Shown here: one piece after another, positions 1 to 64,000 of the stretch
Numbering within the stretch: position 1 is the stretch's first letter
Layout: each line of letters opens with the position of its first letter
The notes under the pieces: model-generated
What the model was told of the DNA's origin: nothing
The model's input: only the letters and a program-made list of their open reading frames with translations
Databases searched by the model: none
Source: Acholoe squamosa
Lineage: Eukaryota; Annelida; Polychaeta; Phyllodocida; Polynoidae
Direction: 5' to 3'
Length of the DNA: 64,000 nt
Assembly (NCBI GenBank): GCA_949317995.1
Contig: OX439040.1
Coordinates: forward strand, 73,877,972-73,941,971
Made by a program: the position numbers and the translations under genes

Positions 1-1050
1 TATAACTTCCGGATTTTTTAAGACCATTTGGAGATGTATAGAATGGTTTATTATTTTGCTCTTAGCAAAAACGTCTTTGTGTAATTTTCAAGGAGATTCG
101 TCTCACTCCCTAAAATGGGGCTGTACCTCTAATATAGATATACTACATGGACTAATAAAATATAGTGTGTCATTCTTTAACATCTACCTGTGTATGCATA
201 AAACAATTGGGAGCCTAGGTACTACACATAAGTGTCCAGAAGGATTGATGTATGCTGGGGTAGGTTTAGAGGGAGATTCGTCTCACATCCTGTTTGGACA
301 TATAGGCATGAATAATTACCAGGCCTTTCATATTTAACCATCGCCTTTATGACTTCTAAGTACCTACATATCCAAGGAATAATGCATATGAATAGCAATT
401 CCCTGCTACGTACTAGGCCAGAGATATCACTATCATATGGGTGAAGGGGAATCGTCCCACTCCCAGGAGATTTGTCTCACGCCCTGCATGGGCAGGCATG
501 AATAACTACCAAGCCCTTCATATTTAACTATCCTCTTTATGGCCTCTAAGTGCCTACATATCAAGAGAATTAGGCGTGTGAATATCATTTCCCTACTACC
601 TCCCAGACCACAGATATCACTATCATATGAGTCTCACGCCCGGGAGATTCTTCTCACAGCCAGGAGATTCATCTCACACCCAGCAGGATATGACAGAACT
701 ACATAATGAGCAGCCTCTTCACCCTCATATGTGAATTAATCTATGTATCGAAATACCTGTTTCTCTCAATATATTTTCACCTTACTATCAATATGAAATC
801 GTTATATTTAAGACAAGAAGGTGATGAAGACATTTCAGGTATTTTCAATGTAGCACCAATTTACACCATTTTCTGTCAAACTAAAATATAAAGGAAATCA
901 GAGAAAATGTGGGTGTTCTATGGTTCATATCAGAGGGAAAGGTGTCTATTTTGATTACAAGTCAGAACATTTAGGCTTCATATAATGTTGTATGATGCAA
1001 AGGGATCGCTTTATGCACATGGCTAGGGCGTGAGATGAATCTCCCCCTCA
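1..1050. repeat. Tandem duplicated region with palindromic 15-mer motif
   Basis: About 190 bases are duplicated in tandem: the stretch from about 300 to 435 is repeated, diverged, from about 487 to 630, with shared landmarks such as 'cttcatatttaac' and 'agatatcactatcatatg'. A motif close to GGAGATTCGTCTCAC recurs near 90, 270, 465, 637 and 660 and once inverted near 1030. It contains the inverted repeat GAGA-ttcg-TCTC. No supported gene lies here; the short ORFs lack coding character. The function of the motif is unknown. Confidence 0.7.
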
Positions 1051-1845
1051 TTTTAGAGCCTGTTAAACCCTTCTTTGCCCCTGTGCTGTGCCTTCAGTTT
1101 TCATATTTAACCTACCCCCATATATGGATGTTATGAGCCAACCCATGCAGTATAAGCCCAAATAATATTTTACAGATGCTATGATATTAGTTTTTAGGTC
1201 CCAGCCTGCCCAAATGACGACAAGTGGTGCCTATTGTCCATAGATACGCAACATACCTACACAAAGTATATACATCTACATACACATCATATAAAACATA
1301 CGTCAGCACTAGCTCACACACGTCTTCACTCCATTATTAGATCATCAAAGGGTAGGTGGAAGAAAAAAAAAAGTTCCAGCAGGATCAAAGTCGGCTTTTG
1401 ATAGCTTTTAGAAAAGAGCTCTAATCCCTATGATCACAGAGATCCTCACTTGGTAGGGTATCTATAAATCTGATTTCACCTGCCCTCCTCAGGTAAACCA
1501 AACACGCAATTACACACCCCCTGTTAGCAAGGGGAGAAGTAAAAATTAAGGAATCTCATAATACCTTAACGAGAGAGCCTACCTCACACCTGTAAAGTGG
1601 ATTAAGCTAATTATCACAGTTTTAACTCTATTTAATCCCACCAAAATACAGTTATCACAACACCTTTCCACCTGTTTTATGTCGACAGATCTAAAAGATA
1701 AGTCGCTACACAGAATGAAAGCAAACACCCCTAATTTCACCAAATACACTTGTCACAGCGCCTTTCCTCCTGTTTGATGTTAACAAATTCATAAGGCTCA
1801 TGCTGATAAGGCTCTACACAGAAAGGAAAAGGTGGTGGTAAGTAT
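1051..1845. other. Non-coding upstream region with duplicated segments
   Basis: No gene was recognised. Two related stretches (about 1600-1700 and 1720-1830) share 'ttatcacaacacctttcc'-like and 'gctacacagaa'-like blocks. A similar 'gattatcacagctttta' block occurs at about 60,333, ahead of the third related promoter. This looks like duplicated upstream promoter sequence of the family described at 1,873, 2,837 and 60,431. Confidence 0.5.
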
Positions 1846-1846
1846 C

Positions 1847-1880
1847 CAGCTGGAAATATGCTTAGATCTCCCTATATAAA
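1847..1880 (+). promoter_or_regulatory. TATA promoter of the death-fold gene
   Basis: CAGCTGGAAA at 1847 is followed by TATATAAA at 1873-1880. The same pair, about 26 bases apart, occurs at 2811/2837 ahead of the BIR gene, and a weaker version lies at about 60,396/60,431. The downstream leader is pyrimidine/CACC rich in both coding cases, so promoter and 5' UTR appear to be shared between genes with unrelated domains. Confidence 0.65.
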
Positions 1881-2045
1881 GCAGCCCAATTTCTCTTGGA
1901 AGGATATATCACTGCTGACCACTACAACTACCGCGCCTACCACCACTGCCTTTACCATCACCAGCACCACCTACCCGCCGGCTGCCTGCCTACCTGCCCG
2001 CCTACCGACCTTCATCAAGTGATTTCTGAAGTTTATGCAGACGAG

Positions 2046-2707
2046 ATGAGTCTTGAAAATAATCCCTCCCTATCTGACTCTGATGTATGTGAAGTGAGTG
2101 CACAGGATATCGCATGTGAAATGAAATTTACATATAGCGATCGTTTGCTTCATGATATAGGAAGACTGTTAGTTGGATCTTGGAAGAAATTGGGAATCTA
2201 CTTGGACATCCCCTATGAGTGTCTGGAGGAGATGGTCATTATCAAGACGGTGCAGGATATGTGTATGGAGATGTTCCAAACTTGTTGGTCTAAAACTACG
2301 TCTCATGCCAGATGGGGAGAACTCCACCACGCCTACATGAGTGTTCATCGACAAGATCTTCAGTCACAGAGCTTTTTCAAGATGTACAAATGGATTACAA
2401 CAACCCTGACCAGTTTTTAATGGAGAGGTACTTTGTCACCATGTCTGAATCTCTATTCAGGGAGTGGAAAGATATGGGGATGTATTTAGGCTTGACGTCT
2501 GAAAAGCTAAATAGAATTGCTCAACAACTGGAACAAGATATGTCTCTCCATGCCTTCAAAGTGTTGAAAATGTGGCAAGCTAAACCCACCAGTACACATC
2601 ATCAGCTCATTCGAGTGCTGATGGATGACATGAGGAGGTTTGATGTGGCCAGATATATATTGCTTCACTTTGAAAGCAAAGAAAAAGAGATGATACGTGG
2701 AGAGTAA
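2046..2707 (+). pseudogene. Tandem death-fold domain protein, split by a frameshift
   Basis: The first ATG after the TATA box is at 2046 and opens a frame to the stop at 2420. It holds a death-fold-like helical domain: the WKKLG motif near residue 41, then an acidic helix, CWSKTT, WGELHHAY and a terminal RQDL. A second frame, open to 2707, carries a related domain: WKDMGMYLGL, then LKMWQAKP, LIRVLMDDMRRFDVA. Both match the usual death-domain pattern (W..LG..L......I, later a W and an L..AL...DVA ending). The two frames overlap at 2312-2420, so one indel or slip near 2340-2380 separates what looks like one two-domain protein. Death-fold proteins are adaptors in apoptosis and innate signalling. 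The next gene encodes a BIR domain with a related promoter. The break could be decay, a sequencing error or real frameshifting. Confidence 0.55.
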
Positions 2708-2810
2708 TTGTGGAAGGGCGTGGTGAATTATGTAAAGGAGTCGGAGGTGTGCACCATGGGAATCACATCTTAAGTTGCTACACAGGAACGTGGTGGAGAC
2801 GGAGAGTATG

Positions 2811-2844
2811 CAGCTGGAAAGGGGATTAAGTACATCTATATAAA
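2811..2844 (+). promoter_or_regulatory. TATA promoter of the BIR gene
   Basis: CAGCTGGAAA (2811-2820) and TATATAAA (2837-2844) repeat the arrangement ahead of the death-fold gene. A 'gtggtgg...gagtatg' block upstream also resembles it. The leader to the ATG at 2975 includes a short (CTAC)n run. Confidence 0.65.
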
Positions 2845-2974
2845 CCACTTACGTCACATCTCTGCTGTCTCATTTACCACCTCGCCTACCACTGATCGTC
2901 CACACTCGACACAGCTACTACTACCGTCGTCACTGCTCACACCACGTTACCTACCTACCTACCTACCTAAGAGA

Positions 2975-3412
2975 ATGGCCAAGTATGTACGTTTCGTCGA
3001 TTTGTCAAGGAGACTCAACACTTTCGACACAATTATGTGGAATAAACCCTGTGCTTTCACAGAGAAACTTGCCACACATGGATTCTTTTACATCGTAGGT
3101 AAGGACCTTGTTCAATGCTACCAATGTGGAGTCGCTATACACACATGGTTAGAAAGTGACGACATCGCCGTGGAGCATTTCAGACATTCTCCTACCTGCC
3201 TGTTGGCCTTGGAAGGTATGAATCTAAGTCCACAGAGCAAAATTTTGCTGACGGAAATGTTGAAGAAATTGAACTTTCTGGACTACGAGTTGCAGCTTTT
3301 CAGAATGAAGTGTGGAGGAGTTTTTCCTTTTGAACAAACAACTTCTGTGTTTTCTAACGCTGTAACGTCCACAATGAATCTCGATTCATGTATAGATAAG
3401 ACACCAAGATAG
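2975..3412 (+). CDS. Single-BIR (inhibitor-of-apoptosis repeat) protein
   Basis: This is an intact single-exon ORF of 145 codons starting at an ATG preceded by GAGA. Residues about 12-83 form a BIR domain. It has the leading Arg-Leu plus Phe-Asp, a TEKLATHGFFY-like core, then CYQC, W and DD, and the zinc ligands spaced C-x2-C-x16-H-x6-C exactly as in BIR domains. No RING, UBA or second BIR follows; the last 60 residues are not recognised. BIR domains bind caspases or IAP-binding-motif proteins, so an anti-apoptotic role is plausible but inferred. It sits just downstream of the death-fold locus and has a related promoter. Single-exon BIR-only genes occur as retrocopies in invertebrates and in some large DNA viruses, so either origin is possible. 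Confidence 0.85.
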   Translation: MAKYVRFVDLSRRLNTFDTIMWNKPCAFTEKLATHGFFYIVGKDLVQCYQCGVAIHTWLESDDIAVEHFRHSPTCLLALEGMNLSPQSKILLTEMLKKLNFLDYELQLFRMKCGGVFPFEQTTSVFSNAVTSTMNLDSCIDKTPR

Positions 3413-3527
3413 TTTGTATGTGAAAAAAAAATGAAATGAAATTATGACAAATACAAGGTGGAATGTGTATTACTCCATATGTGGGTTCTATTGTATTTCT
3501 ATTTAATATTTAACTACCTTATGTAAA

Positions 3528-3575
3528 TTTTACTTTTAGTAAACCCGCCCTATCCAAGGGACAGGTTTACTAAAA
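3528..3575. repeat. Long hairpin with 13-bp perfect arms
   Basis: CTTTTAGTAAACC and its reverse complement GGTTTACTAAAAG flank a short centre that itself pairs (CCCTATCCAAGGG). The next 100 bases are C-rich and T-rich low-complexity sequence. It may be a transcript 3' hairpin or the end of a small transposon. Confidence 0.6.
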
Positions 3576-3714
3576 GAAAAAAAAGGGGCCCCACCCACCC
3601 ACCCAAGGCCCCCCCAACCCAAACCAATTGTTCCCCCCAACGGCCCCCCAACCCAAGGGCCCCCGTCCCCTCCCCAAATATTTCCCTTTTTTTGTGTTTT
3701 TTGTTGTTGTTTTT

Positions 3715-4310
3715 TTTTGGCAAGCTCTCAGCTTGCCTTTTTTTATTTATATAAAAAATATCTCACTATAGTCACACCCTCATCTACATAATAAACCACA
3801 CCTCTTTATGCTAATAAGGTCACGTAACTAATTGCTTGCTGCATACAGCTGACTAACGGTATGATGTGTGGATAGCCAGCCAACCAACCAATCAGAGGTC
3901 ACCATTTTGGCAAAGATTTTCTTAAAAAAAATAGAGTCACATCACCAAATCTTTCAAATTTCCCACCAAAATGACGACCTCTGATTGGTCCATTCAAATT
4001 CACCTGACCTTATTTGCATAATAGAGGTCACGTGACCTAAACAGCCAGCCAATCAGAGGGTGCCATTTTGGCGGCACACCACAGGGGGTTTGGGTCACAT
4101 GACTATTTTGAATTTCCCGCCAAAAGGGAGGGTTCTGATTGGTCCATTTTGGTGCCACACCACAGGGGGCTAGGTCATGTGACCCCACATTTGAATTTCC
4201 CACCAAAAGGGAGGCCTCTGATTGACTGCATCCCCAGTGAGTAATATCCTTAGATTAGCTATAGTCCCATTCCAATACATACTATACTACTGTAAGTATA
4301 TGTACATGTA
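3715..4310 (+). repeat. Dispersed repeat, copy 1
   Basis: It begins with the small hairpin GGCAAGCT-ctc-AGCTTGCC. It continues with blocks of 'ttgcataatag', 'ggtcacgtgacc' and 'ccaatcagagg', and ends at 'ctatagtcccattccaatac'. A diverged copy in reverse orientation lies at about 58,365-59,060. There is no coding capacity. CACGTG-centred palindromes and octamer-like ATTTGCATAA words are frequent. It is probably a non-autonomous mobile repeat. Confidence 0.65.
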
Positions 4311-4640
4311 TGCTTCATATCTAAAAATCTGTAGACTGACACGCAGGATTGTATGTCACAAGTATTATTATTATTAAAATTTGATGAAGTTGTGAGTAAA
4401 TTGCAGAAGACTGATGTGTATGGTAAAGGTTATACACCGTGGACCATCATTAACGAATGTGAACAATTTAAATAAAAACCCTTGGAGATGAATTACCCAG
4501 TCGTGTCTTCTTTCCCAAAGGGCCAGTGGGACTTAGACATGGTTCTACCTCTTGACGCTAGCCAATAGATTCCCCTATATAGTAATTTAAATACGAGTGG
4601 AGATTGGAGGAGGATTGTAAATTAATTGGTGGAAAACTCA
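4311..4640. other. Non-coding AT-rich stretch
   Basis: I see no gene, no LTR end and no clear repeat here. The expected 3' LTR of element B, which would resemble 33,596-34,022, is not visible, so element B appears truncated on this side. Confidence 0.4.
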
Positions 4641-4655
4641 AGTACTAACTATATT

Positions 4656-7247
4656 TTATTTTGAGAAAAACTTTAGCACATAGAACCCCTCTTTTCCCCT
4701 CCGCCTGTAATAGCCCACTCCTGCCGAGACTTTTTTATTCTTAACATCCTTCTCAATTACTTCCACCACAATCTTCTTCTTCCTTCTCCTCTTCCAAGTA
4801 CCTAACATAGGCATTTTTCTCGGATTCTTCCTTTTCCTTTTAGATACCACACCACAACTTTGTCTGGAACCATTCCCGAGCCTTCCTCCTCATCCTTCAT
4901 ATCAGGTAAATATACGGGTAAATCCACAATCTCAGGTAACTCCATAACATTCAGACCTATTCCATACATCTTCTGCTAATTTCCTACCCCTATATGGTCT
5001 CAACACTTCCACATGACATCTTCTCACGTTACCATACAGACCTTTTATAAAGCAGGTAGTTTCTGAAATAATCTGAGTTATAACATGTGGGTCATCCCAA
5101 CTGGATACCACTTTTAATCAATCAAGGAGTTTATAGAACCGTAAGACTCTATCTCCAACCCTGGAAAATCTAAGCTTCAATCCAGTATTGTATCCCACCT
5201 TCTGTCATTTTGCTGATTTTTCCAATTGATTCCTATCAAGTTCATAAGCTTTCTTAAAATTATCCCTTAGAGACTCCACAAACATGATAGAACATGGAGT
5301 TTCCTGACTGACTCCAATCACACTAAATACCAAATATACTGGCATTATTATGTCTTCACCATAAACCAACATATTCGGCGTGCAGTTCGTGGAAGAATGC
5401 ACGGTACTGTTATATGCATGCACCACAAAATCACACTGGACATCCCAATCATCCTGATACTTACTTTACTAATGGTATCAGAACTTGCAACAAGGTGCTA
5501 TTGAACCTTTCTACCAAGCCATCCGACTGAGGATGATATGGATTTGTATGTGTCTTGCAGGTAGCCAGGTTATTGCACATTTCCTGAAACAAATCAGATT
5601 CGAATTCCCTTCCCTGATCACTGAACATTAGGGGAACCCCAAACTGCAACACCCAGCCTCTTACAAATGCTTCCGCACAAGTAACAGCTTTATGATCTTT
5701 CAAAGGAAACTTCTTCTTATATTTCGTATAATAATCACACACAACCATCATACAAGTGTTGTCCCTAGGGGTTGTAGTAAACCCACTAATGATATCAATA
5801 GCAATTCTGGCAAAACAAACTCAAAATAATTCCTGAATAAAAGCATTTTACCTAATCCCTCACTGGGTTTATTCTTACAACAGTCAGTGGCAATCGACCT
5901 TAGTAAATCCCCACTCATTCCTGGCCAATAGTATCTCCGGGAGAGTCTTTCCAGGGATCTACTCTTCCCAAAATGATCACTTGCCACATGGCAATAACAA
6001 TAATACATAATATCCCGATGCATAGCACCGGAATAACAATCTGAAGAACATTATTAGTTGGACTTATTTTCCACCTACATAAAATTCCATCTCTGACTTC
6101 CAACCCAGTCCATTGAGCTAGAAATCTTCTCATCTCCCTATTTTCCATACTGATAGCAGGCCTTATGGGTTTTATTCCAAGTGAAACTGTTTCAGGAGCT
6201 TCTTAACAGTGGGATCCTTATTCTGAAACTGACAAATAGTCTCAGGTGACCACTCAATCAGAGTTTCAGTATGATCCCTATAAGGTATTCTTACATCTGC
6301 AATGACTGCATTATGCTGACCACACTCATCACAATCGTCCTGCTTACACTTCTTAATTGGCCTCCTACTTAGGGCATCAGCGTTAATGTGCTTAGCTTCT
6401 GACCTATGCCATCATAGCTTCAAACATTGCTGGTGCATTACACAAGCCAAACCTAAGGCATCTAAAGTTTCAACAATCCTCGGAAGAGGATATGAGTTCT
6501 TCTTAGTCATGCCATTAAACTTCCTATGATCCACACAAAACCGATACTCCCATCCTTCTTAGTAGTCATGACAACAGGGCTGGACCAGGGACTAGTACTA
6601 GGGACTATCACTCCCTTTTCCAGCTGGTCAAAAATCTCATTTTCACATATTATCTTCATCTTCAGAGGCAAACGTCTATACGGAATCTTAAAGGGTTCAG
6701 CATCTCCGCTATTGATATGGTGTAAAACCTTATGATTCCGCCTTAACCAAATGCATCCTCATACTTTCGTAAGAAATTCCGAACTTCCATTTTCTGATGA
6801 CTATTTTCCAAAGAAGAGTCCTCAACAATCTTATCTAGCTGTTCATCCAGTTTCATCTTTCCTGACGGACGCGTTTCTTCATCAGGCTTGTTGACTGAAT
6901 CATTTACTGTATTCACCAGGGTTACTGCTCCAATTGCAGAACCTTTTTTGAGGTAGATAGTCTCCCCTCCCCAGGTTCATGACAGGCAGCACATTCCAAA
7001 ATGGATTCCTACCAGGGTATCCACAGATTCCAATCCTATACTAGCCAAGTGGACAGTATCGGGCTCAAACAAACTCTCCTGCCCTTTCAGAGATCTATCA
7101 GTAGTGCACAGCACGTCACAGGAGACCCCCGGAGGTATCTTGACTGTCTCACAACCCACTTAGCAGAAAAACGTTTTTTTGACGTAAAAGAAAACATTTT
7201 ATTTTGGTTCCTAAGTTTGCAAAACCTTTTTACATGTAAAACATAAA
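4656..7247 (-). pseudogene. pol: Element B pol remnant (RT and integrase)
   Basis: Broken Ty3/Gypsy-type pol on the minus strand. Near 7,160-6,980 is a pol segment upstream of RT. RT sequence follows at about 6,740-6,400 with SPW..PVVM, a KKDG and a CVDHRKFN motif. It then jumps to an ..AMFEAMMA-like segment, so the RT centre including the catalytic box is deleted. The zinc-binding HHCC part of integrase is around 6,010-5,860. The catalytic core is at 5,751-5,461, with D in VCDYYTKY, D in SDQGREF and E in DGLVERFN. A C-terminal integrase segment (PNMLVYGED) lies at 5,426-5,205, then a lysine-rich tail. Several stops and shifts break it. It belongs with the gag and protease remnants further right. 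Confidence 0.75.
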
Positions 7248-7250
7248 ACA

Positions 7251-7283
7251 TACAACCTGTTTATTGTACAGTTTCCTGATAGG
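7251..7283. repeat. 33-bp direct repeat flanking an element A fragment
   Basis: The stretch starting ACATACAACCTG and ending TTTCCTGAT occurs here and again at 9005-9037, bracketing the element A gag fragment (7,284-9,004). It occurs once more at 15,741. It is element B sequence duplicated at the insertion or recombination point. Confidence 0.8.
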
Positions 7284-9004
7284 AGAGGGAGAGGATCCTC
7301 AGTCAACAATTGGCAGAGAGGAATGCGGCAATAGACACCCAGCAGAAGGCCCTAGATAGACAACAGCAACAGATAGCAGACGTCATGAAGTTGGTATCAT
7401 CCCAGACCTCACAGCCTCCCACACTCACCACCACACCTGTCGTCACACCATCTGCCTCTGGATCCAAGGATGATGTCATAATCTCCATGGTGTCCAACAT
7501 GACCAAGCTCATAGACAGACAACAATATGACGACAGGAAGATCAGGCAACATGAGGTAACCAAACCCAAAACTTTTTCTCACCCATCACCACTCATGTCA
7601 ACAGCATTATTTATCGACCACAAATTCCCAGAATATCTGAAGGACAAGTACAAAGTAACAGACAGTGACACCATGGTAACATATTTACCCAAGTACCTTG
7701 AAGGACAAGCACTGGCTTGGTTTGAATCCTTCAAGGAAAGTGCCACACCTGATAAGTTGACATGGACCAATGTAGTGCATGAACTAAAAGAGTATTTTGC
7801 TACTCGAGACAATATCATCTCCAGGACTGCACTACGTGCACAAAAGGTAGATGAACCTATCCTAGACTATGCATGCCATATTAGAAAAGTGTGTAATGCC
7901 CAACGCCTAGACGATGAAACCTTAAGTAGAACATTTACCCAAGGCATGAGGCCCTGGATCTCTGTAGCTCTTGAAACAAGAAAATAGACTCATTTGATTA
8001 AGCCCTAGACCTAGCCTTAGAGGTTGAAACCCAAGATAGATCTCGGAAAACAAGGGATGAGGAGTCTAACCCACAGTCTACTAAGAAAAAGGTCCAGGAA
8101 GTCACCACCAGTTCAGAAGAAGATGTTAACCTAATGTCTAGTGCCCATGTAAGGCAGCAGGAAGCTAAGGCTGTATCCAAAGATCCTACCAATAGATATA
8201 GAGGAAATAAATATGACCCCAACTACCGCTCCAGTAGAGGTAGAGGTAGAGGGGGCAACAACAACAACCGGGGGGGGGGTCACAACAGTAGAAAAGACAA
8301 CAGCTCATCCAACTCCAACAATGGTAACTCTTCATACAGTGATAGGAGATCCCATAATAACCAAGGATCCAACAGTAGGAGCCATAGTCCACATAGGAAC
8401 TACAACAGTGGATCCTACAACAACGATGGTTCCTACAACAACCAGGGTTCCAACAACTTTGGATCCTATAATAACCAAGGATCCAACAGCAGAACCCATA
8501 GTCCACATAGGAACTACAACAGTGGATCCTACAACAACAATGGTGCCTACAACAACCAGGGATCCAACAACTCTGGATCCTACAACAACCAGGGTTCTAA
8601 CTCTGGTCACTACAGCAACTCTGGTCAATATAACCAGGGTTCCAACTCACATCAGGAGGATTACAAACCCAACACAAGAGGTTACCAGGGGAACCAACAG
8701 AGTAACCCCCACATACCACCTCATGTGATGGACCAAATCTCCAAGCTTCTGGTGGCAAACATCACAATCACCCCACAGAACCAGGAAAACTAGGATGTCA
8801 CAGTGCCGATGGGCCAGTGCACTGTGACACCCCAAACACAAACAATCACTCAGGATTAACAAAAATTCAACCAGAGACAATTGCTAGTGCCAATCTACCA
8901 TCTAACAGACAGAGACGTCCATCAGTGATACACATCACCCCACCAGATTCATCATCAAAGGATACAGGTGAGAGTACCAAGCTTTCTATTGTACTTCTTC
9001 AAAA
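7284..9004 (+). pseudogene. gag: Element A gag fragment, unit 0 of the hybrid array
   Basis: This is an internal piece of element A gag that starts in mid-coiled-coil (frame open from 7,310) and lacks LTR and leader. It contains the capsid-like domain (LAWFES, then YFATRDNI and DEPILDYACHI) to a stop at 7,985. The Arg-Gly/Asn-rich nucleocapsid-like part follows at 8,134-8,793. It then joins element B DNA at the same base as the copy ending at 15,740. A run of 10 G at about 8,270 lies in the RGG region. Confidence 0.8.
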
Positions 9005-12000
9005 ACATACAACCTGTTTATTGTACAGTTTCCTGATACTCAAAATACCTTTGCTCGGGTTCAACTCAGCCTCAAAGAAACTCCAACCCGAGTATCCCAT
9101 CATCCTTCACCTCTGCTATTATCGGACAAAGAACAAATTCTTTCTGTTTAATCTCCGCCTTCATAAATGCCTTACCAAACACCTGCATGTCTACCAAGAA
9201 TTCCCCAGTCCTACCCTGAATAGTAACAGTCACATACCAGCTCCGACCTCCCAATGGGGAGGAATTCCAAGTAAACCAATCAAAATCTTCCGAAATGCCA
9301 AGATCCAACCCTTGTTATCTTATGTGCTTCAAACAAGAATAATCTGGGGGAAAGTGTGCCACACATACAGGTGTGAGTTCTTTTACCCACCCTTCCTCTT
9401 CCCTAGTTGTAACTGGTACACTCTCAATCTGCCGATTAACTGATTCACTAGGTTATCTGGACCTGGGGAGGGAGAGGTGATCAGCCTCTTCATTCATCCT
9501 GCCAGGCGTACTCATTCCCGATTGTTCAGGTGACTTACTGTGGACAGTATTTTGGCATACATTATTTCTCCGGGTCAAGTCATTTGCCACATCCTCAACC
9601 CTTTCTAATTTTCCGAATCACCTTCAACTTCCTCAACAACTGAAACATTCTGAGGTACTGGTTCAGGTGCCCGACAATTATATCCAATATGCCCCATCTT
9701 CTGACATTGTACTCTGGATTTATCAAACTGAGGCCTATTCCAAAGAAGGCTCTCAATCTCCTCCCTAAAAGACTTCATCATAGTCTCCATCATATTTTTC
9801 ATATCCATAGGTGACTCCTCGGTCTCTTTCTCCTGAGCAATCGTCTTACCCACTGGAGGTTTCTCTACCTTATTCTCAGTATCCCCCTTCTTGGGTTGAG
9901 TAGTAAAACTATGTCGAGGGATGAACTTTTTATTAATTCCTTTGGGAAATCTGATAGCCCAAATACTCTATAAGCACAATCCTGATAGTCCTTCTCTTTC
10001 GTAAAAATGGAAAACCAATCCCTCCAGGGTTCAGATCCATCGAAGGGTTTGATTTCTATCTGACTCTTCTTAGCTGATATCTCTCTACTCTGTAATCTCG
10101 TACACTGTTTAAACTCCAATCCAGCATTTGCTGTTCCTTACTCTTTCTACCACCCCCACTGGACCTTGAAGTGCCAAAGCATCCCAAATACACAAGTTTC
10201 GAGTTCGCCGTGAATGTCCCTAAAGCCGGTTGGTGGCACTGTAAATGACCGGAAGGAGGGGTTAGAAGATAGCCACAGGGAGTGGGGGGTGGGGTAACCG
10301 GGAGGCAGGCCAGGGGCAGAGGCAGGAGGAAGGTACACTCACTGTCTCACTAGGTCACTGTGTGTATCATTAAAGTCCTTCCAGCTATTATATCCAACCA
10401 GATATGACTTATCCATTCAAGGTACAGGACCATACATGCATGGTGTATACCTGTATGGATTCCCCATCAGATATTTGCATTAATGCCTTCAGCAGGAGGG
10501 TTTTAATTTCAGAGCTAGTACATTTCCTATATGGAAAATCTACTCCAACCCCTCTTTCCTGTGTACTCACAGGCTGGGAATCAGCGAAGTGAGCGTGGGA
10601 AAGCTAACTCGGAAGTCATGTATTCGCATTATTCGTATTGTCCCATCCTCTATCGCCATACATATTCTGATCAGTTCCCAGATTAGGTCTGATTCTCGAG
10701 TTAGGATTTTTAGTGGAGCTGTCAGTACACGGCTTGGGTTTCGGAGTATTATTGTTATTCTGATCAGTAGTTCTGATTTGTGTCTGACCTGAACCTCCAG
10801 AGATCTGATACCTGTTGTCAGATCATCCACCTGTTTGTTTGTTTGAAAACTAAACAAACAAACAAACCCGTGTGGAGGACATGGGCTGCCCCCTGGTGTC
10901 GATATACTGATACTCCCCATCGGTCATGAAAGTGGTGTCCTTCTGACCTACACTTACACATACATTCCGATCTCTGTCAGGTTGATACCTATCCCACACC
11001 ACATTCTTATCCGCATTGCCGTTCACAAAGGGACTATATCCCTTTTTCAGGATATGTTTCGGAATAAAGGTACAGATATCTGCCTGATCCTGTTCCCCAT
11101 CCAGTATACTACTTACATTCTGCTGTCCTACTTCCTCGGGTTCGTCACTCTCACTCTTCTCTGTTATCTCCAACCGACAGCAAATCTGAGGGATCTCATA
11201 GATCAGATCTTCACTCTCCTCATACAGAACTTGATTGTTCGCCTTAATATCCTGGATCAACTTATCGTTTTACCGGATATGATGTTCCTTAATTTGACAT
11301 ATTCGTCATTTTGTTTCTGAATAATTTCCTTATTCTTCTCATAAACTTCTTTCTGTGTTTGGATTTGAGCGTCCAAATCAGAAAGCTGGCTTTTGCCAGC
11401 CTCCAGCCCAATCTGATACTGACCTGCAGTCTGATCATGTTCATCAGTCTTTTCTTCTAAAGCAGCACAGATCTGATTTAACTGTTCATTAGTTTTCTCA
11501 AACCGCTGCACAGCTGAGTCATATTCAGATTCCTTCCCTCTTATCTGATCATCAATTTCCTTGAGCCGGAACCATTTGGTTGCCCTACTACATTTCAGTT
11601 CCTCAAGAATTCTTTCCAAATTTATTTTCTCCCTCTGTAAACTCCCATTTTCAGATACAAAATCAACAGAAGCTTCTAACTCTAATAATTGAGTTTTCTT
11701 ACGTTCATATTCTTCTTTCTGAAATTCTACTAACTTTTCACTACGCAACTTCTCTTGATCACATCTTCTTCCTGATTCCAGATGAGCCATCCGTTCAGTT
11801 TTGAATCCTCTCCTCCCCTCGGGGTACCTGTCAAACCCTAAAGCACCCATCAGAGCTGGCTGAGTTGACCCACCAGGATAAAAAATGGATTCCGAGAACA
11901 TAGCTGTACTTAGCTGATTCAGAAAAACTCCCTGATTGGACAAAGGCATGATGTGAATGGACTCTCTCCTCCTATGAGGTTCAGTCACTGGTAGCTAAGC

Positions 12001-12083
12001 CACCAGTACAGGACTACCAAAGGTCCCATTCCCGAACAATTCCAAATTCCTAATATTCGGAACCGTCTGATTGACTGCGAAGG
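9005..12083 (-). pseudogene. Element B gag-protease segment, copy 1
   Basis: Minus-strand element B coding remnants, in order. 11,988-11,257: a 240-residue frame rich in heptad-like Glu/Lys/Leu (coiled coil). 11,260-10,567: overlapping frames with an acidic region. 10,119-9,865: a gag core with IEIKPFDGS..W. 9,853-9,605: a degenerate zinc knuckle (CQKMGHIGYNC, one Cys missing). 9,308-9,072: an aspartic-protease fragment ending DDGILGLEFL. Relative to copy 2, about 108 bases are deleted inside the protease (around 9,188), removing the active-site segment. It ends on the right at the LTR of element A after AAGG. Confidence 0.75.
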
Positions 12084-13300
12084 TATCATATACCATTTTA
12101 TTATTCCATAAATTGTAACATATTACTGTATTAATCAAAGAATATATAAGAAATTAATACATAGAATGGCTAGAAGAGCGCTCATACATTCTAGAAGAGC
12201 GTTCATGCTCCACTGAACACCAGCTATGTCAAATATACATAGGTTACAACATCAAAGAGTCCGACCTAATGGTCCACTGCACAATATAATGAGTCTAAGA
12301 GAGCGACCTCATGGTTCAGTGCACAAAATAATAACTTGTAAGTGAATGCAAATGGCCGTCACGGGTGCCTGGGCACCGCTGACGCCGTCATGGGTGTCTG
12401 AGCACCCCAACACTGAACAATAGGTTACATAAGTAACGACGCCATAACCTTCTGGTCGCTCTAGCGTTACTTCTCCCATTATTAAGGAAGTTACGCCACC
12501 TAGACTATTTCGACCTCCAAATGCGCTACAGACAAACCAGCGCGAGTTACGCACCCGGAAAGCGGATGGAGGCCGTAGCGGGGTAAACGACCGAGATATG
12601 AGGGTCTGAACATGCCAAACCGACAATGGGGGACATGGCGGCGTCCATGGGGGTCCTTTGTGCACCCAGTGACACATGAAAGACTCCCCTCAAACAATTG
12701 CAGAGTTAGGCAGATGCCACTGGCTCCAGTCAGTCTGAGGGGCCAAGCCAGGAAATGGTACTTACACCACTGGCTGCTCCCCCTAGAGAGAAGAATCACC
12801 AGAACCACCCTTGAGGTAACATCTCCAGTCAACTCTCCTGCTACCTGCTATAGCTCTGCACTATGCTGGGTTAGACTATGCCAGACAGGCATAGGACTAG
12901 ACCACTGGTGGCCAGAGGCTATGTTCTACAAGACACCTACCAGAGGGTAAAGTTACACATTTCTATATTATCCCTCTAAGCAGCAGGTCAGGAGCTAGGT
13001 GTGGGAGCCCACCTAGGACCATACTGGACAGTGTTTTATTGTTATTATTATTACCTCACAAGGGGGGTGGAACAGAACATTATACTTTATAAACAATTGT
13101 ATATTTACTGTGTGTGGAAATTACCTGCATATTATCATATGTATGATTGATATTCTTATATGTCTGCCTAAAGCTGAATAAACCAGTGATAACTGGAAGT
13201 AACACTAAATGAGAGCTTGATATTCTTACACACTATATACCACTAGTCATATGATATTTCTCATATGACAACTTGATCATGCACAATAACTAGTATGACA
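12084..13300 (+). repeat. Element A LTR, array copy
   Basis: It is nearly identical to 18,928-20,150 and related to 32,033-33,383. It starts TATCATATACC and ends ATGACA, and is preceded by AAGG, the same target sequence as the complete element A. Only a 5' copy exists in this unit because the body breaks off after gag. Confidence 0.85.
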
Positions 13301-13430
13301 AAGTGGTGAAGAACATCCTACTGAGATCCCAAATTTCACAAGCTCTCATCAGTCAAGCTGGCAACATTACCAAAAATAATCCACTCCACCCACCCAGTGA
13401 CCTTGCCACCATGTTTAAAAGGTCACCAAT

Positions 13431-13530
13431 AAGGTCTCCCACACGTCAGTGAGGTCTCCCACACATCAGTGAGGTCTCCCACACGTCAGTGAGGTCTCCA
13501 ACACATCAGTGAGGTCTCCCACACGTCGAG
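13431..13530 (+). repeat. 20-bp minisatellite in the element A leader, 5 units
   Basis: The unit is GAGGTCTCCCACACGTCAGT with minor variants. The equivalent tract at 20,298 has 6 units, so the repeat number differs between array copies. Confidence 0.9.
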
Positions 13531-13845
13531 TTCTTATCAGTCAAGCTGGCAGAACAACACACAAAAACTTTATGTAGTCAGGGACCTGCTGAAGAGGTTT
13601 CCCTTCCACCTAGATCTAGGAGACCCACCGGGGGCAACTCAGCCTCCAATACAGCAGACCCACACTCAGTAAACCCCACTCCACCCACCCTGTCTACTCA
13701 GGGAACAACCAGTTCTCAGGGATCCAACATTTCCCAGGGATCCCTACAGGACGCCTAACTTACGCTATCTACCTCTGAGGAAGACGAATCTGCCTCAGGG
13801 GAGGGAACCACACCCTCATCTAGATCTTCCACCCCAGCACCTGCC

Positions 13846-15529
13846 TTGGATAGCCACTCCTCCAGAGACACATCTCCCACACCCTCCGCCATGGACACCG
13901 ATGAAGGCCCCCATCCTAATCAGACAGCTGAGAAGATAAGGGCCTATGAGAAGGCCATCCAAGATGCAGTTACTGCCCTAGAAACCAACAAGTCTCAGCA
14001 AGAGGAGAGGGAGAGGATCCTCAGTCAACAATTGGCAGAGAGGAATGCGGCAATAGACACCCAGCAGAAGGCCCTAGATAGACAACAGCAACAGATAGCA
14101 GACGTCATGAAGTTGGTATCATCCCAGACCTCACAGCCTCCCACACTCACCACCACACCTGTCGTCACACCATCTGCCTCTGGATCCAAGGATGATGTCA
14201 TAATCTCCATGGTGTCCAACATGACCAAGCTCATAGACAGACAACAATATGACGACAGGAAGATCAGGCAACATGAGGTAACCAAACCCAAAACTTTTTC
14301 TCACCCATCACCACTCATGTCAACAGCATTATTTATTGACCACAAATTCCCAGAATATCTGAAGGACAAGTACAAAGTAACAGACAGTGACACCATGGTA
14401 ACATATTTACCCAAGTACCTTGAAGGACAAGCACTGGCTTGGTTTGAATCCTTCAAGGAAAGTGCCACACCTGATAAGTTGACATGGACCAATGTAGTGC
14501 ATGAACTAAAAGAGTATTTTGCTACTCGAGACAATATCATCTCCAGGACTGCACTCCGTGCACAAAAGGTAGATGAACCTATCCTAGACTATGCATGCCA
14601 TATTAGAAAAGTGTGTAATGCCCAACGCCTAGACGATGAAACCTTAAGTAGAACATTTACCCAAGGCATGAGGCCCTGGATCTCTGTAGCTCTTGAAACA
14701 TTTGATTAAGCCCTAGACCTAGCCTTAGAGGTTGAAACCCAAGATAGATCTCGGAAAACAAGGGATGAGGAGTCTAACCCACAGTCTACTAAGAAAAAGG
14801 TCCAGGAAGTCACCACCAGTTCAGAAGAAGATGTTAACCTAATGTCTAGTGCCCATGTAAGGCAGCAGGAAGCTAAGGCTGTATCCAAAGATCCTACCAA
14901 TAGATATAGAGGAAATAAATATGACCCCAACTACCGCTCCAGTAGAGGTAGAGGTAGAGGGGGCAACAACAACAACCGGGGGGGGGGGGGGTCACAACAG
15001 TAGAAAAGACAACAGCTCATCCAACTCCAACAATGGTAACTCTTCATACAGTGATAGGAGAGACAGAACTCCAAGTAATGGCAGATCCTATAATAACCAA
15101 GGATCCAACAGTAGGAGCCATAGTCCACATAGGAACTACAACAGTGGATCCTACAACAACGATGGTTCCTACAACAACCAGGGTTCCAACAACTTTGGAT
15201 CCTACAATAACCAAGGATCCAACAGCAGAACCCATAGTCCACATAGGAACTACAACAGTGGATCCTACAACAACAATGGTGCCTACAACAACCAGGGATC
15301 CAACAACTCTGGATCCTACAACAACCAGGGTTCTAACTCTGGTCACTACAGCAACTCTGGTCAATATAACCAGGGTTCCAACTCACATCAGGAGGATTAC
15401 AAACCCAACACAAGAGGTTACCAGGGGAACCAACAGAGTAACCCCCACATACCACCTCATGTGATGGACCAAATCTCCAAGCTTCTGGTGGCAAACATCA
15501 CAATCACCCCACAGAACCAGGAAAACTAG
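13846..15529 (+). pseudogene. gag: Element A gag, array copy
   Basis: Coiled-coil N-terminus, then the capsid-like retrotransposon gag domain, to TAA at 14,707. The reading frame resumes at once (ALDLALEVE), so this TAA is a point nonsense change. Copies 7.3-8.8 kb and 20.8-22.4 kb share the TAA and also carry a 14-base insertion just before it that this copy lacks. The nucleocapsid-like region is Arg-Gly and Asn-Gln-Gly-Ser rich without CCHC zinc knuckles. A 14-G run at about 14,978 (10 in the other copies) shifts the frame. The first in-frame ATG is at 13,891. Confidence 0.8.
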
Positions 15530-15740
15530 GATGTCACAGTGCCGATGGGCCAGTGCACTGTGACACCCCAAACACAAACAATCACTCAGGATTAACAAAA
15601 ATTCAACCAGAGACAATTGCTAGTGCCAATCTACCATCTAACAGACAGAGACGTCCATCAGTGATACACATCACCCCACCAGATTCATCATCAAAGGATA
15701 CAGGTGAGAGTACCAAGCTTTCTATTGTACTTCTTCAAAA

Positions 15741-18700
15741 ACATACAACCTGTTTATTGTACAGTTTCCTGATACTCAAAATACCTTTGCTCGGGTTCAA
15801 CTCAGCCTCAAAGAAACTCCAACCCGAGTATCCCATCATCCTTCACCTCTGCTATTATCGGACAAAGAACAAATTCTTTCTGTTTAATCTCCGCCTTCAT
15901 AAATGCCTTACCAAACACCTGCATATCTAATCCATTGGCTGTACAAGCTTTTACCCCCAATATGAAGTTCTCAGTCTTATTCGACAAGTGGCTAAGGAAC
16001 TGCTTGGAGACTAATGAGTGGCTAGCGCCCATGTCTACCAAGAATTCCCCAGTCCTACCCTGAATAGTAACAGTCACATACCAGCTCCGACCTCCCAATG
16101 GGGAGGAATTCCAAGTAAACCAATCAAAATCTTCCGAAATGCCAAGATCCAACCCTTGTTATCTTATGTGCTTCAAACAAGAATGATCTGGGGGAAAGTG
16201 TGCCACACATACAGGTGTGAGTTCTTTTACCCACCCTTCCTCTTCCCTAGTTGTAACTAGTACACTCTCAATCTGCCGATTAACTGATTCACTAGGTTAT
16301 CTGGACCTGGGGAGGGAGAGGTGATCAGCCTCTTCATTCATCCTGCCAGGCGTACTCATTCCCGATTGTTCAGGTGACTTACTGTGGACAGTATTTTGGC
16401 ATACATTATTTCTCCGGGTCAAGTCATTTGCCACATCCTCAACCCTTTCTAATTTTCCGAATCACCTTCAACTTCCTCAACAACTGAAACATTCTGAGGT
16501 ACTGGTTCAGGTGCCCGACAATTATATCCAATATGCCCCATCTTCTGACATTGTACTCTGGATTTATCAAACTGAGGCCTATTCCAAAGAAGGCTCTCAA
16601 TCTCCTCCCTAAAAGACTTCATCATAGTCTCCATCATATTTTTCATATCCATAGGTGACTCCTCGGTCTCTTTCTCCTGAGCAATCGTCTTACCCACTGG
16701 AGGTTTCTCTACCTTATTCTCAGTATCCCCCTTCTTGGGTTGAGTAGTAAAACTATGTCGAGGGATGAACTTTTTATTAATTCCTTTGGGAAATCTGATA
16801 GCCCAAATACTCTATAAGCACAATCCTGATAGTCCTTCTCTTTCGTAAAATTGGAAAACCAATCCCTCCAGGGTTCAGATCCATCGAAGGGTTTGATTTC
16901 TATCTGACTCATCTTAGCTGATATCTCTCTACTCTGTAATCTCGTACACTGTTTAAACTCCAATCCAGCATTTGCTGTTCCTTACTCTTCCTACCACCCC
17001 CACTGGACCTTGAAGTGCCAAAGCATCCCGAATACACAAGTTTCGAGTTCGCCGTGAATGTCCCTAAAGCCGCTTGGTGGCACTGTAAATGACCGGAAGG
17101 AGGGGTTAGAAGATAGCCACAGGGAGTGGGGGGTGGGGTGACCGGGAGGCAGGCCAGGGGCAGAGGCAGGAGGAAGGTACACTCATTGTCTCACTAGGTC
17201 ACTGTGTGTATCATTAAAGTCCTTCCAGCTAGTATATCCAACCAGATATGACTTATCCATTCAAGGTACAGGACCATACATGCATGGTGTATACCTGTAT
17301 GGATTCCCCATCAGATATTTGCATTAATGCCTTCAGCAGGAGGGTTTTAATTTCAGAGCTAGTACATTTCCTATATGGAAAATCTACTCCAACCCCTCTT
17401 TCCTGTGTACTCACAGGCTGGGAATCAGCGAAGTGAGCGTGGGAAAGCTAACTCGGAAGTCATGTATTCGCATTATTCGTATTGTCCCATCCTCTATCGC
17501 CATACATATTCTGATCAGTTCCCAGATTAGGTCTGATTCTCGAGTTAGGATTTTTAGTGGAGCTGTCAGTACACGGCTTGGGTTTCGGAGTATTATTGTT
17601 ATTCTGATCAGTAGTTCTGATTTGTGTCTGACCTGAACCTCCAGAGATCTGATACCTGTTGTCAGATCATCCACCTGTTTATTTGTTTGAAAACTATACA
17701 AACAAACAAACCCGTGTGGAGGACATGGGCTGCCCCCTGGTGTCGATATACTGATACTCCCCATCGGTCATGAAAGTGGTGTCCTTCTGACCTACACTTA
17801 AACATACATTCCGATCTCTGTCAGGTTGATACCTATCCCACACAACATTCTTATCCACATTGCCGTTCACAAAGGGACTATATCCCTTTTTCAGGATATG
17901 TTTCGGAATAAAGGTACAGATATCTGCCTGATCCTGTTCCCCATTCAGTATACTACTTACATTCTGCTGTCCTACTTCCTCGGGTTCGTCACTCTCACTC
18001 TTCTCTGTTATCTCCAACCGACAGCAAATCTGAGGGATCTCATAGATCAGATCTTCACGCTCCTCATACAGAACTTGATTGTTCGCCTTAATATCCTGGA
18101 TCAACTTATCGTTTTACCGGATATGATGTTCCTTAATTTGACATATTCGTCATTTTGTTTCTGAATAATTTCCTTATTCTTCTCATAAACTTCTTTCTGT
18201 GTTTGGATTTGAGCGTCCAAATCAGAAAGCTGGCTTTTGCCAGCCTCCAGCCCAATCTGATACTGACCTGCAGTCTGATCATGTTCATCAGTCTTTTCTT
18301 CTAAAGCAGCACAGATCTGATTTAACTGTTCATTAGTTTTCTCAAACCGCTGCACAGCTGAGTCATATTCAGATTCCTTCCCTCTTATCTGATCATCAAT
18401 TTCCTTGAGCCGGAACCATTTGGTTGCCCTACTACGTTTCAGTTCCTCAAGAATTCTTTCCAAATTTATTTTCTCCCTCTGTAAACTCCCATTTTCAGAT
18501 ACAAAATCAACAGAAGCTTCTAACTCTAATAATTGAGTTTTCTTACGTTCATATTCTTCTTTCTGAAATTCTACTAACTTTTCACTACGCAACTTCTCTT
18601 GATCACATCTTCTTCCTGATTCCAGATGAGCCATCCGTTCAGTTTTGAATCCTCTCCTCCCCTCGGGGTACCTGTCAAACCCTAAAGCACCCATCAGAGC

Positions 18701-18927
18701 TGGCTGAGTTGACCCACCAGGATAAAAAATGGATTCCGAGAACATAGCTGTACTTAGCTGATTCAGAAAAACTCCCTGATTGGACAAAGGCATGATGTGA
18801 ATGGACTCTCTCCTCCTATGAGGTTCAGTCACTGGTAGCTAAGCCACCAGTACAGGACTACCAAAGGTCCCATTCCCGAACAATTCCAAATTCCTAATAT
18901 TCGGAACCGTCTGATTGACTGCTAAGG
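15741..18927 (-). pseudogene. Element B gag-protease segment, copy 2
   Basis: Near-identical duplicate of 9,005-12,083: coiled-coil frame 18,832-18,101, acidic frames 18,104-17,411, gag core 16,963-16,709, degenerate zinc knuckle 16,697-16,449, protease 16,152-15,808. Here the protease is uninterrupted. Its active-site triplet reads VDMGAS in place of the usual D-T/S-G, which should inactivate it. The flap region and GILGLEFL are present. The left edge joins element A gag DNA at exactly the same base as at 9,004/9,005. Confidence 0.8.
18924..18927. other. Target-site duplication of element A (left)
   Basis: AAGG stands directly before the left LTR of element A and again directly after its right LTR at 33,384-33,387. 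Four to six base duplications are normal for Ty3/Gypsy integration. Confidence 0.75.
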
Positions 18928-20150
18928 TATCATATACCATTTTATTATTCCATAAATTGTAACATATTACTGTATTAATCAAAGAATATATAAGAAATTA
19001 ATACATAGAATGGCTAGAAGAGCGCTCATACATTCTAGAAGAGCGTTCATGCTCCACTGAACACCAGCTATGTCAAATATACATAGGTTACAACATCAAA
19101 GAGTCCGACCTAATGGTCCACTGCACAATATAATGAGTCTAAGAGAGCGACCTCATGGTTCAGTGCACAAAATAATAACTTGTAAGTGAATGCAAATGGC
19201 CGTCACGGGTGCCTGGGCACCGCTGACGCCATCATGGGTGTCTGAGCACCCCAACACTGAACAATAGGTTACATAAGTAACGACGCCATAACCTTCTGGT
19301 CGCTCTAGCGTCGCTCCTCCCATTATGAAGGAAGTTACGCCACCTAGACTATTTCGACCTCCAAATGCGCTACAGACAAACCAGTGCGAGTTACGCACCT
19401 GGAAAGCGGATGGAGGCCGTAGCGGGGTAAACGACCGAGATATGAGGGTCTGAACATGCCAAACCAACCAAGACAATGGGGGACATGGCGGCGTCCATGG
19501 GGGTCCTTTGTGCACCCAGTGACACATGAAAGACTCCCCTCAAACAATTGCAGAGTTAGGCAGATGCCACTGGCTCCAGTAAGTCTGAGGGGCCAAGCCA
19601 GGAAATGGTACTTATACCACTGGCTGCTCCCCCTAGAGAGAAGAATCACCAGAACCACCCTTGAGGTAACATCTCCAGTCAACTCTCCTGCTACCTGCTA
19701 TAGCTCTGCACTATGCTGGGTTAGACTATGCCAGACAGGCATAGGACTAGACCACTGGTGGCCAGAGGCTATGTTCTACAAGACACCTACCAGAGGGTAA
19801 AGTTACACATTTCTATATTATCCCTCTAAGCAGCAGGTCAGGAGCTAGGTGTGGGAACCCACCTAGGACCATACTGGACAGTGTTTTATTGTTATTATTA
19901 TTACCTCACAAGGGGGGTGGAACAGAACATTATACTTTATAAACAATTGTATATTTACTGTGTGTGGAAATTACCTGCATATTATCATATGTATGATTGA
20001 TATTCTTATATGTCTGCCTAAAGCTGAATAAACCAGTGATAACTGGAAGTAACACTAAATGAGAGCTTGATATTCTTACACACTATATACCACTAGTCAT
20101 ATGATATTTCTCATATGACAACTTGATCATGCACAATAACTAGTATGACA
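18928..20150 (+). repeat. Element A 5' LTR
   Basis: The 1.22-kb LTR starts TATCATATACC and ends ATGACA. TTTATAAAC at about 19,936 is a candidate TATA box and AATAAA at 20,027 the polyadenylation signal, giving a short R region between them. A TGGTGAAGAAC sequence three bases beyond the end is the likely primer-binding site; the tRNA was not identified. The right-hand LTR is about 130 bases longer and visibly diverged, so element A is older than element C. Confidence 0.8.
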
Positions 20151-20297
20151 AAGTGGTGAAGAACATCCTACTGAGATCCCAAATTTCACAAGCTCTCATC
20201 AGTCAAGCTGGCAACATTACCAAAAATAATCACACACACAGAAAAATCCACTCCACCCACCCAGTGACCTTGCCACCATGTTTAAAAGGTCACCAAT

Positions 20298-20417
20298 AAG
20301 GTCTCCCACACGTCAGTGAGGTCTCCCACACGTCAGTGAGGTCTCCCACACATCAGTGAGGTCTCCCACACGTCAGTGAGGTCTCCAACACATCAGTGAG
20401 GTCTCCCACACGTCGAG
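20298..20417 (+). repeat. 20-bp minisatellite in the element A leader, 6 units
   Basis: Same unit as at 13,431, one copy more. It lies between the primer site and gag, where packaging and translation signals are expected. Confidence 0.9.
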
Positions 20418-20777
20418 TTCTTATCAGTCAAGCTGGCAGAACAACACACAAAAACTTTATGTAGTCAGGGACCTGCTGAAGAGGTTTCCCTTCCACCTAG
20501 ATCTAGGAGACCCACCGGGGGCAACTCAGCCTCCAATACAGCAGACCCACACTCAGTAAACCCCACTCCACCCACCCTGTCTACTCAGGGAACAACCAGT
20601 TCTCAGGGATCCAACATTTCCCAGGGATCCCTACAGGACGCCCAACTTACGCTATCTACCTCTGAGGAAGACGAATCTGCCTCAGGGGAGGGAACCACAC
20701 CCTCATCTAGATCTTCCACCCCAGCACCTGCCTCTGATAGCCACTCCTCCAGAGACACATCTCCCACACCCTCCGCC

Positions 20778-22426
20778 ATGGACACCGATGAAGGCCCCCA
20801 TCCTAATCAGACAGCTGAGAAGATAAGGGCCTATGAGAAGGCCATCCAAGATGCAGTTACTGCCCTAGAAACCAACAAGTCTCAGCAAGAGGAGAGGGAG
20901 AGGATCCTCAGTCAACAATTGGCAGAGAGGAATGCGGCAATAGACACCCAGCAGAAGGCCCTAGATAGACAACAGCAACAGATAGCAGACGTCATGAAGT
21001 TGGTATCATCCCAGACCTCACAGCCTCCCACACTCACCACCACACCTGTCGTCACACCATCTGCCTCTGGATCCAAGGATGATGTCATAATCTCCATGGT
21101 GTCCAACATGACCAAGCTCATAGACAGACAACAATATGATGACAGGAAGATCAGGCAACATGAGGTAACCAAACCCAAAACTTTTTCTCACCCATCACCA
21201 CTCATGTCAACAGCATTATTTATTGACCACAAATTCCCAGAATATCTGAAGGACAAGTACAAAGTAACAGACAGTGACACCATGGTAACATATTTACCCA
21301 AGTACCTTGAAGGACAAGCACTGGCTTGGTTTGAATCCTTCAAGGAAAGTGCCACACCTGATAAGTTGACATGGACCAATGTAGTGCATGAACTAAAAGA
21401 GTATTTTGCTACTCGAGACAATATCATCTCCAGGACTGCACTCCGTGCACAAAAGGTAGATGAACCTATCCTAGACTATGCATGCCATATTAGAAAAGTG
21501 TGTAATGCCCAACGCCTAGACGATGAAATCTTAAGTAGAACATTTACCCAAGGCATGAGGCCCTGGATCTCTGTAGCTCTTGAAACAAGAAAATAGACTC
21601 ATTTGATTAAGCCCTAGACCTAGCCTTAGAGGTTGAAACCCAAGATAGATCTCGGAAAACAAGGGATGAGGAGTCTAACCCACAGTCTACTAAGAAAAAG
21701 GTCCAGGAAGTCACCACCAGTTCAGAAGAAGATGTTAACCTAATGTCTAGTGCCCATGTAAGGCAGCAGGAAGCTAAGGCTGTATCCAAAGATCCTACCA
21801 ATAGATATAGAGGAAATAAATATGACCCCAACTACCGCTCCAGTAGAGGTAGAGGTAGAGGGGGCAACAACAACAACCGGGGGGGGGGTCACAACAGTAG
21901 AAAAGACAACAGCTCATCCAACTCCAACAATGGTAACTCTTCATACAGTGATAGGAGAGACAGAACTCCAAGTAATGGCAGATCCCATAATAACCAAGGA
22001 TCCAACAGTAGGAGCCATAGTCCACATAGGAACTACAACAGTGGATCCTACAACAACAATGGTTCCTACAACAACCAGGGTTCCAACAACTTTGGATCCT
22101 ATAATAACCAAGGATCCAACAGCAGAACCCATAGTCCACATAGGAACTACAACAGTGGATCCTACAACAACAATGGTGCCTACAACAACCAGGGATCCAA
22201 CAACTCTGGATCCTACAACAACCAGGGTTCTAACTCTGGTCACTACAGCAACTCTGGTCAATATAACCAGGGTTCCAACTCACATCAGGAGGATTACAAA
22301 CCCAACACAAGAGGTTACCAGGGGAACCAACAGAGTAACCCCCACATACCACCTCACGTGATGGACCAAATCTCCAAGGTTCTGGTGGCAAACATCACAA
22401 TCACCCCACAGAACCAGGAAAACTAG
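20778..22426 (+). pseudogene. gag: Element A gag
   Basis: The first in-frame ATG is at 20,778; the frame is open from 20,401, so initiation could lie further upstream. Residues about 10-90 are a Gln/Glu-rich coiled coil and about 130-270 the gag capsid-like domain, with LAWFESF and DYACHIRKV landmarks. A 14-base insertion and then TAA stop it at 21,596. The nucleocapsid-like half resumes from about 21,615 to 22,426 with RGRGRGG and repeated Asn-Gln-Gly-Ser units and no zinc knuckle. The Arg-Gly style replaces CCHC fingers, as in element C. Confidence 0.8.
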
Positions 22427-22449
22427 GATGTCACAGTGCCGATGGGCCA

Positions 22450-23199
22450 GTGCACTGTGACACCCCAAACACAAACAATCACTCAGGATTAACAAAAATT
22501 CAACCAGAGACAATTGCTAGTGCCAGTCTACCATCTAACAGACAGAGACGTCCATCAGTGATACACATCACCCCACCAGATTCATCATCAAAGGATACAG
22601 GTGAGAGTACCAAGCTTTCTATTGTACTTCTTCAAAATGGCTGTATCAATGCAAATCTGTATGATGTTTCAGATGTACAAAGTTTGGTTGATACAGGTGC
22701 TACTATCACCTGTGTCAGACAAGCATTCCTCATGGATCTCCAAAAGAGATTCCACATCCAACTAAAGAAGTCAAAAATCAACATCCATTTGGCAGATGGA
22801 TCAGTGTGTCACGTTAGACATTCAGCTATGCTGAATTTTAGAATCCAAGGTGTCAGATTCCAATACCAATTTGCTGTAATTCCCAACCTCACACAGCCCA
22901 TTGTTCTCGGCACAGATTTCTTAAGCACTACAAAATCTCAAATTGAATTTAATGTTGATCCTGAACAAATCCTCAAACCCATTAGGGCAGTGAGGGATTT
23001 TACCATCCCTCCATTCTCTGAACTTGCAGTGTTGGGTAAAGTCACATCTACTCAATCACTGCAAGGCAAAACTGGAGTAGTAGATAACCTCCAGAGAAAT
23101 AACAATGCCCCATACCTAGTTCAAAGGGCAGCAGTAACCCCCAGGGAAAATAACAAACACCCCCTAGTGTTACTCAACACCAGCAAGCGCCAAATATAA
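22450..23199 (+). CDS. pro: Element A protease region
   Basis: A 249-codon open frame. A retroviral-type aspartic protease follows the linker, with LVDTGAT as active site (about residue 77), a HLADGS flap-like segment and the conserved IVLGTDFL near residue 155. One catalytic monomer of this type dimerises to cut the gag and pol polyproteins. The remainder is a proline- and lysine-containing linker towards RT. It is the least damaged pol part of element A; the downstream RT is broken. Confidence 0.75.
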   Translation: MHCDTPNTNNHSGLTKIQPETIASASLPSNRQRRPSVIHITPPDSSSKDTGESTKLSIVLLQNGCINANLYDVSDVQSLVDTGATITCVRQAFLMDLQKRFHIQLKKSKINIHLADGSVCHVRHSAMLNFRIQGVRFQYQFAVIPNLTQPIVLGTDFLSTTKSQIEFNVDPEQILKPIRAVRDFTIPPFSELAVLGKVTSTQSLQGKTGVVDNLQRNNNAPYLVQRAAVTPRENNKHPLVLLNTSKRQI

Positions 23200-26100
23200 T
23201 CAAAAAGGGTGCCATCATAGCTCTATTTCAGGAATTCAAGGAATCTGATTTAGAAAAACCTCAACAGGTGTCAGACACTACCCCACACACTGATAAATCC
23301 ATCTCAGCCATACGGCCTGAGGATGAACCTCCATTCAGTGACACAGACTCAGACTGTGAGTCCACATATGCTGACCCTGAACCTAACTCAATCAGACTCT
23401 CTGAAATAGCAGCTATACATAGTGAGGCACATGACCTCGAGCCAGAATTGGAAGAGAATGTTCCACCAAAATTTGTGCTCACATCAAAGGATCAGCATGA
23501 TAGGTTATAATCACTGCTGACCAAGTATGATGATATATTTATAGGAAAAGATGGAGACATTGGTGCTACACACCTGTATACCCACTCTATACATGTAAAA
23601 CCTGAAGCAGTACCATGTCATTTCCTACCATAAAAACAGGCCGCAATAGGGGAAGAATGTGAAAGGCTAGTACAGCAGGGCATTCTGAGAGAATGTGCTG
23701 AGGGCCCCTGGGCACCCAGATCCTTTTTAATACAAAAGGCATCAGGGGCCATAGGCTCGTAACAGATTTTCGTCATCTGAACCAGAATACGATCAATCAA
23801 GCCTTATCTATACCCCGGGCCGATGACACTCTAGACATGATAGGGTCACTCAGACCAAGAGTATTCCGTAAGCTAGATGCCCAACAGGGATTTTTTCAAA
23901 TTCCTATAAGAGAGGAGGACCAGCATAAAACCGCATTCATAGCAAATGACAATAAATATGTCTACCAAATGATGCCGATGGGACTTGCGACCGCCCCTGC
24001 GGGATTTTGCCATCTAGTAACATTGATTCTGAACAAACTCAAATACAAATGTGCCCACCATACCTAGATGACATATTAGTATTATCACCATCGATCGAAC
24101 AACACTTCCATGACCTGGAAGATGTTTTCCACAGCTTAAGAGTTGGTAAACTCAAATTGAAGAAATCAAAATGTGAATACTTCATAGACAGAATAGACTT
24201 CTTGGGAATGAGAGTCACACCCATGGGACTACAACCATCTCCCACAAAGGTGGAATCAATCAAAACTTTCCCAACACCAAAGTCAGTCAAAAATGTCAGA
24301 TCCTTCACAGGACTATGCCAATACTTCAAAAAGTTTATCAAAGGTTATGCCCAAATCGCTAGAAACTAGACACTTCCAATTATACACAGACCATGCAGCC
24401 CTAATTCCACTATTAACCAATACAGGACTCACACATAGATGGGCCAGATGGGCTCCTGACATACAGCAATTTTCATTCACCATTCAACATGTGAAAGGTG
24501 ATATAACACACCACCAGATGCTATGTCTAGAAGGGAATACCCAGATTCTGGACCCATGACTCACCCTCCACCCCCACCAAGGAGAGCAGCCAGTAGAACC
24601 AAGTTTGCAAAAGTAACAAAGAAAGTACCATTCAAAAGGGATGATCCACCCAACACCATTGAAAGGCCAGAGACACCCTTTAGGGGTATCTTGAAACAAT
24701 CTACACACTATGTGTTTTGCCATTGTGAGAGAGAATACTCACAGCTCTTTCCAGATAATGACTTCGAGCCTATTGAATTCTCATCACTCAATCAGATGCT
24801 GAAGGCAACTCCTAAGGAGCCACCCTTCACCCCGCCTGACTCAGATGATGAAGATTCAGAAGACACATTATATGCTATTACTCAAGCAACTTCCAAATCA
24901 GTCAGATTCTTTGAATCAATGCAGGGAGAGGAAACATCAAACCATTTGTGTCCTATGACCACACGCTCAAAGACTAGAGAAATGATTCAGGAGGGCACAC
25001 CAAAACCCCCCACACAATCACAAACTATTCTAAATGAGAAAAAGGTCACAGGAAACAAACCTACCAAAACCCCACCTGCCAGGAAAAATGTCACAAAAGA
25101 CACTGCATCTACTAAATCAAAGAACTCTGAAAAAACAGAAGAATGACAAAAAGCAAATTGTGCCTTTAAAGAAAAAGGTTGCCACTCCCACCAAGGCAAG
25201 AATAGGCCCTCCAAAGGAGCCTACACACCAAAACAAGAGTGACACACCCCAACAAAAGGCACAAGATAGGCCAGAATAAAACAACATGTACTAGATATAA
25301 ATCAATTGCTGGATCAGATTCCCGACACATCCATCTCAGGTACAAACCTTGGCTTGGAACAAAGGAAGGACAAGGAACTATTGCCCCTCATACAATATCT
25401 TGAGGATGGGACCTTGCCTGCACCAAAAGCACAAGGAAATAGAATCATCAACCAAGGCCAGACATACACCTTGGTAAATGGTACATTAGTCCATATATGC
25501 CCCATAAATTGGAGAAAAACCAATACTGTACCACTTCAAATTGTTATACCACAGCAATGGGTAACAAGTACAATACAGTATTTCCATGACTCACCTACTG
25601 GTGCCCATCTTATTTCAAGTAGGATGATGTCAGCACTCCGACCTAGGGTATATTGGAAGTCTATGCTAGCAGACACAACCAAATATGTTTCCACCTGCCA
25701 CACTTGCCTCACAGCAAAAAGGCAAGTACACTCACACAAAACACCGATGACAGTGAGAGATTACATGGCTTCACCAATGAAGTTCCTAAACCTTGATGCG
25801 GTGGGACCACTTCCCACAACTGCCATGGGAAACAAACATATACAAGTCTGCATAGATTATGCTACCAGATATGCAACAGCTTGGGCTACTACTGACTAGC
25901 TGAAACAACAGCAGCAGAGTTCTACAAGAATATAATTTGTCATCATGGAACACCAGCCAGTCTTCAAACAGACAATTGAACGTGTTACACAGGTGCAAAG
26001 TTCACAAAGTTAACTAAACACCTCAAGATCAAACACAAATTCTCCTCACCATACAGGCCACAATCAAATGGGCTTGTAGAGAGATTCAATGCTAGCATCG

Positions 26101-26770
26101 GCACAGCGCTCAGAGCATTCTGCTCAAAGCATCAAAACAATTGGGATTCATTTATTGAACCCATAACCTTTGCATTAAACAACACCGAATCCCAAACCAC
26201 AGGATTCACCCCTTTCTTCCTACTCCATGGAAGAAACCCAGCCACCCCAATGGACTTAGGGCTGGGAATACAGGAAGACATATCCACTGTAGCAGACCAT
26301 GTAGCTAACATGATATACAAAGGGTCCCCAAGCTACAGAAGGAAAGGAAGGATAGATATGATAAGAAACTTACACCACAGAAAATCAAGGTCACCGACAT
26401 GGTGTACCTTAACATACCAAGAATCCTAACCAACACAGAGTGTAAGAAGCTTCAACCCCTTTTTATGCGACCATATGTTGTAGTAGATAGACCTAGTTTG
26501 ACAAGTGCCAAACTCAAAAACTTGGACACCAATCTACTGGTGGCCAGACCTGTACACATATATAGACTGAAAAAGGTTGTAGCTGTCAGGAACAATGAAT
26601 TTGCACACAGGCTTATTCCACATGAAGCCAAATACTACAACAAAATTGTAAGGAACAAAAATGATATCACCCTTACAAGAGAAACCACAGGTATAGGCCC
26701 TATTAAGCCTAGGCCTGCACACCACATGCTAAGAAAAACATCTAAATGTGGTGCAGGTTCAAGAAATTAG
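23200..26770 (+). pseudogene. pol: Element A pol remnant (RT, RNase H, integrase)
   Basis: RT pieces: a KLDAQQGFFQIPI motif at about 23,870, the MMPMGLATAP segment, and PYLDDILVLS (catalytic YLDD) at about 24,058 in a shifted frame, then FLGM. A deletion near 24,350 fuses the post-RT region directly to a late RNase H segment (LYTDHAAL, QHVKGDI), removing early RNase H. A Pro/Ser/Lys linker spans 24,523-25,146. Integrase starts at 25,306 with the HHCC finger (CHTCLTAK), D in the LDAVGP strand, D in QTDN at about 25,970 and E in NGLVERFNA. The C-terminal GPY/F-like segment (LQPLFMRPYVVV) is at 26,455. Several stops interrupt it, so it cannot be functional. Confidence 0.8.
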
Positions 26771-27509
26771 AAACATATTGAGATACCTAAAGAACATAAG
26801 ATTTTCAAAATTTATTACAAATTCTCTTCAACCACACATAGGTTATTACCACTGAATGGTCAAAGACTGGGACCCTCCAAGTAAAGCAGACATGAAGTCT
26901 AAGAAGAGTAAGGGTAACACAATGGAGTGTCTAAAGCCTAATCCCCACATGAAAGAGCGTGCTATGCCAACATAGCAGTCTAGAGAGATCAATTGACCTT
27001 ATAAGCTACCCTCAGACAACTGTCTAGACGGTCATGAATGGCTGTCCTGGATGACAGGAGGAGCTAATTACCAGTACACAGATTACACAATAGACCCACA
27101 CAGTTGCAGACACTGGAGATCAATGCATTGACTCCAGAGAAACAATACCAGGCACACAATGGATGTGGGTAGGGTAGGCTACATAAGAAGCACTGTGGAC
27201 CATAGCCCACCATCAGTCTTCATCCAGCTGCAGTCTGGAACACAAGTCTACAGGACCCCACTTGGGAATTAGCCAGCCCACTTCTCCATTAGGAGAGACT
27301 GCACTAGGATAAAGAACACACCTACTTCACCTTCAACCTGACCTTACCATTTATTGGTCAATCTCTATAGACTCACCGGACATATTGCCAAGACAGCTCA
27401 ATCTTGCAAAGGTACAGTTTGAACCACTTCATTTAAAGTGGTACACCATACACTTAGACTTTACCAGCACCAAATTACTACAAATTTAACAAGACCTTAA
27501 ACAGCAAAT
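26771..27509 (+). other. Non-coding spacer between element A pol and env
   Basis: No supported ORF. It ends with a pyrimidine-rich acceptor-like 'tttgctttacacag' (27,508-27,521) seven bases before the env ATG, as expected for a spliced env message. Confidence 0.5.
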
Positions 27510-27527
27510 TTGCTTTACACAGGCAAC

Positions 27528-29992
27528 ATGGGAAGACTGACAGTTGCACCCATACTGCTAACTATGCTGTTATTATATATTATAGAACCACTTACTGCAG
27601 GCTATACCCCTGTGGTGAGACAAAACATAGGAGTAGTATTCAAACCTAGCCCTCAACCTTTGGTCAATGGACATACAACCACAACACTGTTGCTAGCTAT
27701 CCCCTACAAGATACCTCGGGCACCCGTTACCCAAGGATCCATAAGGGATAGAATACTCCAGTTGACCACTCCTACTCTACAAGATCACACCTCTGGTCAA
27801 ATTATCAAACAAGCCAAGGAGCTTGATACCTTGCTGGAAATTGCAGACAAGGAGATAAATGAAACCTTAGCCTCCATCAAATTGTTTTTATCTAACCCCA
27901 TAAACACATTGGACAAGGCCAAAAGAGAGGCCATACTGGGTTTTCTAGCACCCCTGTTTCGCGGTGTGCTAGGTTTAGCCACAGTAGAAGATGTAAACCA
28001 AGTTATGGGACAGCTTAAAAACATAGATGAAATACTAAGAAAATTTGCTAAACAAGATCAGGAAGCAGCAAGTCTCATTGAAAAGATCACAGACAGACAA
28101 GATAAGTTTGTTAAAGCATACATCCAAGATAAGAAGGTACTGGACAGTACCATCAACACCATAGGTGACACCGTCAACCTATGGGCCTCTAACATGTCCA
28201 GGTCTCTTGACTCATATTCAAGGCACGAGAAAACTCAAAGGGAGAAAATGCAAGTATTAATCATAATAGCAGCAAGAATGAATACAGTTCAATCACTGCA
28301 AAGAACCAATGCAGCCCTGAGGATGCTATCATCAGGAATCCTAACCCCTGATATAGTACCACCCTCAGACCTTGCTAGATACTTAATTGACATTAACAAC
28401 AAACTTAGGATTACACATCCTGGAGCACAAGTTGCAATTAATGACTTAGATTTCTACTATTCACAGAAGCTGACCTCATACACTTACTCAGCTCACCATA
28501 TATATATTCATCTGGACATTATAATTCAATCTACTACCTCTACCTTCAAACTGTACCAAATGATTACATCACCCATGCCTATAGACACACAGGAGACCCC
28601 CACCAGAGGAGTCACCAGATTGCAAACTACAACTGAGTTTTTAGCAGTATCTTACGACGAATCATTATTCATCGAATTGGACTCAGCTGATATGCAGGCA
28701 TGTGAGGGTACTACAGTAAAGGTATGCAGAGATTTAAATGGTAGAATTTATAAGCACAGGCCTACATGCCCTTTAGCCATTTTTACTAACCAGGCTCAAC
28801 AGATTAAGGAACATTGCAAGTTTACAGTTTTACCACTGCAAGCACCTACCACCCATGCTATTTCCATTTCTGAAGATGAGTATCTGGTCACTACTAGTGA
28901 ACCCCATTACTTTATCAACTGCCATGGTAAAACGTCTGAAACTCGAAAAGCCCAGTCCTACTCAATCATAGGTGTACCCTGTGGGTGCACAATCAGTGTA
29001 GGAGAATTTTCTCTTCCAAACACAAGGTTGCCCTGTAACTCAACCTTATCATTTCATTACATTCTTAAGACAATTAATTTACCATTCATGGCAGCACTTA
29101 ACCAGATTTCTGAAACCAAACCAGATGAAAGAGAGAATCTTCCAAATTTCCCAGTAGTTAACCTTTCTAGGACCTTAGACAAACTACAGGAAAATCCAAT
29201 CATGGATGATATTACTCAACTAAATCTAGAACCCTTTGCCAAAACAGTATTAAATGATGCTTCCAACCTTGATAAGGCATTGGAAACACGCTACGTAGAA
29301 TCACACCTACATAGAGTTACAGAGCATCCAATTTTCCAAACTTAGGACTCATCCTAGGGATATCAGCTCACATTTTTATAGTATACATACTCCTCAAACT
29401 ATACAGACTAGGAGGGACTGTAGCCTACCTGCCTACAGCCAAAGCATTCAGACTAGTCACCGAGCTGCCCCTACACAAATTGCTCCCAGATAAGAATCCT
29501 ACCAAATCTACACCTACAGAGGAAACCCACACCCCTTTCCTCACAATTCAGGAAACCCACACCCTGATAATTGCTATATTATTCACCCTGACCATCTACT
29601 CAGCCTACAGAATAATGAAGTACCTTAAGAAATTTGCACAGACACACTGCGGCAAGAAAAATGTGGCCAAGCGCACAAATCCCACAATATATTTTAAAAT
29701 ATATTGCGGAGACTCGAACTTCGCGCTACCCTTGAGGCCAATACCACATGAATTTGATGAGATTAAATCAGCAGCTGCCCCGACCTATAAGGATATAGTG
29801 GTTAAAACCTTCCCACTACCTAAGGCTATATTTACCTGGAATGGACCAGCAGTTATACCAACACAGAGAGGAGAATTTGCTTATCACCTCCCTCAGATAC
29901 ACCTACCTTGGCGCACTAGGTTCAACACCATAAGAACAGAGGACTGTACTACTCCATGCTTCTCCAGAATGATTGTGGCACCAGCCCGGTGA
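27528..29992 (+). pseudogene. env: Element A envelope glycoprotein, frameshifted near the 3' end
   Basis: The ATG at 27,528 starts a hydrophobic signal peptide (about 22 residues). The ectodomain of nearly 600 residues has a GFLAPLFRGVLGLAT segment at about residue 145. This resembles the fusion-peptide region of baculovirus-F-like envelopes of errantivirus type, followed by long heptad-like helices and later clustered cysteines. The frame ends at 29,345. The continuation is in another frame (29,346-29,992), with a hydrophobic segment at once, a second one at about 29,560, and a 130-residue tail. A single-base shift near 29,340 would explain this. The paired hydrophobic segments and tail match the layout of element C env. 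Assignment as a class I-like fusion glycoprotein is inference. Confidence 0.7.
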
Positions 29993-30190
29993 CCATGACA
30001 GCACTGGAAAATACAACAGATATAATTATTGATGAACACCAGGAGGAGACCACAAGGTCAAACATGCAGACTATTGCTTATTTTCTAAACCACCAGCCCT
30101 CCCCGGTGACTGTGGAAACAGCCTAGACTGCCCACAGCCTAGACTGCCCCCAGTCTACCACCAGGAGATAACATACCAGGAGACAGATTT

Positions 30191-30203
30191 CAGAACTTTT
30201 CGG
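30191..30203 (-). promoter_or_regulatory. Histone-downstream-element-like purine tract
   Basis: On the minus strand CCGAAAAGTTCTG begins 10 bases after the stem-loop at 30,229-30,214. In replication-dependent histone genes a purine-rich element at this distance pairs with U7 snRNA. The match is by eye. Confidence 0.45.
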
Positions 30204-30213
30204 ATGATTGGCT

Positions 30214-30229
30214 GGCCCTGAAAAGGGCC
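30214..30229 (-). terminator. Histone-type mRNA 3' stem-loop
   Basis: Read on the minus strand the 16 bases are GGCCCT-TTTC-AGGGCC, the canonical animal histone mRNA stem-loop (6-bp stem, UUUC loop). They are preceded by CCAAAAA and followed by AGCCA, close to the usual flanks. It lies 45 bases after the stop of the minus-strand ORF 30,747-30,274, a normal spacing in histone genes. On the plus strand the loop would be GAAA, which does not fit the consensus. Confidence 0.65.
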
Positions 30230-30273
30230 TTTTTGGTATTTGGGTTTTTACACCCTAGGTCGGTCAGCTCGGT

Positions 30274-30747
30274 TTACCAAAGAGCCTCGGGCTCAACGAT
30301 GGTGGGACGGCAGGGGCTCGATCCGTACAAATGGCCGTGATCGCGATCCCACTCAATGAGTCGGGCCTCCAGCGATCCCAGGCCATACTCCGCCACTGCG
30401 AGAGAGTCCCCGGACACGGCGAAGTCGAAGAAGGAGACAGCCATAAGGAAGTTCCACAGCACCCGCTCACACGGCCCAAGATTGGTATCCATGGGCCAGG
30501 ACCCTATATCAGTGAGGGCCCTGGCCAAAAGGGCCACGGTGGCCCCCCGGCGTAAGGCAGAGCCGAGGAAGTACCGGCAGGGGTACATACTAACTATCAC
30601 ATCGCCGTGATCACAGATTTTCCTGTGATTCCTTACAAGATACCCATAGTGAAGGGTTTGGATAGCCTCCACCCGGGCCCTGGCCAAACTCCCCACCATC
30701 ATCACCTGAGAAACAGGCAAGTCAAGGACTGCTTGGAAATGACCCAT
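30274..30747 (-). CDS. Antisense 157-residue ORF of element A, unknown function
   Basis: Intact single-exon ORF on the strand opposite to gag-pol-env, between env and the 3' LTR. ATG at 30,747; a TATA-like CATAAAAG lies about 45 bases upstream and a histone-type stem-loop 45 bases downstream. The product is mostly helical by composition, with a basic patch (SALRRG), many Ala/Leu, four cysteines (including YPCRY and GPCER) and an acidic C-terminal third; no signal peptide. I do not recognise the family, and it does not read as a core histone despite the histone-like gene ends. The segment is GC- and CpG-rich compared with the rest of element A, and it has stayed open while all major A genes are broken. 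It may be a captured host gene or an accessory gene. Confidence 0.55.
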   Translation of the reverse strand: MGHFQAVLDLPVSQVMMVGSLARARVEAIQTLHYGYLVRNHRKICDHGDVIVSMYPCRYFLGSALRRGATVALLARALTDIGSWPMDTNLGPCERVLWNFLMAVSFFDFAVSGDSLAVAEYGLGSLEARLIEWDRDHGHLYGSSPCRPTIVEPEALW

Positions 30748-30791
30748 GATGTATCAGCAAAACACTGATACCCAAAACCAGCCTCTCCCTC

Positions 30792-30800
30792 CTTTTATGG
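30792..30800 (-). promoter_or_regulatory. TATA box of the antisense ORF of element A
   Basis: On the minus strand CCATAAAAG stands about 45 bases ahead of the ATG at 30,747, giving a short 5' UTR. Element C has a TATAAAAG in the equivalent antisense position (42,531). Confidence 0.55.
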
Positions 30801-30849
30801 ACCCACCCCCCACCCTGAACTGTCCACTGACACCAGGCTAGGCACTGCC

Positions 30850-31420
30850 ACAGCCACATGTCAAAAATCTGGCACATAACACCTCAGAGTGCCACCACTG
30901 CATGAGCACTTTAGGGAAAGATTGTCATCTCACTCCTGACATACCTTCACTGTCAATGAAATTATCTAAGTATTGAAAATTGATTTAGAAAAAAAAATAT
31001 ATACACAGCCACTTGTTGAACTAAGTAATTTAGAAATTGTAAAAAATCTACAAGTTATACCGGAATGCAAGGTAGATAACTAGGACAGTTTTTGTACCAC
31101 ATTAGCACTTGTATACTATACCAAGGTTTACTCAAAGTAACACACTTTAGGTAACCAAGAAATTGTTGAAAAAAAAAATGAATGAAAAAAAATGGAAAAA
31201 TGTTGACATGTAAAGTAATTACTTAAGATACTCACCAAATAATCTCTTTCAGGGACATATACTCAGAAGGCTAGGGAAAAGTCAATTAAAGCAGCGGCCC
31301 ACTGCCAAGATTGCCAATTAATACACCCATATAGCAAACTACAGAGTAACTCAGAGACAAACAAGCCTATTGTACATAAAGTACTTTGTTTTTCCGGCCC
31401 TCGGAAAATCCCAAAAATCT
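30850..31420. other. AT-rich non-coding 3' region of element A
   Basis: A-runs and short T-rich stretches only; no supported ORF or structure. Confidence 0.4.
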
Positions 31421-31423
31421 TAG

Positions 31424-31690
31424 GTTTGCACACTAAAATTGTCATTTGTATGCAATTACATGTGAAATTGTATGTTTGCATACTAAAATTGTCATTTGTA
31501 CTCAATTACACACAAAATTGTAGGTTTGCACACTAAAATTGTCATTTGTATGCAATTACACGCGAAATTGTATGTTTGCATACTAAAATTGTCATTTGTA
31601 CTCAATTACACACAAAATTGTAGGTTTGCACACTAAAATTGTCATTTGTACTCAATTACACGCGAAATTGTATGTTTGCACACTAGATTG
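31424..31690. repeat. 50-bp tandem repeat (about 5.3 units) in the element A 3' region
   Basis: Units start at 31,424, 31,474, 31,524, 31,574, 31,624 and 31,674 with an exact 50-base period. The core is GTTTGCACACTAAAATTGTC, then ATTTGTATGCAATTACAC. Alternate units differ at the same positions (TATGC versus ACTCA), pointing to growth as 100-base dimers. Confidence 0.9.
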
Positions 31691-32004
31691 GACATTAATG
31701 CCAAAATTGTACGCCAAAATTGTATGTTATTTGCCAAATTGTATGTTGTACACAAAATTGAAAATTTGTACCCAAAATGAAAATGCATAGGCAAATACAC
31801 CAATTTATGGTCAAAATGCTAGAATTAAGGAAATGTATTTTTACCCAAAGAAAAAAAAAAATGTTATACATACTGACAAAGCTCTACCACAAAAATTTGT
31901 ATTTGAAGCACTCCCTATTACTTCAAATCCTCTTACATACAGTATGTAACTTCAAATAAGGTAAAAATATATTGTACATTCCCTCTGCGAAATGACGGAG
32001 TTTC

Positions 32005-32032
32005 GCATTCTTTCGGGGGAGACGGAGTATTC
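32005..32032 (+). promoter_or_regulatory. Polypurine tract of element A
   Basis: GGGGGAGACGGAG ends a few bases before the 3' LTR start, the expected primer for plus-strand synthesis. Confidence 0.6.
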
Positions 32033-33383
32033 TATGATATACCATTTTATTATTCCATAAATTGTAACATATTACTGTATTAATCAAAGAATATATAAGA
32101 AATTAATACATAGAATGGCTAGAAGAGTGCTCATACATTCTAGAAGAGCGTTCATGCTCCACTGAACACCAGCTATGTCAAATATACATAGGTTACTACA
32201 TCAAAGAGTCCGACCTAATGGTCCACTGCACAATATAATGCTTTTAAGAGTCTAAGAGAGCGACCTCATGGTTCAGTGCACAAAATAATAACTTGTAAGT
32301 GAATGCAAACGGCCGTCACGGGTGCCTGGGCACCGCTGACGCCGTCATGGGTGTCTGAGCACCCCAACACTGAACAATAGGTTACATAAGTAACAACGCC
32401 ATAATCTTCCGGTCGCTCTAGCGTCGCTCCTGAGCGACCTAGGTCAAATATGAAAGCATTTATGGAAAGACCATAATTAGACGGTCAAAATGAGCTCAAG
32501 ATCAAGGCTGAACCCCCAGTATTAAGAAAGTTACACCACCTAGACTATTTCAACCCGGAATGCGCTACAGACGAACCAGCGCAAGTTACGTGCCTGGAAA
32601 GCGGGCGTTGGTGGCTTGACATATTCAAGTCCACGCATGCGCAAGATGGAGGCCGTAGCGGCGTAAACGACCGAGATATGAGGGTCTGAACATGCCAAAC
32701 AGACCAAGACAATGGGGGACATGGTGGCATCCATGGGGGTCCTTTGTACACCCAGTGACACATGAAAGACACCCCTCAAACAATTGCAGAGTTAGGCAGA
32801 TGCCACTGGCTCCAGTCAGTCTGAGGGGCCAAGCCAGGAAATGGTACTTATACCACTGGCTGCTCCCCCTAGAGAGCAGAATCACCAGAACCACCCTTGA
32901 GGTAACATCTCCAGTCAACTCTCCTGCTACCTGCTATAGCTCTGCACTATGCTGGGTTAGACTATGCCAGACAGGCATAGGACTAGACCACTGGTGGCCA
33001 GAGGCTTTGTTCTACAAGACACCTACCAGAGGGTAAAGTTCCACATTTCTATATTATCCCTCTAAGCAGCAGGTCAGGAGCTAGGTGTGGGAACCCACCT
33101 AGGACCATACTGGACAGTGTATTATTATTATTACTACCTCACAAGGGGAGTGGAACAGAACATTATACTTTATAAGCAATTGTATATTTACTGTGTGTGG
33201 AAATTACCTGCATATTAACATATGTATAATTGATATTCTTATATGTCTGCCTAAAGCTGAATAAACCAGTGATAACTGGAAGTAACACTAAATGAGAGCT
33301 TGATATTCTTACACACTATATGCCACTAGTCATATGATATTTCTCATATGACAACTTGATCATGCACAATAACTAGTATGACA
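32033..33383 (+). repeat. Element A 3' LTR
   Basis: It is homologous to the 5' LTR, starts TATGATATACC and ends ATGACA, and is followed by AAGG (33,384-33,387), the target duplication. It has about 130 extra bases around 32,425-32,640 compared with the 5' copy. Confidence 0.85.
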
Positions 33384-33565
33384 AAGGCCCCATCAGGAAC
33401 CATATTTGTGTCCATATTTGCTTCCAAGTTGGTACTTTCAGAATCCTCAACATCCTGAACTGGATCCCTATAGTCCATATAAGCAGCTCCCCTGTCACTC
33501 GGTGTTAAAGGAGCGGTGTCGTTCCCACTAACTGAATTACCTTGTTCAGCCACGGCTGCGCACAC
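33384..33565 (-). pseudogene. Element B gag 5' portion
   Basis: A minus-strand frame open across this piece continues, across the element A insertion, into the frame at 18,927 and 12,083. This shows that A interrupted B near its 5' end. It is an acidic N-terminal sequence of unknown fold. The frame then meets a TAG before the coiled-coil ORF. Confidence 0.6.
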
Positions 33566-33574
33566 TCACTTAAC

Positions 33575-33594
33575 CAATCCTGGTCACGGCACCA
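33575..33594 (-). promoter_or_regulatory. Element B primer-binding site, tRNA-His type
   Basis: On the minus strand, one base after the LTR, TGGTGCCGTGACCAGGATTG begins. TGGTGCCGTGAC is complementary to the conserved 3' end of animal tRNA-His (GTCACGGCACCA). Confidence 0.75.
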
Positions 33595-33595
33595 G

Positions 33596-34022
33596 TGTAA
33601 TGGTCAAGTATTCAAAGTTTGTATGTCTTATGTGGAAAGAACTACCAAACGACAGTCTGCGGTTACATAAGAGGCAACAAGGTTTTATTCAGGATTCCTT
33701 ATTACAGATCAACTAAAGGTTTCCAAGTTCCGAATCATTTGTACCAAAGTGTTAGCTACCTATATAAGTTCTCGGAGCCAGAGGAAAGAAAGCACTCCTG
33801 TTCGTACAGAGTCCGTAAGGATTCTTACTCCGCCAGTCACTGACCCGGCTTTATATAGCCACAGGGGGTTGGGTGGCAACCCCTTGAGGCCAAGCTGGGA
33901 AGCCCAGAGAGCAGTGCTTCCACCACTCGCCCAGCGTAACCGACTCGGATCCAAGTGTCTGCCCCACTCGGGAACTGACCAACTCATACCTATCTAATGC
34001 TATCACAAACTGTGCCCCTACA
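33596..34022 (-). repeat. Element B 5' LTR
   Basis: 427 bases; minus strand begins TGTAGGGGCACAG and ends TTACA, so TG...CA ends are present, directly followed by the tRNA-His primer site. No second LTR of B is visible in the window. Confidence 0.7.
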
Positions 34023-35479
34023 GTACCAGTCCCTCTTTGTTTCCTCTAGGTAGGTTAACTAGACCATTTTAGGGGAGTTATGAAGGCAGCCATCCTGGAA
34101 ATAGTGCCAGCATTAAAATCTCTTAAAATGGAGGTCTTAAAGTCTTTATTTTAATGTATTAAAACTCAAAAGCTACAATGCATGGGTTGATTAGTTGATA
34201 TTTTTAATGTCCAAAAGTGGGATCCCCACTTCATGGGACTGCCTCATTAGTTTGCAGACATTCAGTCTTTTGTTTCTCAGTCTGGACAGGTATTTTCATG
34301 CTGCTTGTCTATCACAGTTGTAACTGCATCTATGGATGACCGAATCTATGAGATGAATGATCGTATCTATAAGGAGGGGTGAGGGGGAAAACCGCTACCT
34401 TGACTTCATTCCGTACTCTTCTTGAAGATTAGCAAGTGTTCTTTTAAATATGCCCAGTCCCATAGGCAGGGCCAGACAAGAAAGGCCAATGATCACTCAG
34501 ACATGATTCACTGATTCACATTATAAAAGAAAACTAAATTGCCAGTTTTCAAGCCTTGCCTATGGCTTATAGCTTCTCCCAAAATACAGGGTGTGGCTTA
34601 TACGAGGGATGCAGCATATACAAGAGAATTTATGGTAATCGGCCTAAGGGCGTTCTGATTCTTTCACCATCACATGGGCATAGATCAGGTCCTAATTTGA
34701 TGGCACCTCTGATTTTTTTAACATGGTTAACAATAACAGAAGCAGATCCATTCTTGTGCAGGTGCCTTGGAAACCACCATGTTGAATAAAATAATTGATT
34801 CAGGTGCCCCTGACACAAAAGGTTTCCATGGTGATCAAAAATCTTTTGCAAATTTTTTCCCCCAAAGTGTTACCTTTCTTCTGGTTCCAAATTTATTAAT
34901 GTACAATAAAAATAAGATCCCCTGGTAGAGATTGCATCAAGCAAAACAATGTTTTTAGTTGGGACTATTTAGCTGTCCTAGGTTTACTGGGGCAGACGGT
35001 TTAGTACTGTGACGCCTGCTTATTACAAGGGCTCAAACTTGGTCAGTCTCAAAATATCAAAACACACCAAGAGCTTTTCTAAAGTAGAACCTACCATTAT
35101 GAGACTTGCGCTTTGTGACAGTGACAATATTGTATATTATTTTTTAGATCGCTACTGAAATTATTTCCCAAAACTATCTTCACCATGATTACATTAAATA
35201 TTCAATACACATGCACTCTCACTCAAGATCTGTAAGAGATAGCATTTTATATCAGGGTTTGGTCTAAGTTAATCTATAATTGATGTCTTCTGTTGGCAGC
35301 CTTATTGCAAAAAATCAATGCCTATGTAATTCTAGAATAACAAGTGAAACAGATTTCCTTGGAAATAATTTGGCAGAATATTTTCAGTCTCAGGGTCTGC
35401 TTCTGAGAGAGGTTGACTTCTGAGGGCTGCTTTGATAACTTATATGTCTATTCCTAATTTACAGATGCTACTCATCTAA
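34023..35479. other. Intergenic DNA, no gene recognised
   Basis: Moderately AT-rich. Around 34,580-34,640 there is a 'gtgtggcttatacgagg...' word that looks like a dispersed repeat, but I cannot assign a family. Confidence 0.35.
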
Positions 35480-36061
35480 CCTGTTTTGAATTCAACACTT
35501 GTTGCACAAATTACTAACATCAATCATAATTATGGTACTGAATACTATGACTATCAATGTAGTGATGGTGTTACTACATTTAGACGCAACTGTATTGCCA
35601 GGAATACAACCACAAATGAAAATCCATATACCTACTGGGAAGACTGTCAGCCATATGATGGCCTCACCCCTAAATTGTACATCAAGGGTATGTCCTACCC
35701 AGACTACATTGTATCGCTTACTTATGGAGACCCAACAACATGTGTCGATTTTGGAGCTGGCACTGCACATACAACGTATGGAAGGACGATCCTCCAGGTG
35801 AAAGACCCCAGCACTTGCCTAAACTTTACATACAAACTAGTTTATGATTCAATGCTAGATAGTCTTGGTATGTCAATAGTACTGTACACATCTCCGGTGG
35901 AGGATCAGACACCAGGCATTAGACAGGTGATCCTGTGTGAGAAGGATTCTGAAGCTACAGACATCGATGATAATCTTGTATCAAGGATTTTTACCTGTAC
36001 CTTCTGGATACTTTCTGTACATAATGATAAGTCCCAAAGAACAACAGTAGGCCCAGATTAG
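35480..36061 (+). other. Cysteine-rich exon-like ORF
   Basis: Open frame of 191 codons without an ATG at its start. It contains about ten cysteines, several N-glycosylation sequons (NTT, NFT) and Tyr/Thr-rich strands, so it reads like an extracellular domain exon. A 'tttacag' acceptor-like site precedes it at 35,458-35,464, but a stop in this frame at 35,477 shows a shift would be needed. Part of it (about 35,841-36,060) is repeated, more diverged and with stops, at 36,260-36,490. Probably an exon of a decayed cellular gene; the family is unknown. Confidence 0.4.
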
Positions 36062-36259
36062 GTTTAGATTGTGTGAAATTGGGGTTGATGAGGTCCGACA
36101 TATGCTGTAATGCAAGAAAACAGAGTTACATAATTAAAACACCAGCTGGGATCAGCCCAATTTTGCCACTTCGTTTGGGATATTCTTTTGCTATGGAGGT
36201 TGTTTTTTTTTAATTTTTTTCTTTAGCTCTAAAAGGCTTAATGATATACTCATATATAC

Positions 36260-36490
36260 TATGGTTGATGATGTAGTGCTGGACAGTCCTGGTATGTCGA
36301 TGGCACTATACAAATCTCTGGTCGAAGATCAGACACCAGGAAATGAGCAGGTGACTATGCAGGAGAGAGACTACTGCTGTAGCTATTGGTGAAAGTCTGG
36401 TATTCAGGAATTTCACCCGTGCTTGTCCCTCTGGATGTTTGTCATGATAAGTCCAAGAGGAGAGCAACAGTCAAAAACTGGTTTTAGACT
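36260..36490 (+). pseudogene. Degenerate duplicate of the cysteine-rich exon
   Basis: It shares blocks such as 'agtcctggtatgtc' and 'gaagatcagacaccagg' with 35,860-35,940, but the frame is broken. Confidence 0.55.
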
Positions 36491-37480
36491 GTGTAAAATC
36501 AAGCCTGGCTAAAACCAGGGAAAAGAGGAGAAAAACACCACAGTTTACCAAATTGCTCTCGAGCTCAATAAACTGACACATAAACTCGATAACTTGGAGA
36601 AGATCATAAGACTAGCCACCTAGGAAGCTTTAGTCTCGTGGCTGATCCATGAGGACTGGCAGACGAGGTGTTTCAACAAAATAATGTGTACACTGAGGCC
36701 ACAACATACCATGGCCGGCTAAAATGCTATATATAACATTGTTAGTGGCTATCCTCTGTAGGAAGCCATTTTATCCCCTTGCACAATTTTATCTCGTAAC
36801 CCACTATTTAGTCCCCTTATTAAAGTTATTCCATGGGAACCGATCATCCAATATACATTGCCAATTTGGCATATAGCACATGGATTTACTAGTAATCAAA
36901 TTATTTTCTTGTAAGGCTTTATTGGTCACATTCAACAATGAAACAAACAGACTATAGCTTTAAAGCGACCACCCGGTATTGAAAAGGTGTAGTTTGTACA
37001 CCTCCAAACTAGTATAACTCTGATTTTTTTTATCTATTAAAATGTCAAGCTAAATGTACATTGCATGTCAAATAAGCTTAAATCTTCATCATATGCATGG
37101 GGTAGAGTCCGAGCGGATTTTTTACGCCAATTTTTGGGGAAATTTCTACAATGTAATCCAACAATATTATATGGGGTTAACTTAGATATAATTTTCCATG
37201 GGTTAAAATGATCCCATTTTATATTCACTATTGTATATAGGAAACACTTTAAGACAATGATTATATGTATAGATGTTCATCTTTACACCATACAGTGTCT
37301 TCAATGATTGATAAATAGAATTTACATCAATGGTAGGCCTACACAATGAGGGTTGAATGATAGATGAGTGTTGCTAAATTCCGGAAGATAATACACAAAT
37401 AAATAAAATAAAATATAAATACCCGGTAAATGCTTATTCAGTGGACAGATATATGATATAATGTATGACATTGAACTATT
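36491..37480. other. Intergenic DNA, nothing recognised
   Basis: AT-rich. The short minus-strand ORF at 37,037-37,228 has no supporting features. Confidence 0.4.
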
Positions 37481-37489
37481 TAAGTTAAT

Positions 37490-37900
37490 TCTGCTCCTTC
37501 CTGAAGGTCACTCTAGGTGCCTGACAGCTTTTTAAGGGCACTAGAGTCACTAGACAGCTTGCTAAAGATTCCTGGAGATGCTTGACATTTTACTGGTCAA
37601 AGGTTTTTTGAATGTCACTGGGAGCAGATGGTAGCCTGTTGTAAGTCATTGGGAATAATTGGCAGCTTCCTTGAAGGTTACTTGGAGTACTTGGCAGCTT
37701 TTTGAAGGTCACTGGAGATCAGAGACTTTTTGAAGATCACTGAGATCAAAGACTTTTGAAGGTCACTGGAAGCATTTGAAAGCTTATTGTAGTTGACTGG
37801 GAATATTTGGCAACTTCATGAAGTTTAGTGGGAGTATATAGCAACCTGGTGAAAATCACTGAAGGTATTTGGCAGCTTCATGAAGGTCAGCTCTTGTACA
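37490..37900 (+). repeat. Degenerate minisatellite
   Basis: About ten imperfect units of 30-40 bases built on 'ggcagcttnttgaaggtcac' plus 'tgggagtattt'. Spacing varies from unit to unit, so it is an old tandem array. Confidence 0.75.
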
Positions 37901-38370
37901 GGATAGAACCCGAATACTGGATTGAGGTCGGTCGAAGGTTGGCAGCACCATCTAATGAGAATCAATAGAACTATGTTGCACACATCACATTACATTCATG
38001 GCTTATTGTAATGAATCACATTAAACTTATGATGTAAATGTATGTATATGTGATACAGCATTTGAACCGTCAAAATAGTTGTCTCTGTTCACTTAATTAT
38101 GTTACGATGACAATAATCATATCAAGGACCCATATTCCATTGCAATGCCCAGTTTTGGATTCTAATGATTAATTTTTAATCATCAAAAAGGCAAATACTT
38201 TCATTACCTTAACATAGACTTTGCATTTCTCCAGTAGATATTCCCACTTTAGTTTTGTTTTCTGGTCATCCTCATACATATTGAAGTCTGTCACCTGGTT
38301 ATATCAAAATAAAAAGTCTAATTGTCATAGATCAGGCAAGCTAAAAGATTCTGTGGACTACAGAAGCCCA
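37901..38370. other. Intergenic DNA, nothing recognised
   Basis: No ORF, repeat or promoter motif I can support. Confidence 0.35.
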
Positions 38371-38800
38371 TATTGGTTTGGTTTGGTTTGGTTTGGTTGA
38401 TTTAACCTCCGCTAATAGTAGTTAAAATTTAGCAGAGAGACTATGTTTCATTTCTTTTCTGTTTTTCCCTATTTACTTATAAGGCATTGCCTGATAGGAT
38501 CAGGCTTCCTTGTTTTTCATATTTTGTAAAAGAGCTTGGCTTCCCGCAGGAAATCAAGAATCTCCTTGTTTCCAGTGCTGTGGAAAACACTGTTCATTGT
38601 CGTTGGATTTTTCAGGAATTTCTTCCTGCTTCTCTTGGTTGCCTGACAATGTAGCATGAGATGTTCCACACTCAGCTGAGTGTTGCATGCCTGACATACA
38701 GGTGCCACTTCACCTTTCAGAAGGTGACTATCTGAGCAATATTTATGAGAACACACTAGAAGGTCTAAATAATTAAATAAAGCGATATGTGGCAACGCAC
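38371..38800 (-). mobile_element. 3' end of a non-LTR retrotransposon (LINE)
   Basis: The minus-strand frame 38,795-38,517 ends with CQACNTQLSVEHLMLHC. This is the Cys/His pattern (C..C...L..EHL...C) found at the C-terminus of many I/Jockey-like LINE ORF2 proteins after RNase H. About 120 bases further on the minus strand the sequence ends in a five-unit AAACC tail (38,373-38,398), typical of LINE 3' ends with microsatellite tails. It is 5'-truncated; upstream ORF2 sequence is not recognised. Confidence 0.7.
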
Positions 38801-39295
38801 ATATCTTTTTCTAGAGACACAGATCTGCTGTCAACCAAAACGGTCTCAAAACTACTAAAACCTCGGTCATAAGCCGGCCATGGGTAGACTTTGGGAAATT
38901 ATAAGCCTATTTTAGGATGAAATCTTTTCTCTATAATCTAAAGTACACTCTAGCAGATTTTCCCTGACTCACGACAATATTTCATAAGAGTTTCTGGCAT
39001 AGCCTGATTTTATGAGACTGCTTTATTTTCCCTGTCTCTCCCTGACCTGTGGGAGCCCTGTTAGGGTAGGTTGATAATGCATTGATGGTACAATAAGTTA
39101 ATGCAACACCTGTCCTGTGTATAATATCAAGGAGAGCAAGATCTGCTGATATTAAATCTATAAGTCGCTGATTAATATGCTTACAAAAATTATATAGCCC
39201 AAATATCTTTAGCTGTATGGGCTGACATAGGAGACTTTGGTGTAGTAGTGTATACTTGTATGTAAGTACATCCAAGTGGAAATGTTATTCAGAAG
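38801..39295. other. Flank of element C, no clear gene
   Basis: A 97-codon minus-strand frame (38,982-39,275) exists but has no recognisable domain; I do not call it a gene. Confidence 0.35.
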
Positions 39296-39299
39296 CTGC
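39296..39299. other. Target-site duplication of element C (left)
   Basis: CTGC here and at 57,325-57,328 exactly flank the TG...CA ends of the two LTRs. Confidence 0.9.
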
Positions 39300-39964
39300 T
39301 GTCGACGGACCGTTACAAGTCATGAACATGAGCAACTCAGGAGTCTAGAGAGTACAGTTGATGGATCCACTTTATTGTAGTGTTAGGCAGGTACATGTTG
39401 GCATGGTGATGTACAATGTGTGTGCTGCCCACCTGATCAAGCTAGCTCTATACCAAGGCACTGTGTGTCATAGAGACTAGGTGTGGAGAGAGGAAAGTAA
39501 AGAATAAGAGTATCCCAAGCTAGTCCTGTATTCATATATATAGGAGCAGCTCGGGGTAGGCATGACGTCAGTCTTGGGAGAAGCATGACGTCATGCTTAG
39601 GGATTGGCAAGACCCAACGTGCCTTGCATCATCTCACCCTGGAGGGGGGAGGGGGCTTGCCTAAAGGTGGGTCGAGCTGGCCACCTGTTGGAGGAGCAGC
39701 TCGATCCCTGATTGGCTAGGAATGGAGGTGGGTGTGAGCGCACTCCCACCCTGTACCTAGGGTTAGTGGGGGTCGAGGTCATGACCCCTAGCCAGGATCC
39801 GGAGGTGAATCTGAGGTCACTGGCCAGGAGAGGCAGAGCTGGGTAGAGATACCTGGCTCTGTCAGATCCAAAGGTTTGGTAAAGGGAGCCTTATAGGCGA
39901 GCTTGATCATTCGGCTTAAAATATTTCATATAATAATAAATGAACCTTGAATACCCCATTGACA
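39300..39964 (-). repeat. Element C 3' LTR
   Basis: 665 bases, TG...CA ends. On the minus strand: two TGACGTCA cAMP-response-type sites (39,586-39,593 and 39,563-39,570), a TATATATA box about 30 bases further, and AATAAA at 39,376-39,371. Confidence 0.95.
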
Positions 39965-40520
39965 TATCCCCACATAGCTATTCGATTCTACGCGAATGCA
40001 AAAGGTAGAGAACAAGTTCTTATAATCGTCATTGGACGTTCAAGGTTTGGCAGAACTTTATAAGGTGACTCAAAACTTGGTGAACGTTGTGTATACTTGG
40101 CTTGATACCGGTATAAATGTTTTAACTTACATACTTGAATCATCAACTGTGTGTATAGGTCTACTTCTAAGAACAATAACATCCTCAATGGTGAGGCAGG
40201 TTTCGTTGGAAAGACACATACAAAAATATAGTCGAGCCCACAAGGTCGTGGTGACAGTCTCTACTATGTACTGATTGCTATAAAAATCTTAGAGATACAT
40301 GCAAATCAAGAAAATACACATGGATGAGAAATAATTCGAGAATCCTTGTGGCAACAGTTATGTTGGTTGCTATGTCCTGCCTTGAGCAATCAGGGCAGAA
40401 ACAGCAGTGATACTCTGTCACATATACCGGTTACTGAATGAGATCAAGTGTACATGGTTAACAAGTTTTATATAAAAGTACATGCTTCAAAAATATATCC
40501 TCTACATAGTCGCATATTGA
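39965..40520 (-). other. Element C region next to the 3' LTR
   Basis: TATGTGGGGATA (minus strand, 39,976-39,965) directly abuts the LTR and is the candidate polypurine tract, although it is only weakly purine-rich. A 'ctgccttg.g.aatcagggcag' block occurs at about 40,377 and again at about 40,551. No supported ORF. Confidence 0.45.
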
Positions 40521-40835
40521 CTAGGGCAGTAGTGATATTCCGTGCCATGTGCTGCCTTGGGTAATCAGGGCAGCCACAGCGGTTTCATTCAACGAGGCTT
40601 GCTGCAAGCGTACTTGAGTTTGACTAGTTGACCAATATTGATCATTAAACTCAATAGAAAGCATGTGAACTCTGAAAACTGTCTTGTCGTTTTTAGACGA
40701 TTTGGCAGTAATCTTGCAATACAATAAATACAAAGAAAAATGTAACACGCTGGCTAAGACTAAAACCCATAAATACAAATGCAAATTGTTTTGGGCTTGA
40801 AAAACAGGTATCGTCCTTTTAGAGAAAAAGGTAAC
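40521..40835 (-). CDS. Element C candidate accessory exon with a membrane segment
   Basis: Sense-strand open frame of about 104 codons without an initial ATG. A pyrimidine-rich 'tgtttttcaag' lies near its start, so it may be entered by splicing. Residues about 17-40 are strongly hydrophobic (a likely transmembrane helix), followed by KITAKSSKNDK and a polar C-terminus with one NET sequon. No family was recognised. It could be a small type I or II membrane accessory protein or a chance frame. Confidence 0.3.
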   Translation of the reverse strand, partial: VTFFSKRTIPVFQAQNNLHLYLWVLVLASVLHFSLYLLYCKITAKSSKNDKTVFRVHMLSIEFNDQYWSTSQTQVRLQQASLNETAVAALITQGSTWHGISLLP

Positions 40836-41116
40836 TTATTGGGGGTGGGGGGCTCTGCGGCACCTAGGTTTCTGATTTGACTCAGTATCCTCACAGAGTG
40901 GATTAGCATCAAGAAAAACTTACATGAGGTTTTAAAGATTTCACAGTAATAAATTTGAACGCTTTATATCAGCTTTCTTAAAAATGAATCAGCATATAAA
41001 TTTGTAAACATGTGGTGACTCTGGGAGTCCCATGGGTGGGGGGTGGGAAAAATTGTGTCCCTACAATGTCAGATCAAAGGGATATAAAGTTCATAATTTT
41101 TCATGTGTATGCAGTC

Positions 41117-41894
41117 CTAGTATTTAAATTTTCTTAATTTTGTGCCAATGCTGCTTGGTGGTAAATTGTAGTGTTCCATAGGGGATCTACAGAAGTGTTT
41201 TCCAGCAGCTGATTTTCTCCTCTGTTTGGCTTCCATACTGTATTCGTCATCAAAGGAGTCTATTCTAAATTTTGAGAATGAGACTTCCATAAAAGCCATG
41301 TCTCCAACCTCAGGGGAAGTTGAGGAGGAGGAGGATGAGCTGCTGTCATCAAGGGGTGAGTCTAATGTCATGTTGCTTCTTGGTGGTGGTGTAGGCTTGA
41401 ATGAATGTCTTTTTGAATTTCTGTTGATGGGCCTGAAAGTGGTAAAGGAAGGTGAACTGTGTGCTGTGGCTTGTTCCTGTCTTTGATAATAAGCACAGGG
41501 GCATGCAAAGGTTCCTGGACCGTCCATACATAAGGTACACAGGTTTAAGGTGGCTGGCCTGGTTGGGTGTACAGGCTTGGGGGAAAAATAACTGTCCTTC
41601 CAAGCTGCATAGCCTGGGGGAATTGGAGTTCCAGGCCTGTTGGTTGCAAGTCCTATTTGCGTATAGGACCTGCCGGTGCGGCTTATTGGGTGGCTGGTGG
41701 TGTTGCTCGGGGGCCTTGGGTCTATTGGGCCGGCTGGGAAGTCTTCTTGGTGGGGTTTGCTATTTCTTTTGCTGGTTCGGCTGGTCCAGCTGCTGTGGCA
41801 CCACCTGCTGTAGGGGCTTGGCCTGGGTCTGTAGATGGTGGCGAATCTGTTCCCAGGCTGCGCTTGACCTGGTTGCCCTTCTTCTTTTGTGGTC
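41117..41894 (-). CDS. Element C accessory exon, long ATG-less open frame
   Basis: The frame is open for 280 codons (41,959-41,117) but has no ATG before 41,527. A good acceptor (ctctatctgcag) precedes 41,894, leaving an exon of about 258 codons. The product starts polar and Gln/Pro-rich and continues Pro/Ser/Arg-rich. It has a CTLC...CPC cysteine cluster near 41,540-41,490 resembling a small zinc site, a run of eight serines within an acidic patch, and a basic C-terminus (KQRRKSAAGK, TKLRKFKY). A random 280-codon run without stops is unlikely. A second frame entering at the same acceptor (GPQKKKGNQVKR, then Ala/Pro-rich) is open for 58 codons, so the exon could encode two overlapping proteins. 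Function unknown; a nuclear regulatory accessory protein is a guess. Confidence 0.5.
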
Positions 41895-42033
41895 CTGCAG
41901 ATAGAGACAAAAACAGAGGGGTGTCTGACGTTAGAAACAGGTTGAAAACGTTGTATGGTTCACAAAGCGGTCCACAAAAATACCGAGATTTGACCAAAAA
42001 GGTTAATTTGTCTGTGTGTCGACCATGAAACAA

Positions 42034-42530
42034 AATACAGTAGCATTGGTATTGTTTTGCTTTGGGGCGGTAGCTGTGATTAGGGAAACGGAATTATTTC
42101 ATCGACCTATAGTTTGTTCGTTTTGAGTTGCAGGTAGACCGCGGTCAATACAGAGAAAGGATGTGAGATCAATATTATTTTGTCAACGTACAAAACCTGA
42201 GTACAGAGCTCAATTGATCCACTTGGCTTAGCGCGGGTCCTGTATCCAGGGACGCTATGGTTAGTTTATCTGAATTCCACCAGGTGGTAGTAGCGAGCTG
42301 GAGCTGCACCGTAATGGCGAGGAACCAAATAAGTTATGGGGGTCAAAATACAGGTATGACCTGCTCAGGTCGACTCCTGCCTGTATCGAGTATGCTGAGA
42401 ATTAATTATGTTGATGTTGATTGAAAGAAAATTTATTTTTGGTCGAAAAAAAAAAAAAAGGGGGGGGGCGGACGGAAAAAGAAAAAAAGAGAATTTATTT
42501 CCCTCGCGCCAAATTTTTGATCCGGGGTGC
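42034..42530. other. Upstream region of the antisense microgene
   Basis: It lies inside the putative 44,093-41,895 intron of the sense accessory gene. Homopolymer A and G runs at 42,446-42,468. No ORF. Confidence 0.4.
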
Positions 42531-42538
42531 TATAAAAG
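42531..42538 (+). promoter_or_regulatory. TATA box of the antisense microgene
   Basis: TATAAAAG, 51 bases ahead of the ATG at 42,582. A TGATGTCA (ATF/CRE-like) lies between the TATA box and the ATG. Confidence 0.65.
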
Positions 42539-42581
42539 GGGCGCTCGTCCGTCTGTGATGTCATAATGTTACATAACCAGG

Positions 42582-42818
42582 ATGGAGGTGTTTGAGGTGG
42601 ATCTGATTATGCCCAACGGCACCGTTCTTCACCTGACCATTACCATGTCGGGTGGATTGTAAGTATTTTCTGACTTCAAGAGCGATTTTGAATTTTTTGA
42701 GAATTTGCTTATTCAAAACGTGGAGCTTTGGTTTAATATGGCTTTTAATTTGTATTTCAGCATCACGCAGATCCAATGGCTGATCATCCCTCCTGGCGGG
42801 GCGGTGAACGGTTATTGA
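42582..42818 (+). CDS. Antisense two-exon microgene of element C
   Basis: Plus strand, opposite to gag-pol-env. Exon 1 is 42,582-42,658 (77 bases, ATG start), donor GTAAGT; acceptor 'ttgtatttcag', exon 2 is 42,761-42,818 with TGA. The product is 44 residues: an acidic start with a PNGT motif, alternating hydrophobic beta-like strands, then ITQI and a terminal NGY. A diverged copy at 63,831-63,601 keeps the 77-base exon 1, the phase-2 intron, PNGT, ITQI, terminal NG-aromatic, and a second donor just after the stop (here GTAAGT at 42,820). About half of the residues are identical and most of the rest conservative, while introns are unalike. This supports a real gene. No family was recognised; a further 3' exon may follow. 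Confidence 0.65.
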
Positions 42819-44073
42819 GGTAAGTCTGATCTGAACAAGTTAAAGTCTGAACATGTGCTAATGTTGTTGTTGTGGTAGAGATGCCACGTGCGGGTGTCAC
42901 ATGACCGATTGTAGTCATGGTGACGGCCGTGACGTCCGTCAGTTTCGGTATTTAGAACGAAACCAAGATGGCGCCGGGCTGCCGCGTATGGCGCGAAAGT
43001 AGTCGGGTCAGACGCTGCAACCGGTGCCAATACCGATGAAGATTAATGTAGGCCGATCTATTGTGTTGATTGGGTTAGCTGTGGTTATCATGTTGTTTTA
43101 GCTCAGTGTTGATAATGAAAGCTGTGTGTGGGTGTGTTTTGGGCGTCTTTCGGGGGTTGGGGGGTTCAGTGTGGGGCGGGGGGGAGGGGGGGTAAAGGGT
43201 AGGCTAGTTGGGGGGGGGGCGATCCTCACATAAGCGTCTTTGCGGCGTATGTGTAAAGGCTACCTGCCATCCCCACATAAGTGTGATGGTACCTTCCAAA
43301 CGCTACTGACATTTGGGTATAACCTTGGGACGGTCCAAGGTTATATGATTGTGGGGGGTGGCCGGTAGTCGCTGGGTTGGGACGGTGGTCTCCGTCATGA
43401 ACCGAAACTCGGCCATGTTGGAATGGTGAGTCGAAATTTTACCTACCATAGATTATGTAATAGGCCCTCTCAGCCAGTTTTGAGATTAAACACGTATAGG
43501 CAGTTGGGATGCTGGGCTTCCTGGGGTTCAGGGGACTTGATATAGTGAGCTTGATTTGCTTTGCCGCCGCCTGGGCCCGAGCTTTCTTTCTGCTATGATC
43601 TCTTGGATCGGGGAAACAGTGCCGTGGCTGAATTCGCCGGGCGTCCACTATCAACGCGCGGGGACACTTGTTCTATAAATAGAGTGGGTGGTTCCCCCGT
43701 TGTTATGGTTACGGGTATACTGATAACATGGTTTGTTTTTGATTTAGCCAGTGCACATGTGCTCTACTGAAAAAGGTGACCTATAAGAATTTTGATTTGG
43801 GGGGGGGGGTAATGGGGTTTGGGCTTTTTGAGTGGGGTTGGGGGCCGTGGGAAGATGGCGTGGAGCATTGGGCTTGGAGTAGCCGGGCTGAGTTGTTTAT
43901 GGGCTTATCCCCACATAAAAGGTGATCTCCTCCGGGGTGTGGCTATCCGGTGGGTCGTTCATGGAGAGGGGTTGGGGTCTGTTTACATGATTTTAACAGG
44001 GTGCAAGGTGGCTTAATTGCCGCCTGATTTCCAATTGATGATCCCCACATGTGGCTTGTTGTGGGTTTCTAGA
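42819..44073 (+). promoter_or_regulatory. GC-rich non-coding region with G-tracts and repeated words
   Basis: Downstream of the microgene, 42,895-43,000 ('ggtgacggccgtgacg', 'cagtttc', 'aagatggc', 'ggcgcgaaa') is conserved in the 63.4-63.5 kb copy without a shared reading frame, so it looks regulatory (CRE-like GACGTC and YY1-like AAGATGGC words). G-tracts at 43,151-43,220 could form a quadruplex. The word TCCCCACATA recurs (43,270, 43,908, 44,042 with one change). No convincing ORF. Confidence 0.5.
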
Positions 44074-44093
44074 TTAAAAATAAATAAACTTAC

Positions 44094-44421
44094 CGCTGGG
44101 GGATGTCTTTTTGGGCCTTTCATCTGATGTGGTGGGGTCAAACAGATATTTGTCTGACCCCGGTTGTAGCTCTAGGTTAGTGAACTTAGTGAGTTCCACC
44201 AAACTCCTAGAGGTAGAGGGGACTTCCATTTTGGGGCATAAGGAGGATCTATATCTTGTGGGTGGTGATAGCTGGGGCATTGGGACAGTGTCTGATGGTG
44301 AGAGCTGGAAATCCGGCTGTCCCTTTTCCTTAATCACCAGGGTCAAGACATGGGGGCTGGATGTTAGAGCCTTGTGGAGTCGTAGCCTCCAGAACAGAGG
44401 GCATCTAGGGTAGCGCTCCAA
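44094..44421 (-). CDS. Element C post-env ORF ending at a splice donor
   Basis: Sense-strand open frame that begins directly after the env stop in another frame (first codon TTG, not ATG) and reaches a strong donor (CAGCG|GTAAGT) at 44,094/44,093. The 109 codons read as a polar, Pro/Ser-rich sequence with ELTKFTNLELQPG and a terminal DERPKK. Its donor phase fits the acceptor at 41,895 in the GPQKKK frame. That would splice it to the accessory exon, leaving the antisense microgene inside the intron. The start may be an upstream spliced leader. Function unknown. Confidence 0.4.
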
Positions 44422-44422
44422 T

Positions 44423-46753
44423 TTAACCTGCTTGATCTTCCCGGCGATTATAAAGGTCCAGGTGGCGGCCGAAAGGGCTGGTCAGTCGGGGCTTAGCCAC
44501 CTTGGGTGCCATAATGGAAAAAGGCCACAGGTTTCTGCCGAAAATCATTCTGCCAACGACGAAGTCGTAGGTTCTACCCTCTGAGTGGATTTGGAGGACG
44601 AATTTTGGCATCTCCGTGATATCATCCACCCTGGTTAGGTAGGGCCAGTGTCGCCAGCATCTCCTGGCCAAAGCGCGGGCCAGGTACAAAGCCAGGAAAA
44701 CCAGGATCCAGGCCCACATGGTATCATACCTGCCGGCCTGGTATGGAGACTGGTATTCCTCCATGCTGCTCTCTGCATGTGGCGAAGTTGTTGCCTGAGG
44801 CGGCCACAAGCTGCTGATGTTCAGCACTAGCTTTCTTAGGGTGTCGAACTTTGCCGCGTCCGCCATGGTTGGTGTCTTCAGCGCAATGTGCATGGTGACT
44901 AGCTGCGCCAGTCTCGTCACGCGCAGTTGACCGTGGCACGTGATTGCACAACACAAGATGGCCAGTAGCGGGGACAGAAGATGTAACCAGGGGGAATACT
45001 CCAGATGGTAGCCAAGATGCATTAATGTGTTCACTGACCAGAAAGGTCTTGACTTGGTCAAACCCAGGGCGGCTTTCCTGAGGGCGATTACTTCTTTAAA
45101 TATAGGCAATAATCTTTGGTTGTGGAGGTGTTTTAAATATTCAAAATTTGGTAGATCTAGGGTCCGGGGAATGGTTGTCATGGTGACGCCTGAAACATTG
45201 GCTGGTGGGTTGCCAAAGTGGCGCCATAGAGGGAGGTTGATGGGTATCCTAACAAGGGGCTGTAGTGTAGTGTTATGTATGCAGGAAAGGTTTGAATTTA
45301 TCATTATCATTCCAGCATTTCTAATTGAGCACATGCATGGTACTGATATTACTGAAGAGGCTGCGTTTTTAAGCTCAATTTGGCCTTCATTGGGACATAG
45401 CATAAGTGAGGGTGATTCATTGGTAATTAACAGGTAGTCTGAATGTGATATAGACTTAACTAAGCGTGGAATGGGGGCGGACATGTGTACAGCAAAGCTG
45501 CATGTGTGGTGTACTGCATCTGGTGTGTCTAACAGTAGTGACAGGGAGCATGTGGGGTGTAGGGGTGATAACAAGGGTAGGGGCAGGTCACAACTGATAA
45601 AGGTATCATGTGTACACAGGTCCATGTCGGCTTGTTGTAGCTCAATGTAGTGTGAGTGGGTTGATGGTAGTGCTATAAATGGGGGTAGTTTTTGTAAAAG
45701 GGTGTATCCTAGTGAATGGGGGTCGGAGGTATCGAAGGGGATGGGGAAGGTTTCTGTTCTATATATAGAATAGGTATTTTCCCCTAGGCCTATGGGTACC
45801 GGTATGGTTATAAGTAATGTGGTATTATCATTCCACTGTGCTCTAACTTTCCTTTTGTAGTAGAAGTCTACCGGTAATTTCAGAATATTTATTTCTGGGT
45901 GGTTGCTACTGAGGGCGTCTGAAAGGTTATTCAGTCCTATTTCTAATGTGTCGTGTGGAATGAGGGTAAGGGGTAGCTCGCCCTCCATGAGTGAATTTAG
46001 AGCAGATAATAGGTTGCTTAAGTCATCATGGAGATCGATTAGTGATTCTATTTGTGAATTTGCGGCCGAAAATAGCATGGAGTAGAAGGTATCTTGTTTG
46101 GTTTGTGATTCCAAATTTAGAAAAATGTCAGAAAGGTTTGAATTTAAATTTTGAAATTTATTTGCTAACAGTGATAAGGCATCATCTGTATCATTTTGGA
46201 ATTCTGAGAAAGCGGTGAGTGTGTGATAATTATATTCTGAAATATTTAAGAGGAAATGTGTGGCTAGTTCAACTACATGCATTTTGGTAGCGAATCTTTT
46301 ATCCAACTCTGACATTTCTGAATTTAGGATATCAATTTCAGGCTGTGTTCCCAAACCTACCAGGATTCTCAGGATATCTCCTATGGGCTGGCCTGGGGCA
46401 TTTCTTGGATATCTCATGCTGGGCGGGCTTACCATTTTGATTAGTTCATTCAGTAGGGTCTGTGATTTGTAGAAAAGGTTATCTAACATGTGATCCAAAT
46501 TTGTGGCTGTTTGGGTTATGTATGGAGGTGCGCTGGGTTTCACTAGTGGTGAGATATTGTCTGGTTTTCTGAGGGGCTGGTCTAGGGTCAGGTTTAGGCT
46601 TAATACTAGTGGGTAATCCATATAGTTGGAGAGGAGGGGTTGGTCCATTTTTGTGAAAGTCACTCCAAAATTTGGTCTGAAGATGGTCCTTTGGTTAAAT
46701 TCCTGGTGTACCAATCCGACAGTTGTGGCTAGGATTGCTGCTAGGGTAGTCAT
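44423..46753 (-). CDS. env: Element C envelope glycoprotein
   Basis: Intact frame of 776 codons from the ATG at 46,753. The longer open frame to 46,828 includes a poly-T acceptor (AG at 46,768-46,767) and is intronic. The N-terminus is a signal peptide (MTTLAAILATT...). The ectodomain is about 580 residues with many sequons and clustered cysteines (LCPNEG, PCMCS). Around ORF residue 135, RYPRNAP then GDILRILVGLG corresponds to the fusion-peptide region of element A env. Two hydrophobic segments follow (about 610-630, LLSPLLAILCC, and about 705-722, WILVFLALYLA), with an 80-residue tail. The layout matches element A env, and a fragment of a relative lies at 63 kb. Likely a baculovirus-F/errantivirus-like fusion protein (inference). 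Both LTRs and this ORF are undamaged. Confidence 0.75.
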   Translation of the reverse strand: MTTLAAILATTVGLVHQEFNQRTIFRPNFGVTFTKMDQPLLSNYMDYPLVLSLNLTLDQPLRKPDNISPLVKPSAPPYITQTATNLDHMLDNLFYKSQTLLNELIKMVSPPSMRYPRNAPGQPIGDILRILVGLGTQPEIDILNSEMSELDKRFATKMHVVELATHFLLNISEYNYHTLTAFSEFQNDTDDALSLLANKFQNLNSNLSDIFLNLESQTKQDTFYSMLFSAANSQIESLIDLHDDLSNLLSALNSLMEGELPLTLIPHDTLEIGLNNLSDALSSNHPEINILKLPVDFYYKRKVRAQWNDNTTLLITIPVPIGLGENTYSIYRTETFPIPFDTSDPHSLGYTLLQKLPPFIALPSTHSHYIELQQADMDLCTHDTFISCDLPLPLLSPLHPTCSLSLLLDTPDAVHHTCSFAVHMSAPIPRLVKSISHSDYLLITNESPSLMLCPNEGQIELKNAASSVISVPCMCSIRNAGMIMINSNLSCIHNTTLQPLVRIPINLPLWRHFGNPPANVSGVTMTTIPRTLDLPNFEYLKHLHNQRLLPIFKEVIALRKAALGLTKSRPFWSVNTLMHLGYHLEYSPWLHLLSPLLAILCCAITCHGQLRVTRLAQLVTMHIALKTPTMADAAKFDTLRKLVLNISSLWPPQATTSPHAESSMEEYQSPYQAGRYDTMWAWILVFLALYLARALARRCWRHWPYLTRVDDITEMPKFVLQIHSEGRTYDFVVGRMIFGRNLWPFSIMAPKVAKPRLTSPFGRHLDLYNRREDQAG

Positions 46754-46768
46754 CAGGACTGCAGCCCT
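46751..46768 (-). promoter_or_regulatory. Env splice acceptor and UGAUG overlap
   Basis: A 14-T tract and AG (46,768-46,767) precede the env exon. If spliced from the donor at 47,039/47,038, the upstream frame ends at TGA (46,755-46,753), which overlaps the env ATG as TGATG. Confidence 0.5.
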
Positions 46769-47038
46769 AAAAAAAAAAAAAATTTCAAGAATATGTAGGG
46801 TCTTAGAAAAATGGTTTTGAAATGACATGAGGGAGTAGCGGTTTGTGTGTGTGTGTGTGGGGGGGGGGGTTTTGCACTGGGTGTTTGTTTGTGTGTGGGT
46901 GGTTAGGTGTGGGGTATTGGTGAGATAACAGGTTTGGGGGAAAAGGGTGTGGGGTAGGGTGGTATCTTTGTGTAATATTGGTTAGTAAGGTGTTAGGAAA
47001 AATTATAAAAATATAATGTGTGAGTGTTGGTAGCTTAC

Positions 47039-47578
47039 CCCTGCGTGAGTCTAAGCCGGGTACTTGGAGCCGGAAATATCTGGACCTGCCTGACCAGTAA
47101 TACCATTCAAAGATGGCCTGTTGGAGAACCAGATCTATCGAATTGTTGATTGCTAGGCTCCTGCCGACACTTGTATAGTGTCTAGGCAGATTAGCTAGCG
47201 GCTTCTCTGAAGCCAGGAGTGTCCTTGCGCTCAATAGGGCTAAGTAACTAGCCACATGCTGGTCAAACCTCGCCCAGATAGGTTTAGTGGGTGTGTCGGA
47301 GCACACCATAGTAAGTACTGTTTTTATGACAGCTTGAACACGATCATTGGTTAAATCCATTTGCTTTAATACAGCAGGGTTTGTCAAGTAGAAAGCCACG
47401 TCACAGGGAGATATTCCCAGGACCAAGTTCCTATATCGGCAGATGAGAGATCTTAATTCAAGGATTTCTCTATCAGCATCCAATAATCCCACAGGACCCA
47501 ATAGGTCATGTATGGTCCAGCAATCAATGGTGTCCAATCTGTGGTTGGAAAGAATGAAATTTTGCGGGGTAAGTCTAC
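47039..47578 (-). CDS. Element C exon between pol and env, unknown product
   Basis: Open for more than 200 codons with no usable ATG at its start. It is bracketed by an acceptor-like 'ctattacacag' (before 47,578) and a strong donor (GG|GTAAGC after 47,039), so it reads as an internal exon of 540 bases. The product is helix-rich: DCWTIHDLLGPVGLLDADREI, then ISPCDVAFYL, DLTNDRVQAVIKTVL and EWYYWSGRSRYFRL; no signal peptide or membrane segment. Spliced to the env acceptor it ends six codons later at UGA overlapping the env AUG. I recognise no family. Low-complexity GT-rich sequence (46,840-46,960) downstream of the donor is intronic. Confidence 0.5.
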
Positions 47579-47679
47579 CTGTGTAATAGGTTGGTTGAGT
47601 GTATTGAGATGTTAGGTTCACACGAGATGGAGGATTCAGCAGGCACAAATATTGGGCAGTGAAGAGTGATGATCATTCA

Positions 47680-48930
47680 ACTTTTTCTAGATACTCTGAG
47701 CTCACACTACCATTGGTGAATTGAGGAGTCTGGGCAGTATGACAATAAATATGTCATTACCAAATACAAGAACGACTGATGGTCTATGTACTGAAGTGGA
47801 CACTTAAGACAGGCCTACCTGGGCTGGCTGCATGCCCTGTTCGCCATGGTTATCTTCAATCAGGCACTTGCTCTCAGAAAAACAGGAAGTGGTTGGATGT
47901 GGTGTATTGTTGAGAATGGATAAGATTTGGGGTGGGTCAAGGCTTATAAACCTGGTCGTGAGGGAAGCTAACCCTCAGTTGCAGGTCTCCCATGTAGGTA
48001 TGTCTTGCCCTTAAAAGGCTAGGCCTTATCTTATTGGATATATGCAGTGGGGGCATGCCTGCCCCGTATGCAAATTTCTGGTGGCCTCAGCGCTGAGGCC
48101 TGGTATGTATTGATTAAAAATTGGAAATTTTAGGTCAAGAAGGTTGGTAGATGCAGGTCAAGGTTATGATTGAATTCTGACCAGGTGGGTTGCCTGCTTT
48201 GTGGAAGCTCGGCCAATCAAAATAGTATTCCACCTGCATTACTGGATCTGAGAAAAACAGAGGTGCAAACATGGTTGGAGCATGGGAGACAGGGACGCCT
48301 ACGTGTCGGTGGCAAGAATACCGAATTTAACAGGAGTCCTGACAAGCCATCAAGCCGGTGCAAGAATATATAAAATAAAAAATTTTATACATATACCCTA
48401 GAATGCACTGCTGCCTTGGGTAGTATATGTGGCGTATCGAACCATTAAGTGTGGGTGTGCTGAGAACGTCCATGGGCGCGGAAAAATTAAATCTACAAAA
48501 CTCATGTGAGTGTTGTGTAACTTTCATACAATGTACAACAAGAGGAAAAAGGTGTGTTGGTGTTTATGGGAAGGGAGAAATTGATAAAATAGAAAACAGA
48601 AAAGTAAAGAAAGAAAATATGGAATGGGGGTTGGGTATTGGGAGGTTTCTGGGAGGTGGTCAGTATTTAGTGTTGGACAGGTGGTGTGTGGGGCGCTGGG
48701 TGCAATGTGGTTGGTATGTATATGTTCTGAGGGTAATATGTTTGGTAAATTAAGGGGGGGGGGGCGGTGTTGGATGCGGATTTCTGCACTTGATCAGGGA
48801 TCCAGGTGTAGGCACGTGGTGGTTATCCAGATCACTGATGCATAGGATGGAGGTATGCTTGGCTTGCAGTGTATTTGGTTGTGGTTTTGGGGGGGGGGCT
48901 GTGCTTTTGGTGTGTGAGAGTGTGTAGTTT
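47680..48930. other. Spacer between element C pol and the pre-env exon
   Basis: No supported ORF on either strand; G-runs at 48,752-48,763 and 48,890-48,898. It may hold the regulatory or splice signals for env messages. Confidence 0.4.
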
Positions 48931-48936
48931 GTGTAT

Positions 48937-51900
48937 TTATTTTTGCTGATGGCGCTTTTTAGCCTTTTTAGGTGGTGAGAAGCTGACAATACCCTTTTTG
49001 GCTGGTCTCCCTCTTTTTCTTTTTGGTGGGGGAGTGGGGGTATTGGTAGAAGGTGTTAAGTTCAAATCTGGGTCGTAGAGAGATAAAGCCGGGCCAGTCT
49101 GTAGTCTTTTGACTATGGCTTTGGCGCTGGCTCTGGATGTTGGTGTTCTCAATCTGGACACATGTACTGCTTTTTTGAAAACTTTTCCATCCTGCAATCT
49201 TTTAACAATTGCAGTTACTGATGAGGTCATTTTCACGATGATATATGGGCCAGAGTAGGTAGGCTGCAGCTTTTTGCTTGTATGTTTTACCAACAGGTTG
49301 GGAATGTGTAAATACACGAGCTGACCTGTGGTGTATGTGCTAAGTTCTGCTGAGGCATCATGTTTCGCCTTCATCTTTTTGTGCACTTTGATCATGTTTT
49401 CTGCTGCCTTCAATTGAATATCATCCCTGAGGTTGAGCAAATGTAGGGCCATACCTTCCCTTTGTTTCACATCACTTAGTGATGTGCCCAGTGCTAGGGC
49501 TGCTTCTGTTGGCAAGTGAGATTGTTTGCCAAATACCAAAAGGTTTGGTGAGTAGCCTAGAGCGCTGGAGACTGTATTGTTCATGCTGAAAATTACAGCC
49601 TGTAAGAAGGTAGACCAGTGTTTTTGTGATTTTGACACAAAGGCTCTCAGGGAGGATTCAATAGTCTGGTGTTGGCGCTCACATAGAGCTTGTGATCTGC
49701 TCCAATGTGCCGACCCTGTGACATGTTTAATGCCAAATTTCTTGCAGAAAAGTGCGAAGAATTTTGAGGTGAATTGTTTGGCATTATCAGTGTTAAGTAC
49801 TGATGGTGTACCGTGGATGCAAATGACTCTTTGGAAGAATCCAAGTGCCACAATGGCGCTTGTGTTTTCCTCCGTTGACCATGCAGTGACATGCCTGGTG
49901 GCATGGTCCGTCACTACATGTATGTAGTGTGAGCCATCTACAGCCTTGGAGAAAGGGCCTATAGTGTCCATAGTTAAATGGGAATAGGCAGTCAGTACCG
50001 GTTCACGAAGGGTCATAGGTGTTTTGAGATTTTTGGGCTTCTTTTTGGTTGTGAGGCATGCATGACATGTGCCACAGAAATCAAACACCTGTTTGAACAT
50101 TGAGCGCCAGTAGTAACGCGACCTTATGGCTGCATAGGTTTTCACTGAACCCAGGTGGCCACCTAGAGGTGAGCAGTGGGTGGATTCAATGAGGGACTCT
50201 GCCCAGATTTCTGGGATCACGATTTGTAATGTAGGATCCAATGAGTGGCCCATTACAGTATCTGTGATCCTGAAAAGTACCTCGTCAAGAATGATGAACT
50301 GATCATGGTTTCTTAAAATCTGATTTATTAAACCAGAGTCATATGGCAATTGACCTTTTTCAATGTAATTTAGCATGGATGAGGCAAAAATGTCTTTTTG
50401 TTGAGACTCAATTAATGCTTCTCTTGATGGGGTGAGGGAGTGATGTTTGCAAATTTTGGTGATGGCGCTCTCAGCTATAGGTAATACCTTCTGGGACAAC
50501 TTGACCCTTCTAGCATTGGCGGCCTTCACTGAAACCCTGGGTGACCTGGACGCACTGGGTCGACCCCTTGACCTAGTTGTGGTGGTTTTGACCTCCTTAG
50601 GTCGGGTCGGCTTGGTGTGCTTGGTGCTGGGTTCTGATTGGTCAATGGTCGGGGGTGTGTCTTGTGTGTTCCGGGACTGGGCCCTGGTCAAGACGCACAG
50701 CTCTGAATATCCCTTGGGTGTTTCAGAATATATTCTTTCAGAGCTATTTTTCTTTGCAACCACTCCTCTTGGTAATTTTCCTGTACTTCCCCAAATTCTT
50801 CCTCCCTTTAATATTGATCTGGGAGGTCCCATTAAAACAGGATTATTTGGTACTGGCGCATTTGATTTGAAAACCTTGGTCATGGTGATATCAGAGAAAG
50901 TCACTTTCTTAGGGGGGAGGATGATCTGTCCCTTTGATCTTATTGGTACTGGATCATCAGAGCTTGGTGGGTATTTTCTCCTGGAGAGAAAATCAGCCAC
51001 AATATTGGCTCTGCCCTGCAGGTATTTTACTTCAAAATCATATGACATGACTGTATCCACCCATCTAGCCAATCTTCCATTTGTGATGTTCTCTTTTTTA
51101 TTGAAAAGAGAGACTAGGGCTGTATGGTCTGAGTACACTTTGAAGTGGGTTCCATCCACATAGTGGTGGAATTTCTTTACCGCATAGACAATGCCTAAGA
51201 GTTCCTTGTCTGTTATACCATATCTGGTTTCTTGAGGGGTCAAACCTCTTCCTGCAAATTCTATTGGCCTGTAGAAACCATGTTCATCAACCTGAGTGAT
51301 CACGGCTCCTAGGCTGTAATTACTTGAGTTGGTGAAAATCACAAAGGGCTTCCTGTAATCAGGGAATTTGAGGATGGCTTCAGTGCAGATTGAGGCCTTG
51401 ATTTTCTCAAAGGCTCTTTGACAGTCTGCGGTCCATACAAAAGCACTCTTGGTGGCATCGTAGAGGGGCTTCATTATGTGGGCAAAACCCTTAATGAATC
51501 TTTTGTAGAATTGTGCCATACCATTAAAACATCTAAGGTCATGGATGTCTTTAGGTGGTGGGAAGGTTTTGACTGGCCAGATTTTGTCCGGGGAAGGTGA
51601 CACACCATGTTGGTCTACGGAAAAACCCAAGAAATCCATCTTGGTTGTGCCAAATTCACATTTTTCAGATTTCAGTTTGATATTTCCCTTTATGAAAAGT
51701 TTGAGTACCTCATCTAGATCTTGTAGATGTCTCTCCCAGGTGGGACTGTATATGGCTACATCATCGACATAGGCTACAGCGTTTCTGTATTTACATTTCA
51801 TGAGTAGCTGCTCCATAACATTCATGAAGGATAAGCCTGATGTTTTGAGTCCCATAGGCAATATTTTTGCCATGTATCTGGTTCCATTTGCAGAGAAGGT

Positions 51901-53061
51901 GGTGATTGGTCTGGATTCTTCCGCTAGGGGGATCTGGTGGTAGGCGCTGTAGACATCCAGTTTAGAGAAAAACTTGGCGCCTGTTCTACCAATTTGCTGC
52001 ATGAGATCGTCTGCCCTGGGGAAGGAATATGAGAAAGACTTGAGGTTTTGATTAACCCATCTGTAGTCCACTACAATTCTCCACCCTGATGCTACAGATC
52101 TGTCGCCTTGGGGTTTTGGTACCAAGAAGGCTGGGGAGTTCCACTCACAAGGTTTTGTACATTCTTCAATTACTCCCTGCTTCAGGTGTTTCTCCAGGAG
52201 CTCTCTTTGAAAAATTTCCTTGTGTGGGGACATTCTGTATGACGGTCTGTTACAGGGTTTGAAGTCTGGGATCAGTTCAAGTTTGATCTCATTCTCTATA
52301 TTTAGACCAATAGCACTGTCATTAAGTACAAAGGCCTGCCTGTTTTCTTCAACAATATTGCGGATTTGCTCCTTCTGTTTGTCACTGAGCTGCTCACAGA
52401 TTTTATACTTTAGAGGCTCGTTGCTTTTAGGGAGCTGTTGCAATGGATCATCCCCACAATTAATTGGGAAAAGATCTTTGGCAGGTCTGCTGTCCTTTTT
52501 GGAGGGCTGCTGGTTGTCAAGGGAACCTATGGGCACAGCCTTTTCAATGTTGAAAAGCTTAAAGGTGCCTAGGGTGGTATGTCTTTTCAGTGGTACGGGA
52601 AAATCATTTGGATTTGCCATAGTTACCGGTATTAATTTTGATTCTGTCTTGGGTTTAACCAAGGCATGTTTGATCAGTATTGGTAATCTGAGACCAATGT
52701 TTTCAGTGATGCCTGTTGAGTTAATAATTTCCTGTGGCCCAGCTACAAAGGCATTTAGAGTTGCTTCAGAATTTGGTGGGATGATTGAATCTTCAGTAGG
52801 TCTGATTGGGTATCCTATGGGGGGTTTTGGTCCGAAACTGAGCCTGGCCTTGTATTTGGTCATGAAATTTACGCCAAGGATGAGTGGGTGGTTCAGTTTA
52901 GGGACGATATGGAATTTACAAGAGAATTCTGCTCCCTGAATCAAGAATTTTAGTGTTATTGAGTTGTTTACCTGTACTGAGGATTTGTCTGCTAGGAGTA
53001 CAACAAGTCTGGATCTTTTACCATGGAGGAAGTTGGGGCTGTTTGACACTCTATCTGCCAT
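48937..53061 (-). CDS. pol: Element C Pol: protease C-part, RT, RNase H, integrase
   Basis: Intact 1,374-codon frame. Residues 1-77 complete the protease (HPLILGVNFM). RT spans about 270-500: FSKLD (D369), LPMGL, YVDD at 431-434. RNase H is about 570-695: the first catalytic Asp is replaced (IFTNSS, N578) while E620, D645 and D690 are present. A basic linker has an AT-hook-like RGRP at 832-835. Integrase: H962, H969, Cys 996-1002 finger; catalytic D1032, D1092, E1128 with exact D35E spacing; GPY at 1271-1273. The C-terminus is strongly basic with a second RGRP (1350-1353). There is no chromodomain; the AT-hooks may serve chromatin targeting. It is entered by a -1 shift from the protease frame (AGAAAATGG, about 53,062). 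The Asn in RNase H is odd for an otherwise intact young element. Confidence 0.92.
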   Translation of the reverse strand: MADRVSNSPNFLHGKRSRLVVLLADKSSVQVNNSITLKFLIQGAEFSCKFHIVPKLNHPLILGVNFMTKYKARLSFGPKPPIGYPIRPTEDSIIPPNSEATLNAFVAGPQEIINSTGITENIGLRLPILIKHALVKPKTESKLIPVTMANPNDFPVPLKRHTTLGTFKLFNIEKAVPIGSLDNQQPSKKDSRPAKDLFPINCGDDPLQQLPKSNEPLKYKICEQLSDKQKEQIRNIVEENRQAFVLNDSAIGLNIENEIKLELIPDFKPCNRPSYRMSPHKEIFQRELLEKHLKQGVIEECTKPCEWNSPAFLVPKPQGDRSVASGWRIVVDYRWVNQNLKSFSYSFPRADDLMQQIGRTGAKFFSKLDVYSAYHQIPLAEESRPITTFSANGTRYMAKILPMGLKTSGLSFMNVMEQLLMKCKYRNAVAYVDDVAIYSPTWERHLQDLDEVLKLFIKGNIKLKSEKCEFGTTKMDFLGFSVDQHGVSPSPDKIWPVKTFPPPKDIHDLRCFNGMAQFYKRFIKGFAHIMKPLYDATKSAFVWTADCQRAFEKIKASICTEAILKFPDYRKPFVIFTNSSNYSLGAVITQVDEHGFYRPIEFAGRGLTPQETRYGITDKELLGIVYAVKKFHHYVDGTHFKVYSDHTALVSLFNKKENITNGRLARWVDTVMSYDFEVKYLQGRANIVADFLSRRKYPPSSDDPVPIRSKGQIILPPKKVTFSDITMTKVFKSNAPVPNNPVLMGPPRSILKGGRIWGSTGKLPRGVVAKKNSSERIYSETPKGYSELCVLTRAQSRNTQDTPPTIDQSEPSTKHTKPTRPKEVKTTTTRSRGRPSASRSPRVSVKAANARRVKLSQKVLPIAESAITKICKHHSLTPSREALIESQQKDIFASSMLNYIEKGQLPYDSGLINQILRNHDQFIILDEVLFRITDTVMGHSLDPTLQIVIPEIWAESLIESTHCSPLGGHLGSVKTYAAIRSRYYWRSMFKQVFDFCGTCHACLTTKKKPKNLKTPMTLREPVLTAYSHLTMDTIGPFSKAVDGSHYIHVVTDHATRHVTAWSTEENTSAIVALGFFQRVICIHGTPSVLNTDNAKQFTSKFFALFCKKFGIKHVTGSAHWSRSQALCERQHQTIESSLRAFVSKSQKHWSTFLQAVIFSMNNTVSSALGYSPNLLVFGKQSHLPTEAALALGTSLSDVKQREGMALHLLNLRDDIQLKAAENMIKVHKKMKAKHDASAELSTYTTGQLVYLHIPNLLVKHTSKKLQPTYSGPYIIVKMTSSVTAIVKRLQDGKVFKKAVHVSRLRTPTSRASAKAIVKRLQTGPALSLYDPDLNLTPSTNTPTPPPKRKRGRPAKKGIVSFSPPKKAKKRHQQK

Positions 53062-53453
53062 TTTCTGGCTATAAAAGATAGGGAGGCACCTGAGTCTATC
53101 AATGCTCTGTATAGATGGTCATTTATGTCGACAAACACAGATCCCTCAGTCAAATCGGTATTAATGTAAGAGACCTTACCTTGCTGCCCATACTTATCTG
53201 TTTTGATCCTAAGTCGCAGTCTGGACACCCTCCTGCTGTCGTCCTCACAGCAGTCCTCACTGTCTGAAGATGAGCTGTAATCCAGTTTTGGTTGGGATTT
53301 TATTTTGTTTTTGCTGGTAGGGGGCCGTAGAGAATTGAGTTCTGCATCACTGTGAACACCAGTAGGTTGATGGCTTGTGGGGGGCGTTCCAGGTTTCTTT
53401 TTCACTGAGGTGGGGGCGGGGTTGCTAGGTGCAAGGTAGCCTTCCCCTGAAAC
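52992..53453 (-). CDS. pro: Element C protease N-part, in frame after the gag UAG
   Basis: The frame is open directly after the gag stop UAG (53,456-53,454) with no intervening stop, giving about 16 codons before the first GTG and 137 more. A polar Lys/Ser-rich linker leads to the aspartic-protease active site (ALIDSGAS). The rest of the enzyme lies in the pol frame; the two frames overlap at 53,061-52,992. Reading back one base at AGAAAATGG joins them. No AUG opens this frame, so expression would need UAG readthrough. Confidence 0.75.
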   Translation of the reverse strand, partial: VSGEGYLAPSNPAPTSVKKKPGTPPTSHQPTGVHSDAELNSLRPPTSKNKIKSQPKLDYSSSSDSEDCCEDDSRRVSRLRLRIKTDKYGQQGKVSYINTDLTEGSVFVDINDHLYRALIDSGASLSFIARKWQIECQTAPTSSMVKDPDLLYS

Positions 53454-54800
53454 CTATTCATTGTCGTTTGTATCGTGGTCATCCTCTTCATGGTCATCCT
53501 CTTCTGGGTTGCTGTCCATATTATTGAGGTTGGCTTCACTTTCTGACTCAGAGGTGTATTTATTTGAGTCCCTTTTAGGGTATCTGCCAGGGGTTCTGTC
53601 TCTGGGCTTCCTTTTGGCCTGAGATATGTCGTCAGTGATGGTGAAGTCAGAGGGGACCATGAGTTTCTTGAAGGATACCTGAGTGTTGTCAGTGGGAGTG
53701 GTGGCTACAGGGATGAAGAATACATTGCTGTTGCTGTCACTGGACTGAGATCTCCTGTAGTTACTTGGAGAAGTGCCCCTGTTGCTGTAGGGCTGGTTGT
53801 TTCTGTTGTAAGACTCAGACCTGTCGCCAGAAGGGGTTCTAAATCTGGTCCTCCTATTGTTGGGGTCGGATTGATTGTTAAAACCACTTCTGTACTTGGC
53901 TTCATATTGCTTGTTATAGCTACCACTGGGGAGTCTGTCTTCCTTCTTTTGGTTGTTATTTTGGTAGTTGTCTTTTCTGGATCTCTGATAGCTATTTTTC
54001 GTGTTGTTGTTCTTGTTGTTATTGTAGCTGTTGTTGTGGCCCATGGCGCAGAGGTCTGCTGAGTGGCTGGAGGCCTGGGCAATTCTATTTGCTTCTATGT
54101 TCAGCTCCTGCTTGAGTGCTAAACGTTCAACATCAGCTATTTTCTCAGGAGTGTCGGACAGAACCACATTTTTAATTTCTGGTCTGAGGCCATTGAGCAG
54201 GTAGTCTACCTGAACGGACTCATCTAGGTTACTGTTGGCCAGTAGTAGAGTCATGTCTGAGATGTAATCCTCTACTAACTCTTTTGGTTGCTGTTTTCTG
54301 GTTCTGTACCCTTTAATGATAGTTGCAGGGTCAAGCTGGCCAAAGCGCTTCAGGAAAGCTGTGTAAACGGCTTCAGCATCATAGATGATGGGCTTATCAA
54401 ATATGTTGGCGTAGAACCATTGAGCAGCTCTGCCTTTGAGGAAGGTATACATGCATGATGCATGTAGGTCAGGCCTAGTGGCGTGGACATTCCTGATCCA
54501 GAATTTAAATTCTGCTATGAATTTGGAGGCAGATCTGTATGGAGATGGTTTGTCAAAATGCTCAGGTTTGTTGAAGGAGCTCATTTGAACTGAGGTGAGT
54601 TTGTCATGATTTAAGCTCATGTTACCCATGTTTCCAGTGATGTGTGCAGGTGCCTGTGGGTATGGGGTTGAGTGTTGGCCTGTAGCACTCATTGTTATTG
54701 GAGTGTGTGAGTGCGGGGTTTGCATAGGGATGGGCTGGTGGCTGGGGGTTTGCCCTTGAGGTGAGTAGTATACATCCCTGTAAACCGAACTCAGGTTTGT
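53454..54800 (-). CDS. gag: Element C gag (capsid and nucleocapsid)
   Basis: The first ATG is at 54,725, giving 423 codons; the frame is open back to the UGA at 54,803-54,801. Residues about 45-215 are a retrotransposon gag capsid-like domain (FKFWIRNVHA, AAQWFY, FLKRFGQ, ELVEDYISDM). About 230-330 is Asn/Arg/Tyr/Gln-rich without a CCHC knuckle, so RNA binding probably relies on Arg-rich low-complexity sequence, as in element A. It ends acidic (EEDDHEEDDHD) at UAG 53,454, followed in frame by protease. Confidence 0.85.
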   Translation of the reverse strand, partial: TNLSSVYRDVYYSPQGQTPSHQPIPMQTPHSHTPITMSATGQHSTPYPQAPAHITGNMGNMSLNHDKLTSVQMSSFNKPEHFDKPSPYRSASKFIAEFKFWIRNVHATRPDLHASCMYTFLKGRAAQWFYANIFDKPIIYDAEAVYTAFLKRFGQLDPATIIKGYRTRKQQPKELVEDYISDMTLLLANSNLDESVQVDYLLNGLRPEIKNVVLSDTPEKIADVERLALKQELNIEANRIAQASSHSADLCAMGHNNSYNNNKNNNTKNSYQRSRKDNYQNNNQKKEDRLPSGSYNKQYEAKYRSGFNNQSDPNNRRTRFRTPSGDRSESYNRNNQPYSNRGTSPSNYRRSQSSDSNSNVFFIPVATTPTDNTQVSFKKLMVPSDFTITDDISQAKRKPRDRTPGRYPKRDSNKYTSESESEANLNNMDSNPEEDDHEEDDHDTNDNE

Positions 54801-56609
54801 TCAAGCGGCTGGTGGCCTCTGAGATGGCGCGCCTGCTGCCATCTGGTGTGAAAAAGGGGCACTACCCATTCTGTCTTGGCCCTGATGGTGAGAAATGGGC
54901 GTGGCACCTGTAGCGCCTCGAGCTGTGTTGTTTTGGAAGGCGCAGGGTGGTGTTAAGGTGTTTCCTGGTGTAAGGGCTGCTGGGTTTGGACTACCAGTTG
55001 TTCTGTTTAATCCCTGTTGGAGACCATGTTGTTGTTGGCGTTGAAGGGGATTTGTTGGGTTGGATAGGCTTGGTGGTGGAGGAGGCGCTGTTTGTTGCTG
55101 GTCAAGTATTCTGAGGATGTTTGACTTCATGTCGTCAAGATTTCTGGCGATCCTGTTAGAGATTTCCATAGTCATGGCTTCAGTCTGCCTTAGGGTGGCT
55201 TCACTCCTTTCTACTGCAGATCTGTGGACAGCTGTCATGCCGCGCTCCATATTTGATTTCCAAGTGTCCATTGTATCCAGTCTGTCATTCACCCTGGAGA
55301 GCTGTTCTGCATTGCTGCTTCCAATCCTTCTGATTTCAGTGGAGATAAGGCTGATTTGACCGGCTAGTTCATTAGATAGTGTCTCACTGACAGCTGCAGT
55401 GCACTCTTTTATGATATCTCTGGTCGCAGCCTGGGTGTCGTTTGGTGGGGGTTGTGCAGAGGACATATTTCTGGTGTTTCTATGTCTGTTGAGATGTGGG
55501 AAGGTTATCTCTGGATCTTCCTCTGATGTGCTGGAGCTGGTTAGTGTGTTGTTGGGAGCTTGTGGCGTTGTATTGAACACACTAGATGTAGCTCTGATGT
55601 TCCCCCTGATGGCGTTATCTACACTCCTATTGAGTCTGTAATATGGAGGTCTTCCTCTAGGTTTGGGTGAGCAGGACCTGGCTCTTCTCCTGGGGCTAGG
55701 GGTGTGTAGGGGCAGGGAGAAGTATGATGTATTCCTGCTGCTGGCGCCAGATGATAGGTTATCAGAAATGGCAATGCCTTCTGGGTTAGAAGGATTGTAG
55801 TATGTGCTAAAACAGTCAGTGGGTGGTCTTGAGCTGGGCCAATCTTCATATAGCAGATTGTTGATTCTGGCTGCGAAAGCTGAGGGGGATTCCTCAGATT
55901 GGCTGCTCCGAAAACTGCAGGGGTTTACCTCTACAGCTCGTCCTACAGTGTGGTTTGGTGCTAGTCTCCACCTGGCGAAAGCTGACCTTCTTCTGTCTCC
56001 CCAATAATCAGCGTCAAGCTGTGTAGGTGTATTTGGCTCTTGGGCTATGTAGTTGTCCCAAGTCAAGTCAGTAGGACTGGTGTTTATAGAGTTTGTTGAA
56101 GATGGGCCAGTACCGGTATTGTGCTGCTCAGGGTAAGTGGGGATGCTTTCCAAAGCAGCTGGTAGGTGGGGTGATCTGGCTTCCAGGTGGGAGTCAAGTT
56201 CTAGGTGACTCTGTGTGTGGTGCACAGGTGAAGTGGTAATATTGCCTGGTATTCCAGCAAGTCTTAAAGATGGAGAGTCAGAGGCAGACAGGCCAGGTAA
56301 TGTTAGATTTAACTCTGGGGCAGGTGGTGCCACTGGTGTGCTGGTCTGTCCTCCAGTATTGTCTCCAATATGAGTAGGTGAAAAGGTGGTTTTTGTTTTA
56401 CTCACAGGTGTTGATTTTTGTAGAGATGCTGGTAATATTGGGTCTAGAGTCAGCGCATCAGGTGATGAGTCTCTCTGGTTGGGTTCCTGATTTGGTGCTG
56501 CTTCTGCTGCTGCTGCTGCTGCTAGCTGGTTTTGGGTCGTGTCTCGTCCCGGTGTTGTAATGGCACGTTCAGGAGTTGGCTCTTTGGGCGTTGTCTCACT
56601 TTTATTCAT
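54801..56609 (-). CDS. Element C N-terminal gag ORF
   Basis: 602 codons, ATG at 56,609, ending in UGA at 54,803-54,801. After the UGA the same frame stays open to and through gag. Residues 1-330 are polar, Pro/Ser/Thr-rich; about 330-390 is basic (RRRARSCSPKPRGRPP, another RGRP AT-hook-like motif). About 400-520 is a coiled coil (SSNAEQLSRVNDRLDTMDTW, then RSEATLRQTEAM). The end is Pro/Gln-rich. In element A a comparable coiled coil is fused to the capsid domain without a stop, so this ORF plus gag probably corresponds to one polyprotein. Confidence 0.75.
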   Translation of the reverse strand: MNKSETTPKEPTPERAITTPGRDTTQNQLAAAAAAEAAPNQEPNQRDSSPDALTLDPILPASLQKSTPVSKTKTTFSPTHIGDNTGGQTSTPVAPPAPELNLTLPGLSASDSPSLRLAGIPGNITTSPVHHTQSHLELDSHLEARSPHLPAALESIPTYPEQHNTGTGPSSTNSINTSPTDLTWDNYIAQEPNTPTQLDADYWGDRRRSAFARWRLAPNHTVGRAVEVNPCSFRSSQSEESPSAFAARINNLLYEDWPSSRPPTDCFSTYYNPSNPEGIAISDNLSSGASSRNTSYFSLPLHTPSPRRRARSCSPKPRGRPPYYRLNRSVDNAIRGNIRATSSVFNTTPQAPNNTLTSSSTSEEDPEITFPHLNRHRNTRNMSSAQPPPNDTQAATRDIIKECTAAVSETLSNELAGQISLISTEIRRIGSSNAEQLSRVNDRLDTMDTWKSNMERGMTAVHRSAVERSEATLRQTEAMTMEISNRIARNLDDMKSNILRILDQQQTAPPPPPSLSNPTNPLQRQQQHGLQQGLNRTTGSPNPAALTPGNTLTPPCAFQNNTARGATGATPISHHQGQDRMGSAPFSHQMAAGAPSQRPPAA

Positions 56610-56644
56610 GGCTCATGAGAGGTGATAACAATGGAATCTTCTGA

Positions 56645-56658
56645 GGGTTTCTCCACCA
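56645..56658 (-). promoter_or_regulatory. Element C primer-binding site (tRNA unassigned)
   Basis: One base after the 5' LTR the minus strand reads TGGTGGAGAAACCC, the TGG expected opposite the tRNA CCA end. The tRNA is not identified with confidence. Confidence 0.55.
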
Positions 56659-56659
56659 T

Positions 56660-57324
56660 TGTCGACGGACCGTTACAAGTCATGAACATGAGCAACTCAG
56701 GAGTCTAGAGAGTACAGTTGATGGATCCACTTTATTGTAGTGTTAGGCAGGTACATGTTGGCATGGTGATGTACAATGTGTGTGCTGCCCACCTGATCAA
56801 GCTAGCTCTATACCAAGGCACTGTGTGTCATAGAGACTAGGTGTGGAGAGAGGAAAGTAAAGAATAAGAGTATCCCAAGCTAGTCCTGTATTCATATATA
56901 TAGGAGCAGCTCGGGGTAGGCATGACGTCAGTCTTGGGAGAAGCATGACGTCATGCTTAGGGATTGGCAAGACCCAACGTGCCTTGCATCATCTCACCCT
57001 GGAGGGGGGAGGGGGCTTGCCTAAAGGTGGGTCGAGCTGGCCACCTGTTGGAGGAGCAGCTCGATCCCTGATTGGCTAGGAATGGAGGTGGGTGTGAGCG
57101 CACTCCCACCCTGTACCTAGGGTTAGTGGGGGTCGAGGTCATGACCCCTAGCCAGGATCCGGAGGTGAATCTGAGGTCACTGGCCAGGGGAGGCAGAGCT
57201 GGGTACAGATACCTGGCTCTGTCAGATCCAAAGGTTTGGTAAAGGGAGCCTTATAGGCGAGCTTGATCATTCGGCTTAAAATATTTCATATAATAATAAA
57301 TGAACCTTGAATACCCCATTGACA
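56660..57324 (-). repeat. Element C 5' LTR
   Basis: 665 bases, TG...CA. On the minus strand: CRE sites TGACGTCA at 56,953-56,946 and 56,930-56,923, TATATATA box at 56,902-56,894, AATAAA at 56,736-56,731. This is a compact U3-R-U5 with cAMP-response-type input. Confidence 0.95.
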
Positions 57325-57930
57325 CTGCTATTCATTGATCTCCACCTATGCATACATAAGGAGATAGGTGTTTAGCAGACTCTATAGTTACAGGCTTAGT
57401 GCAGCACTAGAACGTATACACTGCCTTACTGCTTATTTTGAAAAAAAAAGGTATTAATCATGTCTGGTACTTTCTGGGATATTACAGATTGATTATTCCT
57501 AATATCATTTACCTACATTAACTACACTTATCCATGAGTTGCCTGGACAGTACACTCGTACCTAGTGCCATATATAGGCACTAGTGACTGCTACAATGTC
57601 CTTGAACTTGGCACTCTTCAACCCTATGTTTCAGACTAGAAAAATAAAACCTATGCTTGAAGAGTGAGCAGTATTTCCAGTAACTGCCTACTTATGAGTG
57701 AGGCATAGTGGGAATGAAATTAGTGTTCTTCCACCAGACTTTTCTGCTTCCTATACTGCTTCCTGTATGGTGGTTCCCTAAGGGTTTATACCTCAGGGCA
57801 CCAGAGTACCTGGACAGGAGATAGAAGTCCATCCACTATGGCATTATAAAAATGAATATGATATAACTGTATACTAAATCCTCCCTGATATAAGTTTGTT
57901 TTCAATGACTGAGTGACCAGGCTGTCTATT
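57325..57930. other. Right flank of element C
   Basis: It starts with the CTGC target duplication. No gene was recognised. Confidence 0.4.
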
Positions 57931-57931
57931 A

Positions 57932-58132
57932 CAGTAGTCTGTGTGGCACCCGCAGCGGTGGTGTCGGTAGCAGCTATTAGTAATGAAGTTACAGGAACAT
58001 CGGGTTTGTCCATGTACCGCCGTGCCACCTACATCTGTCTGCCGGATATCTTAGGTCAAGTCACCACTACCACTGTTACATGTGACCATAACACTGCCTA
58101 CACCTGGCATATATACGATCACTCTAATGTTG
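57932..58132 (+). other. Candidate cellular exon
   Basis: An open stretch between an acceptor-like 'gtctattacag' and a donor-like TGTTG|GTAGGT encodes about 65 residues with RRATYICLPD and TCDHNTAYTWHIYD. Two cysteines are spaced about 19 apart in a beta-rich setting, suggesting an extracellular domain. The family is unknown; it may be a fragment of a decayed host gene. Confidence 0.35.
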
Positions 58133-58364
58133 GTAGGTTGTCATATGATATTCTTTTTTATTCTTGAAAGGAGGCATTTAGTTATTTAAGACTAACATGT
58201 TATCTCTTTTATTCATGTTATCCTTGTGGGTCACAACAATACACCACACTGCACAGTTGCCAAATTATATGCCTGACCTAAGCCTTTCTTGCTCAGTGAA
58301 ACAAGGTTGTAACTGTAATTCTGGGTCACCATGTTGACCATGTTGAGGCAATGAAATGATATAA

Positions 58365-59060
58365 TGCCAGTAGTATAGTATGTATCGGAATGGGACTATA
58401 GTTAAGTACTGTTTATTACTCACTCGACCTGCAGCCAATCAGAGGGCTCCATTTGGTCACGTTACCTCCAAAGACCTACTGACCTACTTAGGTGATCACG
58501 TGTACAGCATGTGACCTAGTTAGGTGATCACATGATCACCATGTGACCTAATTAGGTGATCACGTGACCTAGTTAGGTTGTCATGTGACCTGACCTACTT
58601 ATATAGTCACGTGACCTCATTTGCATAATAGACCACGACCCTTGATTACTTATAAAAGGTTTTGAGTTTTTTTTGAGAAAAAATATTTAAGTGGTGATAG
58701 ATTTCAACGTGAATTGATATACTTTATTGATAGTTTACTAAGTTATTGATTTTTTTTTATAAAAAATACTTTTTGGCAAGCTAAAAGCTTGCAAAAAGAT
58801 TTGGGGTATTTAGTTTGGCAAGCTAAAAGCTTGCCCTAAAAAAAAGAAAAATTTGGGGGCCATTATTTATTAAAGCAAGGTAAAAGCTTACCCCGAAACA
58901 GGGTGTGTGTTTTTACTTAGGTGGTTATGTAACCTCATTTGCATAATAAACTACGCCCCCTTTTATGTTAATGAGTAGCGATCATTATGACCTAGTTAGG
59001 TTATCATGTGTCTACTATGTGACCTTATTTGCATAATAGACCAAGTTTTTCTTATTTTAA
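58365..59060 (-). repeat. Dispersed repeat, copy 2 (inverted)
   Basis: Reverse-oriented relative of 3,715-4,310. It shares 'ctatagtcccattcc', 'ccaatcagagg', repeated CACGTGACC/GTGATCAC palindromes, 'atttgcataatag', and several hairpins of the GGCAAGCT-aaa-AGCTTGCC type at 58,773-58,835. Confidence 0.65.
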
Positions 59061-60390
59061 TGAGTAGCATCCATTATGATTATTCATAAAAGGTCTGAAT
59101 TTTTTTTGAGAAGAAATATTAAAGCGTTTTTTAAAGCGTTTTTTTTTAACAAGAGGACAGGTTTTCTGATAGTGAAATGAATATACCCCTATTGATTTGT
59201 TTACAAAGTTATTGTACCCTCTCCAGAAAACAGCTTTTAAACAGTCTTTCAATGTGAAATTGATGTACTCCCTTATTAATCTGTCTCCTCCAGAAAGGTC
59301 TCTCCAGAAAACATAGTCTGTAGAGTTGTCGGTGTTTTCATGATTAAGGTGTAAAATGAAGTGTGAGGGAACAAAATTTTATTTTTCCTTATATACCCAT
59401 CCAAGAGGTAAGGAGACCTTTGCTCGGCAGGCTATCTGTTTGTTTTTGATTTTTCCTTATTGTTTGGATGAAGGTATGGATCCTTAAGATTATTAAGTGT
59501 GGTCCCAGAGGGAAAAGATAAAAGACTTTAAGCTTTGTAGACACTACTCCTTTTTTAAAAGAAAAGTTATTACATCATCAATGAGTGTATTTTTTTTTCC
59601 ATTCATAGACATAGAATGGTAACCCACAGTTCAGGTTAATGACAAAAGGAGGAGTAAAAAGAGGAATTAACTTATTAACTGATTTGTTATACTTAACCTG
59701 CTTACTATTCTACATGCACGTTTGTAGGTAGGTACGTACAAAGGCAACCACATACAAAGGTAGGTGGGGAGGTGCCAGGGCACATGTCCACCATTTCTGT
59801 TGTACACCCCAGGTAGCCCCATACCTTTGGTAGTGAGTAATCTAATTAAAGCTGCAATAAATGTTGGAATAACCTTCTTTAATATTTATTTCACACAATT
59901 TTATGGGTAATGCTGAGTAGGTTAGCTTTCCAATGTAGATTTAATAGAACCCATAGAATAACAGGCTAATTTTTAATAACAGATGGAGCTACTGAGCTGG
60001 TTAGCTGAATTAGGTGTGTGTTAACATGGATAAAACGCTGGAAGCATTTTTTATTTTGAAACATTTGTATTTTTTGGAATTAGCAAGGTTAGAGCTCACA
60101 AATCCAAAATAGGATTTAACCACCACACTTATGATAAAAGAAAATGGGTAAATGAAAAACACATTTTTTTTTAAAGTCTTGTAGCAGCTTTAAAACAGTT
60201 TGACTTTGATCTTACAAGATTGATATTTTTCCCTTGTTGTTAATCACCCCCTGTAGTTTTTGTATACAGACTTTGAACACCTTAAGCTCCTAATGAAACA
60301 TAAGCCTCTTATACATGTAAGTAGCATTAAGGTGATTATCACAGCTTTTACACCGGTTATCCCACTTTGATATGCTTAATCCAGGGGTGG
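59061..60390. other. AT-rich intergenic DNA
   Basis: T- and A-runs, no supported gene. Confidence 0.4.
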
Positions 60391-60395
60391 AAGGG

Positions 60396-60438
60396 TCCAG
60401 GTGAAAATAGGATTACATCACTCTCTCGACTATATAAA
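60396..60438 (+). promoter_or_regulatory. Third member of the apoptosis-locus promoter family
   Basis: 'tccaggtgaaaat' then TATATAAA (60,431-60,438) and 'tttttttggaaggacagg' resemble 1,847-1,900. Downstream there is only a Ser-rich 66-codon frame (60,401-60,601) that overlaps the promoter, so no gene is called. Confidence 0.5.
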
Positions 60439-60601
60439 GAGCCCTGATTTTTTTGGAAGGACAGGTCACGTTTTTGACAGCATCAGCGACAGTGGGGGCA
60501 GCATAAGCAGGAGCATAAGCAAGTGCAGCGACAGCACCAGCAGAGCATACATGTGCATTGGGAGGCACAAGTGCAACAGCAAAATCACAGAGCAGGAGTA
60601 A

Positions 60602-63020
60602 ATTGTGAGCAAATGGTATAAGGTATGTAACTGATTGCCATAAGTCTATTAGTTAAGCCTTTTTTTTAGTTAAGCCTTTTTTTTAGCCCAGCACTTGTTA
60701 CTAAAGACCGAGAGGTTGTAATAATGGGGTTCATACAGAGGTATGAAAGTTTAAGCGTTCTCAGTCAAAAGGACGAGTACAAAAAACAACCACCAAGAAA
60801 TAGAGCTAAAACTTCCATTGTAGTTTAGATCTACCTATAGTATTTGTGTGTTCCCAAAATGTTGGTTGCCGTTGTGTTTTTTTATTCTCTAACCAGATTT
60901 AGTGTAAGTGTATCGCTTCTAAATGGGGGTCTGTGTGCTTGAAGAGTGCCTGCATGCTTGACTGATCCTTGAACTGTGCACAATTGATTGACAGTCACAT
61001 AATATCCACTCACACACTCCTCAACCACACATCTTACCTTTTCTACTGAATGTTCTAAACTAAGGAATCTGCTGAATACTGACTGATGTCAGAATGAACC
61101 TTTTAAACTGGGGAACATGACAAACCTGAGGATATTGGATTAATTTGGTCTCAAAAGTCAGACAAGATACTTTTGTTTGTTATTTGCACACAGGGTACAC
61201 GGAAAGATGTACCACCTATTGACTGGTAAAGAAAATATAGAATTACATGCATATTTTTTTTATAACTTTTAGCATTGAGTAATCTCAGTCTCAATTTACC
61301 AATATTGAAACGATACTCAGTCAAGTTATGAGCGAATGGTCTAAAATTGAGGTAGGTGGGTTGTGTGTGAGTAGGATGTCTATGGAGCTATAACATAGGG
61401 AGCTAACTGGTAAATGGACTATGAAAAATATACCTCTCCAAAAGTGGGGTCCTCCAGGGGGGGGGGAATTACAGCATGGTAATAACCTTCCCTTTACAGT
61501 TTCAGTTTAACTCCTTGGTTAATTTGCTTCCTCTTTACCTGATACACAGAAGTCACCTGGTGACATAAATCGGAATACATCAATGAAACTAAGTGAGACA
61601 AATGTATGAAAGTTCAAACGTTCTCATTCAAAAGGAACGAGTAGATAAGGGATACTGGGTACTAGTGTGTATTCCAGTAATAGTATCTACAATTGTGTAG
61701 AATTTTTTAATACTGGTACTCACAGATTGAGGTCCTACTGGATTCACTAAACTCCTATTGAAAGGTAAGCTTCCTCTAAATTTAATTTCCATGAGACAAT
61801 AACCTCAACAATCTATCAGATGCACTACATAACACCCATAAGGAAGTCATGCTACAAAGTACACCCATAGGTTACTACTACAAGAGGAGAGTATGTGCAC
61901 TGGTAGAATCAAAACAATTTACACTTCACTGCACCCATACCCATCAAACTGGGAAAAGTATCTACTTTATTTATAGAACAGAGCTATTTTTTTCCTACAA
62001 GATGACCAATCCACCTCCCAAAGTTCCACAAAAAAGGTGTCTACCAAAAATGGTGTAGGTCAACGCTGACTGTATATATATTACATTTACACTTTTTCTA
62101 TTAGTTGAATGCAATACAAATGTAAAGTTTAAGTATTTTAGCAATGGGTAAAACCAAATTCGCACAGGTTTACACCAAGATAAGTCAGTATTACATCTCG
62201 GTTTACATGAATGCTGACCGAATTCTTCACCACAGCGCTTGGTGGCGGCAACTAGTGAAAAAATACAAAACTACTACCATGGATATAGTGTGTGTGTATA
62301 AGTCCCTGGGTGCTGATTGAATTTAATCCACTATACCCCTGACACTTAAACATACTATTGTGCTATGATATAAATACAACACAAGCATCATGATGCCTTA
62401 AATCATACATCATGCACACCATGATGCAGTAGGTAATTTAACTTTGGTTAAAGGAGTGGTTCCTATTCGGACCTAGTGGGATAGGGGTGGTACCCTAGTG
62501 TTTAGCTGAAGCTGACCATCAGCATGTACCTTACACTGGTTGTAGGGTACAGTTATGTAATAGCTGGTGGGAATTCACTCTGTCCCACCTCACATACAAA
62601 AGTAATATTAATACTCATTGATTAACACAGTGGCTTAATCATATAAATACAACTTCAAAGGTATGGATATTGTTAGTTACAGTGAGAAGTGTCATATATT
62701 TACTGGTTTCCAATGTACAAGCTATCAGTATGTCTAAACCAATCATAATGGGCCGTGAGTGGCTGTCCAATCTTAATTGGGTGGGAAAAAATAAACAAGT
62801 AGGTAATTATAGCTGTGTCTAAACCAATTAAAGCATCCTCTTTAAAGGTCTTTAAGAACACACATGTCTGTATATACTACTACTACCCTCATTAAAATTA
62901 CATATGTGCAGAGATGACATACAAACTATAAAATCTAAAAAAACATACGAAGGTCAGGGGTATGTCTTAGATGTTGTCTGTGGAGTAGCAGGTCACAGAA
63001 GGTTGTACTAAGGTAAGGGG
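60602..63020. other. Intergenic DNA with a duplicated block
   Basis: A block containing 'gtatgaaagttnaancgttctca' followed by 'aaaggNacgagta' occurs at about 60,741 and 61,604. No gene was recognised; the 69-codon frame at 61,849 has no support. Confidence 0.45.
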
Positions 63021-63069
63021 AGTGCAAAAAAAATGTCTTCTGTCTTCATTCCTCCCAGAGCTTCTTTGA

Positions 63070-63254
63070 CCCTTATAGGCTATACCCACAACGTTCTAGT
63101 GTCAGTAGCTGGGTTTTCACCATGGTTACACTTGTTGTCACCAATCATAGGCATCCTTTGCTGTGTGCTCATGTGTCATATGCATGTACATGTATTGTGT
63201 GTCCATTATACACCTGACCTATGTCTAGACCTAGATGAGGTGAGATTTCGTTAG
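63070..63254 (+). pseudogene. env: Env fragment of a diverged element C relative
   Basis: The frame contains FSPWLHLLSPIIGILCC, matching YSPWLHLLSPLLAILCC around the first hydrophobic segment of element C env, and a following Cys-His. The rest of env is missing or unrecognisable. The orientation (plus) is opposite to the microgene copy just to the right, the same convergent layout as in element C. Confidence 0.75.
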
Positions 63255-63600
63255 CGTCCACATAACTCATCACTCTTCACAGTACACCGATCGTGGTAAA
63301 ACCACAATCTTTTTTTGACTAAGCTAAAGGAGATGATTAAGAACATCAAGTTGAGCTAACACATTATACACTGTTACTTATTCAAAGAACGCCAACCACA
63401 GTGCCTGGTTAAACTTTTCGCGCCAGTCGCATCAGTCCGGTGCCATCTTGAATATGCATCGATGTATTGAAACTGACGTCTGTCACGGCCGTCACCACGG
63501 TAACCAACCATTTGGTGACGCCCTAAACTGTTGCATGCATCATAACAACAACATTGACACGTGTTAACATGACTTTTTGCTCAGTAAACTTTCACCTACC
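63255..63600 (-). promoter_or_regulatory. Diverged copy of the element C GC-rich region
   Basis: 63,420-63,520, read on the minus strand, aligns with 42,895-43,000: GGTGACGGCCGTGACA, CAGTTTC, AAGATGGCACCGG, GGCGCGAAAAG. The short AAGATGG-start frame is not conserved, so regulation rather than coding is suggested. Confidence 0.55.
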
Positions 63601-63831
63601 TCAGAAGCCGTTCTGGGCCCCTGACTGAACGACTGTAAGCACGATTTGCGTTATACTGGAAATAAAAACAAATCTTTCTCTTTAGAAAGGCAAACCAAAC
63701 ACAAAATTAATTCAAAATTCCGAATTTGAGACGCAATTTTGATAAATTACCCACCTTCCGTTGGTCATGGTGACTGAAAGATGGATCGCTGTCCCGTTAG
63801 GGAAAAAGATGTCAATCTCATAGATTTCCAT
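63601..63831 (-). CDS. Diverged copy of the two-exon antisense microgene
   Basis: Minus strand. Exon 1 is 63,831-63,755 (77 bases, ATG), donor AAG|GTGGGT; acceptor 'tttttatttccag', exon 2 is 63,655-63,601 with TGA, followed by another donor-like GTAGGT. It encodes 43 residues with PNGT, HLS, ITQI and terminal NGF in the same places as the element C gene. The nearby env fragment shows that it belongs to a second, older element that runs out of the window. It may start upstream of 63,831, where the frame is open. Confidence 0.6.
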
Positions 63832-64000
63832 CTTGTATATGACATAACGTCTAAAAAAAAATTTCTTTTCATAGTGCGCTGACCCGAGCGTTGCGCTCCA
63901 AACTTTCTGCATATTTTTCGACCTTTTTAAAAAAATTCAATTTTTTCGACCTGTGGTTTCAAACAACAATAACCATTCACTACCAAAATCCAGTTATGCA
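63832..64000 (-). other. Upstream of the microgene copy, window edge
   Basis: Read on the minus strand, a poly-T-AG acceptor-like site lies about 20 bases before the ATG. No TATAAAAG like that of element C is evident. Confidence 0.35.

What the first reader, a model, noticed from the sequence alone, without database searches (positions are those of the whole stretch)
42531..42820. Antisense two-exon microgene inside an 18-kb retroelement, conserved in a second copy
Between env and the 3' LTR of element C, on the opposite strand, a TATA box is followed by a 77-base exon, a 102-base GT-AG intron and a short second exon encoding 44 residues. The 63.6-63.8 kb copy has the same exon 1 length, the same phase-2 intron, the same PNGT and ITQI motifs, the same NG-aromatic end and a donor just after the stop. 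Flanks and introns have diverged far more than the coding bases. I know of no described Ty3/Gypsy element with such a gene.
Basis: partly seen in the sequence, partly recalled or inferred. Interest (0 to 1): 0.9.

Follow-up and report, generated by a model that had tools for sequence, protein, structure and literature searches.

The report
Hypervariable antisense microgene in a retroelement

Summary
Window 42531-42820 (+) holds a TATA box, a 77-nt coding exon, a 102-nt GT-AG intron and a 58-nt exon (44 aa), antisense to an 18-kb Ty3/Gypsy-like element, between an env-like ORF and the 3' LTR. Of the 40 best-scoring copies of its family 39 are intact; of 40 in the second, older family 17 are. 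Selection on the protein is purifying (family 2: pN .20, pS .65, 21 copies).

Between the families introns and flanks differ most, but within them the exons usually do, mainly at synonymous sites. In family 2, 80-92% of non-CpG third codon positions are shared polymorphisms, against 4% of intron or post-stop and 15-19% of further flank sites. An element 98-99% identical to the window's in env and pol pieces carries a microgene differing at 47% of third positions.

Antisense ORFs in LTR elements are known (plant aORFs, HBZ); this exon-limited hypervariability I found in no paper seen. Best guess: an accessory protein whose mature mRNA is under selection to differ because it pairs with genomic RNA and seeds silencing. 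That step is inferred; there are no RNA data, and old alleles with recombination remain a serious rival.

The parts
39300..57324 (-). Host element C (Ty3/Gypsy-like, sense strand minus), 665-bp LTRs 39300-39964 and 56660-57324
   Evidence: LTRs 99.7% identical; TGTCGA...TTGACA ends and a CTGC duplication read from the sequence printed
48937..53061 (-). pol ORF, 1374 aa: RT, RNase H, integrase in that order
   Evidence: Pfam RVT_1 3.4e-29, RT_RNaseH 2.2e-33, rve 2.2e-14
44423..46828 (-). env-like ORF, 801 aa (label by position; no family match)
   Evidence: 0 Pfam families; none of 7994 scored candidates at E<=0.001; 22% identity, E 8e-28, to the 611-aa ORF region 27612-29150
42532..42539 (+). 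TATA box of the antisense microgene (TATAAAAG)
   Evidence: TATA motif in 40 of 40 family-1 copies
42582..42658 (+). microgene coding exon 1 (77 nt)
42659..42760 (+). GT-AG intron, phase 2, 102 nt
   Evidence: GTAAGT and CAG in 40 of 40 family-1 copies
42761..42818 (+). microgene coding exon 2 with stop TGA
42820..42825 (+). conserved second splice-donor-like site, one base after the stop
   Evidence: 39 of 40 family-1 copies have GGTAAGT; 38 of 40 family-2 copies have GT there
63588..63831 (-). second-family microgene (exon 1 63831-63755, intron 63754-63656, exon 2 63655-63601, then a donor)
42918..42998 (+). CpG-rich block conserved between the two families, with CRE-, YY1- and E2F-like words (motif names recalled)
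   Evidence: 75.6% identity to 63497-63416, E 1.8e-9; words located (the exact CRE-like word in family 1 only)
41117..41959 (-). sense ORF y between microgene and 3' LTR, probably a spliced 3' exon
   Evidence: between-group pS .085-.225, pN .017-.045 over 41117-41527 in 20 of 21 group comparisons; open to 41959
44087..44093 (-). possible sense-strand splice donor after env
   Evidence: GGTAAGT in at least 31 of 40 rows (six commonest forms listed)

Best explanation
An LTR element of the Ty3/Gypsy kind carries an accessory gene of 43-44 codons on the antisense strand, with its own TATA promoter and one intron. Shown here: the exon-intron anatomy, purifying selection on the protein, and unusually strong, mainly synonymous variation of the exons while intron, promoter and post-stop sequence are nearly constant within a family. 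Inferred: the gene is transcribed and spliced, and its small, probably beta-rich product helps the element. The mature mRNA is complementary to the genomic RNA over the exons only, so exon duplexes seed a sequence-specific silencing system (siRNA or piRNA). Elements whose exons differ in letters from those of resident relatives escape cross-silencing, while the protein must stay the same. The gene would then act as an incompatibility-group determinant, formally like the antisense RNAs that set plasmid incompatibility (recalled).
For: Coding: 39 of 40 family-1 copies intact, 17 of 40 in family 2; synonymous excess P 2.5e-5 to 3.1e-4 in three pairs; family 2 pooled pS .654, pN .200 in 21 of 40 copies. 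Exon-limited variation: family-2 third positions differ at .50-.52, intron .083, 60 nt after the stop .083; shared polymorphisms at 80-92% of non-CpG third positions, 4% of non-CpG intron and post-stop, 0 of the promoter, 15-19% of further flank; sharp at both splice borders and the stop, and starting about 10 nt before ATG, about 31 nt after the TATA-like word, where a start site is expected. Letters rather than protein: window and L010 differ at pS .28 with one residue changed, while their env and pol pieces are 97% and 98% identical. Invariant residues such as P11 and G13 vary freely at the third base. Co-inheritance across the intron: the exon-1 nearest neighbour is within the top three for exon 2 in 29 of 40 (chance about 3); in 12 disjoint pairs that are reciprocal neighbours for both exons, third positions differ at 74 of 491 and the intron at 56 of 1065, P 4e-10. 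No editing signature: transitions .61 of third-position changes.55 of non-coding changes in sister pairs.
Against: No RNA or small-RNA data. The second donor implies a further exon, yet no other hypervariable block was seen in about 650 nt after the stop. Exons are not more different than saturation predicts: longest shared runs average 12.6 nt, against 9.6 when codons are drawn at random, so active avoidance of matches is not shown. In family 1 the deepest comparisons do not show slow introns: L085-L087 against the other types have intron .33-.43 with third positions .33-.49, and L084/L024 has intron .077 with third positions .05. In close co-inherited family-2 pairs the excess over flank is modest.164 against .092 in the 10 pairs whose flank aligns (counts). 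Intron and post-stop look constrained relative to further flank (.04 against .15-.19). Env also varies more than flank (.17-.19 in distant family-2 pairs).
Confidence: 0.35

Rival explanations
1. An ordinary antisense accessory gene whose alleles are old and kept by balancing selection. Frequent template switching, which needs homology and so is blocked inside diverged exons, has homogenised intron, flank, env and pol; the exons only look fast.
For: Recombination is plain: groups E and F share the microgene (pS .018) but differ at ORF y (.171), F and G share ORF y (.006) but not the microgene (.096). Whole cassettes including promoter and intron differ between elements alike in env and pol (L085). 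Exon-1 and exon-2 distances correlate only weakly (Mantel rho .27).
Against: No gradient inside the intron: sites 5-15 nt from exon 1 are nearly invariant. Exons 1 and 2 tend to be co-inherited (29 of 40), and co-inherited pairs still show exon over intron. Alleles with almost the same protein are far apart synonymously.
Confidence: 0.3
2. A regulator of the HBZ or gene23 sort, not involved in RNA conflict. Third positions show the true neutral rate of old lineages; promoter, intron and post-stop are slow because they are functional.
For: Intron and post-stop are slower than further flank (.04 against .15-.19 non-CpG shared polymorphism). ORF y also has synonymous difference above most non-coding DNA.
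Against: Env and pol pieces in the same copies are 97-99% identical, capping their synonymous difference near .12 and .08 by my arithmetic, against .28-.47 for the microgene. Further flank is still about five times less polymorphic than third positions. The intron is unalignable between families, so it is not held for good.
Confidence: 0.2
3. Amino-acid diversifying selection (an arms race at the protein level) drags synonymous sites along.
For: In family 2 pN (.20) exceeds the intron difference (.083).
Against: pN is well below pS in nearly every pair (L003/L006 is an exception with 3 nonsynonymous and 0 synonymous changes); 8 of 44 columns are invariant in 12 diverse intact copies; synonymous sites lead.
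Confidence: 0.1

Closest known systems
Antisense additional ORFs (aORF-3R) of plant Ty3/Gypsy elements: maize Grande gene23, rice RIRE2, Silene Retand (PMC7264820, PMC11963269; passages seen)
   Same: Antisense ORF between pol and 3' LTR, kept in most copies; gene23 has its own upstream antisense promoter; a regulatory or dsRNA role has been proposed.
   Different: There the ORFs discussed are mostly long (over 600 bp) and many encode TRP28; here 44 codons, two exons, beside an env-like gene, no TRP28, and exon-limited synonymous hypervariability.
HBZ of HTLV-1 and APH-2/3/4, antisense retroviral genes (PMC10186651; passages seen)
   Same: Antisense, spliced, accessory, downstream of env.
   Different: HBZ and APH transcripts start in the 3' LTR at TATA-less promoters; here a TATA box lies about 2.6 kb inside the LTR. 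No bZIP, no sequence match.
Mytilus chilensis Steamer-like element antisense mRNA (PMC10974842; passages seen)
   Same: An antisense mRNA of a mussel LTR retrotransposon.
   Different: The passages I saw concern an IRES in its 5' UTR; no spliced microgene was mentioned in them.
Plasmid antisense incompatibility determinants (recalled, no call)
   Same: Works-like analogy: a short antisense RNA whose sequence defines who represses whom, variable in an otherwise shared replicon.
   Different: Bacterial, non-coding. Here a coding, spliced mRNA, and repression is not shown.
Conotoxin genes (PMC3862624; passages seen)
   Same: Introns conserved within a gene superfamily beside diverse coding sequence.
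   Different: There amino-acid change leads (recalled). Here synonymous change leads and the protein is held.

Membership tests
Ty3/Gypsy-type LTR element (host element) | LTR pair and RT - RNase H - integrase order in pol | tested here: met
   LTRs; Pfam matches in that order. No RT tree was built.
Plant aORF-3R (gene23, Retand) | ORF antisense between pol or env and the 3' LTR, kept in copies | tested here: met
Plant aORF-3R (gene23, Retand) | own antisense promoter active in vivo | not testable with these tools
   TATA motif kept in 40 of 40 family-1 copies, but no RNA data
Plant aORF-3R (Retand) | TRP28 domain (PF04195) | tested here: not met
   no Pfam family for the window proteins; only a chance-level DUF match (E 0.3) in 1 of 12 copies
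HBZ/APH antisense retroviral genes | promoter in the 3' LTR | tested here: inconclusive
   a conserved TATA box lies about 2.6 kb inside the LTR; the start site itself is not mapped
HBZ | bZIP domain | tested here: not met
   no Pfam match
HBZ/APH | spliced antisense mRNA | tested here: inconclusive
   splice sites conserved and no match across the junction in the genome; no RNA
RNA incompatibility determinant (works-like) | sequence-specific repression of like by like | not testable with these tools
   only the variation pattern is known

The most novel reading that the evidence does not exclude
Endogenous LTR elements sort into RNA 'incompatibility groups'. The spliced antisense mRNA of a conserved microgene is at once the message for an accessory protein and the trigger or target of sequence-specific silencing, and selection drives synonymous recoding of its exons so that new lineages escape cross-silencing by residents.
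Probability: 0.25. Interest if true: 0.92.

Novelty: new variant of a known kind. Interest (0 to 1): 0.76.

Why it matters
Synonymous sites are the usual neutral yardstick. Here they vary several-fold more than a neighbouring intron while the protein is preserved. If confirmed, it would be a natural case of selection on coding RNA sequence as such, and would give a direct test of how related retroelements coexist under small-RNA silencing. It also adds a two-exon microgene in an element with an env-like ORF to the antisense accessory genes known from plant Ty3/Gypsy elements and deltaretroviruses.

Tried and rejected
Chance ORF: rejected by frame conservation and syn/nonsyn counts. Fossil: rejected for family 1 (39 of 40 intact); most family-2 copies are decayed (17 of 40 intact). 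Known family: none in Pfam at the default level, none in the protein collection, only chance-level PDB matches, best E 0.48 and 0.95. Processed, intronless copies: 0 of 72 matches from 40 scored of 279 candidates cross the junction. CpG decay as the cause: non-CpG third positions are still 80-92% shared-polymorphic. Editing: no distinct spectrum (three of its 12 pairs have badly aligned flank). Active avoidance of long matches beyond saturation: not seen. Ascertainment by microgene similarity: loci chosen by env similarity include the most divergent family-1 microgenes. Of those 8 loci, 5 parsed as complete genes (L084-L087, L091), L088 has lost the stop, L090 has an exon-1 deletion, L089 missed the gene; only the 5 were counted. 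Env codon counts in family 2 (20 of 40 loci, pooled env pS .42, pN .35, microgene .63 and .19) were set aside because many pairs align out of frame. Paper searches listed no paper whose title or abstract start describes this pattern; the library is open-access only. The host species was not identified.

Full report
WHAT IS THERE. Element C runs on the minus strand between 665-bp LTRs (39300-39964 and 56660-57324, 99.7% identical). Its ORFs include a gag-like one (53454-54725, Retrotrans_gag E 4.9e-4, below Pfam's cut-off), pol (48937-53061) with RT, RNase H and integrase matches, and an 801-aa env-like ORF (44423-46828). The last has no Pfam match and no relative at E 0.001 among 7994 scored candidates, so 'env' is a label by position; it is distantly similar to an ORF in another element of the window (27612-29150, 22% identity, E 8e-28). 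On the plus strand, between env and the 3' LTR, lie TATAAAAG (42532), ATG 42582, exon 1 to 42658, a 102-nt intron, exon 2 from 42761, TGA 42816-42818, and GTAAGT at 42820.

IS IT A GENE. The genome search scored 40 of 661 candidates (90-100% identity). All 40 keep a TATA motif, ATG, GTAAGT and CAG, and 39 are intact; L022 has lost the stop and second donor in a deletion. Synonymous changes exceed nonsynonymous ones: window against L036, 12 to 4 (P 2.5e-5); L010 against L024, 14 to 5 (5.9e-6); L008 against L023, 8 to 2 (3.1e-4). A few very close pairs do not show it (L003/L006, 0 to 3). The 63.6-63.8 kb copy belongs to a second family, of which 40 of 208 candidates were scored (79-100%). It is older: 17 of 40 are fully intact. 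For the 21 copies without frame breaks (some lack ATG or a splice base) pooled pS is .654 and pN .200. In 12 diverse intact copies 8 columns of the protein are invariant. 37 of 40 family-2 loci show an env fragment beside the gene on the other strand. A spliced-sequence search gave 72 matches, none crossing the exon junction. A profile found only the two known loci in the window and the 10 kb after it.

WHAT IS STRANGE. Between the two families that is so; within family 2 it is reversed. Over 2.3 kb the median pairwise difference of 60-nt windows is mostly .05-.12 (.137 in the outermost window.13-.17 in a CpG-rich stretch after the gene) and rises to .33 and .27 over exons 1 and 2, with .067 in the intron. 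By codon position: third .50-.52, first .18-.30, second .11-.16; intron .083; 60 nt after the stop .083. Site by site the change is abrupt at each splice border and at the stop, and begins about 10 nt before ATG. Counting polymorphisms shared by at least four copies, third positions give .88 and .94 (non-CpG .80 and .92); non-CpG intron .04, post-stop .04, promoter 0, further flank .15-.19. With CpG sites included these become .11.18.12 and .25-.27. Three or more alleles, each in four or more copies, occur at 62% of exon-1 and 28% of exon-2 third positions, at 0-1% of intron, post-stop and flank sites and at 4% of promoter sites. Pairs exist with env .072, upstream .069 and intron-plus-post .080 different but third positions .60 (L061/L063); on average, though, env differs by .17-.19 in distant pairs, more than flank.

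CONTROLS. Family 1 allows comparison within the same copies. The last 1.2 kb of env scored 95-98% in the 39 further copies listed (40 of 1066 candidates scored) and a 1.2-kb pol piece 98-99% in 39 (40 of 1299). Of the 40 microgene copies 17 appear in the env list and 21 in the pol list. Copy L010 has env 97% and pol 98%, which caps synonymous difference at about .12 and .08 (my arithmetic), while its microgene pS is .28 and its protein differs by one residue. Sense ORF y, itself under purifying selection, has between-group pS .085-.225 in 20 of 21 comparisons (F-G .006); the microgene exceeds it in 18 of 21, with .207-.468 in 17. The exceptions are B-C, E-F and E-G. Inside groups, which were drawn by microgene type, the microgene varies less than ORF y, by construction. 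An element picked by env similarity is the most extreme: C16:42.50 Mb has env 98% and pol 99%, but microgene third positions .47, first-second .16, intron .34, promoter .32 and post-stop .043 different from the window.

RECOMBINATION OR SPEED. Recombination is certain (E-F and F-G; L084/L024, where intron exceeds exon). In family 1 the deep types L085-L087 differ from the rest in the intron (.33-.43) as much as at third positions (.33-.49), which speaks for old cassettes; but within that type L085/L086 have third positions .35 and intron .042. In family 2 the exons keep company: the exon-1 nearest neighbour is the exon-2 nearest in 18 of 40 and within the top three in 29 of 40, chance about 3; Mantel rho .27, P .002. 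In 12 disjoint pairs that are reciprocal neighbours for both exons, third positions differ at 74 of 491, the intron at 56 of 1065 and the post-stop at 70 of 782 (third against intron P 4e-10). These counts include decay after insertion. Further flank is badly aligned in two of those pairs; in the other ten it is .092 against .164 for third positions, a modest excess (counts). Fisher tests of single family-1 pairs used counts converted from the ratios. Spectra of exon and non-coding changes are alike, so RNA editing is unlikely.

MECHANISM. Shown: a constrained protein, hypervariable exons, a steady intron within each type. Inferred: transcription, splicing, an accessory function, and selection on RNA letters. 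The simplest agent that sees exons but not introns is the mature antisense mRNA, which can pair with genomic RNA over exons only. A dsRNA/siRNA role for antisense transcripts of such ORFs has been suggested for plant elements (PMC7264820, passage seen). Recoding of exons would free an element from silencing seeded by its relatives. Weak points: no RNA data; the second donor implies a third exon, and no further hypervariable block was found in about 650 nt downstream; old balanced alleles with homology-limited recombination could give much of the same picture; intron and post-stop may carry their own constraint. A sense-strand donor near 44093 (GGTAAGT in at least 31 of 40 rows), with ORF y beyond the microgene, suggests that the microgene sits in an intron of a sense mRNA (inference).

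AGAINST THE KNOWN. Antisense ORFs between pol and the 3' LTR are established in plant Ty3/Gypsy elements, and spliced antisense genes in HTLV (passages). This gene shares position and orientation with the first and a two-exon plan with the second. It fails their domain tests (TRP28, bZIP), and its TATA box lies inside the element, not in the LTR. I therefore call it a new variant of a known kind; the exon-limited synonymous hypervariability is the new part.

Noticed in passing
window 30274-30747 (-): Another antisense ORF (157 aa, single exon, CATAAAAG about 45 nt before its ATG) lies downstream of the env-like ORF of a different element in the window; 40 further matches (81-96% for the full-length and near-full ones) came from 40 scored of 1122 candidates. 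Its coding constraint was not tested.
   Followed up: partly
window 42918-42998 and 63416-63497: A CpG-rich block with YY1- and E2F-like words (names recalled) is conserved between the two families, 75.6% over 82 nt: a possible promoter or enhancer.
   Followed up: partly
window 41117-41959 (-): Sense ORF y without a conserved start codon, under purifying selection in family 1: probably a spliced 3' exon.
   Followed up: partly
family-2 loci L044-L083, env side: Env fragments of family-2 copies often read in different frames on either side of the same place (20 of 40 loci examined), as if the env gene of that family were long broken.
   Followed up: partly
window 7-33 kb: Long direct repeats in two or three copies, mostly 97-100% identical and about 6.8 kb apart, and a tandem array of 50-bp period at 31365-31746.
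   Followed up: no
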